Shown piece by piece: positions 1 through 64,000 of a DNA stretch of 64,000 bases. The stretch covers positions 11,960,501 through 12,024,500 of the forward strand of contig CP141146.1 in assembly GCA_035235625.1 (NCBI GenBank), given 5' to 3'. A program made the translations under genes and the position numbers. The notes under the pieces were generated by a model. That model ran no database searches. It saw only the letters and a program-made list of their open reading frames with translations, and was not told the DNA's origin. This stretch comes from Saururus chinensis. Lineage: Eukaryota; Streptophyta; Magnoliopsida; Piperales; Saururaceae. The number at the start of each line of letters is the position of its first letter. Within the stretch, counting starts at the first letter, position 1.

Positions 1-3000
1 CCGATGTTAGTTGCCTACGTACTCATTAGACAACATCTCTAATGTTTCCAACAAGATCGGATCCATACATAGTTCTGCTTAAAAACTACTCTATCCTAAT
101 AAGCATAGCACCACACATGCAATGCTTAAGTATATTTAACCTACATTTTAGTAAGTCATTTAATCATTCCACTTGTCTAATTAACAAGCAACAACAAACA
201 ATGTTATTAATTATCTCACAACTCTTGTTCGACAATTAATACTACCAAATCTGTAACTCTGAGATGACTTGCCCCTCGAGAAATCTCCAAACAAAGTACT
301 CCAACCTTGGAGTAGACTGCTTAACAGTAGCTTGACCCAAATCCCCAGGGCTCTCAATAGCCTGCCACGAATCTGGGGAAGAGGATCCCAACTGTGCTCA
401 TGGACACAGATTGGCAAGAAACACAAGTCTTCCATGATGCTCATGTAACTCCGCTTTTCATACATACTAAATAGTCATGGGAAGACCTGCGGGAGACCCG
501 CAGTAAAGACCCTCTGGTTAATACCTAAACCGTCGTGGTGATGAAGAAGCATATCGCAATCTCCAGCATTATCCATAGAAGTCTAAGGTCTTTATGATCA
601 TTAACTCTGCCAAACATCTGAACTTAGACTAGATTATTTCCATCCAGTCAAGTATTCGTTCAACCATTTGAGTCCTCTTCACCTTGTGAATCAGCCAAAT
701 AAATAGCTCATCCACTGAGCTATGACTCGAAGAATATCCCGTAACCATCCTTGGTTCATTAACCAAGATAAAATTCTATGTCAGGGCCTCGTTCACTCTA
801 TGAACTGGTCCCAACCCTAAAGAAGGTATTTTAGTTATTATCTTGATTAGGTGTTCTCCCCTCAAACCAACAGCAACCTATGTCTCTTGATTAATCTTCA
901 TTAATCTTAAGTTACTGATATAACTTAACATAGCAATAATAAATGTAAGCATCAGAACAATCAACATATATAATATGCAGCCACACAAGTGCATAAATAA
1001 TAAACAGAGGCCCGTTGCATTCCTTTGCAGGGCCAAGGCTCAAAGAATTCAAGCCTGAGAGTGCAATCAACTCCAACACATCGCACGAGTTACATATATA
1101 ATACTCTAGTTGATCAATGCACTCGGTTGCAAACACGTAAAATACGCTGCTTTAAACCTGAGAATTAGGGTTTTACCCCTTATTTCTCATGACACTGCAA
1201 CTCGACAAGGTCTTCGTGTCACTTACTGGTCATGCTCCTTCCTTTTGAAGTCATTTAACATCATTTTAGGGCACCCTAACGCTCGGTTGCTAGGTTATCC
1301 AGTTTAGCGGAAATAGAACATACTGCCCCCTAAGGGCATTATGGTAATTCCACCACCCATCCCTTGGTTTATTATAGTCATCTCACTGCCCATTTATTAA
1401 TTTAAGTCATTGACCTCTCACAATGCTCCACTCTCAGACTGACCTGCGCTTCCATTCACACAAACGTGGGCGGGTCCACTCTAAGGGGTATTTTTGTCAT
1501 TTGGTTTAAGGCCTTAATGACATCCAATGGGTCCAGAATTCAACTCAAGGGTACTACTAGACTTCATGGACTCTATATAATTTTTCTAGCATGCGACGGG
1601 GTCGTGAACCCCTTGAACCAACCCAGGTTTGCACTAACGGTTTACAATGATCCCTAAGAGTAAAAGGGTCAATTACCCATTCACTGGGATTTTTCCTCAC
1701 TACAAGGTTTAGCCTATAATTAGGTTACCCATTAAACTCTTACTGAGAATTTTTTTCAATTTTTAAATCAACTCCTAGGCCTCTGAACCAGAGCCTCGAA
1801 GTCGGGTAAATGGTTCTCACACGATGATTTAACTACCAGGGGTAGAAATGTCATTTTACAATCTCTGGGATTTTTCCCCAAGATGAAACTCGGTCAGAAT
1901 AATCAAAAACCTCTCCAGGTCCAATAGTAATTTTCTAGGATTTTTTTGACACAATTAACCCCTGAACTGGACCCGGTTCAGGGAATATAAATTGTTCTCT
2001 GTTTTTTTCTAAACAAAACAAGACCGGACCGGATCGGGTCAGGTTACCCGACCCGGTCCAGGGAGCAGAAGACCTGTGAGGGTCGTCTTCCCTACGATCG
2101 GCCAGAGGCTGAACGGCCTCTGGCGGCGCCACCCCCTACCACGGCGGTGGGATGGCAGCTCACCGATTTTTCGACCGCCGGCACATGGCGGAACCAACGG
2201 CGTCGAAACTGCTGCCGTCTGGTGGCCAAAACCGCCACTTTCCTTCTTTTTTTTTTAAACGACTGTGAGGCGGCGGCGGTGGCGGCTTCGCCACAACAGC
2301 CCAGGCCGCCGCATCCTGGGCAGCTGCAGCCCAGGCCTGCGCAGCCAGGGCTAGCGTGGTCGGGCCTGCGTAGCCCAAGCTAGCACGGCCTAGCTTGCGC
2401 GGCCGGCCTGCACAGCCCCGCCTCTCTCTTTTTTTTGTTTTTTTTAACGATGACCCGGGGGCCAGCAATGGCAGCCGAAATTGCTGTCGTGAGGGCCGCC
2501 ACAGTCGAAGCTAGGGCCGTTGCGGCCAGAGCCAGGGCCGTCGCGCGACTCCGGTCCGACCATTGTTCCGGTGACCAGAAATCGAAGTACTGTTCATGTA
2601 TATGAACAGTATTTACAGAAATATTTATAGAACAGAAACTACTATAGTTTTTTTATACAAATTAATTCGAAAATTTCACAATAATACCAACTTGAAATCC
2701 TACCTCCGTGGCCGAGTTGACGTTGATCCACCGCCACCGGAGCCTTACCGGAGGTTCGTCGGAAAATTCTCTCATCTCCTTCATTGTCCCCCAAAAACTC
2801 TATTCTCTGCTCTAATCGGGCAAAAGACCCCCCAAAAAAAAACCCTAATTAATTTTATTTATAGACATGGGATTAGGGCTCCTAATCCCATGAGAAATTG
2901 AGCCCTAAAAATAGAATTTCGGAATACTAATTAATCAGGCCCGCATCGCAACTTAAACAGACAGTTCATGCGTTCAATTCGGGTAAACGGGTCCTACACG

Positions 3001-3222
3001 ATATGTTCAACTTCGAACGATCGTATCTCCCTCATCTGAACTCCGTTTCACGTGTTCTTGGTGGCGTTTCAAAGCTATTTTCGTCTATTTTCCATCCATA
3101 TATGATTCAGCCACCACTTCCAACTGATGATCAGGTTATTCTCACAGGAAGATCAAGGGGTCCTACACCCTAATTTCCCCGTGGTTGCCTTCGGGAATTT
3201 TAGAAAATTCCCGGACGTTACA
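1..3222 (+). mobile_element. Long LTR (family A), 5' end outside window
   Basis: This sequence matches, over most of its length, the complete solo LTR at 51133-55561; base 1 corresponds to about 52191. It ends in a typical plant LTR terminus (GGACGTTACA) at 3222, and gypsy integrase coding sequence starts immediately after it. The 5' 460 bases or so are outside the window. The LTR therefore looks inserted into an older gypsy copy, with TGAGG at 3223-3227 as the expected target duplication; its partner lies outside the window. It holds a GC-rich stretch (about 2100-2560) with short degenerate repeats of the type CCTGCGCAGCC, and several ORFs of 60-100 codons that I regard as chance. It could be a solo LTR or one end of a full element. 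Confidence 0.8.
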
Positions 3223-4432
3223 TGAGGAGACTCAAGCCTTTAAGGCTAAGTTGAAGGAGAAGGTGGTGATTGACTTTGAGGAGAGGTCGATTGTGTGTTC
3301 CAATCTCCTTGGAGCTTAAGGAGCGTATCTTATTAGAGGCACATCACTCTAAGTTCTCCATCCACCTAGGGGAAACTAAGATGTATCATGATGTGAACAT
3401 GACATTTTGGTGGAGTGGTATGAAGAGGGACTTTGCTTCTTTTGTGTCCAAATGTTTTGTTTGTCAACAAGTCAAGGCGGAACATCGTCATCTGGGTGGT
3501 TTGCTACAACCCCTTCCTATTCTGGAGTGGAAGTGGGAGAATGTGGCTATGGACTTTGTTTCCAAACTGCCTAAATCATAGAGCGGTAATGACACGGTGT
3601 GGGTCATCGTTGATCGACTCACCAAGTCCGTGCACTTTCTTGTGATAAGGATGACTACTTCACTTGATGCTCTAGCTCCCTTGTATATGAAGGAGGTTGT
3701 GCGGTTGCATGGTATTCCGATGTCTATTGTTTCTCACCATGATCCTCACGTTACTTCCCAATTTCGACAGAGTTTTCAGAGAGCCTTAGGTACATCGTTG
3801 CATCTTAGCTCAGCCTACCATCCTCAAACCGATAGGCAATCATAGAGGACTGTCCAAACACTTGAGCACATGCTTTGGGCATATATACTTAAGTAGAAGG
3901 GCAGTTGGGAGCAGCACCTACCTCTGGTGGATTTTGCCTATAATAATATTACCAGGCGAGCATTAAGATGACACCATTTGAGGCACTCTATGGGTGTCCG
4001 TGTCGATCTCCCCTTTGTTGGAGTGAGGTCGGAGAACATCTTCTTACCGGTCTTGATATTGTGCAACAATCTGTGGAGAAGATCTGACTTATTAGGAAGA
4101 GATTGCAAACTGTACAGAGTCGGCAATAGAGATATGCTGACATATGACAGCGAGACTTGGAGTTTAATGTGGGTGATCATGTCTTTCTCAAGATCTCTCA
4201 ATCTCGTGGTGTTGTTCGGTTTGGTCAACGGGGCAAGTTGTCTCTTAGGTTTATTGGACCGTTTGAGGTCTTGGAACGAGTTGGTGCTATGGCCTACTGT
4301 GTAGCTTTGCCACCTCGGCTTGTCAACATCCATAATGTGTTTCATGTATCACTTCTTCGGAAGTACAAGCCAGACCCGATGCACGCGTTGGATTTCGAGC
4401 CGTTGGAGCTACGAGAGGATCTTTGTAAATGA
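3223..4432 (+). pseudogene. Ty3/gypsy integrase fragment (Del/Tekay-like)
   Basis: This is the integrase part of a gypsy polyprotein, which would insert retrotransposon cDNA into chromosomes. A zinc-binding H2C2 region (about 3330-3475, with CFVCQQVK) is followed by the integrase core (about 3540-3990), beginning MDFVSKLP. After a frameshift comes the C-terminal region (4157-4432) with the GPFEVLERVG and HNVFHVSLLRKY signatures. The fragment is dead. The second catalytic Asp seems lost (VSHHDP where VSDRDP is usual), and the catalytic Glu codon after DRQS is a TAG stop at about 3842. Another stop lies at 3579. No gag, protease, RT or chromodomain remains. The clade call rests on motif similarity only. 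Confidence 0.8.
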
Positions 4433-5176
4433 TCGCTAATTTTTTACTTAAATCAATTTAAAAATAATACATAGTGATTGATCGATATATTATTTCAACA
4501 TACCATCAAATCAACTTGACAATACTGTCAAAACAATCTCTCAAATACAAAAAATGACAATACCTACCTCGTCCATAACTCAATACGTGCAACCTTCTAA
4601 AGCCTCTATTTTTTGTTGAAGACATGGACAATCTTTTTTTCTTTGAGACATAATTTCCTTAGCAGTGCTCCAAATCTGATTGCATACTCGAAGAGAGAAG
4701 AAGTGGGTAGATTAATTATCATTTTATTTAATATTAATAACTATATTTGAAAAAAATATTTTTTTATTAAACAATAAAACTCACATAAAAAAACTTATAA
4801 TACTATTTTTTAACTACTCAACCACTTAAAATAAATAAAATAAAATTTTTAATATAAAATAAATTTTTTTATTAAATAGACCTATTAATTTAAGATAAAA
4901 AAAATTATTAAAATTTTGTAGTAAAAGGGACTACTTTGGTAAAAAAAATGTATAATTTTCATAAAAGAAATGTAGGTCACGTATAAATTCGTCGTAGTGG
5001 ACCCGCTAACGTGACAATTTATCCGTCGACATCCGATTCTCGCAGTCTACGCTTCCGCGGAAATCCGAGCAGGCGTTTGCAAGATTTCCGGTTCCGCTCC
5101 CCAAATTCTCGACGGCCCTTTAAGTTAAAATCAGTTGGTGGATGATTCGGTGGAATTGACATCTCCACGCTCCGAC
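4433..5176 (+). promoter_or_regulatory. Intergenic spacer, repeat, promoter and 5' leader of RING gene
   Basis: The segment from 4735 to about 4935 is an AT-rich dispersed repeat also seen at about 9585-9752 and 47050-47190. A plausible TATA box (TATAAAT, 4982-4988) lies about 190 bases before the chosen start codon, just upstream of a shift to GC-rich sequence at about 4990. A five-codon upstream ORF begins at the ATG at 5142 and ends at 5159. The transcription start was not determined. I see no gene in 4433-4735. Confidence 0.4.
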
Positions 5177-8100
5177 ATGGAAAGGCAGGCAACGAGCCCC
5201 AGGTCGTCGAATTCCTCCGGGAGCGGCGAGATCGTCGACCCGACGCCCCTTCTGGCCGGGCAGGCCGCCGCCCGGGAGGACGGGGATCGGGCGAGACGCT
5301 TCGGGCGGATGGCCGGGGTGCGGGGGATGGCGCGCTTCCTTCGGCGGGCCGGCAGCCGGCGGGTCATGAGGGAGCCGTCGATGCGGGTGCGGGAGACGGC
5401 GGCGGAACAGCTGGAGGAGCGGCAGAGCGACTGGGCTTACTCCCGGCCGGTGGTGGTGCTGGACATCATCTGGAACCTCGCCTTCGTCGCCGTCGCTGCC
5501 GCCGTCCTGATGGTGAGCCGCGGAGAGTCGCCCGCGATACCGCTGAGGATCTGGGTCGTCGGGTACGCTCTGCAGTGCGTGTTGCACATCGTGTGCGTCT
5601 GTGTCGAGTACCGGAGGCGGCGAGGGGCGGCGGAGGATGGAAGGGAGAGTTGGGGTGCGGCGGATTCGGGGTCCGGCGTCGGCCAGAATGTGGAGGATGG
5701 TGATTCTTATGAAGCCCAGCATAATCAGGACACGGGAACGAGGTGTGTCAATGTTATTCAAATTATTGATTCTGATTGTTATGCTTGTTCTGTTGGTTTA
5801 GTAGTAAGTAGTATTGGATTCTGTATCTAGCAATACTGGTTTTAAACAGCTGCTTAGTTACAGTTACAGATATCGTGTATAGTTGACTCAACCATGTTCG
5901 AAATCTGTTCACTAGTGTTTGTTGAAGGTGATAAAATCAGCATTAGCGAGTTTATATATGGAATGACGTGTTAAATCCTACCTCTGCATCCACCTTGATG
6001 ATAGGAATTGGACATTCGTGATTTAACTGACACCCTTAGTTTAATGAATTTAATTGTGATGGGAAGCATGAATGATTGATTCAGGAAATGTTTTGTTGAA
6101 TCCTTTAGTCTTTGATGATTAGAACGTATTTATTACCAATAGATTTGTTTTGAATTGGTATGCAACTGTTTCACTCGTCTAGGAAATTTTCTTTTTATGT
6201 TGCAGGGTTTTTAACCTGGTGCATGGCTTTTGTTCATGACATGATTTTGGTGGATCAGACTAACGAGAGATTATTCGTATGGAAGGGGGCTCTGGAATCA
6301 AAGGGTCTCTTAAATAAGCATGCAAAAATGGGATATAAAATGCAGTTTTAGCGTAAAAACTACTTCTAGATGAACTGGCTATGGTTAAATTGCATGATCA
6401 ATAAATGCCTAGGTAAACCAATTTCAGAATGTATGCTCAGTATTTGACAGAAAAGGAGACATAAGGGATGTAGCCTATAGGATTGTAACAGCTTGGATAA
6501 TGTAGAGAGCAGCGTTCATGTTTCTTTCTGGCGAACTTATTCAGTTAAAGATCAGGAACAGTTCCATAGGACGGATAACCAACCATGCTATGTACAATTG
6601 AGTTTTGGGCATCAAAGAAGGGCAATCCTAATAGTATAGGTGTAGCTAAATGAAAATATTGTAATGAATGGGTGGAAATATTGAAGAGACGATATCTTAA
6701 TGATTGGTGTTTGAGATGGTTAGGCATGTAGGCAGGAGACCACAACGCCAGTCAGGAGATGTACTTACAGTTGTTTGGAGTGATTGAAGAGGGGAAGAGG
6801 AAGATTAAAAGATCATGGATGAAGCCTGTGAAAAGAGGCTTGCAAATAATTGTCTTAAGACTTGATATAACTTATCATCAAAACGGAGGGAGGGCAAGGT
6901 CTATTTCGTTAATCCCAGTTGACTGAGATATGTTCATGATAAACAGTTTGATGAGCTATTGTCATGGACGTGTGTACTTCTAATTTGGATATACTCTTTC
7001 GTGAAAAATTATTGTTCCTTCATTGAAGTTGAAGTGTTGTTAAAGTTTTTAGTTTTTACATAGGATTAAGTGAAAAGGAATTTGACATTTCTATTGATTA
7101 TGTACAATTTGGCATTCATTTATCAACTAAATTGTGATAATTGTTTCTAGTATATTTAGATGGTTTGAGTGGTATTTTGATTGATCACTTGAAGAGGCAT
7201 GTCACTTCTTTGGTTTATTTGGGAACATAGGGCCATCTAGATTTAATCTGAATTAATTGGTCTCCAAACTGCTTAAATTAAGGATACAATTTAGGACAAT
7301 GAGATGACTATAGAAGCTCTGGAAGGTTGTGGACATGTATCCTAAATTAGGACGGTTAATTAGGACAATTAGACATGTTAAGTCATGGCTTTAATTAATT
7401 AGGTGTAACTCATAAATAATTCCACCATGATCTCTGACACTGGAGTTGGCCAAAAGTATGTACATCATTGTTTGATTGTATTATAGTCAAATGATGATAG
7501 AGAATCAATGTGAAAAAAGATGGTGGTAAGATTTTATGGCAGATACACTTCCTAATAATAGTGTTCATGATAGAGTCATGTGAAAGACAATGCATGCATA
7601 TAATTGGTAGGTTTGTGCTTATCATTTTTTCCCATCCTGGGAAGATGAACTCCACAATGCCTATCAAATCTGTGTATCATGTTTAAATAATGATGCCCTG
7701 CTCGGCTTTTCACAAACAAATAGTAAACAATGATAAGTACCTCTAATATGTCTACGGCTCTATGCTAGCTCATTGCCCTAACAAGCACATATTTCACTTT
7801 TTTGTTTTTCTCTTCTGCATTTTTTTTAGTTTTATATGCCCTTCTTTATCCGTGTTTATGTAATATCAGAAATTCCCATTTGTCCATCTGTCTTTACTAT
7901 TTTCTTTATTGTTTCAGTGTTGCAAAGCACCTTGAGTCTGCAAACACAATGTTTTCATTTATATGGTGGATCATTGGGTTCTATTGGGTATCAGCCAGCC
8001 AAAATCTAGCCCATGATTCTCCTCAACTATATTGGTACGTTTTGTCTTGTTTCATCTATAGTTGATTTGAAATGTTTGTTTACCTGCGTGTGTTGTAACA

Positions 8101-9193
8101 TGTTTGTGGCTATTTTTCTGGTGCAGGCTTTGCATTGTATTTCTTGCATTTGATGTCTTCTTTGTCGTTTTCTGTGTTGCTTTGGCATGTCTTATTGGTA
8201 TTGCTGTTTGCTGCTGTCTGCCCTGCATTATTGCAATATTGTATGCTGTTGCAGATCAGGTAATTTTTTGCTTGTGAATATTTTGAATTTTTCATTTTTA
8301 ACTTTATGTAATTTTCAAGAAGCTTATCTGGTTTAACACTCATTCAAGCTCGCATCTTATTCCCATATACATTGCTGTCATGATGCACATCTGTAAGCAG
8401 GAAGGAGCAACTGAAGAAGATGTCCGTCAGCTTCCAAAATACAAATTCCGAAGTTATGGTAACAATGAAAAACTTAATGGTGAAATATCAGTAGGCTTTG
8501 GAGGAGTCATGACTGAATGTGGTACAGAAACCCCCATGGAACACGTTCTTTCTGCAGAGGATGCAGTAAGTTTGAAGTTAGCTGTTAGTTTGAGAAATAA
8601 TGTTTGTCCATCTCTTTTACTCAAGGCAAATTCTTGATGAACTGCATGGCTTCCAATGAACTTTACTTCATAAATTCACCTAGGATAGTTGGCACCTGTC
8701 CTTGGCGATGCTCAGTAAATGTGTTTTCCTATGTATCTGTTAACAAAAGCCAAGTAAGCTTTGTAGCATCTCCCTGCCGTGTGACAAGAAAGTGCCTAGG
8801 GCTAAACGTTATATCTCCTCCAATGTGCTGGTTCATTGCCAAAATTATTGCTTTAACATAGGAGACATATTTGAGAAGCAGCCAGCGGAGGAAGTTTAGC
8901 TCTTGTGACAGCATTGAATACCTCATGAAACCCAATTTGGTGGGGCAGAATGCTTGACCTTCTGAAAAAATGAAACGATAGTGGACACCTTCTGAAAAAA
9001 TTATTCTTTCTGGCTTTTGTAGGAATGTTGCATCTGCCTGTCTGCATATGACGATGGAGCAGAGCTGCGGGAGCTTCCATGTGGCCACCATTTTCACTGT
9101 GCCTGTATAGACAAGTGGTTATTCATTAATGCTACTTGCCCTCTCTGCAAGTATAACATCTTAAAGAGTAGTAACAGCAGGGAAGAAGTGTAG
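5177..9193 (+). CDS. Multi-pass membrane RING-H2 E3 ubiquitin ligase
   Basis: A likely E3 ubiquitin-protein ligase that would pass ubiquitin from an E2 to substrates at an endomembrane. Exons: 5177-5742, 7918-8034, 8127-8259, 8401-8565, 9023-9193; all introns are GT-AG and all junctions stay in frame, giving 383 residues. I chose ATG 5177 because the frame upstream has no other ATG. Residues 1-90 are polar and basic. Hydrophobic segments lie near 91-113, 121-143, 200-215, 229-252 and 254-270. A C-terminal RING-H2 finger uses C329, C332, C347, H349, H352, C355, C366 and C369 (C3H2C3). The conserved [16 protein letters not shown] block and the overall order match the plant At1g12760/RIE1-like family, whose members are of similar length. 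Exon 1 is strikingly GC-rich and the rest AT-rich. No lesion is visible. The substrate is unknown. Confidence 0.92.
6560..6960 (+). mobile_element. LINE-type tail remnant in RING gene intron 1
   Basis: Intron 1 (5743-7917) is mostly unassigned AT-rich sequence. Within it, about 6702-6925 reads as a decayed non-LTR retrotransposon C-terminal region. Phrases resemble the RRP..., GRGRPKKTWMEA and VKRD blocks that usually close plant LINE-1-like ORF2, but stops and frameshifts interrupt them. It lies in the sense orientation relative to the gene. I see nothing identifiable in the rest of the intron. Confidence 0.4.
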
Positions 9194-9752
9194 GTGTAGC
9201 TGGTAGCGGAGCCATATCTGATTATATCTGTCGTAAATAATGCCCCATTTACAAGTCTAGTTACTTTTTTGTTGGTTCACTATTTTCATGTACAGGTCTA
9301 TTCTTTCTCGTACGAACATATATAAGGACATGCGGGGCGTGAGTTTTGCTTATAGACAAGTGATTAGGTGTCAGCCTCTTTTATGCTTCAATTTTACTTT
9401 AGTGAGCGAAGGTTGTATAATCTATCCCTGTTGTTGTTGATGTCAATGTTGGTAATCTCAAATCTCAGATAGTATTAAAAAGATATTGCCATTTGGATTT
9501 TGTCTATGGTGTTGTAGTTTTTTATTAAAAAAAAGTAATAAATACACTTCAAACTTTTTTTACTCTGTCTGGCCAATATTAATAGTTATATTTGAAAAAA
9601 TAGTTATTGAATTGTAAAACTCATATCTAAGAAAAAGAAAAATAAGCTTATAATACTCTTTCTTTAAGTACTCAACTATTTAAATTGATTAAAATGAAGT
9701 TATTAATATGGAATAAATATTTTTGTCAAATAAAGCTATTAATGCAAGACAA
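9194..9752. other. RING gene 3' flank and AT-rich dispersed repeat
   Basis: The first 300-400 bases after the stop codon are presumably the 3' UTR; AATAAT at about 9226 is a weak candidate poly(A) signal. From about 9585 to 9752 lies a copy of the AT-rich repeat seen upstream of the gene at about 4735-4935, in the same orientation. The gypsy element at 9753 inserted into the end of this repeat. Confidence 0.45.
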
Positions 9753-10293
9753 TGATATAGAGGGGTATTTTAGTCTTTTGTATAGTTAGCTCAGCTTAAA
9801 GACTTTTTAGTTATTTTCAGCATATAATACATTGTTTTTTGGTTGAGGGTTAATAGGGGTAATTGTGTTAGATTTCAAAAGCCATTTTGGATATTTGTAA
9901 TGAGAAGGGTATTTTTGTAATCTGTTCACTAGGTAGTTACGGGGTGTCAAAATCAGTTAGTTACGAGGTATTAGAATCGATTAGTTACAAGGAAGGGTGA
10001 ATAAGTAGTGGGAAAAAAGAAAGGAAAAGGGGATTTTTAATTTGAATGTAATTTCTTTCTAAAAATATATGCTCTGCTCAGAGATTTGAGTTAGGATTAT
10101 GGATTTAGTCGTGTAACCTTTCATGGATTTGAAGGCCTTTTAACTTGTAGATTTAAGCTTGTAATCCTCAATTTATCCCGAAAATTAATAGAGATACTAC
10201 TCCTTTCCTCCATTTTTGTGTTCTCAGTTTGGATTCACTACCCTATTTGGTTCCTACTGTGCCATTGTTGTTCTTCATTTATTTGTTACATCA
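9753..10293 (+). repeat. Left LTR of decayed gypsy element
   Basis: This 541-bp LTR begins TGATATAGAGG and ends TGTTACATCA. It aligns with 16589-17014 (TGATTTAGAGG ... TGTTGCATCA); the right copy lacks an internal block of about 100 bases. The flanking five bases GACAA (9748-9752) pair with GACAT (17015-17019) as a target duplication with one mismatch. After the LTR comes TTTGACATCGTGTGTGGG, which resembles the TTTGGCGCCGTCTGTGGG primer-binding site of many plant gypsy elements. Confidence 0.85.
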
Positions 10294-10859
10294 AATTTGA
10301 CATCGTGTGTGGGAAAATGAAGGCCCTCCATGGTAGCTCCACCTCTTGCAAAATCTATTTCTATTTTAGCTATCATCGATTTGGTGCAGCAGCATGTCCA
10401 GTCACAGCAACACACTCAGATTCATATGTAGTAGATCGTTCAAAAGTAGTAGCAACTCAGTGTTCTTCATCCTCAGATCTAGCGAAAACCTCAGCAAAAG
10501 TAGAGTAGAGGACAATGGAGAAAGCAAACCACCTCCAGTTTCTACTAGGCCATCAACCCCTATTGCCATAAGCTTTTGGAGCTCCACCAATGCAAGCAGG
10601 TGGACCACCCCCAGGGTTGCCCCTGCTAGGTATTGTAGGAGACAAGTTGTCACCATGGCAACACAATAGCCCCTCCACCCCGCTAGTCATGCTAAAGCCC
10701 TTGGAGGATGCGAGGGACTATTCCTGCATGGAGGAAGGCAAATTGAGGACTTTCAACAGCCATGAAGGCTCCAAATGGTTGGATGACATGTCCATTTGCA
10801 TCATGCTAGTGGGACATCCTGCCTACCAATGAGCTACAGTAGCTCATCCTCCTTTATTC

Positions 10860-11650
10860 CCAGCGGAGGAATCCAGTGATGAAGATGAACCTCCAGACCC
10901 AAACAAAGGTAATGTTTTTTACCAAATTAAACCAAAGCTAGAACTCCCTACTTTTAATGGTCGGATGAGCATTGAAGAGTTTTTAGATTGGTTGTTTGAA
11001 GTCAAGAATTATTTTTAGGTGATAGAAGTGCCCAATGAGATGAAAATAAAGTTTCTTTCATGTAAATTAAAGAGGGGAGCCGTAACCTCATTGGAAAACA
11101 TCCCCTACGATCATGGTCACAGACGAAGTAGCTCTTAAGGAACCAACTCATGCCCATTAACTATGAGCAAATGTTGTTTAAACAGTACTAAGATTGCCGG
11201 CAAGGAAATGAAATTGTTTTGGAGTATTTGGAGAACTTCTAAAGGTTGGCAACGAGGAATAACATTATTGAGTCATAGGCACATAAGATAACTGGATTTA
11301 CAAGTTGTTTAAAGTTTCATTTAAAGGAAAAATTGGCCGGCCACTCTTTCAACTCTCTTTCGGAAGTAACTCAAATTGCTCTTTGGAATGAGAGTCTTGC
11401 TAAGAGGAGTATAGAAAGATGATGGTTTTATTCAAGGAATGCAAGTGAATGAGGGTCTAAATAAGTAGTAAATGAAGACTCTTCTAAAAAATTTCTCAAT
11501 AATGAAGCTGCCAGAAATTCTTATAGAGCTACTACCCCAACTTCTAAACCTAGTTCTGCTCAAACCACAAGCTCCAATCTCATCATTTACTATAAGTGTA
11601 GATAGTTAGGATACATCTCAAGTGGCTATCCCCTCAGAAAATTTGTCCCT
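10860..11650 (+). pseudogene. Gypsy gag remnant
   Basis: Decayed gag, the structural protein that packages retrotransposon RNA. Recognisable blocks are PTFNGRMSIEEFLDWLFEV (about 10950-11007), an INYEQMLFKQY-like stretch at about 11157-11190 and RLATRNNIIES at about 11239-11272. A badly eroded CCHC zinc knuckle lies at about 11580-11645. Many stops break the frame. Confidence 0.7.
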
Positions 11651-11839
11651 ACCACTGTTGTGATCACGGTTCTAGATGCTATAGATGCTAAAATTGTAGA
11701 GACAGTTGAGAAGGAACTTGTGAAAAGAGTATATAGCAATGAAGATGATTGATTACATGGGAGAGCTAAGCAGAATTGTTAGTGTTGAGAAGGATTTTGA
11801 TTTCCACTAAAGAAGTTGAAGACTCACAAAGGAACAAAT

Positions 11840-12125
11840 TGTTCACTATCATCGGGACTATACAAAACAAGGTGTATAAAGTGATTATTTATGGCGGAAG
11901 TACCAAAAATTTTATTGTCAAATTAGTCATTTAGCAACTTAATCTTCCCACCGATAAGATCCTAAGCCCTACTCCTTAGAGTGGATCAAAGAGATAGGTA
12001 ACATCAAAGTTGAAGAATATTGTAAGGTACTATTTTTCATTGGAAATCATTATTCAGCCGATATTGTTTGTGAGGTTATTGAGATGGGTACATGTCAACT
12101 TCTATTAGGGAGGCCTTGACAATTT
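11840..12125 (+). pseudogene. Gypsy aspartic protease remnant
   Basis: The protease would cleave the polyprotein. The active-site block reads YGGSTKNFIV (about 11890-11920) where plant gypsy proteases have D-[GS]-G-S, so the catalytic Asp is replaced by Tyr. The downstream LLGRPWQF-type block survives in fragments near 12100-12125. Stops and frame changes are frequent. Confidence 0.6.
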
Positions 12126-12469
12126 AATGTCCAAACTATACATGATGGAAGAGAGAACACATATTCATTCAAGCAACAAGCGGTAAAAGTTATTCTCATG
12201 CGTAGCAAGTCAACCATTTCTAAAAGAAGCAAAGAGAAGTTGAATTATGTTGTCTCACACAAAGATATACAGCCAACTAGCAAAAATCCAACAAATGCTA
12301 CTTTTTTTATGACTAAAAACTACAAGGACCTGGCCGCCACTAAAATTGTGTACTTATTGGTCAACAAGGCTGTAGAGATAATGTAGAAATATGATATTAA
12401 AGTCACCCACAACAGGTTCAACCCCTCTTAGAGAAGTATAAGTAGCTGGTCACGAAGAACTCCCCTTAA

Positions 12470-13240
12470 AGCTGCCTCCTATGAGAGAAATTCAACATCA
12501 AATAGACCTAATTTTGGATTCTAGCCTCCATCATTTGCCTTACTATCGCATGAGCCCTACTGAATATGCTGATTGCAAAGGCAAGTTGAAGATTTATTAG
12601 TAAGTTGGCTGATCAAGGAAAACCTTAGTTCATGGGTGGTTTCCGCTTTGTTAGTGCCCAACAAGGATAAGAGTTGGAGGATGTGTGTGGATACCTGAGT
12701 TATTAACAAAAGTACTATCAAGTGTAGATTTCCAATACCTAGTCTTAATGAAATGTTGATTGGTGTCACCGTTTTCTCCAAGATTGATCTTCGAAGTGGC
12801 TATCACCAAATCAGGTTGATGCCAGATATGAGTGAAAAATGGTTTTAAAGACAAAAGAAGGTTTATATGAATGGCTAGTAATGTTTTTTAGTTTAACTAA
12901 TGTGCCTAGTACTTTCACGAGGTTATGACTCAAGTGTTGAAGTCATTATTGGGCAAATCAGTTATGGTATATTTTGATAACATATTAGTGTATAGTAAGG
13001 ATGATGAACAATATGCACAATAACTAGACGAAGTTTTTAAAGTGTTTCAACATTATTCTTTATACATAAATATGAAAAAATATGCTTTCTTCACTAAATA
13101 GCTAGTATTCTTGGGGTATGTGGTCAGTTTTAACGGTATTCAAGTGGACTAAAGCAAGATAGAAGCTATTCAAAATTGGCCCACACCAAAATCACACAAG
13201 TGAGATGCGTACTTTTTATGGTTTGGCCACCTTTTACCGT
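12470..13240 (+). pseudogene. Gypsy reverse transcriptase remnant
   Basis: Reads as RT in pieces: [41 protein letters not shown] (about 12773-12815) and FLGYVV. The catalytic YxDD box at about 12968-12980 reads YFDN, so the second metal-binding Asp is lost. At least five in-frame stops and one or more frameshifts are present. Confidence 0.8.
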
Positions 13241-13309
13241 AGATTTATCAAACATTTCAGCTCCATGGCATGCCTTTTGTCTGAATGCATGAAAAATGAT
13301 AACTTTATG

Positions 13310-15060
13310 TGGGTCCTAAGCATCTCAAGATAGCTTTGACAACCTTAAAGAAAAGCTTACTCAAGCTCCGAAACTTGCCCTAACTAATTTTAACAAGACC
13401 TTCGAGGTTGAGTGTGATGCATCCGAAGTGAGCATAGGGGTTGTCTTAACACAAAAGGGTAGGCAATTCTCTTATTTTAGTGCAAAGTTAAAGGGGGAAT
13501 TATATAGATAATGTTAAAAAAATTACCAAAATAGTAGAGAGATAAAAATATTTACCGAAATGGTGGTGGTTTTTGCCACGCAAGCACAAACCAGGTGCCT
13601 GTGTAGTTGGCGCTTATGTGGATTTTTCAAAAAAATTTAGGCGAAATCACATGTGCCTATGTGTTTTTTTTTAATTTAAATTTTTAGGTGATTTCGCCCT
13701 TTCAACTCAAAAGGACGAAATCAACTTCAATTGATTTCATTAGCAGACCGAAATTAAAGATGATTTCGTTCTTCGCAAGGACGAAATTAACTATCTTTAC
13801 TACCCAAGCTGCCTGTCTCTTCTATCACGCACTACTACACCCCCTTGACCCGAACCCGGTTTAGAATGGTGAGACAGGACATGACAAAGAGGAAAACTAA
13901 CCCATCCTGGGTTCTCATTGAACTATACAACACATGTCTTTCGTGCAAAAGCAAATAACGGAAGGTAAAAAAGATTAATTAACCATCTTAGTTTAACACA
14001 ACACCCACAAAATCTATATGAGCATAGTCTCAAGCTCTAAGGTTGCAACATGTCTAAAACCATCATAAGCTATCATCATGTCACACGACAAGTCTAAAAT
14101 AACCTAAGCATCTAACCCCTATTATGGCACATGCCCATTTTCAAGCTTGACATAAAGACTATCTGGAGCACTTGCATAACATAATATACAACTTCAAAAT
14201 AAAACCACAAATAAAAAACGTGTGAGCTTAGCTCAATAAGGGTTTTAAAACGAAACATAAACTCATGATAACATCATATGTATTCTTCCTATAAAAGTCT
14301 ATTTAAACATGAATCGCATATCTATTCTCTATGCCTATATATCATGAGATAAATCATATTCCATATATACATTCGCACAACCTGTGCATCATAGGTTTAT
14401 TCATAATTCATAACACATGCATAGCTTATGTAATAATTTAAATTTCATGGTTCATTCGCATCCTATATGAAGCAAATATCAACATTCACATTCACCCTAC
14501 ATAAACTTCTTTTGTAAACCACACATTTTGGGAATATTTTATTTAATTTTATATATTTCATATATTTTCTAATTACTCTATGTGTGGCTATCCAGGTGTT
14601 TTATATTTTGTTTTCATAGGGATTTGTTTCGGGGTTAAATAAATTTTTAAAAAATTAGTTTAATTTCGTCCTTTAAAATGATGAAATCAACAACAACCAT
14701 GCACATTTGCTAAAGGACGAAATCACCCATTTAAGGTGATTTCATCCTTCAGCAGGACGAAATCACCCATGACAAAATAGACTTCGCAAGGATGAAATCA
14801 ACCTTAAACTTATTGAAATTGCTAGTGCGTACATGACAAAAAATCAATATCATTTTAGTAAATATTTTCACCTCTATGCTATTTTGGTATTTTTTTAATA
14901 TTATTTATATAGTTTTCCCAAAGTAATGATGGAAGGAGGAAATGATTCGCCTCTAAACTATAATTATTTGCTTTGATCAAAGCCTTGAAACATTGGTAGC
15001 ATTACCTTGTGTTTAAAGAGTTTATCTTGCACATAGATCATAATTCTTTGAGCCATTTGC
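13310..15060 (+). pseudogene. Gypsy RNase H remnant split by a MULE
   Basis: RNase H would degrade the RNA of the RNA-DNA hybrid. The left part runs to about 13494 (FEVECDAS-type block as VECDASEVSIG, then SYFSAKLK) and the right part resumes at 14920. Between them lies the non-autonomous MULE at 13495-14919. Both parts carry stops. Confidence 0.65.
13495..14919. mobile_element. Non-autonomous Mutator-like element (MULE)
   Basis: A 1425-bp element with terminal inverted repeats of about 100 bp. The left end (GGGAATTATATAGATAATG) pairs with the reverse complement of the right end (GGGAAAACTATATAAATAAT), and the pairing continues through ACCAAAATAG and AAAATATTTAC. It contains no transposase. 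Subterminal imperfect palindromes of the type GATTTCGTCCTT...AAGGACGAAATC occur at about 13690, 13763, 14660 and 14715, as in the large MULE at 47629-63856. Flanks AAAGTTAAA (13484-13492) and AAAGTAATG (14920-14928) are only a rough target-duplication pair. It interrupts the gypsy RNase H. Confidence 0.8.
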
Positions 15061-15419
15061 AAAGTTAAACAAAGATAGACAGATTATTTTCTAGGTGGAT
15101 AAGTAAATTACAAGACTAAACCTTTGTTATCAAGCATAGATCTGACATAATGAACAAAGCAGCTAATGCCTTACACAATGAACAAGACAACTAATGTCTT
15201 AAGTCGAAGGGTGGTTTTTTTCACTGCTTCGAGGAATGAAAACTTGGGTTTTATTTGCTTAAAAGAGCTCTATATAGATGATAAAGAATTGAAAGACATT
15301 TGGAGGTTGTGTTCTCAAAGCAATCAGCCAGAGACTTTTATTTTGTGGAGGGTTACTTATACAAAGGTAATCAATCAGTCATTTGTGTATTCCCTCTTCT
15401 TATATATGCCAACAGCTCA

Positions 15420-16545
15420 TTAAGGAATTACGTAATGTGGGACTAGTTGACCACTTTGGCAAAGATAAAATTGTTTCTCTTCTCAAGGAAAGATATCATT
15501 GTCCAACTCTTCTAAAGGAGGTTTAACGATTTATTCAACAATGTTACACATGCCATGATGCCAACAAGCCAAAAGAACCTCACAAAACACCGGGCTCTAC
15601 ACTCTTTTACCTATTCCCTACCAGTCTTGGGATGATATTTCAATGGATTTTATCCTTGGGCTGCTTATAACTCAAAGGAGGGTGAATTCCATCTTTGCGG
15701 TGGTAGATAGGTTCTCTAAGATGTCTCATTTTGTGTCATGCAAAAAGACATATGATGCCTCACATTTGGTTGTCCTATTCTTCAAAGTAATAGTAAGAAT
15801 TCATCATTTGCCAAAGTCAATTACATCGGATCGAGACAACAAGTTTCTAAGTCACTTTTGGTGGTCAATATAGAAGAGGTTGGGTATTTCTTTACAATTC
15901 AACAGCACTTGCCACCCCCAAAGTGATGACCAAATTGAAGTGGTCAACCAAAATTTTGGAAACCTGCTGAGAAGTTTCACAGGTTATGCTCCTAAGCAAT
16001 GAGACTTAGTTCTCTCACAAGCTAAGTTTGATTTTACTCCACACCCAACAGGTCCACCGCAAGGCCCCTTTTGAAGTCCTATAAGGGCTCCTCACCACAC
16101 ATTGGATTTAGTTCAGTTCCCTAAACATTTAGGAGAGCCAAGCACAACATGTAAAACTATTCAAGACCTGATTTCTGTCCATCAACATTTAGGAGAGCCA
16201 AGCACAACCTGTAAAACTATTCAAGACCTGATTTCTGTCCATCAAATAGTTCGACAAAATTTACTTGATGCCACAACTCAATACAAAGCTTTAGCTGATA
16301 AGAATAGAGGAAAAAATTGTTTCAATTGGGGGACTATGTTATGGTATTCCTACGTAAGGAGAGACTCCCTGTTGGTCATCACAATAAGCTCACATATAGG
16401 AAAGTAGGTCCATTTCATATTTTGCAATACATTAATGACAATACCTATGTGGTTGACCTCCTTGCTCATTACTACATATCCAAAACATTTAATATCTCAG
16501 TTTTGTCTACTTTTTTGGTTCAATTCCTCCGGTGACCGCTGATGC
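15420..16545 (+). pseudogene. Gypsy integrase remnant
   Basis: Contains a zinc-finger remnant with CYTCHDAN (about 15543-15566) and a core with MDFILGLL (15643 on) and [14 protein letters not shown]. The C-terminal GPFHILQYINDNTYVVDL block lies at about 16410-16465. Stops and frameshifts break it. A 60-bp tandem duplication (16126-16245) sits between the core and the C-terminal part. Confidence 0.8.
16126..16245 (+). repeat. 60-bp tandem duplication
   Basis: Two adjacent 60-bp units, 16126-16185 and 16186-16245, differ at a single base (ACAACAT versus ACAACCT). The length is a multiple of three and adds 20 codons. The near identity in a much more diverged element means the duplication is young compared with the element. 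Confidence 0.95.
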
Positions 16546-16588
16546 ACAAGCTTTCTTCTCGAGGATGAGCTTCTTTGGAGGGAGGGCC

Positions 16589-17014
16589 TGATTTAGAGGG
16601 TACTTTAGCCTTTTGCACAACTAGCTAAGCTTAAAGACTGTTTAATTATTCTCAACATAGCAATACACTATTTTCTAGTTAAGGGACATTACGAGTAATT
16701 GTGTCTTAGCCTTTAAAAGGATAAGTAGTGGGAAGGAGAAAGGAAAAGGGGATTTCACATTTGAATGTAATTTCTTTCCGAAAATTTATGCTTTGCACAT
16801 AGATTTGAGCTAGGATTGTCGATTTAGTTCTGTGTACCCTTCATGGATTTGAAGGCCTTTTATCTTGTGGATTTAAGTGTGTAATCCTTTGTTCATTCAG
16901 AAAATCAATAGAAATACTACTCCTTCCTCCTCCCTTTTTTGTGTTCTATGTTGGATTCACTACCCTATTTAGTTCTTGTTGCTCCATTTCTGCTCTTCAT
17001 TTATGTGTTGCATC
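16589..17014 (+). repeat. Right LTR of decayed gypsy element
   Basis: A 426-bp partner of 9753-10293. It starts TGATTTAGAGG after a polypurine tract and ends TGTTGCATCA before GACAT. It lacks about 100 bases present in the left LTR (about 9895-10000), which holds a short direct repeat of the type AGTTACGGGGTGTCAAAATC. Confidence 0.85.
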
Positions 17015-17257
17015 AGACATAGGGATTATTAATTTTGAGGTATAGAATATGTGAAATCATATCCTTATGCCACATGCATGAAGACCGAATCGTACTTCTC
17101 TGCTTCTTCACATGCCTAATGAGTTTGGTTATAGTTTTGTGACGACTTTTTTTGTGTGGAAGTGGGAGCGCTTAAATTGCATTTGGCCGTGGAACCCACA
17201 GAAACAAAGTTATGGAAATCTATTGTTAAAAATTCCTAGAAAAGTAAAACACCCTCA
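17015..17257. other. Unassigned spacer
   Basis: About 240 bases between the gypsy right LTR and the truncated family A LTR. I see no coding potential or recognisable repeat. Confidence 0.5.
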
Positions 17258-18115
17258 TGTCACAACTTAGATTTTAAAAAAAATAAAGAGAATGCACAAA
17301 AAATTACAAGGGATTTTTTTGTTTGTTTCTTAAATGTGAAGCAACTCTCATTTTGATCAAATATCCATGTCATAATAATAAGAGTTCAAAAAGAATATTA
17401 GTGCATATGATATTATTACATGTCTCCAAAATCTATAAATAGTAGAGTAACAAAGTAAAATATCTCATCAATTTGAAAATATGCAACTAAGTAAAATTAG
17501 TTCTTATGCCAATAATACAATCTCACAAAATTATAGAAATAAAAACAAAGTCTTACTAGTGCTATGTCGACTTGCCTGGTCCTAATCTCTTGAGTTGTCT
17601 CTTAAAGAACTTACATAATCAGGATATCAAGTATATAAATACCTATTCAAATTATATGCATTTTATGCAAATCATTAATTATTCCATGAGTTGTCATGAA
17701 TATGGAAACATGGGATCCCAAACGTGCTTATAGACAAACACCAAAAAACATAATCTTTCTGTAATACTAATGCAACTATGCTTTTCTTACATACTATAGT
17801 CATGTGACAGTTAGAAAGAAAACCCAAAATCAAGGCTTTTCTACGTCAATACCTAAACCGTCCTAGCTGAAAAAAAATGTATCATTATCACAATCTCTCC
17901 CCTCCCTAATGTTCAGAGAAAGTCCTCAATGACTGCAATTATTTTAACCCGTGGGAACCTAAGGACCATAAGACGGTCAACTCCCTATTATATGAATTTT
18001 AAACTAAATCAATTTTATTTAGTCTTAAGTGTCCAAATGATCGAGTCATATTTTCACACGGTGAATTCGCCTAATAAACTACTCATCCAACAAGCTATGT
18101 CTCTAAATAACCAAT
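17258..18115 (+). mobile_element. Truncated LTR, family A (third copy)
   Basis: Starts TGTCACAACTTAG at 17258, matching the start of the solo LTR at 51133. It then follows the order of that LTR through the block with AATACCTAAACCGTC (about 17850) to the block equivalent to 700-735 (CATCCA ... GAGCTATG). It stops at about 18115, with roughly three quarters of the LTR missing. It is more diverged than the other two copies, so it is probably older. It ends about 340 bases before the start codon of the MUN gene. Confidence 0.75.
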
Positions 18116-18333
18116 GAGTAGTCGGGCCTAAAGCCTAAATCTCACCGCTTAGGCCCCATTACGGGCGGCTTGAGGTCCGTCGGCACTTCGTCGTTCATAA
18201 GAGTTTCGCCCTGGCCCCCACCCCGCGTTTAGCACTCTCCCTCCCTCCGCTCTGGCTCTTCTGCGAAGCCCGACAAGCATCTTCGTGCACTTCGCGCTTT
18301 TTGAACTTTCTGCTCCTCCTCTGCTCTCCTCCC

Positions 18334-18399
18334 ATGGCGCCTCCATCGCCGGCGGATAGCCCGAATGAGCCTCGTAGTTTCAGTAACTGGTCTGCCTGA
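18334..18399 (+). promoter_or_regulatory. Upstream ORF in leader of the MUN gene
   Basis: An ATG at 18334 opens a 21-codon ORF ending in TGA at 18397-18399, 55 bases before the main ATG at 18455. If it is in the mature leader it could lower translation of the main ORF. A GTAAGT donor-like site at 18418 lies between the two. The leader sequence from about 18150 on is GC-rich. Confidence 0.4.
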
Positions 18400-18454
18400 G
18401 CCGCGTTTTGTCGGCCAGTAAGTGCCGCCGGAAGCTCGAATTGGTGTCGTTCGG

Positions 18455-21400
18455 ATGGAGAGGTTCCAGCTGCAGCAGTACCGGAGCGACCGGAGCAAGC
18501 TCCTCGAGTTCATCCTGTCCTCTGGCTTGGTGAAAGATGTCCGCCCCCCGCCTGGGTCTTCTTCCTCTGGCTCTCCCGACGTTGATTTGGAAACCATTAG
18601 TGCCGATTATGTGCTGACTTGCGCCAAATCCGGTATACATAGACACTTCCAGTTTTCCGTTCTTTTTGCTTTATCCAAGTTGATTGGTTCGATCTTTAGA
18701 ATTGTTTGTTCTTGTGTTTGGGCTTCGAGTTTTGTCTAAGAGGTTTTTGTTGTTGCAGGAGGGGTGTTGGACGTTTCGGAAGCCACTAAGAGGTTCTATA
18801 GGGAGCGTGACTATCCGATTATGGTAACGGGAAATGACCTCATAGCTCAATGACTGTTTCTTAATGTGGTGTTATTAACTTTCTGTTTTACTGTTATTAA
18901 AGCGAGCTGCTCTTCATTTGGTAAGCGAAACTTTGCTGCAGAATGCAGATTCCGAAGTATGCGATATATTAAGTGTTTTTTTTTAATGTGGCAAGCGAAG
19001 TCCATAATCACGGGAAATGAGACAACCTTATGCGATTGAGTTTGTATTGATTTAGTTTGTGATTGGCCTCCCATGATTTTTTGCAGGAAGTGAACATTCA
19101 ATTTACTTATAGGAAATTTAATTTGTTTTCTTTTTTCCTCGAATGTGCGTTTAATTATTAGATTTATATGCTTTTGTAACCAAAATAGTCGAGGGCATGA
19201 TATAAATGACAATGAACTCTGAGATGAGTATCTTGGTTCACTTCTACATAATGAAATTGTGTTTTTGCAGATAAACTTGCGGTCGGGGAGCTCATACTTC
19301 TTCTGTTCGGAGCCAGAGATGTCTGGGTCACCTCCTTTACGCATGCCACCTGATGTCCAGGATAAGCCAGATCCCTCTTATTTCCCATGTTCGTCAAACC
19401 CATTTGATGATATTTCCAGTTACACAGGAAGTTGTGTGGAAAACACAACAGATTCATCTGGTCAACATATCAATGATGGCAATCTTCCCACATTAAATTT
19501 GCCTGCACTACACACAGGTTTTTGAAACTCTTCGATCTTCATGTTTTATTGTATTATTGTTTATATCATCTAATAAGCTGGTCATATCAGAATAATGCCT
19601 TATAGCTGTTCAATGTTGCTGCAACATGATTTACTCATGAAGCAGTCATATTATCTGTGCTTTATGTCTCAAGCTGTGACTGATAGTGTGGCCAAGGGAT
19701 CCTGATGAGAAATTGGAAGGGAAATTTCTGTAGGGTAATGATACCAATTTTTTTTATGGAGTCGGGTGTTGGAAAAGTGACAATCACCAGGCCGTGAATG
19801 GTGGGAGGCTGGAGCAAAGCGAAGATAAGGCAGTTGTTGGACTAGATAAAACAGCAGTAGTAAAACTGGGACAAAAGATGTCCTCCCTTTTAGATACCAA
19901 AGCGCTAAACTCACATTAAGCTTCAAAAACTCCCGTACAAAATGAGGAAGATGGTTATAATTAAGCCGTTAACTCTTCCTGGTTTTGCCGCATCCCTATG
20001 GGCATGAGCATTTAATGCTAGTGGCTCCACAAAGCCCAAACAGTTATCAGTCAACACAGCCAGTAATTCCTAAACTAAACTAACCTTTACATAAGAAATA
20101 ACTCAAACTAAACCTGAAATAAGGCTAGAACACGCCCAAACAAGCTACACGTGCTCACGAAGTAGGTTGCAGACTCGCAAAATAATATTTCGATAGTTGG
20201 ACTTCTGCTCAAGCTCTTCCAGTGCTCTTCTTGATATGTATAGTATCTTTGTGTATGGTTGCATATATGACGAGTGTAGCTCTGGTGAGAATGTATAAAT
20301 GGACAAGTGTATGAAGGAATTGATGTCATAGAACTATACATATCCGGAGTTGCTCTGCTAGTGACAATGAGAAAGCCATTTGAGATGGTATGGCCATGTG
20401 GTAAGGTCATGATTCTGGTAACATGTGACTGATATCCTACTGATGGTCCTGAGGAAGTGCATATCTTTCGTTTTTTTTCTTTCTATAACTTTGTTTTGTT
20501 GTAAACTGATTCCTAATTTTAGAGATTTTGAAGGATTATCTGATGATGATGTCCGAGAAACAGCTTATGAAGTTTTTCTCGCAATAGTAGCATCTACTGG
20601 GTACTCTCTCTCTCTCTCCACACACCCTAGCATTCTTTAGTCTCCTACTGTTCATAATCATGTAGGAAGATACTCTAAAGTCTCGTTAACTACTTTTACT
20701 GACTTCAAGTACTCTACAAGCACAATAAGTCAGAATGCCCCTTAGATATTTTTGTTGTAACATGTGTATTGTTGTTGTGGATCATGCAATTTGGCCGAAT
20801 CATGTGATTTAAAAAATCTTAACACGAGCCAGACCTCTTTCAGAGGAGGATCAAAATTGTACGATAAAAGAATAATAGAAGTTGAATTTAAGGATAAAAG
20901 TCACATTCTTATTGGACACTCTCTTTTGACATAAGTGTGTAAATTCATTGTGAAGTTTACTATCCTGTTATCTTGAATTTTTTTTATTTCTCAATATTCA
21001 TTTAAGCTATCGTTCTAATTAGGTATATTTACCATAATTGACAGCATCCTTTCAATCTCTTTTGGTCCTACTCACAACTGCGGTGTCCACTTTTAGGATG
21101 TGGGTGCTACTAACTTAGCTGACTTAGGTTCATATTAGCTGTCTCCTTATCGTTAGTGAGATTTCTGGAAATTTTTTTAATAGTACCCTAAATGAACTCC
21201 CAAATGGCAAATTCACCTGTATGCCCTTAGAATATAAACACAGGATCAAAACAGATCTCTTTATTCTGCAGTCAGTTGTCCATCTATTTGACTGGTAGAC
21301 TTTTTTCTTGATGATTTCCCCCTTATTGACACAAGGCCATAAAGTGCTCCACCTACACACCAATATTCTGTACTGTCTTCTTTTGAAAACTGTTACCATC

Positions 21401-24400
21401 AAGGTTCGATTTCTCGGATCTCAGGCTTGCTTCGGTCACCCAATGGTATGAGATCTTTTAGAGTTCACAGTGATCCGAAAAGAAGCTTTTCACATCTATT
21501 TTGACGATCTAAGCATATATTAACATCTAGAAGCACTAATACTTTCCCAAAAAGTCATAAGATCATGAGAATGCGCTTATATTATATAATTTACACTCTT
21601 TAAGTGGAAAATATGATGATTAATGATAGAGAAGAGTGAGTTTGAAGATAATGCCATTGGTTAAGTAGAAACATGATAATCTACACCTAAATGGCCGATA
21701 CTTATGTAAGAATAAGCGAAAGTTGTTATAGTGTTGGTCTTGTTGGAAAAGTAAGTAAGTATAGGTTGAAGTTTTGGTAGGTTTCTAGTATGTCTCTACT
21801 TTTCTATGAGAATATGGTATACATCTGATGGCCAATACTTATGCAAGAATAAGTCAAAGTTAGTATAGTGTGACGCAAAAAGTAAGTTTGTTGTTGGTCC
21901 TGCTGCAAAAACTGCTTCCAAAAAGCTATTTCTTCTTGGCTTTCTCACGGAGATTTCTGCCAATATCCCCGAGATCTTACCCATTTTCCACTCACTCAAG
22001 TCTGGGTAACCCACAAGATCTTGCAAGAAGTCGAACCCTGGTTACTTTATCTCATGTGTTAATTCGTAAACCATCTTTTACTTGTTCAGTCTCCTTTTCT
22101 TTTAGGAATACAAGAAAAGGCTTGAAATACATAATTTTCCTATTAACTGAGATTATTTCATTATATTTTGGTATTTTCAAAGCCCATCAAATATGTACTT
22201 ATGGGTTCTCTCTATTAGTTTTCCATTTTCATTATACCTACTTTTATTTTTTCCCCCAAAAACTTAGGGTCCCAATATATTTATCAGAAGACAAGCAAAA
22301 GGAAAAGAAGTCTAAACTTTTGGCACGACGGAGTAAAACGGAAAACACACAAGTCCAGTCTGTTGATAGACATTCTCCACTTCTTAATATGATGCGCATG
22401 CAGATGGAGGCAAGTTCTATAATCATTTGGATATACAAATTATCTGTTGTTGCTTATCATATAAGGGTTTGTTGAATATGGTTATCTATCTCTCTGTCTC
22501 TGTGTGTGCATGTGTTTGCGTAGCTTTTGTTCCGAGGTGAAGCCTTCATCTTATTTATTTTTGTGAATGATAAAAGATATTGTTCTATAATGGCTGCGCT
22601 CTGTGTGTGTATGTGTGTTATGGTGCAAAATCTATGTTTGGAATCCATCCAGCCCATGCCAGAATCTGCCGTATCAATCTCCTTATGGAATGATTTACCC
22701 TATTGCTTGATTTAGGATTTAATTAAAAGACTTCCCTTTCTAAGACAGTTAATTGATCATGTATCTTCCTATAAATACATGTAGAACCTGTATGACGGGG
22801 TAAGCATTAGTAAACACCTATTTCTTCCTTTGATCCCTTTTTTCCTCTCTTGTTCTTCTTCCCTACCTCTGGCATCCTTGCCGGAATTGAGTTGTGCCCC
22901 TTCCGGTCACAACATTGGTATCAGACTCAGGTTCTAATGGGGAAGACAGTGCACTGCACGGCACTTGCTCTGCCCACCGACGGTGCTGCATCCGACGAGC
23001 CTAGTCTCCACACCAATCCCACTCCTTCACCACCCACGCCTCTGCCCACTGGTCCGGCACCTTCTGCCACCCTGCTGGCCCTGCCCACTGATCCAGTGCT
23101 CCTGCAAATGCTGGCCAGCCTTAACCAAACCTTACAATCTGTCCAGCAAACGCAGACGGAGGTTCTTCGCCGCTTAGAGGGCTCTTCCTTCACCAATGGC
23201 GGCCTCAACCCTCCGGGTTCTCCACCATTGGACCCACATCTCACACTTGGACACCATGACTCCCCCTCCACCCCTAGCAGATTGGAGACGACAGGCTCCG
23301 TACCCATCTTTGGTTCCCTGCCGCCCCACCACTGTCTGCAAGCCATTCAGCCAGGAACCGCTGCCAACACACCACTCACGGCCGCTCCTTCCGCCCCCAC
23401 CTCTGGTCCGCCTCCCCAAGGTGCACCCGTTTCTTCCCTACCTCTGGCATCCTTGCCGGAATTGAGTTGTGCCCCTTTTGGTCACAACAATGTGTGTACC
23501 CTTTATCTTTGTTATGTATGTCAAGTATATCAGAAAGTGAACTCTTATGATCCTCTCTCTCTCTCTCTCTAGCCTTTTTATTTTTTATGCATGTAAAATT
23601 TCTTAGAAAGTGAAGTCTTTGTTTTACTTATTTATTGAATAATAAAAAATATTGATGTTCTATGATAATGATGATGATAATGTAGAAGCATACTAAATCA
23701 AGCCTTAGATTCTATGAATCCTCTTGAAATCTTCATGTTTTACAATTCAAGGATAAAGACAAACTTTCAAGATTGTGTATTAAGTTCAGCCTTTGAATTT
23801 GCAAGTAATACATCTCAAATTAGGTATTTTTTATAGCCAACAGGAGCTCTCATGGCGATTCTCTTTCATTTCATTGAGGATTTGTGCCTTTTTCGGTGTA
23901 TTAAACATGTGAGGATTCTTATTTCAAGAAGCTACCTGTTCTGTTCGGTTAATTTCTGCAATTAGTCTACCTACTACTGGTTGTAGTTAGACAAAAAAAA
24001 TGGTAAAAGTTGAGTGAAGTTAAATTTAAGTAAAATGTGTGCTATACATATAAAATAACTAGTCATTTATGACTGGTACTTGAACTATGAGATGGCAAGC
24101 TTTGGTTAGAAAATGTACAACAAATTAGATAAATGTTCTGTGACAAATTAGTTAAATGTTTCATGTGCAGCCATCATCTCATGAATCCAATTGGCATAAA
24201 TGGGAAGGTGTGTGTTGAAAATGTTGTTGTTTAACCTATATCTCATTGTCTCCTCTTCAGAGGGTTGTGTGAGGAAAGGCATCGGGTGTAACAACTTGCC
24301 ACTATGTTTCTTTGCATAGATTTTGTACATCATTTTGATTTTGTTAAAAGTCAAATATGGTATAGAATCCATGTCATCGACCCCAGGTAGCTGGGATAAG

Positions 24401-27400
24401 GAGTATGATGGTGATGATGATTTAAGTTCAATTAGTGCATAAAAGCTTTCTATTCTTTTAGATTCTTCCCTTGTCCTTTGCTAGTGTCAAGTTAGTTTCA
24501 TATATTCCAGGACAAGCTTTATTTCATTGAGTGAGTGAAACATGATCACACATTTTTGTGAAGAAAATGGACAACGTTTCCAAGCTGTTTCATAGGGTGT
24601 GGATTGTTTTTTGTGTGTAAATATTTCTTTGGTTGGGCGTATCTTAATTGGTATTTCTTTGTTTCTTTTAAAGAAAATTTTATCTGGAAGGGAGAAGAAA
24701 GAAAAAAACAGGCCTTGACTATTCTTTCTTTGGCTAATCCTTGGCTCTTTCACTGAAATCTGCTTGCACATGTATTTTCAGAAAAGGAAAAATGTGTGAA
24801 TAGGCTATTGTTTAGATTGTCACTTTGCAGCATTGAAGCATCATTGTAGTAATAGGCTGTTATGACCTGTCGGAGGCCCATAATTAGGGTCATTTAATTA
24901 GTTATACAATTATGTACTTGAGCAGAGAAATGAGACGAAAGGGGAGAGATGATAGCTTAGTCTAGATTGACGAGGAGAAGGATAATCAAACGTAAGGTTG
25001 AGCCAACAAAGAACTCAAAAAGCTATTCAATTCATTGACCACTGAGATTAGGGTAATCCCTTACATTAAATAGAATTCCTAAATGGGCCTATATACTAGC
25101 CTAAAAGCCCACTAATTATAGTACTAATGAAAATAACAATTAAATCCGTAATAGATAAGAAATCAGCAGTAGTTCCTTAAGTACATAATTGTATAACTAA
25201 TTAAATGGCCCTAATCTTAGTGGGCCTCTGACGGGCCATAACATAGGCACTTTGCTCATAGGCTTGTACATGCGTGGTCTGCATGGTTTGTAATCTCGCG
25301 AGATCTCAGTCTCAGTGGGAAGCTGGGCCAAAAGACCATGTAACGAGGCTTTTTGGCTTGTTTACATGGTCTCGGTGAGATCTCATCAATCTGGCCAGAT
25401 TCTCCTCATTTTCTATGAAAAAATCATTTTTTCCCTAAAACCTGAAGCTGCTGCAAATTTTTGTCTCTACCCCGAGTTAACAAAGGAAGAAGAAGGAGAG
25501 GAAATGTAAAGAGAAGTTAACAAAGGAAGAAGAAAAGGAAGAAGGAGAAAGACAAGGAAGAAGAAGAAGAGGAAGAAGAGAAAGAAAGAAGAAGAGGATG
25601 AGGAAGATGGCCAGGATGGATCCTAGGCTTGCCTTATTTTGAGCTGGCCCCTTTAAATCTTGCTGACCGCCTTAAAGTCGAGTTCTCTCTTCTCTTTACA
25701 GACTTCTCAAATGGGCACTCCTTAGTGACTTCTTCATGCACTCTTTTATCTTTACTTAAATCATGTGGAAGAACCTAACCGTTGACCTGATTTAGTTAAT
25801 AAACTGTCAAGTATCATCGTCTTTTCCTCTTGATTAGTGTAAATTTTGTTACAAGTATAATTCCATGAATTTATAAGTGTTTGAGATTAGTACTAGTGCT
25901 GCTAGATGTTAATATATAAGATTGTTAAAACATATGTAAAAAGTCTCTTTAAAATCACCAAGATCATTTTAGGTCTCTCTAAAATGTCATCTCTTGTCCG
26001 ACCGAGATCCAAGATTGCAAACCTTAGTGGTCTATGGCAAAGATACTATAACATATTAATTGACTTTTGACATTGATATTACCTAATGACTGTAATGGAT
26101 ATTTATATATCTTGTTTGCAAAATGAAGGCATGCTATTGCACCGACAAATGATTCTTGTCTACTTGAAATTTATCACACCAAATAATTAGTTGGCGTTAT
26201 TGTTAGAGGAGTATTAGCTCAAGCTTTTGAGGCTATTTGGTTTCTTACATGGTAGCAGAGCTAGGAGGTCCTGGTTTTGTTCCCCGCCTTGCCTCTACAT
26301 ATTCGTGCATGTGCAAGAACTTGCATTCGTTAAATTGTTCTTGTTGTGCAGGAGGTGTTGGATAATCTTCCTGTGTGCATCTATCTGTTTGGTCAGATTG
26401 GTATGATATACATTGTTGGGTCATTCACCAGAAATTCAATTATTCTTTGTTAGAACTCAATATAGTGCTTATTTGCTTCATCCACTATTTTCCTCTTATT
26501 TAGATTTTTATTTATCTCTTTCTAACTTTTATCCTCGTTTTTCTTCAACAGATTTCAGAAGCAATGGATGAATGCACTAGGAAATGTTTGATGCAATATT
26601 ATTCGGGGACAATAAATGGGCATATTGATGTGATTCAAATACCTTTGGGGCTTTTGAATAGCATATCATCATCGAATTTTCTTAATCATAGATCATACAT
26701 GCAATGGCACAGGAGGCAGGTAATTATTTATTCTGTTGTTCTTAACTAATGTCTCATTTGTCAAACCTATTATCCAACATTGAACTAGGTGTTTTCCTGC
26801 AGGTTAACATTCTTGAAGAAATTCTTTACAGTTCTTCTGAAATAGCTAAAGATGGGCATACTAGACTTAGGGCTGCTTTGTTGAAGTTCAGAAATGTTGA
26901 GGTCTGTAGTTCCTTGCTTTATACTACCTGGTGTTATTAGTTTATTTAAAAGGAATTAAAAATTGTAACTACTCATAAAGGATTTTACTGTAACTTGCAT
27001 GGGGAATTCTGTTGGCTATTTGAGGTAAGATGAGAAAAACAGGGCTAGAACCAGGTTCCTATTATAAAGGGTACGAAATGACCTTCTTTTGGAATATTAT
27101 CTATTATAAGAGAAACATAACCCTCTGTAACTTCTAATGCAGGAACAGGCTGTAAAAAAGGTCTCTTCTGAACCTGCTGAGGTTTTCGTATCAGTAAAAA
27201 GTTTTGCGTCAAAATTGTCAAGAATGCCATCAAAGTTTGGCCTTTCTGGTGAAACTTATTATTGGACCTCTTGCTACCATTTGAACATCAGGCTGTATGA
27301 GAAATTACTCCTTAGTGTTTTTGACAATCTTGAAGAAGGTCAGCTTGTTGAGGTACATGTATTGTACATAATTGTCTGTGTGATTTATTAGGTAATTCAA

Positions 27401-30400
27401 TGGTTATTCTGAAACATTAACAAATAAAGAGCGTGGCTTGAAATCCTGTAGGAAGCTGAAGAAATTCTGGTAGCCATCAGGTTGACTTGGTCTACTTTAG
27501 GAATCACTGCAAAAATGCACCACACTTTATATGGCTGGGTGCTTTTAAAACAGGTATACTTCTGGGTAAAGTAATTACGGATTGAAGCCTAGTATAGCTT
27601 GTCATATACTCTAACATAGCTTACCATCTAGTTTTTAGACGAATATATCAAGAATTCCGGCAGTAATGAACTTAAAAAAAAGTTGATCCTTTAGAGAAGA
27701 GTTCAATTCTGCTGCCAATTTTGACCATGTGAAAATATCCATTAGGATTTTTTATCAATATTATTGTTTTCATTTTTTCTCTGAAGATATTGGTATAGTG
27801 TTTTCCAATATTTCTAATCTAAATCCACGTGTTCATGAAGTTTATTATCACAGGTGAGTCCATGCTATTAGAGCTTGCAAATTTTGAGATCCATAAGGTG
27901 GTCATGATGGAAGAGATTGATGCAATTGAAAAGGCCTATCTGGACAGTTTAACATGTTCAATTGAAGAAAAGGGATGCTCATTGCATTCAGGTTTGGTGG
28001 ATGCTGTTCTTTCGTCAATTACTATCTGGTGTGACGGTCAACTGAAAGACTATCACTGGCATTTTAGGAAGGTTAGTTTTGTGGAAATCCTATGTACTTG
28101 TTACCAGATTCTGTTAAAAGGCCATGTTGTAGTGTTCTTCGAATCTTATACATATTTTTACTGATGAAGTTATTAATATTTTGGCGATATTTTTGTTATT
28201 ATACATCCATTTTGTAGGCTCAACATTTTTTGTTAAATAATGTTCTGAGAACATTTTATATAAAAAGGGTAAGGGAACTTCTATTGGTTTATAACAAAAG
28301 CATATATTGGATCAAACACATTGTTTCTGGTTGATTAATTAATTTATTCATTTTTTTGTCTGAATTAGTTATGTCAGAGGGCTAATCTGATGTAGGACAT
28401 CAATGTGAATTGATTGATGAATAGATACATAGGGCTATGGGTCATCCAATACAACTTAAGCTAGGATGAAGAAAATAGCTTCAATAATATGCTAAATAAG
28501 TACATTGGATTTTGTTTTGTGATCACGGTTGTAAGTGTAACTTTTGGAAAGTTCAGGGGTATTTAAATTTTTCAGAAGTTGTCAGATTGGCTCTCAACTC
28601 TCTAGAAGACACTGCCAAGCAGAGGAGTCGATTTTGAACCTCTGATTTCCAGAATAGCTAGAATTTCAATTCCAATTTGTTTTTTTCCATATTTAAGGAA
28701 AGTTGTCATAAAAGATTCAAATTTAAGTAATTACCACTTGAGTACGATTTTAGTTAGTAAACATAGCAGGAAAGGATATTGGTTAGGATATAGGAAGAGA
28801 TGTACCATGGGATTTCTATTGCAAGTAGAATTCATCACGTTGCATTGGTGGCAAACACAATTATAATTGTGGAGTGTAGCCAGCGTTGTAGTTCAGTTCT
28901 GTTGTGCAATAAAATTTGAGCATTATCTTTGGTCCAAAATCCCACCTCTATCATTCCTTTTACTATTCTCTTTTTTATTCAAAACCAAGCTCTAATCAGC
29001 TTTACTTGTGGCTGTTCGGAACCAACTCTGTGCTGGACTGCTGTTGGCAACACTGTAATAGTTGGTACAGCAGATTGACAGTGTTTGTGGACTGTTTTTG
29101 GAAAACTACATAACTGTCTGCTACCCAACAATGGCAAGTATTAAGTTTCATGGATCGTACAGCAGTTGGTCTTTCATAATTTACTTCAAATTGGTGTTGA
29201 ATAACTTCCGACTCTACTGCCAGTGTTATATTAAAATACCATTTGAATTGCTTGATTCATAACTACTACTCCTGTCTAAATGGCCACAGAATACATGGTT
29301 AATTTATGTGTTTTTGTGCAGCTAAATTACAGAAGTGGAAAAAATTGCAACTCCCTTGAGAAAAATATCAGTTCTCCCCTCTATTATGAAACTTTTATTT
29401 AACTGTATATTGGTGGAAACTTTCTTGTTTCAGAAGCCCAAATGCTTTGAAAAGGTCTTGACTTTGGCAGAGGCGATTGGAATGTTGTCTGCAAATCTTT
29501 CTGGAGAAAATAAGGTTGGGTAATTGTATCTGCAAAATTCTTCTTATGTGTTTTTTGAGGTTACTGTATGTTCATAGATATGTATGTTCATTGATATTTG
29601 AACCCTTTATATATATATATCATTGGAATAGTTAACAAGTGCCTGGGTGCTTGGGAGCTTCCGGATCATGATCTGGTGGCTCCTGGTGGCCACACGATCT
29701 AGATCGTGCGGCTGGTATGCACCAATGTGCCCCGAAAGCGTCCAGCGAAAATGGGACTATATACACTGTTTGGTAACGGCATACTTTGGAGGACATTGGA
29801 GGAATCATTTTCTGTGTTAGTTTGCATTCATGGTGAAGCAGATCGCGTGCCGTGGTAGCTACAATTTTTAAAACATGTGCTAGTTGCTCAAGAGATGCAT
29901 GCACCTAACATGGCAGCGGTCATGGTTGTATGTAATTGTAGTTGACTGCTATATGTCGTTATGTTTTAATATTAAGCATATGTTATACTGACACTGCAAA
30001 CTTGATGAGTGGTCTGAAACCTACTTTGCCTTTATGAAAGATATAGGTCACTGATATCATAATCATAATCAAGTAGTGCATTTTCCCAAGAATTTGGGGT
30101 CGGTGATATGGATCTTACGCCTCCATTCTATCGTGTTTTGTGCTAACTCTTTCATAACAGATAGTATAGTCCTGTCCTTCCTTATTAACTCCATCCAAGT
30201 TCTCTTAGGTCATTGATATATCTCCAATAAAAAATCTTGCCAACCATGCCAACATGCAGATACAATATGATGTTTACAGTCAGATTATAGTTTGTCACAG
30301 TGCCAATTTTACTTTGTGGCAACCACTTTTGTTGAGTCATAAAAGAAGTGACGGTTAGTTATGCTGTATTTATGCTTTCTTTCTGCTTTTATGAAACATT

Positions 30401-33400
30401 TCCCATTCAGCTGAATCCTTTTCTAGTGAACAAATTTAAAAAGTAGAGTCTACTCACGATGGTTTTCAATATGGGATGCTCTATAAATTTCGTCTATTTC
30501 CTAATTTTAGCTGTATTTCTCAAATTTTTCATTAAACTTTTACATTGCTACTAAATGGTTTATGCATATATCTTGAACCTTATTTATGATACCTGATTGA
30601 AAATTTCTCCTATGGTTATGCTGCGCATTATAGTTGGCTGACTTCCCCAAGTTGTGGGGACACCTGTGTTGCATTTGTTTATATGAATAGTTATCACTTC
30701 CCTTAATAACGGTCATCTAGTGACCTGCACCCACAAGATGTCTTGCACCCTTCTATTCTTTTGTATATGTTATGGATATCTACTGGGACCCATGACTTAA
30801 CAGGGAACTTCTACAAGCCTTGAGGAGTACGTTGAAAATTCCATTCAAGCTGCATATAAGCGGGTGAGTAGAACTTCAAACTTTTGATATTCCTTGTGTA
30901 GGCCCTCAACAATTTGTTGTTTAAGCTGTTGATTTGCTTGCTTTTGCATACTCAGGTTATGGACGATTTAAATATCAAATGCAAAACAAAAAGGAGGCAT
31001 CTTTTAGCTGTACTTGCCGAAGAAATAAAATCAGTTGCTGAAATGGAAACAACTATCTTTAGCCCTGTGCTGAATCGCTGGTGCCCTAAAGCTATAGTTC
31101 ACTCTTCCTTACTGTTGCATCGACTTTATGGAGAAGAGCTGGTACTGTCATAGATTTCATTGATAATATAATAATTGCTTAATTAAAATTATTGGCAGTC
31201 AATACTATTTATTTACTTATTTTTTATGTGATCTCCAGAAGCCTTTTCTTGATGAGATAACGGAATTATCTGAGGATGCCAGATCAGTGCTTCCAGTTGC
31301 TGACATACTAGATCGTTACCTTATGCAGCTAATTGGGTCTCCATGCCAAGATACAGATACTCCTCTTGGTGAAGAATTCCAACCATATCAGGTTAAGATT
31401 TTCTTCTTTAGCTGATGTGTTGTTGCTAGTTTGTTTTCAGTGATGTGGGGAAAGATACCAATGTTCAGGACGAACTTCTTAATAGTCATCATCATCGTCA
31501 TCCTCAAGAACACCAGCTTATACCATTTGTATGGGCTGGCGGACACAGATTCTGCTCTGCCATTTAGCGCTGTCATAGACTGTTTGTACTTTTGAATTAT
31601 AAACCATATGAGGCTGAATGGCTAGATTATGCGCTGGATGCCCTTCTTGACTGTTATAATACTTTATTGGAGTGAAGGGCAACTCTAGCATTTTCACAAA
31701 GACTGTGTAGGTCTCATTTGAGTAAGGGACTTGACGTAATTAGGCATGGGTTGAGTAGGAACATAAAAAGGTGCTAATATCAAGTGAGGCAACAAGAAAT
31801 TGGAATGGAAGCGGGATTTAAGTTGAAAAACAAAGTGTCTTTATTGGTTTAGAAGGATGAATAATCTATTGAACTAGAGGCGACGATGCTGGTTGTTATT
31901 ACTTCCAGAAAGATGGTATGTAGGTTGAGAAAATTGAGGGTTTTAATATGTTTACATCATTCTAATAAATGGGCATGCAGATTCCTAGAGTAATAGAAGA
32001 GGTTAGATTCTTGCAGCAAGATGTCCTTCCTGACGTGAACCCGTTTTTACCTGCACATGGGAATGATAGTATCAAAAGTGTTGCATTGGATCAGGGACAG
32101 TTTTGGTTTCCTGCCCCCCCTCCCAGCGTCCTTTGCTGCCAATAAATTATGATGATTCTTTGGCAAAACAGAAGAAGAAATTGAACTTATTTTTGTCAAG
32201 AACAGAGCTGCAATTAAAAACACCTTCCCTCCATCACCAGTTCCACCTTTGCTGATCCGTTCATGAGCTGTCCGAGGAAGAACTGTCCATCGTAGACAAG
32301 GAGGTGCTGCCAGAATACCATTCCCTCCTGCCGGCAACCACCGTTGAAAACACGACTGCAGAAGTTGAGGGCTCCAGTGATAAACTGTTGTTGGCCTTAC
32401 CCACAGATTCTCTATTTGTGGAAGATGAGTTGACCCAGGTCCAACAAGCCCTACGGAAGAAGCACCACTGGGCACCGGTAGTTCACAAACTGGGCTTTTT
32501 CTGGTTTGTTCTTGTTCACTAGCGGAAACCATGCACCAAACATTGCCAGTGTGGCATGGGTAGCTTCCGGGACAGTCTCCACCATGTCAGCCCCACATAC
32601 TGCCATCCCCGGTGCCGGACAATGTGAAACTTGCAGTGGAGCAATGTGCTATCCTTTGTTCTCTTCCTGGCATTGTGCTAATCCAAGGCTTCAGGCTTAC
32701 CTGGCAATGACGAGAATTGTCATTGAACCACCTCTAGATGTGACAGCACGAGCGGCAAAAAAATCAGGCAGTGATATGCCCTTGTTTGCAAAGTTGCACC
32801 CTTTTTGTCGATCCTAGAGGAGTTAGAGCTGTCGGGGTGGTGGCCCTTGTCCTGCAGGCTAGCACCATTACTTCTGGAGCTGATGATGCACAAAAACTGT
32901 GACATACCTGTTATGGTGGCACAACATATCTCTCTGGCGCCCCGCACATCTCACCATCATGCTTTTTTGGTCAATCCTGAATGGTAATTTATGGCTACAA
33001 CGGATCTCTTGGCTGCTCCAAACAGGCTGGCCATGTGAGATCAGTTGGGTGGCGGTGCTGTGTCAAACAAAGTTAGGGCTTCACTGCTAGGAGTGAATGA
33101 GTAGAGCCAGTCTCTTGTCTCCATGCGGGCCCGAAGTAGGGTCCACAAGCACTCATTACTACAAGTCCTTTCTGTAACTCTGTTAGAGTAGGATATTTGT
33201 TGTATTTGTCCATCTTTAGTAGTATTCTATATATTAGGGTTAGTTTAGTCATTTATATTTATTCTTAATTAGTAATTGGTTAGCTTTTCACTTAGGTGAG
33301 GTTATTTAGGTCTTTTGTAACATAGCCTGATTAAAGGCTAGTCGACTATCTTGTACACAATGGTTTTTCTAATGTTAGTACAAAAATTATAGGGCTTCTT

Positions 33401-36400
33401 CTTCCTCTTTAAGTGATGCAACGAGATCTACTAACAATCGTAGATTGAAAGAAACTAGAATTATGGAAGGAAATATCTTTCTATTTCTTCAAAACAAAGA
33501 GAAACTACAAGCTCTAATGAAGAGCAAACTTGAGTCCACAGGTTTTACAGAGAAGTAGTACTGAATCCACAGTACTATGAACTCAAATCCATGAGTTCTT
33601 CTAGAGCTGAGCTCCAGGATGAGCACATAGGTTCATTTCAGACAAATGGATTTCAAAAACTGAAAATGAAGACTGATTTCCCCCTTTTATAGACAATCTT
33701 AAGGAGGGAAAACTAAAAAAACTACAGTATCCCTACTTTTAGGTAGTTACAAGTTGTAATAGATCAAAGTCTAAAATACCCTTACTAGCATGCTGTCATT
33801 AGTCTTAACAGACTGACTAAAGTTCTAATTCCTTTTCTACCCTTGTGCTACAATTGAACAGTTGCAAGCTATTCGATGAAATGCCTCAGTAACTCAGCAG
33901 TGCTGAGACTTGTCCCACATCACTAAGAACCATAGTTTTTCACTTAATCTATCATAGTAGCTGATGCTTGTTGATTGATCTTGCGTCTGCATCTGCACAA
34001 GCTTTTTTAGAGGGGTAGTCACTGTTCATCTCAGCCACTTATCACCACAGTTACTGTTCATGAAATTGTTTAAAGTGGTACTGCTTGTTGTTGGATACTG
34101 TTTATGACACTGTTTGCTATTAGGTACTATTCATAACATTGTTCATCGTAGCACTATTTTTATCACTGTTCACAACTTCATCCTTTTTAAGTTGGATTAG
34201 TTTGAGAAGGATGATCCACAATCCATTAGTGTTCGCCTCAATGGGACGAACTACTCCTATTGGAGTTTGTTATGTCGAATTTTTTGAAGGGATGTGGTCT
34301 CTAGAAGTATGTTACGGATAAGGTTTCTGAGCCTCAGAGAGGAGAAGATGTCAAACTTGAGGATTTTGAGAATGTGATGGATGATTGGGAGAAACACAAT
34401 TCCAAAATTGTGACTTGGATCAATAACTCCATGGATTTGTCCATAGGATTCCAATTGGCCCAATTCAAGATGGCCAAATAGGTTTGGGATTTTCAACAGA
34501 ATACCTATGTTCAACCTGGTTATGCTCGCGGCTACCAGTTGGAGATGGAAATTTGTTCGGCTACTCAAGGCAATTGTTCCATTTGGTCTATATTCTGTGC
34601 ACGTGCAAGCATTTTCATCCATTAAATCATGCTTGCCCGTGTAGGGTTTGTGTTGGATAATTTGTTTGTATTCATCCAGATGTTTTAGCCGATTTGGGCT
34701 TGATATACATTGCTGGGTTGTTCCTTAAAAGTTTAAGCTTTTAGGGGTACTTGGTTTTTAATATGGTGTCAAAGCCAAGAGGTCTTGGTTTCGATCCTTG
34801 CCCTTTTGGATTCTGAGCACGTGCTAGCATCAGCATCTATTAATTTATGCTTACCTGTGTTGGATAATCTATCTATCTACAACTGTTTGTTTGGGCTCAT
34901 TTGGGCTTGATATACTTATTGGGTCGTTCCGTACAACTTAAGCTTTTAAGGCAACTTGGTTTCTAACACTTTCCCAAATCTAGGTCCGCTGGGCCAAAGC
35001 AACGTAATGCTCTCAGGCTTCCATCACACCCCTCATCTCGCGGGTCCCATGTGGCTCCTTATGCTCTGGGACCCGGTTACAACAGGCCAGAGTCATTTTG
35101 GGCTATTCCACACCATACCCAAACCAGATCCGCAGCCTGCAACTTTTCTTCCACTTTATCCGGGCCCACAGTTGGTCCACTTGCTCCTATACCCGGCTTC
35201 CCTTTCCAAGCTATTTTATGATTTGGTTAAGCGGAGTTTGGCCAGGTATGCTAAGCAGTATTGACCACATTCTTCTGAGTAGTTTTAAAATGGATCTGGC
35301 CTCTTCCCAAGTGGGTCTTCTCATTTCAGTTGGATGTAGTGCGGGTAGAGATCCATCCCTGAGCTTTGAGGTTCTTCCCAATGGGCTTAATCCGGTTCTA
35401 GTGTGTTTGGCCATGCGTGGAATTTTATATGACCTTTGCTTTGGGCTTCCTAAAGTGGTCCATCTTATTCAGGCCTAGTGTCGAGTTAGCCAATTCTAAA
35501 ATGGCGCATTGGTGGGCCCAAGTAAAACATTGTGCTAGACATGATTTCTGTGGGTACTCTCACCTCCAACATAAGAATCGAAAACCACCTTGAGGATGAG
35601 GTGATGCAGAAGCATTGGTGGGATGCTATGACTCATACAGTCATACTGGCCATCATGGAGGGTCCACCTCCTCAATCGGCTTCCTCCTACAACAGCTACT
35701 TAGATTAGGAAATTGATAACTTTAGTAAATTCTTTTTAAGTAGACTTATAACTCTTCAAGATTCCTAGTTTAGTAATGCCTAATTCAATTTAGTTTCCCA
35801 GTAACAATTGTTTGTAGAAAGGAAGGTCGTAAACTACATAAAGGGCTTCAGCCCCATGAGTTTTGTACGGTAACACTTTTGGGTAATGAAATAGAATAGA
35901 TCACAGCTTTCTCAAGTCCCTCCTCTTCATCTTGACACCTCCCCTTTCAATCTAACATTCTATTATACTTGCTTTGTAGTTCCAATGGACTATGTCATTA
36001 CACCCATGATGTTCTGGTAGAGATGTGATCAGTGGGTACAGGCCCCTAGAAGAGGAGAGGAAGCCCAAGGAGCACTTGAAAGGAGTGAGCAATTAAAGGT
36101 TTGGAGATGTGTGATTAAAAGCAAAAAGAGGCTTATAATAGAACCGAATGGCATGCCAAAATAAATATTGCTGGCCGTATGGAAATGATGGCATCAGAAG
36201 TGTTACATCTACACCTGTCACATACTGATGAAGATGTGATTAGTGGGTACAGACCCCTAGAAGAGGAGAGGAGCACCAAGGAGGACTTGGACTTGGAAGG
36301 AGCATGTGAGAAAGGCTTGGAAGTGTGAGTTGAAAGTAGAAAGCGGTTGTCAGTGGAGACTAACGGTGTGTCAAAAATTCACATAGCCACGACATGCATT

Positions 36401-39400
36401 TGTAATAAGGTGTTGAGGATGATGAGTTTATGGATTGGTAAGAATTGTGCAGCAATCTTAAGGATGAGAATGAATCGTTAGACAGAAAAAATAATGAGGA
36501 AGATGTTAAGAATGGAGGGATCCAAAGAGTGGGTATAGAGGACAAAAGTAGAAAGCGAGGCAGAAAGTGGAAAAAGTTGCAGATAAGAAAGGGGAAAAGA
36601 AAAACAAAGCTCTGTAGAAGGGAGTAAACCGAGCAAAGAAAGTAAAGTCCTACAAATAGTTCTTGGTTTGCGACAATCGGCTACTAGCATCTAAAGATAT
36701 GATATACTGACCTTCAATCGTAATAATGGTAAGATTACAAGTTCCCTTCATGGTAAAATTTGTATTCGGAATGGACTCTCCAATGAAAGACCATTATCCC
36801 ATGTAATTCAATATAGGCTTGCTTTAACTTACAAAATTACTATATTCCCCAATAGATAAATTAACAGTTCACTGCAATATCAATGCAACCCTCTGACAAT
36901 GGAAAATTTAGGGAAGGCTACAATTATCATCATTGTCATTGTCATCATATGCCTTGTCCTAGCTTTACGGAGTCAGCTTCTTAACATGATGGTTTAAGAT
37001 GCATGATTGATATGGTCATCTTCAAACTCTAAGCTGGCATAACAATAAAGCTTTAATACAGTTGGATGACTTAATTGTCATTTGAGGCCTCAAAATCCTT
37101 GATTCTATCTCATTCCAGAATGAAATTACTATAAATACTTGACAAAGCTTTTATCATAAATGTTAAATAATGACATGACAACTGGCTTGTCAATCTGAAC
37201 ATAGAATGTAGATAAGTTGGAAAGTGGTGGGACACATAGGAAGTAAACACTCATTTGCTGCAAGTTTTAACCTTGTTTTTCTGTGTGGGAAGATATTCTT
37301 TCAAATTATCTAAATCACTGCTGAGGTGGACGGCACCTGTTGTTAATAGGAGCATTTGGTTTGTTATCATTGAAGACATAAAATGTATAAATTTGTAGTA
37401 AGTAGGACATTTTTAGGAAGGTAATAACTATTAACAAAGCGGAAAAAGACTAAAGGGTACTCGTTTGAGAAATTGAAAATGTTAAGACTGCTCATAGCCC
37501 AGGATGCTTGCACCTGCAGCCCATGATGCTTGCTGAACACTCGCCTGTGCCCATGTGGGGTGCGGTCCATCCATGCGAGCATGCTGCAAGCGATTGTAGC
37601 ACTACTCTTGAGAAATTTTCTAGATCCATTCACACTCTTGTGTGTGATTCATGAAGTCCAGTGCATTATCATGTGATGAGATTGATTCTTTATGGCATTG
37701 TAAAAGATGTATGAACAAGTTTACAAACAATGGTAACATGCATTTATATTATGATCAGATTGGAGCGGTTTCTGGACCACTTATTCTTCATTGGGTGAAT
37801 GCTCAACATGGCAACATAATGGATTGGACAGAACGTGCTTTTAATCTTGAGGTTTGTTGATTAACAATGAAAGGTGCTTTTTTGTATTCATCAGCCGTCA
37901 CTCCATTTTTCATCTTTGTTCTATCGGATTCGCTATTTTCTTGTTGTTCACATACTCATATAACATGAAACCAAATCTTTAGTCCTGTATATTTTCTGGT
38001 TCCTCGAGTTCTTATAATTATGATGGTCTGCATGTGTATATTCTGGCAAGTCATTTTTTCTTATAACTACCATTTTTGGATTCACAACTCATTGCTTTTG
38101 CAGGAATGGTCACCTTTGTCCTCTCAGCAGAAACAAGCAGCGTCAATAATTGAAGTATTTCGTATCTTGGAGGAGGTGAGCTGCCCTCTAGATTCTTATT
38201 TATTCATGTTTACCTTGGCGCACTTTGCAACTTGGAGGACGTCAAGGTTATGCACTCCCTTAATGTCAAATGCTTAGTAGTTGAGGTGATTAAGATAATT
38301 CAATGGAACATGAAGGCTGCCACCTATTTCAAGGCCATGGTAGTTGATGAGGATGAAACAATCTCACGAGGTCTTTAAATTACAGTGGATCCACGTGATG
38401 TGAAAGCCAAGCTAGAGGCCTAGAACCTGATTTTTTGGTCAAGGAAATATGCAAGGAGCCCAGGAGCAGTATTAAACAATTATAGCTGTGGCTCAAGTAT
38501 TCCCTTCAAGTTTTCAGTCAGTTACCAAAAAAAAATCATGGTCTTTTCCATTTCTTGGCTCAACTCAAGCTCCTTGGAAATTTCTTCTATTTACCTAATT
38601 TTTAACATTTACCGTGCAATACCATATCTGGTTTGGCATGAAAAGGGGCACCCTTCAAAGCCACATGATTATCACTGTTAACACTTAATCTGAAATCCGA
38701 TTCTTATTTTACATTTTTGCTTACATCATGTGGCTATTTGTATATTTTAAATTCTCTTAAAGAAGTATGCCATCGCTACATGGAGGTTATATGGTGAAAT
38801 GTTTTCATTTTTTTTCTTTAGTTATCATGTCCTACCCACGGAAAGTCTTCTCTCTAAGATCTCGGATCTTGTCAAGGGGAGAAATAAGGAGCGGATCTTG
38901 GCTGAGATCCTTTCCAATATACCTCTATGAATATTTTATTAAAAACTTACCTTAAAATATCAAGGCCATGTCAACCTTTTTTAATCGAATGACTTCCCTT
39001 AACTGCTCAAGAAGTGGATCTAGTTTCATTCTTCCGTCAACCTTTTTTCTTTACAAAAACTTTCCTTCTTTATTAAACAAATAATATTAATTTCTTTAAT
39101 TTAGTTTCCTTAATTTCATTAATTTTCATTAAAAAAATTTCCAAAGCTTTCCTAATCTTGGGGGGATCTCTGTGAAACTCGAAATTTTAGCCTATAGAAA
39201 TTGCTGTCGAGACAAGATGACAATCATTGGTCCCACCCTTTGAGCAATAGATATGATGAACTCCAATTTTCATTCTGGAGCACTGGAGATGCTATATGCA
39301 TAACATCCTTCAGATGATTTTTCTTTATCTTTGTGATAATACTAGGTCACTAGATCTGAAATGTGAGATGAGTGCAACAGTGACCAATGTCAGAAAAATA

Positions 39401-42400
39401 TAATTCATGAGGAAAGATCTTCTTGAGTTGAAATTAGTTCTTCTAAATTTGCAACTAAGGTGTGAGATTGTATTAAGGAAAGTTTTTGGATAAAGATATC
39501 TACTTAAAAATATCAATCTAGCCTTTCTATGAGAAATATTAGCTGTCACATTCCACTAACTATACTTTTACTCATCTGACTTATGACTTGCAGACTGTTG
39601 ATCAGTTTTTTGGTTTGAACCTACCAATGGATATCATACACCTGCATTCTCTGTTGTTTGGAATCTCTCAAAGCGTGGAAGCTTACTTGCTGAAACTTAC
39701 CAACCAGATTGGTACTGTGCTACTGGCATAACACACATCATGTTTCTTCTTCTATATGAAATAATTGCTGGATGTTCAGAAACTCTACTAAATTGTGGGG
39801 TCTTAACTAGACATTCTTTGTAATTTCAGCAGATAAGAATCATCTTTATCCTCCTTTCCCTCCGTTGACACGCTATAAGGAGGCTGTAAATCCTTTTATC
39901 AATAAAAAAACGATGGAAAACTTTGTTGTGGAGGAGAAATTGCAAGAGCAGTTGAATGGACTTACAACTAAAAGTCTTTGTGTTAAACTCAACACTCTCC
40001 ATGTGAGTGTTCTCTACTTCAATGACTTAGCTTTCTCATCTTCAAAGAGTGGATAAATATGATTAATATTACAAGGACTTACTTTTCTCTTATGTTTGTT
40101 CTTTGGAAAACACATTCTACATAATTATCTGACGAAAGTAGTTATAGATAATAACTAGCAGTTATCTTTTAAAAAAAGTAGGAAAATGTTGCTTGGATAT
40201 GCTCCTCCAGATATATCTGCTTGCACATACTACACTTTTAGCTCCTGGTTATGTACCGAGTATTAGAGTAGTATTTTCTCTGCTTGTGTTTATATATATA
40301 TTTGTTTAGTCATTATTGTGTTTATATTAATGAGGTAGTTTTGTCTTTCCCATGTAACCATATTTTCTTATTGGTCAGCACTCCCCTTAAATGAGGGAAA
40401 TATAATCCTTTCTTGTTATTGGAAGCCTAAGCCTAATGGAGGCTGGTTGAACCTCCATTGTATCACCTTCTCTTTCACTATTTAATACCGAGAGTTTTTT
40501 CCCTTTCTCTCAAACGTAGTTCTCTTAATTCTATCACTTAGTACTGATATTTCTTTTTTCATTCTTGTTTTTGTTTGTTGCAGTACACTCAAAAGCAGAT
40601 TAGAATTGTGGAGGATTCCATCAGAAAGTGTTGGACACTTGTTAAACCCTATGTTAACCTGAAAATGAGTAAGTTCATCTTTGAATTTAAGGTTGTGGTC
40701 GTGCTTCAGCCTCCAGTTCATTCTCCAATATATATCATTTGGTGCTTTATATGGTTTAGTGTGTGGTCCAATATATTTTTTGGCTCAGTGCATGGTCCAA
40801 TATTTAGATTTGGTACTTTATATTAAACTGCTCATCTTTCTTCATACAAGTACTGTCAGTGTCTAGTTGAGCTTCTTTGTCTGGTAACTTGTGTCTTTTT
40901 TTCCCTTCATTTGTTCAAATTTTCGTGATTAAAATATCCTTTCCTTTTCCTAATTTGGGTCGATAATGAGAACTCTGGCCTGGAGGATTGAAATTTGTAC
41001 ATCTTGGACGAAAGAGCCAATTTTTTTTTGACTAGATGCACATACTGATCTATTCTTCTGAAGATTTTTTCTTTTTATTTTTCAGTTGTAGCCTTAACCA
41101 TTCAGCTTGCCATAATGCAGGGAATGACTACCTTATGGACACTTCAAAACATGGGAAATTTAAGTTCTATGAATCAGCTGAGGACATGTTTGCAAATTTC
41201 AACAGTATCAGAAAAATTGCTGATGTAGCAATCAGAAAAATATGTGATTTCATTGGTGAGTTTTTAGATTGATTGTGCAGGCAATTGAACAATCTTAATT
41301 ATCTGTCATAGATTCTTAGTTTATTATATGCACATTTTACTTCAGGAGCAAAGGTCATGTTTTGGGATCTTAGAGACTCCTTTCTATTGTCATTATATAA
41401 AACATCTGTTGAAAATGCACGCCTGGAAAACTGTCTTGAGCATCTGGACGATGTAAGTTAACAAACAAAGTTTCTCTAGATTTGTTTTTCAGCTAAGAAA
41501 CTGTAACTGGAATCCTTATAATTATTGTTGGTAGACATTATTAGTCATTGCTGGAGCTGTTTGTGTGTTTGACCTAATGATTGTCATACAACTGATGCAG
41601 GCCCTTGATAATATATGTGACTTAATTGTGGACGATCTTAGAGATCCTGTTGTCTTCAGTGTCTGTCAAGCCTCATTTGTAATCCCAACTTCTTTGTCTA
41701 ATCATAATGTTGCTGTCAAACATCAATCTAAGTTTGATAATGCATAATTTAATTTGTAGGAAATGTGTGTTTGGATCTTGTTGGATGGAGGTCCTTCTCG
41801 TGCATTTTGCTTAACAGATATTGAGATGATGCAAGAAGATCTAAATTTACTCAAGGTGTGCAGTTTATGCAGTTATAAACAGGTTTATGTTTTAGGCTCA
41901 ATAAGCACTTGGCCTGTAGTAAAAAGTGTTTCCTGCCATATTAAGGGAATCAATTTGAGCCCAGTTGTCCTATCTATATTTTGTGACCATTGATTAGAAA
42001 AATGCTGTTGTTTCTATTTATTTGCCTTTCCTATATGCTATGTTTATCTATTTTCAAATCACAGATTGTGTTCAAATTCATCATTTGGCCCGTTCTAATA
42101 TTCCAATTATAGTTTTGCACGTTAACAATAGATGTGTTTTGGAAATAATGAGGAAGAGGGTTAATAGAAAAGCCATAATCTTTGAACATATGAAACAGTT
42201 AAAAAAATACATTTTTGTTGAAGCAAAGAATGTGCCAATCTTCTGTGAAGGGCTTCCAGTATTTTATGCAAACTGGATAATAGTATTTGCAGTTAAATTG
42301 GCTTAATCTTACTGTTTGGTCTGATTTTGTAAACTATAATATATTTGCTCATCTGTATCATGTTCTCATACGAGTATTTGCCTAATACATCATTTATTTG

Positions 42401-43801
42401 TTTGGCAGGAATTTTTTATGGCAGATGGAGAAGGTCTTCCTCGTGTGGTAGTCGAGAAAGAAGCAAAACAGGCCCAACAGATATTGGACTTGTATTCTCT
42501 TAAGGTTCTTGTAACTCATGTTTGATAATTTTGCATATTACAATACTACTTGATAGATGGGAACTGAAACATGCATTTCTGTCTGCAGACGGGGGATATA
42601 ATTGAAATGTTGATGAATGCAAGTGAACAAATAACAGTTGAACCAAGTGTTCCAAAGATGAGTAGAAAATCCCCAGAAGATGCAGACACCTTACTCCGAA
42701 TATTGTGTCATAAGAAAGATAAAGAAGCCTCCAAGTTCTTGAAAAAACAGTATCAGCTTCCAAAGTCGTGTGGTAGGTTCTCCTTTCCTGCAGGCTCATT
42801 TTTTTCTTACATGAAAATGGTGTATGCATAAAAAGGCTTTTGGTCTTGCTGGTTACCTTTTACTTTGTCTGTTATGGGAATGGAGGAGTTGACAGGAAAA
42901 TGTATATTCCATCACACAATGTTAAAAATAGTCTAATTATACTTTGGGAATGGTGGGACAAGTTGACTAAACATCCAAGATGCACCTCTATCTTGGATGA
43001 GATCTCTGCGTCTGCTCCATGATTGAGCATTCCTGAATTTCCCAATAACGAGCCTAGTGGAAAAGTCCTGTTTAAGATACCAACACATGGGTTCTTTTTT
43101 AAATGACTTTCGTGGGTCATATGCAGTAGGTCTTTTTTTTTATTAAAGCAAGAGTGTCCTTTTTTTCCATACACAGGAGGTATGTATAATGGACTTAACT
43201 GATAAAGTACTATGTAGCTGCTTTGCCTCGTATATTGTCTATGTTAATGAATTGAAAATTAGACATTTTCATCATATATATCGTTATTGAAGATCTACTA
43301 TTTTATAAAGACTTATTTTCCTTGAAGCAAGTTTTTTTTTTTTAAATAATTCCAACTTGTATCGGGTCCAATTAGTCTTTAATTTTACTGTGAGAATTCC
43401 CTTAATAAAAGACATTTATCATGGGAGATCAACAAAGTTGTCAGTAATTCCCCTTAATTATGGAGGTCATCTGTTCATTAGAGTTGTAACCACCAATGGC
43501 TTATTTGAACTACGTGGACAAGACAACTGAAACAAGATTTTTGTTTTGCCATCTTCTAGGTTGTCACGGACGGATGTGACAAGGTCAAATCTTTCTGAGC
43601 TTCTCATATCGTTATTACAGTAGATGCTAATGAAATTGTTTTCCTACAGATTATGAGGACAGTGGAGAGAAGAGTAATTCTATTCTAAAATCACCTGTTA
43701 TCTCCGATTTGCTTAAGAGAAGCACTTCATTCCACTGGAATGAAAAGGGCCGAAGAAGCTTGAGAATAATAAAGAAGAAGTTTCAAGGAGCAACATCATA
43801 G
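18455..43801 (+). CDS. Protein unc-13 homolog, MUN/DUF810 domain (PATROL1 family)
   Basis: Plant MUN proteins relate to Munc13 and PATROL1, which controls delivery of the plasma-membrane proton ATPase. A trafficking role is inferred. Exons: 18455-18632, 18759-18823, 19271-19517, 20525-20600, 22268-22409, 26552-26719, 26803-26901, 27143-27352, 27452-27553, 27841-28071, 29434-29514, 30804-30863, 30956-31141, 31239-31391, 37759-37851, 38104-38175, 39594-39711, 39830-40002, 40584-40668, 41121-41255, 41346-41452, 41601-41678, 41760-41855, 42409-42504, 42589-42772, 43650-43801. The joined frame is open for 1128 residues, close to the usual 1100 or so. Landmarks: LQQYRSDRSKLLEFIL near the start, SSQQKQAASIIEVFRILEE at about 702-720, and LLDGGPSRAF and CHKKDKEASKFLKKQY near the end. 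Intron 5 is GC-AG; the others are GT-AG. The many-exon layout recalls the At4g11670/At5g06970 branch. No lesion is visible. Confidence 0.93.
19518..20524. other. MUN gene intron 3 with possible LINE tail
   Basis: Mostly unassigned sequence. At about 20365-20420 a short block reads ENHLRWYGHV-like, as in the end of plant LINE ORF2, and may be a LINE scrap. Nothing else is recognisable. Confidence 0.3.
20601..22267. repeat. MUN gene intron 4 with diverged direct repeat
   Basis: A segment of roughly 50-70 bases at about 21690-21760 recurs about 137 bases later at about 21827-21905. Shared blocks are ATACTTATG, AAGAATAAG, TATAGTGT and TTGGTC. This is an imperfect direct duplication. The rest of the intron shows nothing identifiable beyond a short (CT)n run right after the donor. 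Confidence 0.5.
22410..22415 (+). other. GC-AG splice donor of MUN intron 5
   Basis: The exon 5 end reads GAG, followed by GCAAGT, the consensus of the rare GC donor class. No in-frame GT donor lies nearby. Joining at GAG to the acceptor ending at 26551 gives the expected MEISEAMDE junction of the family. The intron is 4.1 kb and contains two retroelement insertions. Confidence 0.85.
22616..23489 (+). mobile_element. Truncated LTR retrotransposon in MUN intron 5
   Basis: A left LTR at 22616-22914 (299 bp, TGTTATGG ... CACAACA, TATA box in CCTATAAATA at about 22768) is followed by TGGTATCAGACTC, close to the initiator-Met primer site TGGTATCAGAGC. The internal part (22915-23430) keeps an open gag-like N-terminus starting at ATG 22937, Pro/Thr/Ser-rich with a short coiled-coil-like stretch. 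The right LTR survives only as its last 59 bases (23431-23489, equal to 22856-22914). A perfect target duplication ATGTG flanks the whole (22611-22615 and 23490-23494). The pol genes and most of the right LTR have been lost. The superfamily is uncertain. Confidence 0.82.
24858..25243 (-). mobile_element. Solo LTR with long inverted termini
   Basis: A 386-bp unit begins TGTTATGACC and ends CATAACA, flanked by perfect 5-bp repeats TAGGC (24853-24857 and 25244-25248). On the minus strand it reads like a plant LTR: TGTTATGGCCC start, TATA-like AGTATATAGG, and a pyrimidine-rich U5. Its terminal 70 or so bases are inverted copies of each other (24858-24925 against about 25172-25243), far beyond the usual few bases. 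It lies inside MUN intron 5. A foldback-type element is the alternative, but the 5-bp duplication and TG/CA ends favour an LTR. Confidence 0.7.
25488..25612 (+). repeat. GAA/AGAAG-rich low-complexity tract
   Basis: Imperfect purine-only run of GAAGAA, AGGAAG and GAAGAAAG units in MUN intron 5. It is interrupted, so it is a decayed microsatellite. Confidence 0.85.
26205..26440 (+). repeat. Dispersed repeat, copy 1
   Basis: Contains the blocks AAGCTTTTGAGGCTATTTGG, TGGTAGCAGAGCTAGGAGGTC, GTGTTGGATAATCT and TTGATATACATTGTTGGGTC-like sequence shared with 34590-34970 in intron 14. The block GAGGTCCTGG followed by TTGTTCC vaguely resembles a pol III B box, so a SINE is possible. I could not assign the family. 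Confidence 0.55.
28072..30803. other. MUN introns 10 and 11, no recognised elements
   Basis: Intron 10 (28072-29433) and intron 11 (29515-30803) flank exon 11 (29434-29514). I see no coding remnants in them. A perfect 16-bp palindrome CACGATCTAGATCGTG (29693-29708) and a nearby palindromic GATCATGATC lie in a GC-richer patch (29640-29910) that may be an old MITE. Confidence 0.35.
34195..34590 (+). pseudogene. Ty1/copia gag fragment
   Basis: Reads as the N-terminal region of a copia gag in at least two frames. LNGTNYSYW (about 34234-34260) is the hallmark of this family, followed by FLKG, VTGKVSEP-like and WINNSM blocks and an in-frame stop at about 34480. It lies in MUN intron 14 in the sense direction. 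No protease, integrase or RT follows. Confidence 0.7.
34590..34970 (+). repeat. Dispersed repeat, copies 2 and 3 in tandem
   Basis: Two adjacent related units of about 200 bases each. Both contain CACGTGC, GTGTTGGATAAT, TTGGGCTTGATATAC and AAGCTTTTA blocks. They match the single copy at 26205-26440. The module TGGTGTCAAAGCCAAGAGGTC followed by TTCGATCC resembles a tRNA-like B box. Confidence 0.6.
36022..36310 (+). repeat. Imperfect direct duplication spaced 210 bp
   Basis: AGATGTGATCAGTGGGTAC at 36022 recurs as AGATGTGATTAGTGGGTAC at 36232. Both continue through CCCCTAGAAGAGGAGAGGA and similar sequence for about 75 bases. Weaker similarity follows (AAAAGCAAAAAGAGGC against AAAGTAGAAAGCGG). 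This suggests a two-unit tandem repeat with a 210-bp period. Confidence 0.8.
38176..39593. other. MUN gene intron 16, nothing recognised
   Basis: A 1.4-kb AT-rich intron between exons 16 and 17. I see no element ends, coding remnants or repeats in it. Confidence 0.4.
39827..39832 (+). other. NAGNAG tandem acceptor of MUN exon 18
   Basis: The intron 17 acceptor reads CAGCAG. Use of the first AG starts exon 18 at 39830 and of the second at 39833. Both keep the frame and differ by one Ala codon (Gln-Ile-Ala-Asp or Gln-Ile-Asp). Confidence 0.7.
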
Positions 43802-44894
43802 ACCAAGCAGTTCACATGGTGCGAATGTAGATACCAGATGCCCTTTGTTTACATGGTTGAAGAAAGACGCAGAAGAGAATGAAGAGAAATGAATGCTTTC
43901 CGTCCATTAGCATTGACTTTTTTTTTTAGTAAAATAGCAGCACTGACTAAGATTATTAATCTGAAACTTTGCTGTTAATTCATTAAAATGCACTTTACCT
44001 AATTAATACATTCTGGGCAAGCTCCAGTTTCTGCATAGTGGTAATGGCAGCATTTTTTTGTTGCTAAAGGCAGCATTCTTGCTATTATCCTGGTCAGGGT
44101 AATAATACTCATTCAATGCTAATTATTTGCTGGTCAGGGTAATAAAACTCATTCAATGCTAATTATTTGCTTTATTAAAATAGATTGTTATCTGTACAAT
44201 CTAATTTGAGTAGTAGAAATAAAGAAATAAAGAATATTAATTATGACAAAAATGTAACCCTTTGGTTTTTCTCAAATTCCTCTTTTACTCTTTTCGCCTT
44301 CATAATCTTTTACCGTGGCTGATGGCCCCCACCTTCATCCACCATCCCAAGTCTCTCCTTCCTCACTTCCCTTATTTCCCTTCTATTGTGCATAGATTAT
44401 TGACCTGGGAATCCTGATTTCATTGTAACAGTAATAGTGAAGTAGGCCCTTCTCTGCCCCTCCAATACCAGGTTGATCATGGTTAATAATGATACTAGCA
44501 AGGTTGATAATGATGCCAACATTGTGACATGCGGCCAAAATTGCCAGGAATTCAAAACTACTGTCCCATTAGGCTTAAAACCGCAAGGCCATTAGATCAA
44601 TTGTCTTACCTACTCATGTCTCACTTGTGCATGATGGATTTAACGACACTAACCCCATTTGGAACATAAGGAGTAACCATAAGTATGCCTTCCCTCTTAC
44701 GAGTAGGATTCTCGTGTCCTATATTAATTGTCAACATTTGAAAATGTGTAACATTCTAAAAAAATTAATTTATTAACTTTTTACTTCATCCGCTAAAAAT
44801 AAAATTGAGCTATTAATATAAGAAAAGTACTAAATCCTGATACAAAGAGACGTTAACAAAATGTACCAAAAATAAAAGAAAATGTTAACAAAAA
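43802..44894. other. MUN gene 3' flank and spacer
   Basis: Presumed 3' UTR followed by AT-rich spacer. Two adjacent 40-bp units, 44091-44130 and 44131-44170, are identical except for one base (AATAATACTC versus AATAAAACTC). I see no gene or element end in the rest. Confidence 0.6.
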
Positions 44895-45243
44895 TAGGGA
44901 TGTCACCGGGTTGGGTTCGGGTTGGATTTTGACAACTTAAATCTAATGCCATTTAAAAAATAATAATCCTGAATTTGACCTAAATAGCTATTCGGGTTGA
45001 ATTTGGAAACTCAAACTTAACTCATTAGGGTCGGGTTTTGTTTTATTATAATATAAAAAAATAAATTTTTTTATATTTAATAACTTTATTTAGGTCGATT
45101 TTTGCTAAACCGAAACCCGATACCATACTTAAATGATAAACTCAAATCTAACTAAAATAACTCTTCAAATTGAATTTAAAAAAACCCAAACTTAATAAAA
45201 TTGGGTAGGGTTTATTATATATCCGACCTAAATAACATACCTA
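44895..45243. mobile_element. Non-autonomous hAT element, 349 bp
   Basis: Begins TAGGGATGTCA and ends TAACATACCTA; the reverse complement of the end is TAGGTATGTTA, matching 9 of 11 bases. Perfect 8-bp target duplications AACAAAAA flank it (44887-44894 and 45244-45251). The interior is rich in GGGTTGGGTT and AACCCAAAC motifs and has no coding sequence. The 8-bp duplication and TAGGG ends are typical of plant hAT elements. Confidence 0.85.
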
Positions 45244-45413
45244 AACAAAAAGAAAGTAAAATTCTATTTACCCTAGTAAATATTCAATATCCCCAAAGAA
45301 GGTAACGAGAAGTAAGGTTTAACAAGAAATGAGTAATTGGGTGTGCTAAGTCTAATGATGACTAAGTCTTTATGAGATGGTAATAAAATCATTCAAAAAA
45401 GAAACCCGTTCTT

Positions 45414-46466
45414 TCAGTCAACACTCCGTGTGTTCTCCGCGTAGGAGATAGGAAAGCCAATAGCGACCCTTCCGTTCTCGTTCTTCTTATCGGAAATTTT
45501 GCCATCGCCGGCACCTTCTCCTGTGACGGCACCGGCATCTCCTGCAGCCTGCCGGCCTAGTGTGCTTGTGTTCTTGTAATCCACCATCTTGACAGCTAAG
45601 TTGATGATCCCGTTGGGCTCGCCACTCCTGTGCCACAGCCGATAACTCAGGAAGTGAACCAGGTGGGCCGGCACGTAGTTGGCGACAATGTCCGACATCG
45701 GAACGACTGCAACTCCGATCGCTTTGTAGCCAAAGGTCAACTTGTATCGGACCTCAACGATGAATGAGTGCCACCCAATCGCTGGCAGTGGAAGTCGCAG
45801 CATGTCGTCCCAGCACGGGTGGCTCCCACCGTTCCGGACGATGCTCGTGGACTTGGCGGCTGTCGGGCCCGTTCGGACGACGACGTAGGCGTTTCTGGGA
45901 ACACGGGAGCGGCGGCGAACCCAGAAGTCCTCGGCAGAGAGCCCGGTGATCTCCAGATATGGGCTTCTCGTATCCATCTTTTTTGGGCTCATGAGCTCGT
46001 TCAGCTCCATCTCCGCCTCCCGAATCTTATCCGGCGGTGGCGCCAGCCAGCGGGCGACTGAATCTGCAGGTGCGCCCTCCAGCTTGACAGCCAGGTTGAT
46101 GATCCCTTTCGACTCCCCTCGCCCGTCTTTGAGCCGGTAGCTCAGAAGGCGGACGACTCTGGTGGTTGTCTCGAAGCCTGAAACGACGTCTGACAAGGGA
46201 ACGGTGGCCGCAGCGACCACTCTCTTCCCGAAAACCGACTTGCGATGCACCCTGACTGAGAAGGAGGAGGCCGGCACAACAGCCTTAGCTATCAGTGGGA
46301 TCCAGAGGGCTTGGTTCCAGTGAGGGGAGCTCCCACCGGCAGGATCGAGGCATGTGGACATGACGTTGTCGAGGCCCATGCAGACAGTGACGAAGGCGCT
46401 GTCGCCGGCGGAGAAGAGGCCTACTGGGAGGCCTTCAGCGGAGAGTACAGTCACCTCTACGCCCAT
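45414..46466 (-). CDS. Tandem two-C2-domain protein (SRC2/BAP-like)
   Basis: An intronless 350-residue protein with two related C2 domains, at about residues 1-130 and 168-292. C2 domains bind membranes or partner proteins, some through calcium. Each repeat ends in the same signature (RLLSYRLKDGRGESKGIINL and HFLSYRLWHRSGEPNGIINL), which is typical of plant SRC2- and BAP-like C2 proteins. Those usually carry one such domain, so this looks like an internal duplication. I do not see the usual acidic cluster of calcium-binding loops in either repeat, so binding may be calcium-independent. The 58-residue tail is Gly/Ala/Lys-rich. ATG at 46466-46464 is the first Met of the open frame. The gene is GC-rich against AT-rich flanks. 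It is convergent with the MUN gene, 1.6 kb apart. Its function is unknown. Confidence 0.85.
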   Translation of the reverse strand: MGVEVTVLSAEGLPVGLFSAGDSAFVTVCMGLDNVMSTCLDPAGGSSPHWNQALWIPLIAKAVVPASSFSVRVHRKSVFGKRVVAAATVPLSDVVSGFETTTRVVRLLSYRLKDGRGESKGIINLAVKLEGAPADSVARWLAPPPDKIREAEMELNELMSPKKMDTRSPYLEITGLSAEDFWVRRRSRVPRNAYVVVRTGPTAAKSTSIVRNGGSHPCWDDMLRLPLPAIGWHSFIVEVRYKLTFGYKAIGVAVVPMSDIVANYVPAHLVHFLSYRLWHRSGEPNGIINLAVKMVDYKNTSTLGRQAAGDAGAVTGEGAGDGKISDKKNENGRVAIGFPISYAENTRSVD

Positions 46467-46480
46467 CTCTTCAAACTCTC

Positions 46481-46534
46481 TCTCTCTCCGCAGCTCAAGT
46501 CGGGCTTTCTCTCTCTCTGCAGCTCAAGTCGGGC
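46481..46534 (-). repeat. Duplicated 25-bp unit in C2 gene leader
   Basis: Two units, 46481-46505 and 46510-46534, share TCTCTCTC[CT]GCAGCTCAAG and then TCGGGC on the plus strand, differing at about one base. On the transcribed strand they form GAGAGA runs in the 5' leader. Confidence 0.85.
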
Positions 46535-46576
46535 AAGCGGAGAAGGAATAAAATTGTGCGTATCATCACATGACTA

Positions 46577-46583
46577 ATTTATA
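46577..46583 (-). promoter_or_regulatory. Candidate TATA box of the C2 gene
   Basis: TATAAAT on the minus strand, 111 bases upstream of the start codon. It would place the transcript start near 46550 and give a leader of about 80 bases carrying the GAGAGA repeats. Confidence 0.5.
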
Positions 46584-47628
46584 AAAAAATCCTATTCACG
46601 TCGTCAAAACAATACTTCATCACCTTCACAAAAAATGGCCCCACACGTCCAACGGCGTGTAGGTGATAAAGTAGCTTTTTGACGTGTAAATCTTTACGTA
46701 GAATAACATTTCTTAGCTTGTAAAGTTTTTATTAATTTATTTATTTTATTAAGAAAAAATAGTTACTCCTTTAGTATCAATTTTGGAGGAAGTTTAGATG
46801 CGTGCACTTGGTGCGTCGCATGCTGTTGTATCGAGATTTAATTGCATGTGTCAATTATAACGTAAGTAAGTATATTAAAACTAACCTACCTCCTGAGTAT
46901 TAATAGTGGCGTAATTAAAATCACACAGCCTAAAATATGTTTGGCACATGAATATATACTTGTGTTAGACTCATATAAATAGGACTCATGGAACTTTTCA
47001 AGTTACTTGAAAACTCTTTACCATCCAAAAAACCAAAGAAAATAATACTTTTAAGGATTATTTGATATTTTAAAAAAATAAAAAAAATTTATTAAATGGT
47101 AAAACCTATATTTAAGAGAAGAAAAATAAAATAAAACTATTAATATAGAACATTTTTTTAGCAAATAAAGCTATTATTATATAACTGAACTAAATCGTTT
47201 TAACATAAAACAAAATTTTAAAAAAATATTATTTGCATCTTTAGCCCAAAAAAGAATTAAATGTGTACGGACACAAAAGGTGTAGAGATGCTCTTCAACT
47301 TTCAACGTTGTTGAGAATTAAGGAAGACCCAGATATGAATATGGTCTGGAAGCTAGGGGGGGCTAAAGTCAAGAGTAAATGCAGGGAGGTCGGCAGGGCA
47401 GCATTCTATCTGTTAACACGGATGGTACGCGGCTGGTCCGAAACTTTGTCATTATTTGTATATTTTAGTTTAGAATATTTAAATGAAAAACTACAGTGAG
47501 ATAAAAGAAGACAACATGTTTTATATTGCATGCTTAGAAAGTATAGGGGTGGGAGCTGTTAGATCATATTATTAGGGAAACACCTGGGATGCATTTCATG
47601 TAAGGGCATGTTATTTAATATATTATTA
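46584..47628. other. AT-rich spacer with dispersed repeat
   Basis: AT-rich. About 47050-47190 resembles the dispersed repeat at 4735-4935 and 9585-9752 (GTAAAACCTATATTTAAG, CAAATAAAGCTATTA). A 15-bp motif ATATTATTAGGGAAA occurs at 47566-47580 and again at 47620-47634, where it overlaps the MULE left end. The 78-codon ORF at 47263-47499 is not a convincing gene. Confidence 0.45.
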
Positions 47629-47931
47629 GGGAAAATTATTTAAATAATAATTTTTTAAAAATATTTACCAAATCAACTCATTTTGGAAAATATTTCTTAA
47701 AGTTGTGTTGTTTTTTGCCACGTAGGTGCCCGCGGTTTAGCTGGCGCCTGCATGACTTTTTTAAAAAAATAATTATATAATTTCATTCTTTAGAGGGATG
47801 AAATCAAATTTTAGTTGATTTCATTGTTCCAAAAAATAAAATCAGGTTACAACAAATTAAGCCGATTTCGTCCTTTAAAAAGAGAAAATCAGCTTAAGGC
47901 TATTTCTTCGTCCTTCTAAAGGACGAAATCG
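47629..47931 (+). repeat. MULE left terminal inverted repeat
   Basis: Pairs with 63575-63856 in inverted orientation. Shared blocks in order are GGGAAAATTATTTAAA, TTTGGAAAATATTTC, TTGCCACGTAGGTGCC, AAAATCAGGTTACAA, AAATCAGCTTAAGGC and CCTTCTAAAGGACGAAATCG. Confidence 0.88.
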
Positions 47932-48060
47932 CACCCTTGTAGTTGGACGCGCACAAGTTTTAGATATAAGTTGATTTCGTCCTTCTAAATGACAAAATCA
48001 CCAAACTGACTTTTAACTGATTTTGTCTTTTAGAAAGACGAAATCTAATTCAAATTTTTT
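47785..48060. repeat. Subterminal palindrome array, left
   Basis: About six imperfect palindromes of the form GATTTCGTCCTT...AAGGACGAAATC, at roughly 47790, 47818, 47866, 47905, 47972 and 48021. Each is about 25-29 bases long. Similar units lie inside the right end and in the small MULE at 13495-14919. They could be transposase-binding or hairpin-forming sites. Confidence 0.8.
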
Positions 48061-48499
48061 TTAAAATGCTTTTAAACCAAATTTAACACATGTCCTTGTT
48101 CATTCATTCAATTCATTCAACACATTATACAAATACACCTATCCCCTGTTCATTCATTCCATGCATATGTTTAAATTAACATCTATAAAATATCAAACTT
48201 ATCTATATTAACTATTATTCACATAACATTAAAGTTATCGACATCAACCATCATCTGCACAACATAAAAACAAACATAAGATATAAATATTTATAAAATA
48301 TATTACATCACATGTTAATAAAATGTTTAGTTCAAAAGAAGCATATGACAAATCTAATCAATGTCACGATCTCCTACGTCCTCAACCTCGACCCCGACGC
48401 TGTTGTACGAGCTCTTCCTCATGGTCTACCTACTCCTCATGATCTGCCTGCTCCGGCTATGGCTCTGGCTCTAGCTCCGACACTGCATAAGTAATAGAT

Positions 48500-50636
48500 G
48501 GCTCAACACGAGTTGGCCTGATGTCGTCTATAATATAATATCGAATCTGGCTCGGGATTAGCTAAATGTGGAGTGGCCAGAAATGATGAACGGGGAGGAG
48601 AGCTATGCGCTACTAATAAAGATGGAATATCAGAGAATGAATCGTGCCTTTGCTGTGTCTGAGCGGCCTCGATGATAGGATAATGTCTATGAACATCCGT
48701 AATCACAGATTGAAGCAGTGGCAAGCTACGAAGGACATCATCATGCTCCTTAAGCATCGACTGACATGATGCTAAAAAGTCCTCACTCGAAGTACAGGTG
48801 TTAATTGTGTAAGTCAAATGTTCATGTGTACGTTGCGCTAAACAAAGCTATAAAAAAAATTAAAAATCAAATAAATAATAAATAAGAAATAAGAAAAAAA
48901 TATGTGCCTTAATTAACAAAGTTATACTTACCAAAGCTGCCTCAGACGCATCCCTAGGCTGATATGTCATCTCCTCTACTTCATCGCGCTATAAAATATA
49001 TCACCGTGTAATTGATAAATACCACTGCATATATGCGCTACGAACATCTCGCGATGTTGTAGCCATCTCGCGATGTTATAGCCATCTCCCCATGGATAAC
49101 AATGACTCTCCTATCATCCCATCAAGTGATATATGTTTCATGATGTATAGCCCAATCAGTAATATGGCGGCCCTGTCAAGTGATGCGATGGATAAACTCG
49201 ACGGTAGAAGGTGGGACCACTTGCTCCAGGTTTAACTGGAGCATTACACGATGCAGCACATACATCTCTATAATTTTGTAACAAATTAGTGGCGTTTGCG
49301 ATAGCCACACATCTCGATCGTGGGTTCATATAGGAGGTAACACAGCCAATACTTTTGGTGAGTACAGCTGCCAAATAACCTATACAATATATAAAGATAA
49401 TTAAGTTTAAATAACCTCACATATCTTATAATCATTGTAAAAAAGTTAATACTAAAATAAAATTACCTGATATGGCCGCTAGTGGTCTAACTCCCATCTA
49501 TATAATTGGAGGACTCCTTGTGGATTTTCGGTTTTCCTTTTTCGAACATTCCACCTTAAGGAGTTAAATTTAAAAAATAAGTTCAGCATATGTAAATAAA
49601 ACCTTGCTAAAAAAATTAAGTGTTAAAAATAAATAGAGCCTACCTCGCTCCTAATGGAGCACCCTCGACTAAGTTACCCATTTCAATACTTGGTCGACCG
49701 AAGTGTAAATGCTCCCACGACCATAGCTGTGTCACAAAATATGATAAAAGTTATTAAAAAATTAAAGAATTATACGTGCAAAAAAACATTTGAAGTTACG
49801 AATTCATTTACTTGAAGAAGGGTCAGACAACCTACAATCCTTGAGGTCATGGCCTGACATGCTTTCCCTAACTCTCGGTATAAAAAAGCAAGAGTAGCAC
49901 TACCCCATGAATAAGCACCAGCCATGTCGAAGTCCGCAAGGAGGGAGAGATATGAAACATGTACATGGCTACTTGTGGTATCCGCAAATATTGTGGCCCC
50001 AAGTAAATGTAATAAATAAGCACGTATATGCTGCTTGATAACTACCTCTGTAGCATCCACTGGGAGCTCACGAAACTCGCCTAATAGCCATCAAAGACTC
50101 ACTTGGCTACCACACATCACTGTGGCAGGAGGAGTTCTACCAAGGAGTCTAACTAATAAGTCTAAATGACCTCCTCCTGTCGTGCCCATCACAGGAGCTC
50201 AATCGATGCGAAGTCCTAATAGAACTGCCACATCCATAAGAGTGATGGTCATCTCTCCATAGGGTAGGTGAAACGTCTGCATCTCCCTCCTCCATCTATC
50301 AACAAGAGCTGTCAATAAAGGCCAATCCAGACGAACATACTATAGATCAATGAACTGTCTAAATCTTGATTGCTCGATATATGGTAACATACGCTCATCT
50401 ACAAGCCAATGGCGGAGATATCTAAAATGTTTGGTGCACTCAAGGCACCCGAGGTCCTATAATAAATTTTAAAATTATAACCCAACGTAATTTATAATCT
50501 AAAAAAATGAAACAAATTTTATAAAGAGTTATCATACCTCTCCTCACCAAATAGAAGCCGACTTATGCGACTCCTACTGGACAAGTACTGACTCATCAAT
50601 CGGGCTTGGCACGTAAAAAGGCTCTACATGATCCAT
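48500..50636 (-). pseudogene. Plant mobile domain (PMD) gene in MULE, inactivated
   Basis: Reads from ATG 50636 as a MAIN-like plant mobile domain protein, a family of nuclear proteins linked to silencing and also found inside transposons. Likely exons are about 50636-50540 (starts MDHVEPFYV, SASIW), 50463-49810 (RHWLVDERMLPYIEQSRF, RWRREMQTFHLPYGEMTITL, DVAVLLGLRID, AGAYSWGSATLAFLYRELG), 49735-49640 (WSWEHLHFGRPS), 49560-49465, 49385-49150 (RDVWLSQTPLICYKIIEM) and smaller ones to about 48500. At least five stops break it, for example after ESVLVQ and after LLGLRID. The order of blocks fits the full PMD fold. It follows the transposase by about 80 bases on the same strand, which suggests it belongs to the element. 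Exon edges are approximate. Confidence 0.78.
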
Positions 50637-51132
50637 ATGATCTATGGAGAATTAAGATCGTTAGGAACATATAATCATACCTAAACTAGAAAAAAAAATA
50701 AAAATATTGATTATATGTTTACCAATCAACAGAAGGGTTTCTACATAATTTACTATTATGCCCACTTTGTTTGCACCTCCCGCATTTATACCTCCTCTAT
50801 CATCTCTCTCTATAGTCATACGGTCCATTGTATTCCTAATGCGAACAGACCGTGGGCGACCGGGTTATCTTGTTGCTCTCGGAGGGAATAACACATAAGG
50901 TATATCCCTCTCCCAATACTCCCAACCACGAGGATAATAGAATTGTGCCGAGTACACATTTTTGTACGCGGTAGATGTGTAACAAAGTCCTACCTGTATA
51001 GGCTCTCGCCGTTGTCCCCACACTGCAATAAGATGCAAATAAGGATACAAATAGACCTGAGGGATATTGCATGTACAAGTATGAACCATCGCATTCACCA
51101 CAACCTTCCGGCTACGAATTGACATCACTTCG

Positions 51133-54100
51133 TGTCTTGACCCAGATTTTTTAAAAGCATTTTAAAATAACACAAATGGTAAGTTGAAAGAATATTTTTT
51201 CTTAAATACAAAACAAACCATTTGATTAAATATCCAGGTCATGATAATTGGGGTTCACAAATACAGATATCAAATCATATGATATTTACACATCTTAAAA
51301 ATTCAACAACAGCTCATCCATCTAAGTACAAGTAGGGCTGCATCTTGGGTAGGGTAGTGTCGGGTAATGCAGTACCCGACCCTACCCAAGATAGAACCCG
51401 AGATCCCTATACCCGACCCTACCGAGATAGAACCTGAGATTCCTATACCCGACCCTACCCGAGATAAAACCCGACCCTACCCGAGAACCCGAGATAAAAC
51501 CCAGGTTAAATTAATTTTCTACTAAACCTAACAATTCAAATAACAAATTTATAATCACATAGCACCATTAAACATTTTACTTATAAAAAACCAAGAATTA
51601 CTACTTATAATAAACTATTGTTCCTTAATAACTATTGTATTAAACATATTAGAAATTTATATAGAGTTAGCCACATCATGACGCCTAATCCAAAGCAATT
51701 AGAGTAATGAGATTTAGGTTCATGTAGAGATGTATAATGTTGAGTCAGGTTGAGTCGGGTTCTCGGGTTTTTTTTTGTTAAACCCGACCCGACCCGAAAA
51801 GGATGCAGGTTTTTTTTTTCAAACCCTTCCCGACCCGAGATAGTACCCGACCCGCCCCGAACCTGGTCAATTTTGGGTCGGTTCCACCCGGGTCGGTTGG
51901 GTCCGGGTTTTTTGTGCAGCCTTAAGTACAAGTCTGTCACCCGTCTGAAAATAAATAACAAGTTGACTCTCACGCTAAAGGTACACTTACATACTGAAGT
52001 TGCAAAAACGCATAAACTTCTTCTTGTGCTCACCTGTCTTGGTGTCACTTGTCGTCGCCTGGAGAATCTGCAACCAAGCAAACCAAACAACAACCACAAC
52101 AACAATGAAACCTCTCTGCCCTTAGCAAAAGAGCTTCCAAAGAACAAAAAGTTTAATTAATATTTTTCAGATCGGGCCAACATCACCCGATGTTAGTTGC
52201 CTACGTACTCATCAAACAACATCTCCAATATTTCGAATAAGATCGAATCCAGGCGTAGTTTTGCCTAAAAACTACTCTATCCTAAGAAGCATGACATCAC
52301 ACATGCAATGCTTAGGTATTTTAACCAACCTACATTTTAGTAAGTCCTTTAATAGTTCTACTTGTCTAATTAACAAACAATATCAAACAATGTTATTAAT
52401 TATCTCACATGCCTTGTTCGATAATTAATACTATCAAATCTTTAACTCAGAGATAACTCGCCCCTTGAGAAATCTCCAAACAAAAGACTCTAACCTTAGA
52501 GTAGACTGCTTAACAGCAGCTTAACCCAAATCCTCATGGCTCTCAATCTGGAGAAGAGGATCTCAACTGTGCTCATGGACACAAATTGGAAACACAAGCC
52601 TTCCATGATGCTCATTTAACTCCGTTTTTTGTACGTACTAAATAGTCCTGGGAAGACCTGCAAGAGACCCATGGTAAAGACCCTCTAGTCAATACCCAAA
52701 CTGTCGTGGTGATGAAGAAGCATATCGCAATCTCCATCATCCCAACTCTGGGAGAAAATGTCTCATAAGACATTACTAATATATCCATAGAAGCCTTAGG
52801 TCTTTATGACCATTGACTCCCCCAAACATTTGAACTTAGACTAGATTGTTTCCATCCAGTCAAGTATCTGCTAAACCATTTGGGTCCTTTTCACCTTGTG
52901 AATCAGCCCAATAAATAGCTCATCTACTGAGCTATAACTTAGAGAACATCCCGTAACCACCCTCAGTTCATTAACCAAGGTAAAATTCTATGTCAGGGCC
53001 CCGTTCACTCCATGAACGTGTCCCCACCCTAATGAGGGTATTTTAGTCATTATCTTGATTAAGTGTTCTCCCCCAATCCGACTGCAACCCATGTCTCTTG
53101 ATTAAACTTCATTAATCTTAAGTTACTCATAAAAATCAATGCATCGATAACAAATACAAGCATAAGAGTAAATAACATATATACTATGCAATCACACAGG
53201 TACATAGATAATAAACAGAGGCCCGTTGCACTCATTTGCAGGGCCAGGGCTCAGAGAATTCAAGCCCGAAAGTGTAATTAACTCTAACACATCGCATGAG
53301 TTACGTATTTAATACTCTAGTTGATCGATGTACTCGGTTGCAGACATGTGTAATCCGCAGCCCTAAACCTTGAGAATTATGGTCATTCCCCTTGTTTCTC
53401 GTGACACTATGACCTAACAAAGTCTTCGTGTCACTTACTAGTCACATCCCTTCCTTTTGAAGTCATTCCACATCACTATAATGTACCCTAATGCTTAGTG
53501 GTTAGGTAATTAGTTTCAACAGAAACATAACATACTGCCCCCTAAGGGCATTAGGGTAATTCTACCACTTAGGGTATGCTACCCTCCCTTGGGTCATTTG
53601 GTCATCTCACTACCCTTCTATTTATTTTAAGTCATTAACCTTTTAGAAGGCTCCACTTTCCAACTGACTCACGCTTCTATTCACACGAATGTCAGCTGCT
53701 TACTCAAAGGGTATTCTTGTCATTTGGTTTAAAGCCTTATTGATATCTGACGGGTCCAAAATTGAACTCAAGCATACTACTTGACTTCATGGACTCTGTG
53801 TAATTTTCCTGGCATGTTACGGGGTCGTGAACCCCTTGAACCGACCCAGGTTTTGACTAATGGTTTATTATAAACCCTAAGGACAAAATGGTTAATTAAC
53901 CACCTGGGATTTTTATTCAATAAGAAATTTGGCCTATAATTAGGTAACCAATCTGACTCTCATTGAGAATTTTTTCAATTTTTAAATCAACTCTTTGGCC
54001 CCTGAACTAGAGCACCGAAATCTGGTAAGTTAATATTATACGATAATTAAACAAACAAGGGTAAAAAGGTCATTTTACAGTCCCTAAGATTTTTCCCGGG

Positions 54101-55561
54101 CCTGAAACTTGGTCAGAATACTCCCACACCTATTAGGGTCCTTGAGTAGTTTTCTAGAATAATTTTGTCACTTATAACACTATGAACCGGACCTGGTTCA
54201 ACTCATTCTTTATATTTTTTTTTATAAACCCGAGTCGGGTCTGCAGTTCCACCCCGAAACGGGCTAGACCCGTAGACCCGCATGCGGGTCATCTTCCTCG
54301 TGGAGACGCCCACAGGGCCGTGGGCAGCGATTGGATCAAATCCAACCACCACCGGCTGGGCTCTCTAGTCACCGGCGGAATCCTTCCGCTGGAGGATTGT
54401 CAGATCTGCTTGCCGAATCCGAAGCCGCTGTCCGGAGTAACGCTAATTTGCAATCTCGAAAACTACTCGTGAAACGATGGCATCTTCTGGCCGCTGGCTA
54501 GTGTAATGGCAGCCGTGACCGGGAGCAAGGCCGGGTCTGGTCGAATCGCCTCCAAGCGGCAAACCTCACGGACCCAGTTTCGCTTTTGTCCAACGGCCGC
54601 CGGCCGATGTTGATGCTCCCCACAGTTGCCCTTCTCCATCCACGAACAGAATTTCTGGCGGACATAGCGGCCACCACGGCCGGAACCTAGGCAAAGGTTG
54701 TCTGATTCCTCGCCAAGCGCCGAATCCGACTAACCCAGTCTCCTCTGCTGGTAGTTGGCTGCACTGCATCTGCCCAAAGAAGGGCTCTGCCTTCCCTCCT
54801 TCGTGCCAAATAGCACGACCGCGGCTAACTGCCAGGCCAGACGTGGATGGATCGCTGCCACGCGATGATCCCCATAGTGCTAGTCCACCACCGGCAGATG
54901 GCTGTCTAGCCTCCGCCCTCCTATGTTCCTCAGATTTGGATGCTGGACTGCGCCGACTGTGACTATTCTATTGCACCCCGTTGAAATGATGACCATATTA
55001 ATGTAATGAAATTAATACGAAGTTGTAAATCTTACCTCGCAAAACACCCGTGTTTGTCATCGATCCACTGCCCCCAACGCTTTGCCTGATTGTCGCCGAA
55101 AAAATCCTATGACGGCTCCTCCTCCTTTCCTTAATCATCAAAAGACAACCTCCCTTCCATTAGCCCTAATTAGCCTTTTAATAAGCATAGAGATTAGGGT
55201 TTCTATTCCCATTAAGAGTTGGGCTAATTGGGCAACTTGGACATATTTTTTAATAATTTCCGTCACCATAAATAATTGGGCCCGTAACATGACTTAAACG
55301 GCCAATTTACGCGTCTGATTCGGGTAAACGGGTCTTGTATGCTATATATAACTTCGAATAGTCGTAATTCCCTCAACCGAACTCCAATTCGCGCATTCTT
55401 GGAGGCGTTTCGAAGATCTTTCTGTCTACTTTCTATCCATATAGGTTTCACCTACAAGTTCCAAACGTTGATCAAGTTATTCTAATGAGAAGTTTAAGGG
55501 GTCCAACACCTTAATTTCCCGTGGTCAACTTCTAGAATTTAGAAAATTCCCAAACGTTGCA
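51133..55561 (+). mobile_element. Solo LTR, family A, 4.4 kb
   Basis: Begins TGTCTTGACCC at 51133 and ends CAAACGTTGCA at 55561, with perfect 5-bp target duplications CTTCG (51128-51132 and 55562-55566). No internal retrotransposon sequence is present, so it is a solo LTR left by recombination. It aligns with 1-3222 from about 52191 on and, at its start, with 17258-18115. Discounting the nested hAT, the LTR is about 3.8 kb. It disrupts the MULE transposase. ORFs inside it (for example 51750-52160 and 54566-54769) match no protein I know. Confidence 0.93.
51333..51924. mobile_element. Non-autonomous hAT element, 592 bp, in solo LTR
   Basis: Ends TAGGGCTGCA and TGCAGCCTTA are inverted repeats with one mismatch. 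Perfect 8-bp target duplications AGTACAAG flank it (51325-51332 and 51925-51932). The interior has repeated ACCCGACCCTACCCGAGA-like motifs on the left and inverted GGGTCGGGT-type motifs on the right, and no coding sequence. It is the youngest resolvable layer of this nest: hAT in LTR in MULE. Confidence 0.92.
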
Positions 55562-57672
55562 CTTCGTAGTCATTGTTGTTGATCCTATTAACTATATACT
55601 CCCCAAATTTTCTTCTTTATTCTAATTATCGCTTTCACTCTAGGAGTATATGGGGTGGCCATGGCAGATGCAACAAAAGATCATTTAACAAAAAAAATTA
55701 CTACCCTATAAAAAGTAGCTGACACTAAAGCCTGCATGGGTAATCCTTGGGCCCCCTTCAAGACGCTATTTAAACTTTCAGCCATATTTGTAGTCATCAT
55801 GCCAAATCTCTTAAAACCATTGTGAGCAAGAGAGCATTGTGCAGGATGCAATTCTCAACCTAAGAGGAGATGTTTTGCCCTAGGACTCTCTTGACCAATC
55901 AAGTCCATTTTAGCATCAAACTTTTCTACCGTAAGTGCACAAGTTGCAGCCCCAATCAAGTCTGTCAGTGTACCATTTTTAAACTCCTTCTTAAAATTTG
56001 CCTTTATGTGGCAGATGCAATAATGATAGTAGTACGTAGGCTCGGGAAGAACCTTAGGCACAACCTTCTGAAGCCCCTTATGTCGATCTAAAATAACTAT
56101 AATATTTGGCAACCCCATCAATACATGATCCCTCGGTTTACTTAAGAACCATTTCCAATTGTCTCCATCTTCCTTTCCGACTATCCCAAATGCTATATGA
56201 AACTCATTGTTTCTGTCTGTCGCAGTTGCAGCCATAAGAGCTCCGGGATACCGGCCATACAAGTGAGTGGCATCAAAACCAATCACTATGATGCAATGTC
56301 GAAACCCCACTATAGACGGCCCAAATGCCCAAAACAACCGCTTAAATCTCCTATACATGCCACCATATGGCTGAGTTAATTCATCATACTCTAAGTTGTA
56401 GTAGGTGCTTGTATTCACTTCTTGCACTGCCCTGAGGTACATTGGGAATAATTTGTATAATTCCACCCAATCCTCATAAATGACCTTTATAGTCATATTC
56501 CTTGTTGCCCATGCTTTCTTATAAGATATGTCGACATGAAATATCTCATTTATTCTTTGAATAATATCACCTAGTGTGAGAGTTAATTCAGCTTAGATAA
56601 CGGGCATTATGACCTTCAAAACAAATGATGTACTGCACTGCCTATGATCTGTGCTATGCTGGGCATTTCGACATGTGTAGTCACCTCTGTATGTATTCAA
56701 TTTAAAGTACCCTCCACCCCTTTTTATTGAGCCATGAACTCTCCAAGGGCAAATACTATCAATGCACTTCACTGTATACTCTGACAAATTTGTGCGTACA
56801 ACCTTGTATTTGACATGATTTTTAATGGAAAACTCTTGTAAGGCTGTAACAAATGCTTCTTTATTCTCAAAGATGTGGCCAACATATAACTCATCTTCGT
56901 TTTGTTGGTCCATATCCATGGCAGAATTAATTGATGCATCCATCTCCTCATCTGTGATGTGTGCATAGAGTGGCTCCTCTTCATAGTATGACGGCTCTTC
57001 ATGATCCACATTCATATCATTTGTGGCAATTGCATTGTCTACCACATCATCCTCCTCGCCATTAACCATCTGTTGAGTGTTTTCTTCACCTCTGGCCCCT
57101 TCTTCGTTTATGTCAGAATCTTCTTCACTTGCTTAGCCAATATTATCTTCACCTTCATTGGCCTCATTTCCATCAATATCTTCATCGTGGACATAAGCGC
57201 CCCTACATATGAACATCGCATATGTATTAAATTTCATATGACTTAACCCCTTCTTTAAAGCCTAAAAATGTTATATTCATTTATGAATATATATTTGACC
57301 TTTGATGGGATGGTCTAGCATCGGTATGACCAAGACATGTGTAGGGGTAATGAATGCCTATTGAACTTTGAGTTCCATACCATGAACCGCCTTTAGACAT
57401 TTGAAAGCTAAATGGCTCGTGTGCATGCGATGTGTACCTTCCATATTACACACAAAATTCAAAATTTAGCGTCCTATATTTCATTGATAATTATAAGATT
57501 AAAAAAGGATTCACAACTTAATAAACCTTACCTCCAATTAGGTCCACTTCCATCGTCAATAAGGGTAGAAGACCTATGACGTTCATTAAAGCTACTGTCA
57601 TAGATAAATTTTCTTCTTCTTCATCGTCCACCGACATTTGCATATGTCTTTCATTGTTCACATTTCTTTCAG

Positions 57673-57722
57673 AGCTCTTGTGTGAGCTCCTGTGAGAGCT
57701 CCTATGTGAGCTCCGGTGTGAA
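57673..57722 (-). repeat. Short GAGCTC repeat in transposase N-terminus
   Basis: Three to four copies of a 12-bp unit close to GAGCTCCTGTGA. On the minus strand they read as an Arg-Ser-Ser-His repeat within the N-terminal region of the transposase. Confidence 0.7.
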
Positions 57723-59049
57723 CTACTTCACCTTTCACTAGGCACTCAGGCCTCTTTTTCGAGAAATAACTCGAAACAAATTATGTGATGCGAGTGGTGA
57801 AACATAAAACTCATTGATGCATCATCATTTATACATATTAGTCCCATTCTCAATCTATATGTCGGGATATTACAGTATATAGTAATTTTGCATCTTCTTC
57901 GATCCCACCCAACCTTGCTAGCTACTTGTATCTCAAATTCATTATATGTAGACGGTTTCTAATTAATAATCCTTCTGTACATTCATCATAGTTAAATAAA
58001 AAACTAACCATTTCTTCTGCCATCTCTACTCAATTCATAAACAATAGACTACATTAATATTAGATTATACAATTGTCTCAAAATAACTACTTTACTTAAC
58101 GTAACATGAGATTATCAACTCAACAATTATATATATAAGCTAACAAACATATGCAATACCAAACAATAAAGAATAATTAGGAAGAGTAACCGTGTCTATT
58201 AATTCGGCACAAACATTTTATTGGTTTTTAAATTTTTTCATGTCTGCATCTTATCAACTTGGTCGCATTGAAATCACAGCCCACAATCACGGGCATCACC
58301 CAAGTTGTTCATGAGTGAAACAAAGTTGGAGGACAGGAAATCAATCAACGCCCGAAATTGAAATTAGGGCAAAGAACACCGGCGAAATCAGGGAAAATGA
58401 ACTTGAAATACGATGGAGGACGGGATATGGTGTCACGCCCGAGGTTTTCCACACATTTAATTTAAAATCTTACAAATATTTTATTTCAAAATATGGACGT
58501 AAATCAAATAAACCAACAAAATTCAAAATGTGTAAACGGTTTTCGTAGACATACGACAAAAATAACATTCTCAGGTGTGACCTAATACAAAAGCATACGA
58601 ATAAAATCTACCATGGCCATGGGTTTCGAAAACAAAAACCTCCCAGACATCTCTGAGTACAAGTTATTTCACAGTCTTAAAATCATTCATACATACATGT
58701 ACAAGTCCAGTATATACAACATTTCTCTCACCTTAAACAATACATGAGATCGTAGCACCAAACTTCACATAATCTCACCGCGATTTTGTTGCACTCCAAG
58801 TCGAGGAAGTATTATCCACCACAGGAAAAGTCCAGTCTTAGCAACTAACGATTGACCTGCAAAAGCCTCTAGTCGAAGGGGCTAAAAAAATGGGGTGAGT
58901 ATTTTCATACTCAGTAGGAAAATACCCAGTAGGGGAAAAATATAGATCAATGAACTCTATAAGTTCATATACAGATGCTTCCATGCAATCACACATGAAG
59001 CAAAAAGAATCAGAAGTATAAATATGGTCACGCATACAAATCATCGTAC

Positions 59050-59300
59050 AAATCGAACTTATACTTACTCATATATCAAGCTCTTACACTTACACTCTAA
59101 ATCAGTCTTATCAGCTTACTCGTACAAACGTACGCTTACACTTATAACATACACATACTCGTATGACCTTATTCGTACGAACTCACTTGTACGACCTTAC
59201 TCGTACAATCTTACTCAGGCTCATAAACTTACTCTTACTGTCTTCCAAAGAAGCTCACACTTACTCTAAATATTACACGTATAACTTACTCAGAATCTGA
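59050..59300 (+). repeat. TACTCGTACGA-type short repeats in LTR B
   Basis: Degenerate repeats built on ACTCGTACGACCTT and CTTACTCGTACAA occur at irregular spacing, most regularly at 59155-59210. Confidence 0.65.
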
Positions 59301-59542
59301 AACATACTAACTCTTACTATCGAACACATACTACCGACAACTGAAGCTCATTACAATTAATAAGCTCCAGCGTCAGAAAGGAGAGGAATGCCACGGGGGC
59401 GTCACTTTAACCTTCGGGGAGCAACTAGACACCATGGACTTTTCCGAATGCAAGGCACACCTGCTAATGGGGCATAGGATCAAACAGGTAAGAGCAGGTC
59501 CATGATACTGCTTACCTGAGCGCGCAAATGCCCACTCTTTGG

Positions 59543-59770
59543 GGCCATACATTGCCAACAAGGGCCATACAATGCCAACTAAGGGCGGAAAACATACAGT
59601 GCCACTATTGGGCAAGAATCTTACAGTGCCAATCTTGGGCAGAACATACAGTGCCATCTATAGGCCGAAAACATATAGAGCTCATGAAGGGCGGAAACTT
59701 ACAGCACTCTCAATAGAGCATCAAACGTCTGGGCCGAAACACGACACCAAGACTAAATCGAAAACATACA
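59543..59770 (+). repeat. About 30-bp degenerate tandem repeat in LTR B
   Basis: Six to seven units of the type ACATACAGTGCCAACTATGG followed by GC[CG]GAAA, spaced 25-35 bases, run through this segment and decay at the right end (GCACTCTCAATAGAGC). Confidence 0.75.
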
Positions 59771-62700
59771 TACGATTGCTCTCAACAGAGCATCAGACGT
59801 CAGGTGCTCTATATAGCACACAGACAACATCCTGCAGGATAAACACCATGGCTAGACCAGGAAGGACACTCAATCGATTACTTATCGACTAGCTCAAAAC
59901 GGAACTTAATCCGTCGAAACCCTCAGTCTCGAACTTACAACGTTACCAATTAGGGTTAATTACCATTCAAGTTTATATTAGATAACTTATGCATGTACAA
60001 TTATGCTCGAAAAGACTACTATCTTACATTCTTTATCCAACCAGGCTAGAAATACTCCCGTCCCAAAGTTCCAATCCACAAAGGTAGAATTTCTTTACTT
60101 AACTCATCCCCCACTCTTACACTTACAACCTTACCGATCTCTACATAGCCTTCCTTACTTAAACTCGAATTCCATACTGATAATCTTACCATCATACACT
60201 CATGGCTTTACAACTTACACCATCCACCTTAAAACTGAATATTCTTACTCAAACTCCTCAAATGAGACCCTTTTTGACCTAAGTCCTGTCATCAAACCCT
60301 TACTAATTCCTTACTCATTATTCTTTCATTATAATTCATATTACGTACATTTGCATGTACAACTATGCCATTACCTCTTACTAACTCACAATCCCCTAAA
60401 AGTACTCAGAATCTTAAGTCTTCAATTCTTTGCATCCCCCACGTCTCCTACTCGTCACTCGAATGTGCCGTCTGACTCAAACTGAACAACTTCTCCAATT
60501 TCATCAAATCCAGCATTTGTCTTTCAATCTTATCTTTCCTTGCCCGACATACAATCATGGTTTCCACGTTATAACTTACGAAGTACCCCTTAGCCAAACT
60601 TACTATCAAATACTTCTACTCATGCCCATCGATCGTATACTATCAATCCACAATGAAAATCACACACTTTGGTCACATACACACGATTCATAGTAACTTA
60701 CTACGTGCCCTTAGTCTTCACTAACATACACACACAAATCATATACATACATGCTTTTATAAGCAACATAATCATGCAAACATTAAATTATAAACTCCTA
60801 GCATGCTACTACACAAACAAAGCATGCTATAATAAAATTACGAGTTCAAGGTCCCCTACTTCGTAATCCACAGGAGTTTGATGTCGAGCAAACAATGGTG
60901 GTGGCGTCGATAGCGGATTAGGCGGCTAAAAGCATCGCACTGAGAGAGTTGTTGTGTCTCGAGGATTTTCAAAGATGCTGGAATTAAGCTTGATAATGTT
61001 AGATTAATTTTACTCGAAGCCAAAGGTTTGGACGCACTAAGGCAGACAGACACAAGGGCGTGCCACTAGAAATGGCAGTGACCACCGAAAGGGGGCTGAC
61101 TGATTGGAGGTCGCACAACGGTTTAAAAACACTTTGTTGGTGACAAAACATTAAAATGGACAGCGGACCATAATCAACGACAACAATTCTGCATTAATGA
61201 AGCCTCACCACATGGCAGAGGGCTTGCTTGCACACATATAGACATAGGAGAGACGGAGGGCTTTAACGGCCATATTGCCTAATGGTGGGGACGTTCCATA
61301 AACATACGTTGATGCACTAAGGCTTGGCGCAAGTGGCCGGCAAGGGCGGCGCCATTTCTAAACGCTACCTACAACCAATTCATCGTACGGGCGATCGTGC
61401 ATCAAGCACGGCTTACGGTGGAAGATATGGCATGACATCGGTCGAGCCATTGATGGACCAAGTTTAATGGCTGACTGTGTTACTTCTGCTTGGAAGGATC
61501 TGAATTCGAGGACTCTTTCCTCGTATGTTTCGGGTCGTGTGTAATAGAAAGTGGGGGTACAAAGGTAAATTTGGGCTAGAAGTGCTGGCCCTAATCATCA
61601 CTGGGTCGGGGCAGAGCCCATGTTGGTTGGATCTATAGCCCAAGTTCACGTGATATCAAGCTAGACACGTTGGCTTGAGTTGAAGCGAAGCCCATCAGTG
61701 ACAGTCATAGATGTACCCCATAGTTTAGGGCGTCTAGTGTGTGCAGAAGACATGCAGAGGAGGCCGGAAGCTGGGCCTCTTTCTGATTTTGGTCAAACCA
61801 ACATCCGTAGTTGTCTGCTAGCCGATGTCGAGCAACAGAACACCTGGTAAGAGAAACAAAGAGACCCGATTTAACCGGGGTGATAGTGTATCGAGTCGGG
61901 GCACAGACACGCATCGCAGGGCCATGAACGGCCGATGGGGCTAGGGGTCAAACTTCGAATACGGCTGTGATTCAATAATCACAAATTGCTGCGAGCTGAA
62001 TGGACACCGATCGGTGTTCGTCTGAAGTCTAACGGTGGTGAATCGACACCACTAGACTGAAACTGTGTCTTGGACTAAACGGAGCAATGCGGCCGAAGAG
62101 AGGAGAATGGTGCAAGAGTTCGTTGTCGGCCCGAGGTGGAGCCGGAGGTCCTCTGGCTATTCACAACCACAGAAAACAAAAGGGAAACAAACACGATCTG
62201 TCCGATCGGAAAATAGCGGAAGGAGGGGTGCCAAACCGGGGGAGGCGGCAGCCTTGCCATCGTCGGTCCAAGAGAAGGCCAACGGCCAAAGACTAGCGGC
62301 ACAACACACTAAAAAAAAGGGAATTTTTATCCCGTTTCAAATATTGCAGAGGGGGCTGAAGGAGGCGGCGACCAGGGCGATGGTAGGGGCGGCAGCCTCA
62401 CCGTCGCTGGATTGAGGGGAGGGCCAAAGGCCTGTCACCGTGGCTGGCCACCGGTGGCACAGCCGACGGCCACAACACCCAGTAACCGGACAAAACAACA
62501 AAAAAGAAAACATTGCCCGTCTAGATTGGAAAACGACGGAAGGAGAGGTGGCTGCCAGGGGAGACGGTGGTCCGGTTTGGGGGTGGTGGTCTTGTCATTG
62601 CCGGGCCGGAAGAGAGCCAGAGGCCCGGCGGCGGCAGCCGGCGACCAGCGGCACAGCAGCAGGTCGCAGTGAACAGAAAATCGAAAAACAAAGGCGGGGT

Positions 62701-63504
62701 GGCGGAATTTTACCTCACGGCGGCAAAGCAGGGGCGGGGAGACCGGGACAGAGTGTCTAGAGGCAATCTTGGTCAGGGCGGAGCAAGGGTGAAGAGATGG
62801 TGGCCATGCAACAGCCGATGGCGGCGAATCGGGGTAGAAACCATGATTCGGTCTCTGTTCAGCTGAAACAAAAAAAAAAAGAAACGGGGTGGTGGCGGCC
62901 GGCGGGGCCAGGCTAGGGAGGTGGCGGCGATGTCGCCAGGCTAAGGCTGACCGGGCGGAAGCCTGCCGCCGGTAGTCCCTCCGGCCTCACACAGAGAAAA
63001 CTGCCTCTGCTTTCACTGTTCCTCCAGTGGGTCGGGCGTGTTGAGGCGCACCCGATCCGCTTTATGTATTTTTTTTCTTTTTTTTTCATTTTTCTTTCTT
63101 TCTTCCTGTTTATGTTCTCACGTGTCCCATTCGATTTTTGTGCCGAAAAAATTTATGGGATGCGTCAAGACCCATGACCTGTGACTAAGCACGACTCCCA
63201 ATACTTACAGACACGAATATTACAAATACGGATACGCCGAAGCGTAAATTTCTTTATCGAAAATACGAGCAGAAAACTGCAGAATATTGCAAAAATTGTA
63301 GAAAGTAGCAGAAAAATATAGAAAATTACAGAAAAATCGGGGATGTTACATATAGGAGGGCAAAGGACACCGGAGGACGGGATCTTGGCGGTAGTGCTCA
63401 AACACGAAGCATGGTGACGGGGCGGAAAGGGGAACGAGCACGGAGCATAAATGAGTGTAGGATGATTGGGAGCAGAGAAGCGGAGTCGGGTTAAAAACAA
63501 AGAC

Positions 63505-63715
63505 AATTTCGTCCTTTAAAAAGACGAAATCACATTTGGCTTCGACAGACTAAAGGGCGAATTGCGAAGTATGACGATTTCGTCCTTTAGAAGGACAATT
63601 GCCTTAAGCTGATTTTGTCATTTACTTAATCTATTGTAACCTGATTTTGTCCTTTGGAAGGACAAAATCAACTTATACTTGATTTCGTCCTTCCAAAAGA
63701 CAAAATCATATATTT
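63505..63715. repeat. Subterminal palindrome array, right
   Basis: Units of the GATTTCGTCCTT...AAGGACGAAATC type at about 63507, 63575, 63643 and 63680, with a half unit at about 63610. They are the counterparts of the array at 47785-48060. Confidence 0.8.
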
Positions 63716-63856
63716 TTTTTATAAAAAAGCCACGCAGGCGCCAACGACTTAGCTGGCACCTACGTGGCAAAAAGCAACACTACTTTGGGAAATATTTTCC
63801 AAAGTGGGTTGATTTGATAAATATTTTTTAAAAATTATAATTTAAATAATTTTCCC
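63575..63856 (-). repeat. MULE right terminal inverted repeat
   Basis: Inverted partner of 47629-47931. It contains an internal hairpin (63731-63770) in which GCCACGCAGGCGCC faces GGCACCTACGTGGC. Confidence 0.88.
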
Positions 63857-64000
63857 TTCAGTTTTTTTTTTTGTTTGTGGACTTTTGTAGGAGAGATGTG
63901 CAGAAAATGTTTTTTTGAGTTTCTTTTGCTATTATAATTGGATGGAAACAATGCTACATGAGTCACATATGTTTGTCATGCTTATATTATTTGATGTTTA
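63857..64000. other. Unassigned flank
   Basis: A T-rich run followed by unassigned sequence outside the MULE. I see no feature. Confidence 0.5.

Follow-up and report, generated by a model that had tools for sequence, protein, structure and literature searches.

MULEs are known to capture genes. Pack-MULEs, which have no transposase, usually hold gene fragments, accessory genes of other MULEs include mudrB and VANB, and VANC, a non-transposase gene of VANDAL MULEs, contains to our knowledge no plant mobile domain (PMD). VANC21 counters the silencing of its own family (PMC8616336). Associations between PMDs and MULEs have already been published: Ikeda et al. 2017 (PMC5418596) describe PMD-C/MULE fusions in grasses and Amborella, infer the capture of a host gene and suggest an anti-silencing role. 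PMDs also occur in Ty3/Gypsy retrotransposons, where they belong to clade A (PMC5418596, PMC9289625). Whether transposon-borne PMDs serve their element was asked in 2017 (PMC5418596), and a review of 2021 returned to the question (PMC8616336).

Here we describe a MULE of Saururus chinensis, found in a 64,000-nucleotide stretch of DNA (the window), in which long inverted repeats bound a transposase gene and a PMD gene, both on the minus strand. As in the PMD-C/MULE fusions, the transposase adjoins the PMD; unlike those, which are described as fusion proteins (PMC5418596), this family has two ORFs with a stop between them (in 25 of 29 copies) and a gap of about 95 nt. Like VANDAL elements with VANC, this MULE bears a non-transposase gene, but anti-silencing is reported for VANC21 (PMC8616336) and only conjectured for the PMD. 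It resembles the PMD-bearing Ty3/Gypsy elements (PMC5418596, PMC9289625) in having a PMD as an additional domain, but is a DNA transposon whose PMD has intron-like gaps. Finally, it resembles Pack-MULEs in holding host-derived sequence between MULE ends, and differs from them in keeping a transposase and almost the whole PMD domain, with selection between subfamilies.

Anatomy of the window copy

The element extends from 47629 to 63856, a span of 16.2 kb, or 6869 bp (6.9 kb) after subtraction of two LTR-type insertions (Table 1). Both ends had been placed correctly by an earlier note on this DNA: position 47629 opens with GGGAAAATT... and position 63856 closes with ...AATTTTCCC. Its description of long inverted repeats enclosing the transposase and the PMD was also borne out, as the terminal arms align with a score of 392, whereas the best of 300 randomised pairs reached 100. 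Over their outer ~180 nt the arms agree at 150 positions, with 28 mismatches and 1 gap (~84% identity). A 9-bp target duplication was looked for at the ends of the window copy and none was found (best 6/9, of low complexity).

Both LTR-type insertions are foreign to the MULE. Insertion A splits the transposase, the reading of which picks up again over the CTTCG duplication (...NNNDYE / EVMSIRS...), and insertion B sits between the transposase start and the right repeat. Nested within insertion A is a small element that we take to belong to the hAT superfamily, from its ends and the length of its duplication. A partial, diverged second copy of insertion A is present at window positions 1-3222.

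The transposase had been read as DBD-DDE-SWIM-zinc-knuckle. The DNA-binding and DDE domains are matched by their Pfam profiles (Table 1), the zinc knuckle (E = 7e-4) falls under its family cut-off, and SWIM lies under detection in a Pfam profile search of the window copy and is recognised only through the homologous part of another copy, L039, which matches at 9.4e-6. The DDE domain has 150 scored matches in its own genome, the window copy counted among them. The PMD is approximately full-length: its joined pieces, with stops written as X, match PF10536 over profile positions 5-324 of 347 (E = 1.1e-75, 255 bits, gathering cut-off 34.9). In L039 the PMD profile is matched by long open pieces at 6e-51 and 3.4e-19. 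A search of the PDB with one PMD piece gave no match up to E = 1, and viral contigs scanned for a PMD piece and for the terminal-repeat motif yielded no relative. Both genes of the window copy are decayed by stops and frame changes. This copy is an old, broken member of an abundant, autonomous-type MULE family.

Table 1 Features of the window copy (positions in the window)
Feature	Position	Strand	Basis or remark
PMD-side terminal inverted repeat	47629..47999	.	Alignment with right end; subterminal GATTTCGTCC..GGACGAAATC palindromes
PMD C-terminal tail, outside domain	48503..48847	-	Homologous by eye to L039 6509-7039
PMD fifth exon-like piece, profile to ~324	48932..49379	-	One frame change close to its end
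PMD fourth exon-like piece	49467..49554	-	Joined-piece reading
PMD third exon-like piece	49644..49726	-	Joined-piece reading
PMD second exon-like piece, profile ~5-181	49812..50456	-	PF10536 1.3e-17 and 1.3e-20 (two open pieces)
PMD first exon-like piece, with ATG	50538..50641	-	Sequence reading
Gap between transposase and PMD, 81 nt, GT...AG	50642..50722	-	Sequence reading
Transposase C-terminus, SWIM-like stretch and CCHC zinc knuckle	50723..51132	-	Zinc knuckle 7e-4; SWIM by homology to L039
LTR-type insertion A, TG...CA, 4429 bp (4.4 kb)	51133..55561	.	5-bp duplication CTTCG/CTTCG at 51128-51132 and 55562-55566
Small hAT-like element (presumed), nested in insertion A	51333..51924	.	8-bp duplication AGTACAAG; ends TAGGGCTGCA/TGCAGCCTTA
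Transposase DDE-to-SWIM segment, stops and frameshift	55567..55854	-	Sequence reading
MULE DDE domain	55855..56592	-	Pfam PF10551 4.1e-13
Transposase N-terminus, acidic, with DNA-binding domain (DBD_Tnp_Mut)	56593..57132	-	Pfam PF03108 4e-12
LTR-type insertion B, TG...CA, 4920 bp (4.9 kb)	58431..63350	.	5-bp duplication with one mismatch, TATGG/TATAG
Transposase-side terminal inverted repeat	63505..63856	.	Alignment with left end

Both genes in copies across the genome

Copies of the family were compared within the genome to which the window belongs (516 Mb). In that genome an organelle-type rbcL piece (L074) scored 672.6 bits against 1ej7 and 1rlc (tobacco) and 668.4 against 1wdd (rice), a near tie. 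Among 30 loci chosen by the transposase alone (the ones closest to that of the window; a PMD could be missing from more distant relatives), 29 carry a PMD at the same place, on the same strand and with similar spacing. The thirtieth is the window itself, where the PMD has been pushed away by insertion. Loci chosen by the PMD gave a transposase match within a 1.5 kb flank in 26 of 30 cases and none in that flank in 4. The transposase-PMD junction pattern occurs at 240 places genome-wide, and the reversed control at 0.

Searching the genome with the terminal repeat returned at least 39 further matches at 38 places beyond the window's two ends (40 of 2101 candidates scored). At four of six further loci chosen in this way neither gene was seen within the flank examined, which speaks neither for nor against the pairing. 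One related PMD-less element, also without a transposase-sized ORF, lies in the window at 13493-14919.

Of the four longer copies, L040 and L043 show 9-bp duplications. Each consists of a 6.7-6.9 kb unit with both genes inside 9-bp duplications at GGGAAA/TTTCCC ends (TAAATCATT in L040, TTAAAATAA in L043), identical at 9/9 positions, in AT-rich flanks for which the same scan lists 9/9 matches at other offsets too. L039 has no clear duplication; in L042 no inverted pair was found, and it was hence left out of the strict end alignment (L039, L040, L043). Of the Mutator superfamily features, the window copy has the DDE and Mutator DNA-binding domains and the terminal inverted repeats, and the 9-bp duplication is seen in the family (L040, L043) and not in the window copy. 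The earlier note had argued that the PMD belongs to the element and had proposed asking whether intact copies keep both ORFs. Allowing for the insertion in the window copy, every transposase-chosen locus examined has both genes, and the pairing, the 240 junctions and the duplications around both genes uphold the argument. The refuting outcome named in that note, related copies lacking the PMD and a match of the PMD to a unique host locus, was not found among the loci examined.

Transposase and PMD distances are closely correlated (Mantel r = 0.954 over 29 loci, a value that none of 5000 permutations reached). The co-divergence that the earlier note had thought worth checking is therefore present, but it is not strict. 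L068 joins L052 and L053 by PMD (dS 0.05-0.07) and not by transposase (dS 0.19-0.22). Because L068 groups differently by the two genes, modules seem to have been exchanged between subfamilies, this being one sign of such exchange. In comparisons between clusters, the dS of the PMD amounts to 1.5 to 2.2 times that of the transposase.

Compared between subfamilies, both genes carry the signature of purifying selection. Median dN/dS is 0.18 for the transposase (113 of 406 pairs, dS > 0.15) and 0.20 for the PMD (124 of 406 pairs). Among five representatives, transposase dN/dS is 0.13-0.30 in all 10 pairs, and the seven pairs that span clusters have a PMD dN/dS of 0.19-0.30 (p < 1e-4 in each case). 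Within the recent group L052, L053 and L068, PMD dN/dS for the three pairs is 0.64-0.84, indistinguishable from 1, and transposase dN/dS is 0.15-0.30. Given the pairing, the 240 junctions, the duplications, the distance correlation and a PMD dN/dS of ~0.2 between subfamilies, this is very probably a two-gene element with the PMD as a selected component.

Possible roles and products of the PMD gene

In the model we propose, one strand of the element carries both genes, first that of a MURA-like transposase (DBD-DDE-SWIM-CCHC) and then, ~95 nt further downstream, a PMD gene interrupted by intron-like gaps. The PMD would help the element persist. The role we favour, tentatively and by analogy, is an action in trans on host silencing, in which the PMD would compete with or mimic MAIN/MAIL1, much like VANC in VANDAL MULEs. 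The same speculation was printed by Ikeda et al. 2017 (PMC5418596). What this family adds is 240 junctions in one genome, with measurable selection on the PMD, a conserved two-ORF anatomy and subfamilies with seemingly exchanged PMDs, so that the counter-silencing idea becomes testable through natural variants. A fuller version of the proposal strikes us as unlikely when taken whole: that a MULE and a MAIN/MAIL-like PMD came together a third time, independently, in a plant outside both the grasses and Amborella; that the PMD, a separate selected gene shuffled between subfamilies as a module, is a trans counter-silencer; and that hundreds of copies owe their spread to a host silencing module turned on the host.

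Possibly, the PMD instead assists transposition as an intrinsic accessory, for instance in binding or targeting with the transposase, and is unrelated to silencing. The same linkage and selection fit this role, mudrB and VANB are precedents in other MULEs, and no result here speaks to silencing. Set against it are the host PMDs MAIN and MAIL1, which act in silencing and expression, with no transposition role for them reported in the available text of the source (PMC7156037).

The products are probably two proteins, not an obvious fusion, because 25 of 29 copies retain a transposase stop ahead of the point where the PMD begins. The PMD may share a transcript with the transposase, or come from a splice form using an AG five bases ahead of the PMD's ATG. 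The 'about 80 bases' previously given between the genes corresponds to the 81-nt gap of the window copy, and the gap measures 94-99 nt in 22 of 29 other copies (those with both ends matched). A simple spliced fusion over the 81-nt gap, initially favoured for a length and base composition like those of the PMD's other gaps, was dropped because its frame misfits the zinc knuckle in the window copy and the stop is kept in 25 of 29 others. More generally, it is improbable that splicing yields one fused protein, as Ikeda et al. report for grasses and Amborella. The gap does end in GT...AG, like the PMD's other gaps, and a second GTAAAC inside the zinc knuckle lies in a string shared by 28 of 29 loci and would give an in-frame join to the same acceptor. 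However, that donor would destroy the zinc knuckle, and the obvious donor yields a stop both spliced (TG|A) and unspliced (TGG TAA), as worked by hand from the sequence for both donors; the exact GTTGATTGGTAA ends the transposase in 25 of 29 loci.

That the PMD is a passenger, a host fragment captured by transduplication in the manner of Pack-MULEs and carried without function, we regard as very improbable. MULE gene capture is a known process, the intron-like gaps fit capture at the DNA level, and the three recent PMD pairs have a dN/dS of 0.64-0.84; Ikeda et al. infer capture of a genic PMD-C (PMC5418596). Nevertheless, the PMD stands beside the transposase in 29 of 30 transposase-chosen loci and at the 240 junctions, and between subfamilies its dN/dS of ~0.2 is like that of the transposase, so that a passenger was already disfavoured.

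The notion of a unique host PMD gene, or of a PMD from a nested Ty3/Gypsy element, that merely adjoins the transposase is effectively refuted: LTR-type insertions do lie inside and upstream of the transposase, and PMDs are known in Gypsy elements (PMC9289625), but the PMD lies beyond the insertion that the CTTCG duplication delimits, the junction is present at 240 places, which with the 29 of 30 pairing rules out a chance neighbour, and both genes lie inside 9-bp duplications in L040 and L043. The PMD of another locus, L041, was considered as a single-copy host gene source and ruled out, as it is itself repetitive.

The window element and its two genes

The MULE that the earlier note placed at window positions 47629–63856 is borne out by the alignment of its inverted repeats, by its domains and by its plant mobile domain (PMD) gene. 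Its ends align over ~370 nt (score 392, versus ≤100 for 300 randomised pairs) and both start with GGGAAAATT. Palindromes of the type GATTTCGTCCTT..AAAGGACGAAATC sit just inside them; of ten matches in the window, eight lie in these ends (0 expected). Of the transposase domains proposed from the sequence, this copy shows the DNA-binding and DDE domains, a SWIM-like stretch that has no Pfam match and a zinc knuckle that scores below the cut-off. The PMD gene lies 81 nt past the transposase, close to the ~80 bases noted, and both are on the minus strand. With its pieces joined and each stop written as X, this gene reaches 255 bits against the PMD profile (positions 5–324 of 347). Four AT-rich GT...AG gaps (81, 85, 89 and 87 nt) cut it, with flanking reading frames that agree at 4/4, and an extra 84-nt gap lies toward its tail.

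Both genes of this copy contain stops (nine within the five PMD pieces) and frame changes. Two insertions interrupt the element, which measures 6869 bp without them; the transposase frame picks up again across the duplication flanking the first. No 9-bp target duplication was visible at the ends of the window copy.

Features of the window, with positions, strands and supporting detail
Feature	Position	Strand	Detail
Mutator DNA-binding domain	MULE 47629-63856	-	PF03108, 4e-12
MULE DDE domain	MULE 47629-63856	-	PF10551, 4.1e-13
SWIM-like stretch	MULE 47629-63856	-	no Pfam match
Zinc knuckle	MULE 47629-63856	-	7e-4, below cut-off
TG...CA insertion, 4429 bp, within transposase	51133-55561		CTTCG on each flank
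Second insertion	58431-63350		flanks TATGG / TATAG
Small hAT-like element, nested in the TG...CA insertion (LTR-type)	51333-51924		perfect 8-bp duplication AGTACAAG
Non-autonomous MULE, 1.4 kb	13493-14919		flanks AAAGTTAAA / AAAGTAATG, 6/9; longest open stretch 58 aa
Open frame, two C2-domain stretches	45414-46523	-	1.1e-9

A diverged partial copy of the TG...CA insertion occupies window 1–3222. A very long LTR-like repeat is thus present as two diverged copies (~75–80%), in this stretch and at 52187–55561; the former continues, by eye, into an apparent Gypsy integrase.

Pairing across the genome and the transposed unit

The PMD is a linked, transposed second gene of the MULE, selected between subfamilies. 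The assembly of the window (516,460,831 bases, 11 contigs) holds at least 186 PF10536 matches, a lower bound because 117 of 2740 first-look candidates were scored. Of the 30 loci taken from the PF10536 search, tblastn with window pieces found transposase matches within a 1.5-kb flank at 26 and none at L003, L010, L018 and L026. The fair test is the converse one, from 30 loci picked by the window DDE piece alone (the top-scoring among 150 that were scored, out of 3177 candidates): 29 carry a same-strand PMD at a similar distance, and the thirtieth, L044, is the window copy itself, where an insertion shifts the PMD outside the flank. The junction pattern GTTGATTGGTAA-N60-90-AGATCATATGGATCATG occurs 121 + 119 times in the genome, and its reversed control 0 times.

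Eight loci were also selected by the left repeat, two of them the window's own ends; a PMD piece lay within the flank at two of the other six and nothing at four, in a flank where the transposase side and a non-autonomous copy look alike. Five longer stretches were then taken: four MULE copies and L041, of a different PMD family. Two of these copies have 9/9 duplications directly outside GGGAAA...TTTCCC ends (TAAATCATT in L040, TTAAAATAA in L043), which delimit units of 6.9 kb and 6.7 kb, respectively. The scan covered 51 by 51 offsets in AT-rich flanks and gave further 9/9 matches at other offsets, so the weight of these duplications lies in their position at the exact ends. Together with the 29/30 paired loci and the 240 junctions against 0 in the control, they uphold the claim that the PMD is part of the element rather than a chance neighbour.

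A third copy, L039, retains long open stretches for both genes, the transposase as two open pieces with one stop between (Pfam: MULE 1e-19, SWIM 9.4e-6, PMD 6e-51 and 3.4e-19). In the alignment of its arms, 296 positions match, 18 mismatch and 58 are gaps, and the flank offset scan gave no clear target duplication. Elsewhere, several of the transposase matches fall within open frames as long as 735 aa and are free of stops over the matched part. No inverted pair was found in the longer stretch of the fourth copy, L042.

Co-divergence and selection

Distances were compared among 29 transposase-selected loci, L044 being excluded because its PMD falls outside the flank. Those of the transposase rise and fall with those of the PMD (r = 0.954; 0/5000 permutations as high). 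The co-divergence raised in the earlier note also shows in the clusters, which match except at one locus, L068, which stands alone by transposase and groups with L052, L053 and L058 by PMD. Between clusters, PMD dS is 1.5–2.2 times that of the transposase, and L068 and L053 differ by a dS of 0.22 in the transposase and 0.07 in the PMD. These values suggest that the PMD part has been exchanged between subfamilies (L068 versus L052/L053).

Median dN/dS for pairs with dS > 0.15 is 0.18 for the transposase (113/406 pairs) and 0.20 for the PMD (124/406), in counts that omit codons with stops or gaps and a PMD portion limited to part of the first two exon-like pieces (about 200 codons). Because pairs are not independent, five representatives were compared one by one. 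Transposase values are 0.13–0.30 in 10/10 pairs. PMD values are 0.19–0.30 in seven between-cluster pairs and 0.64–0.84, not significant, in the three pairs within the L052/L053/L068 PMD group. Judged from these ratios, PMD selection is clear on older branches and is not measurable on recent ones.

Products and possible role of the PMD

The PMD–MULE pairing is of a known kind: Ikeda et al. 2017 (PMC5418596) report that Amborella and several grasses have PMD-C members fused to the transposase of a MULE, infer two captures and credit the first PMD-MULE to Babu et al. 2006. Among the papers listed, largely outside subscription journals, titles and abstract openings yielded nothing on the selection or copy number of PMD-MULEs. 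The grass and Amborella cases are described as fusion proteins, whereas in S. chinensis the transposase frame ends before the PMD, in GTTGATTGGTAA (...VDW-stop), in 25/29 copies. An AG five bases ahead of the PMD ATG is also matched in 22 of those 25, 94–99 nt on; by hand from the sequence, splicing from the GT in GTTGATTGGTAA likewise runs into a stop, TG|A. The knuckle itself holds another GTAAAC, its string present in 28/29 copies, which would join the PMD in frame (again by hand) and destroy the knuckle. Since the stop is kept, the obvious donor gives a stop and the in-frame donor ruins the knuckle, two separate products would be the simpler reading.

The PMD presumably serves the element that carries it. 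In host plants, MAIN and MAIL1 work with PP7L in expression and silencing (PMC7156037, PMC8616336), and anti-silencing by MULE-borne PMDs was put forward in 2017 (PMC5418596). The element's PMD may counter silencing, a reading we rate as somewhat less likely than not; an accessory role in transposition is rated only slightly lower.

The non-autonomous MULE in the window has like ends and subterminal palindromes and seemingly lies, by eye, inside a retrotransposon reverse-transcriptase gene. At 2938–4250 of L041 is a second, distinct repetitive PMD family, which includes L003 and has dozens of places in the genome at >70% identity. By eye, its gaps and those in the PMD gene of the MULE lie at similar positions. 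A search of 6.5 kb of L041 gave no inverted pair; an ORF at 5753–6355 (minus strand) is OTU-protease-like by eye, without a Pfam match. Finally, the window frame with C2-domain stretches has a GC3 of 0.70 against AT-rich surroundings.
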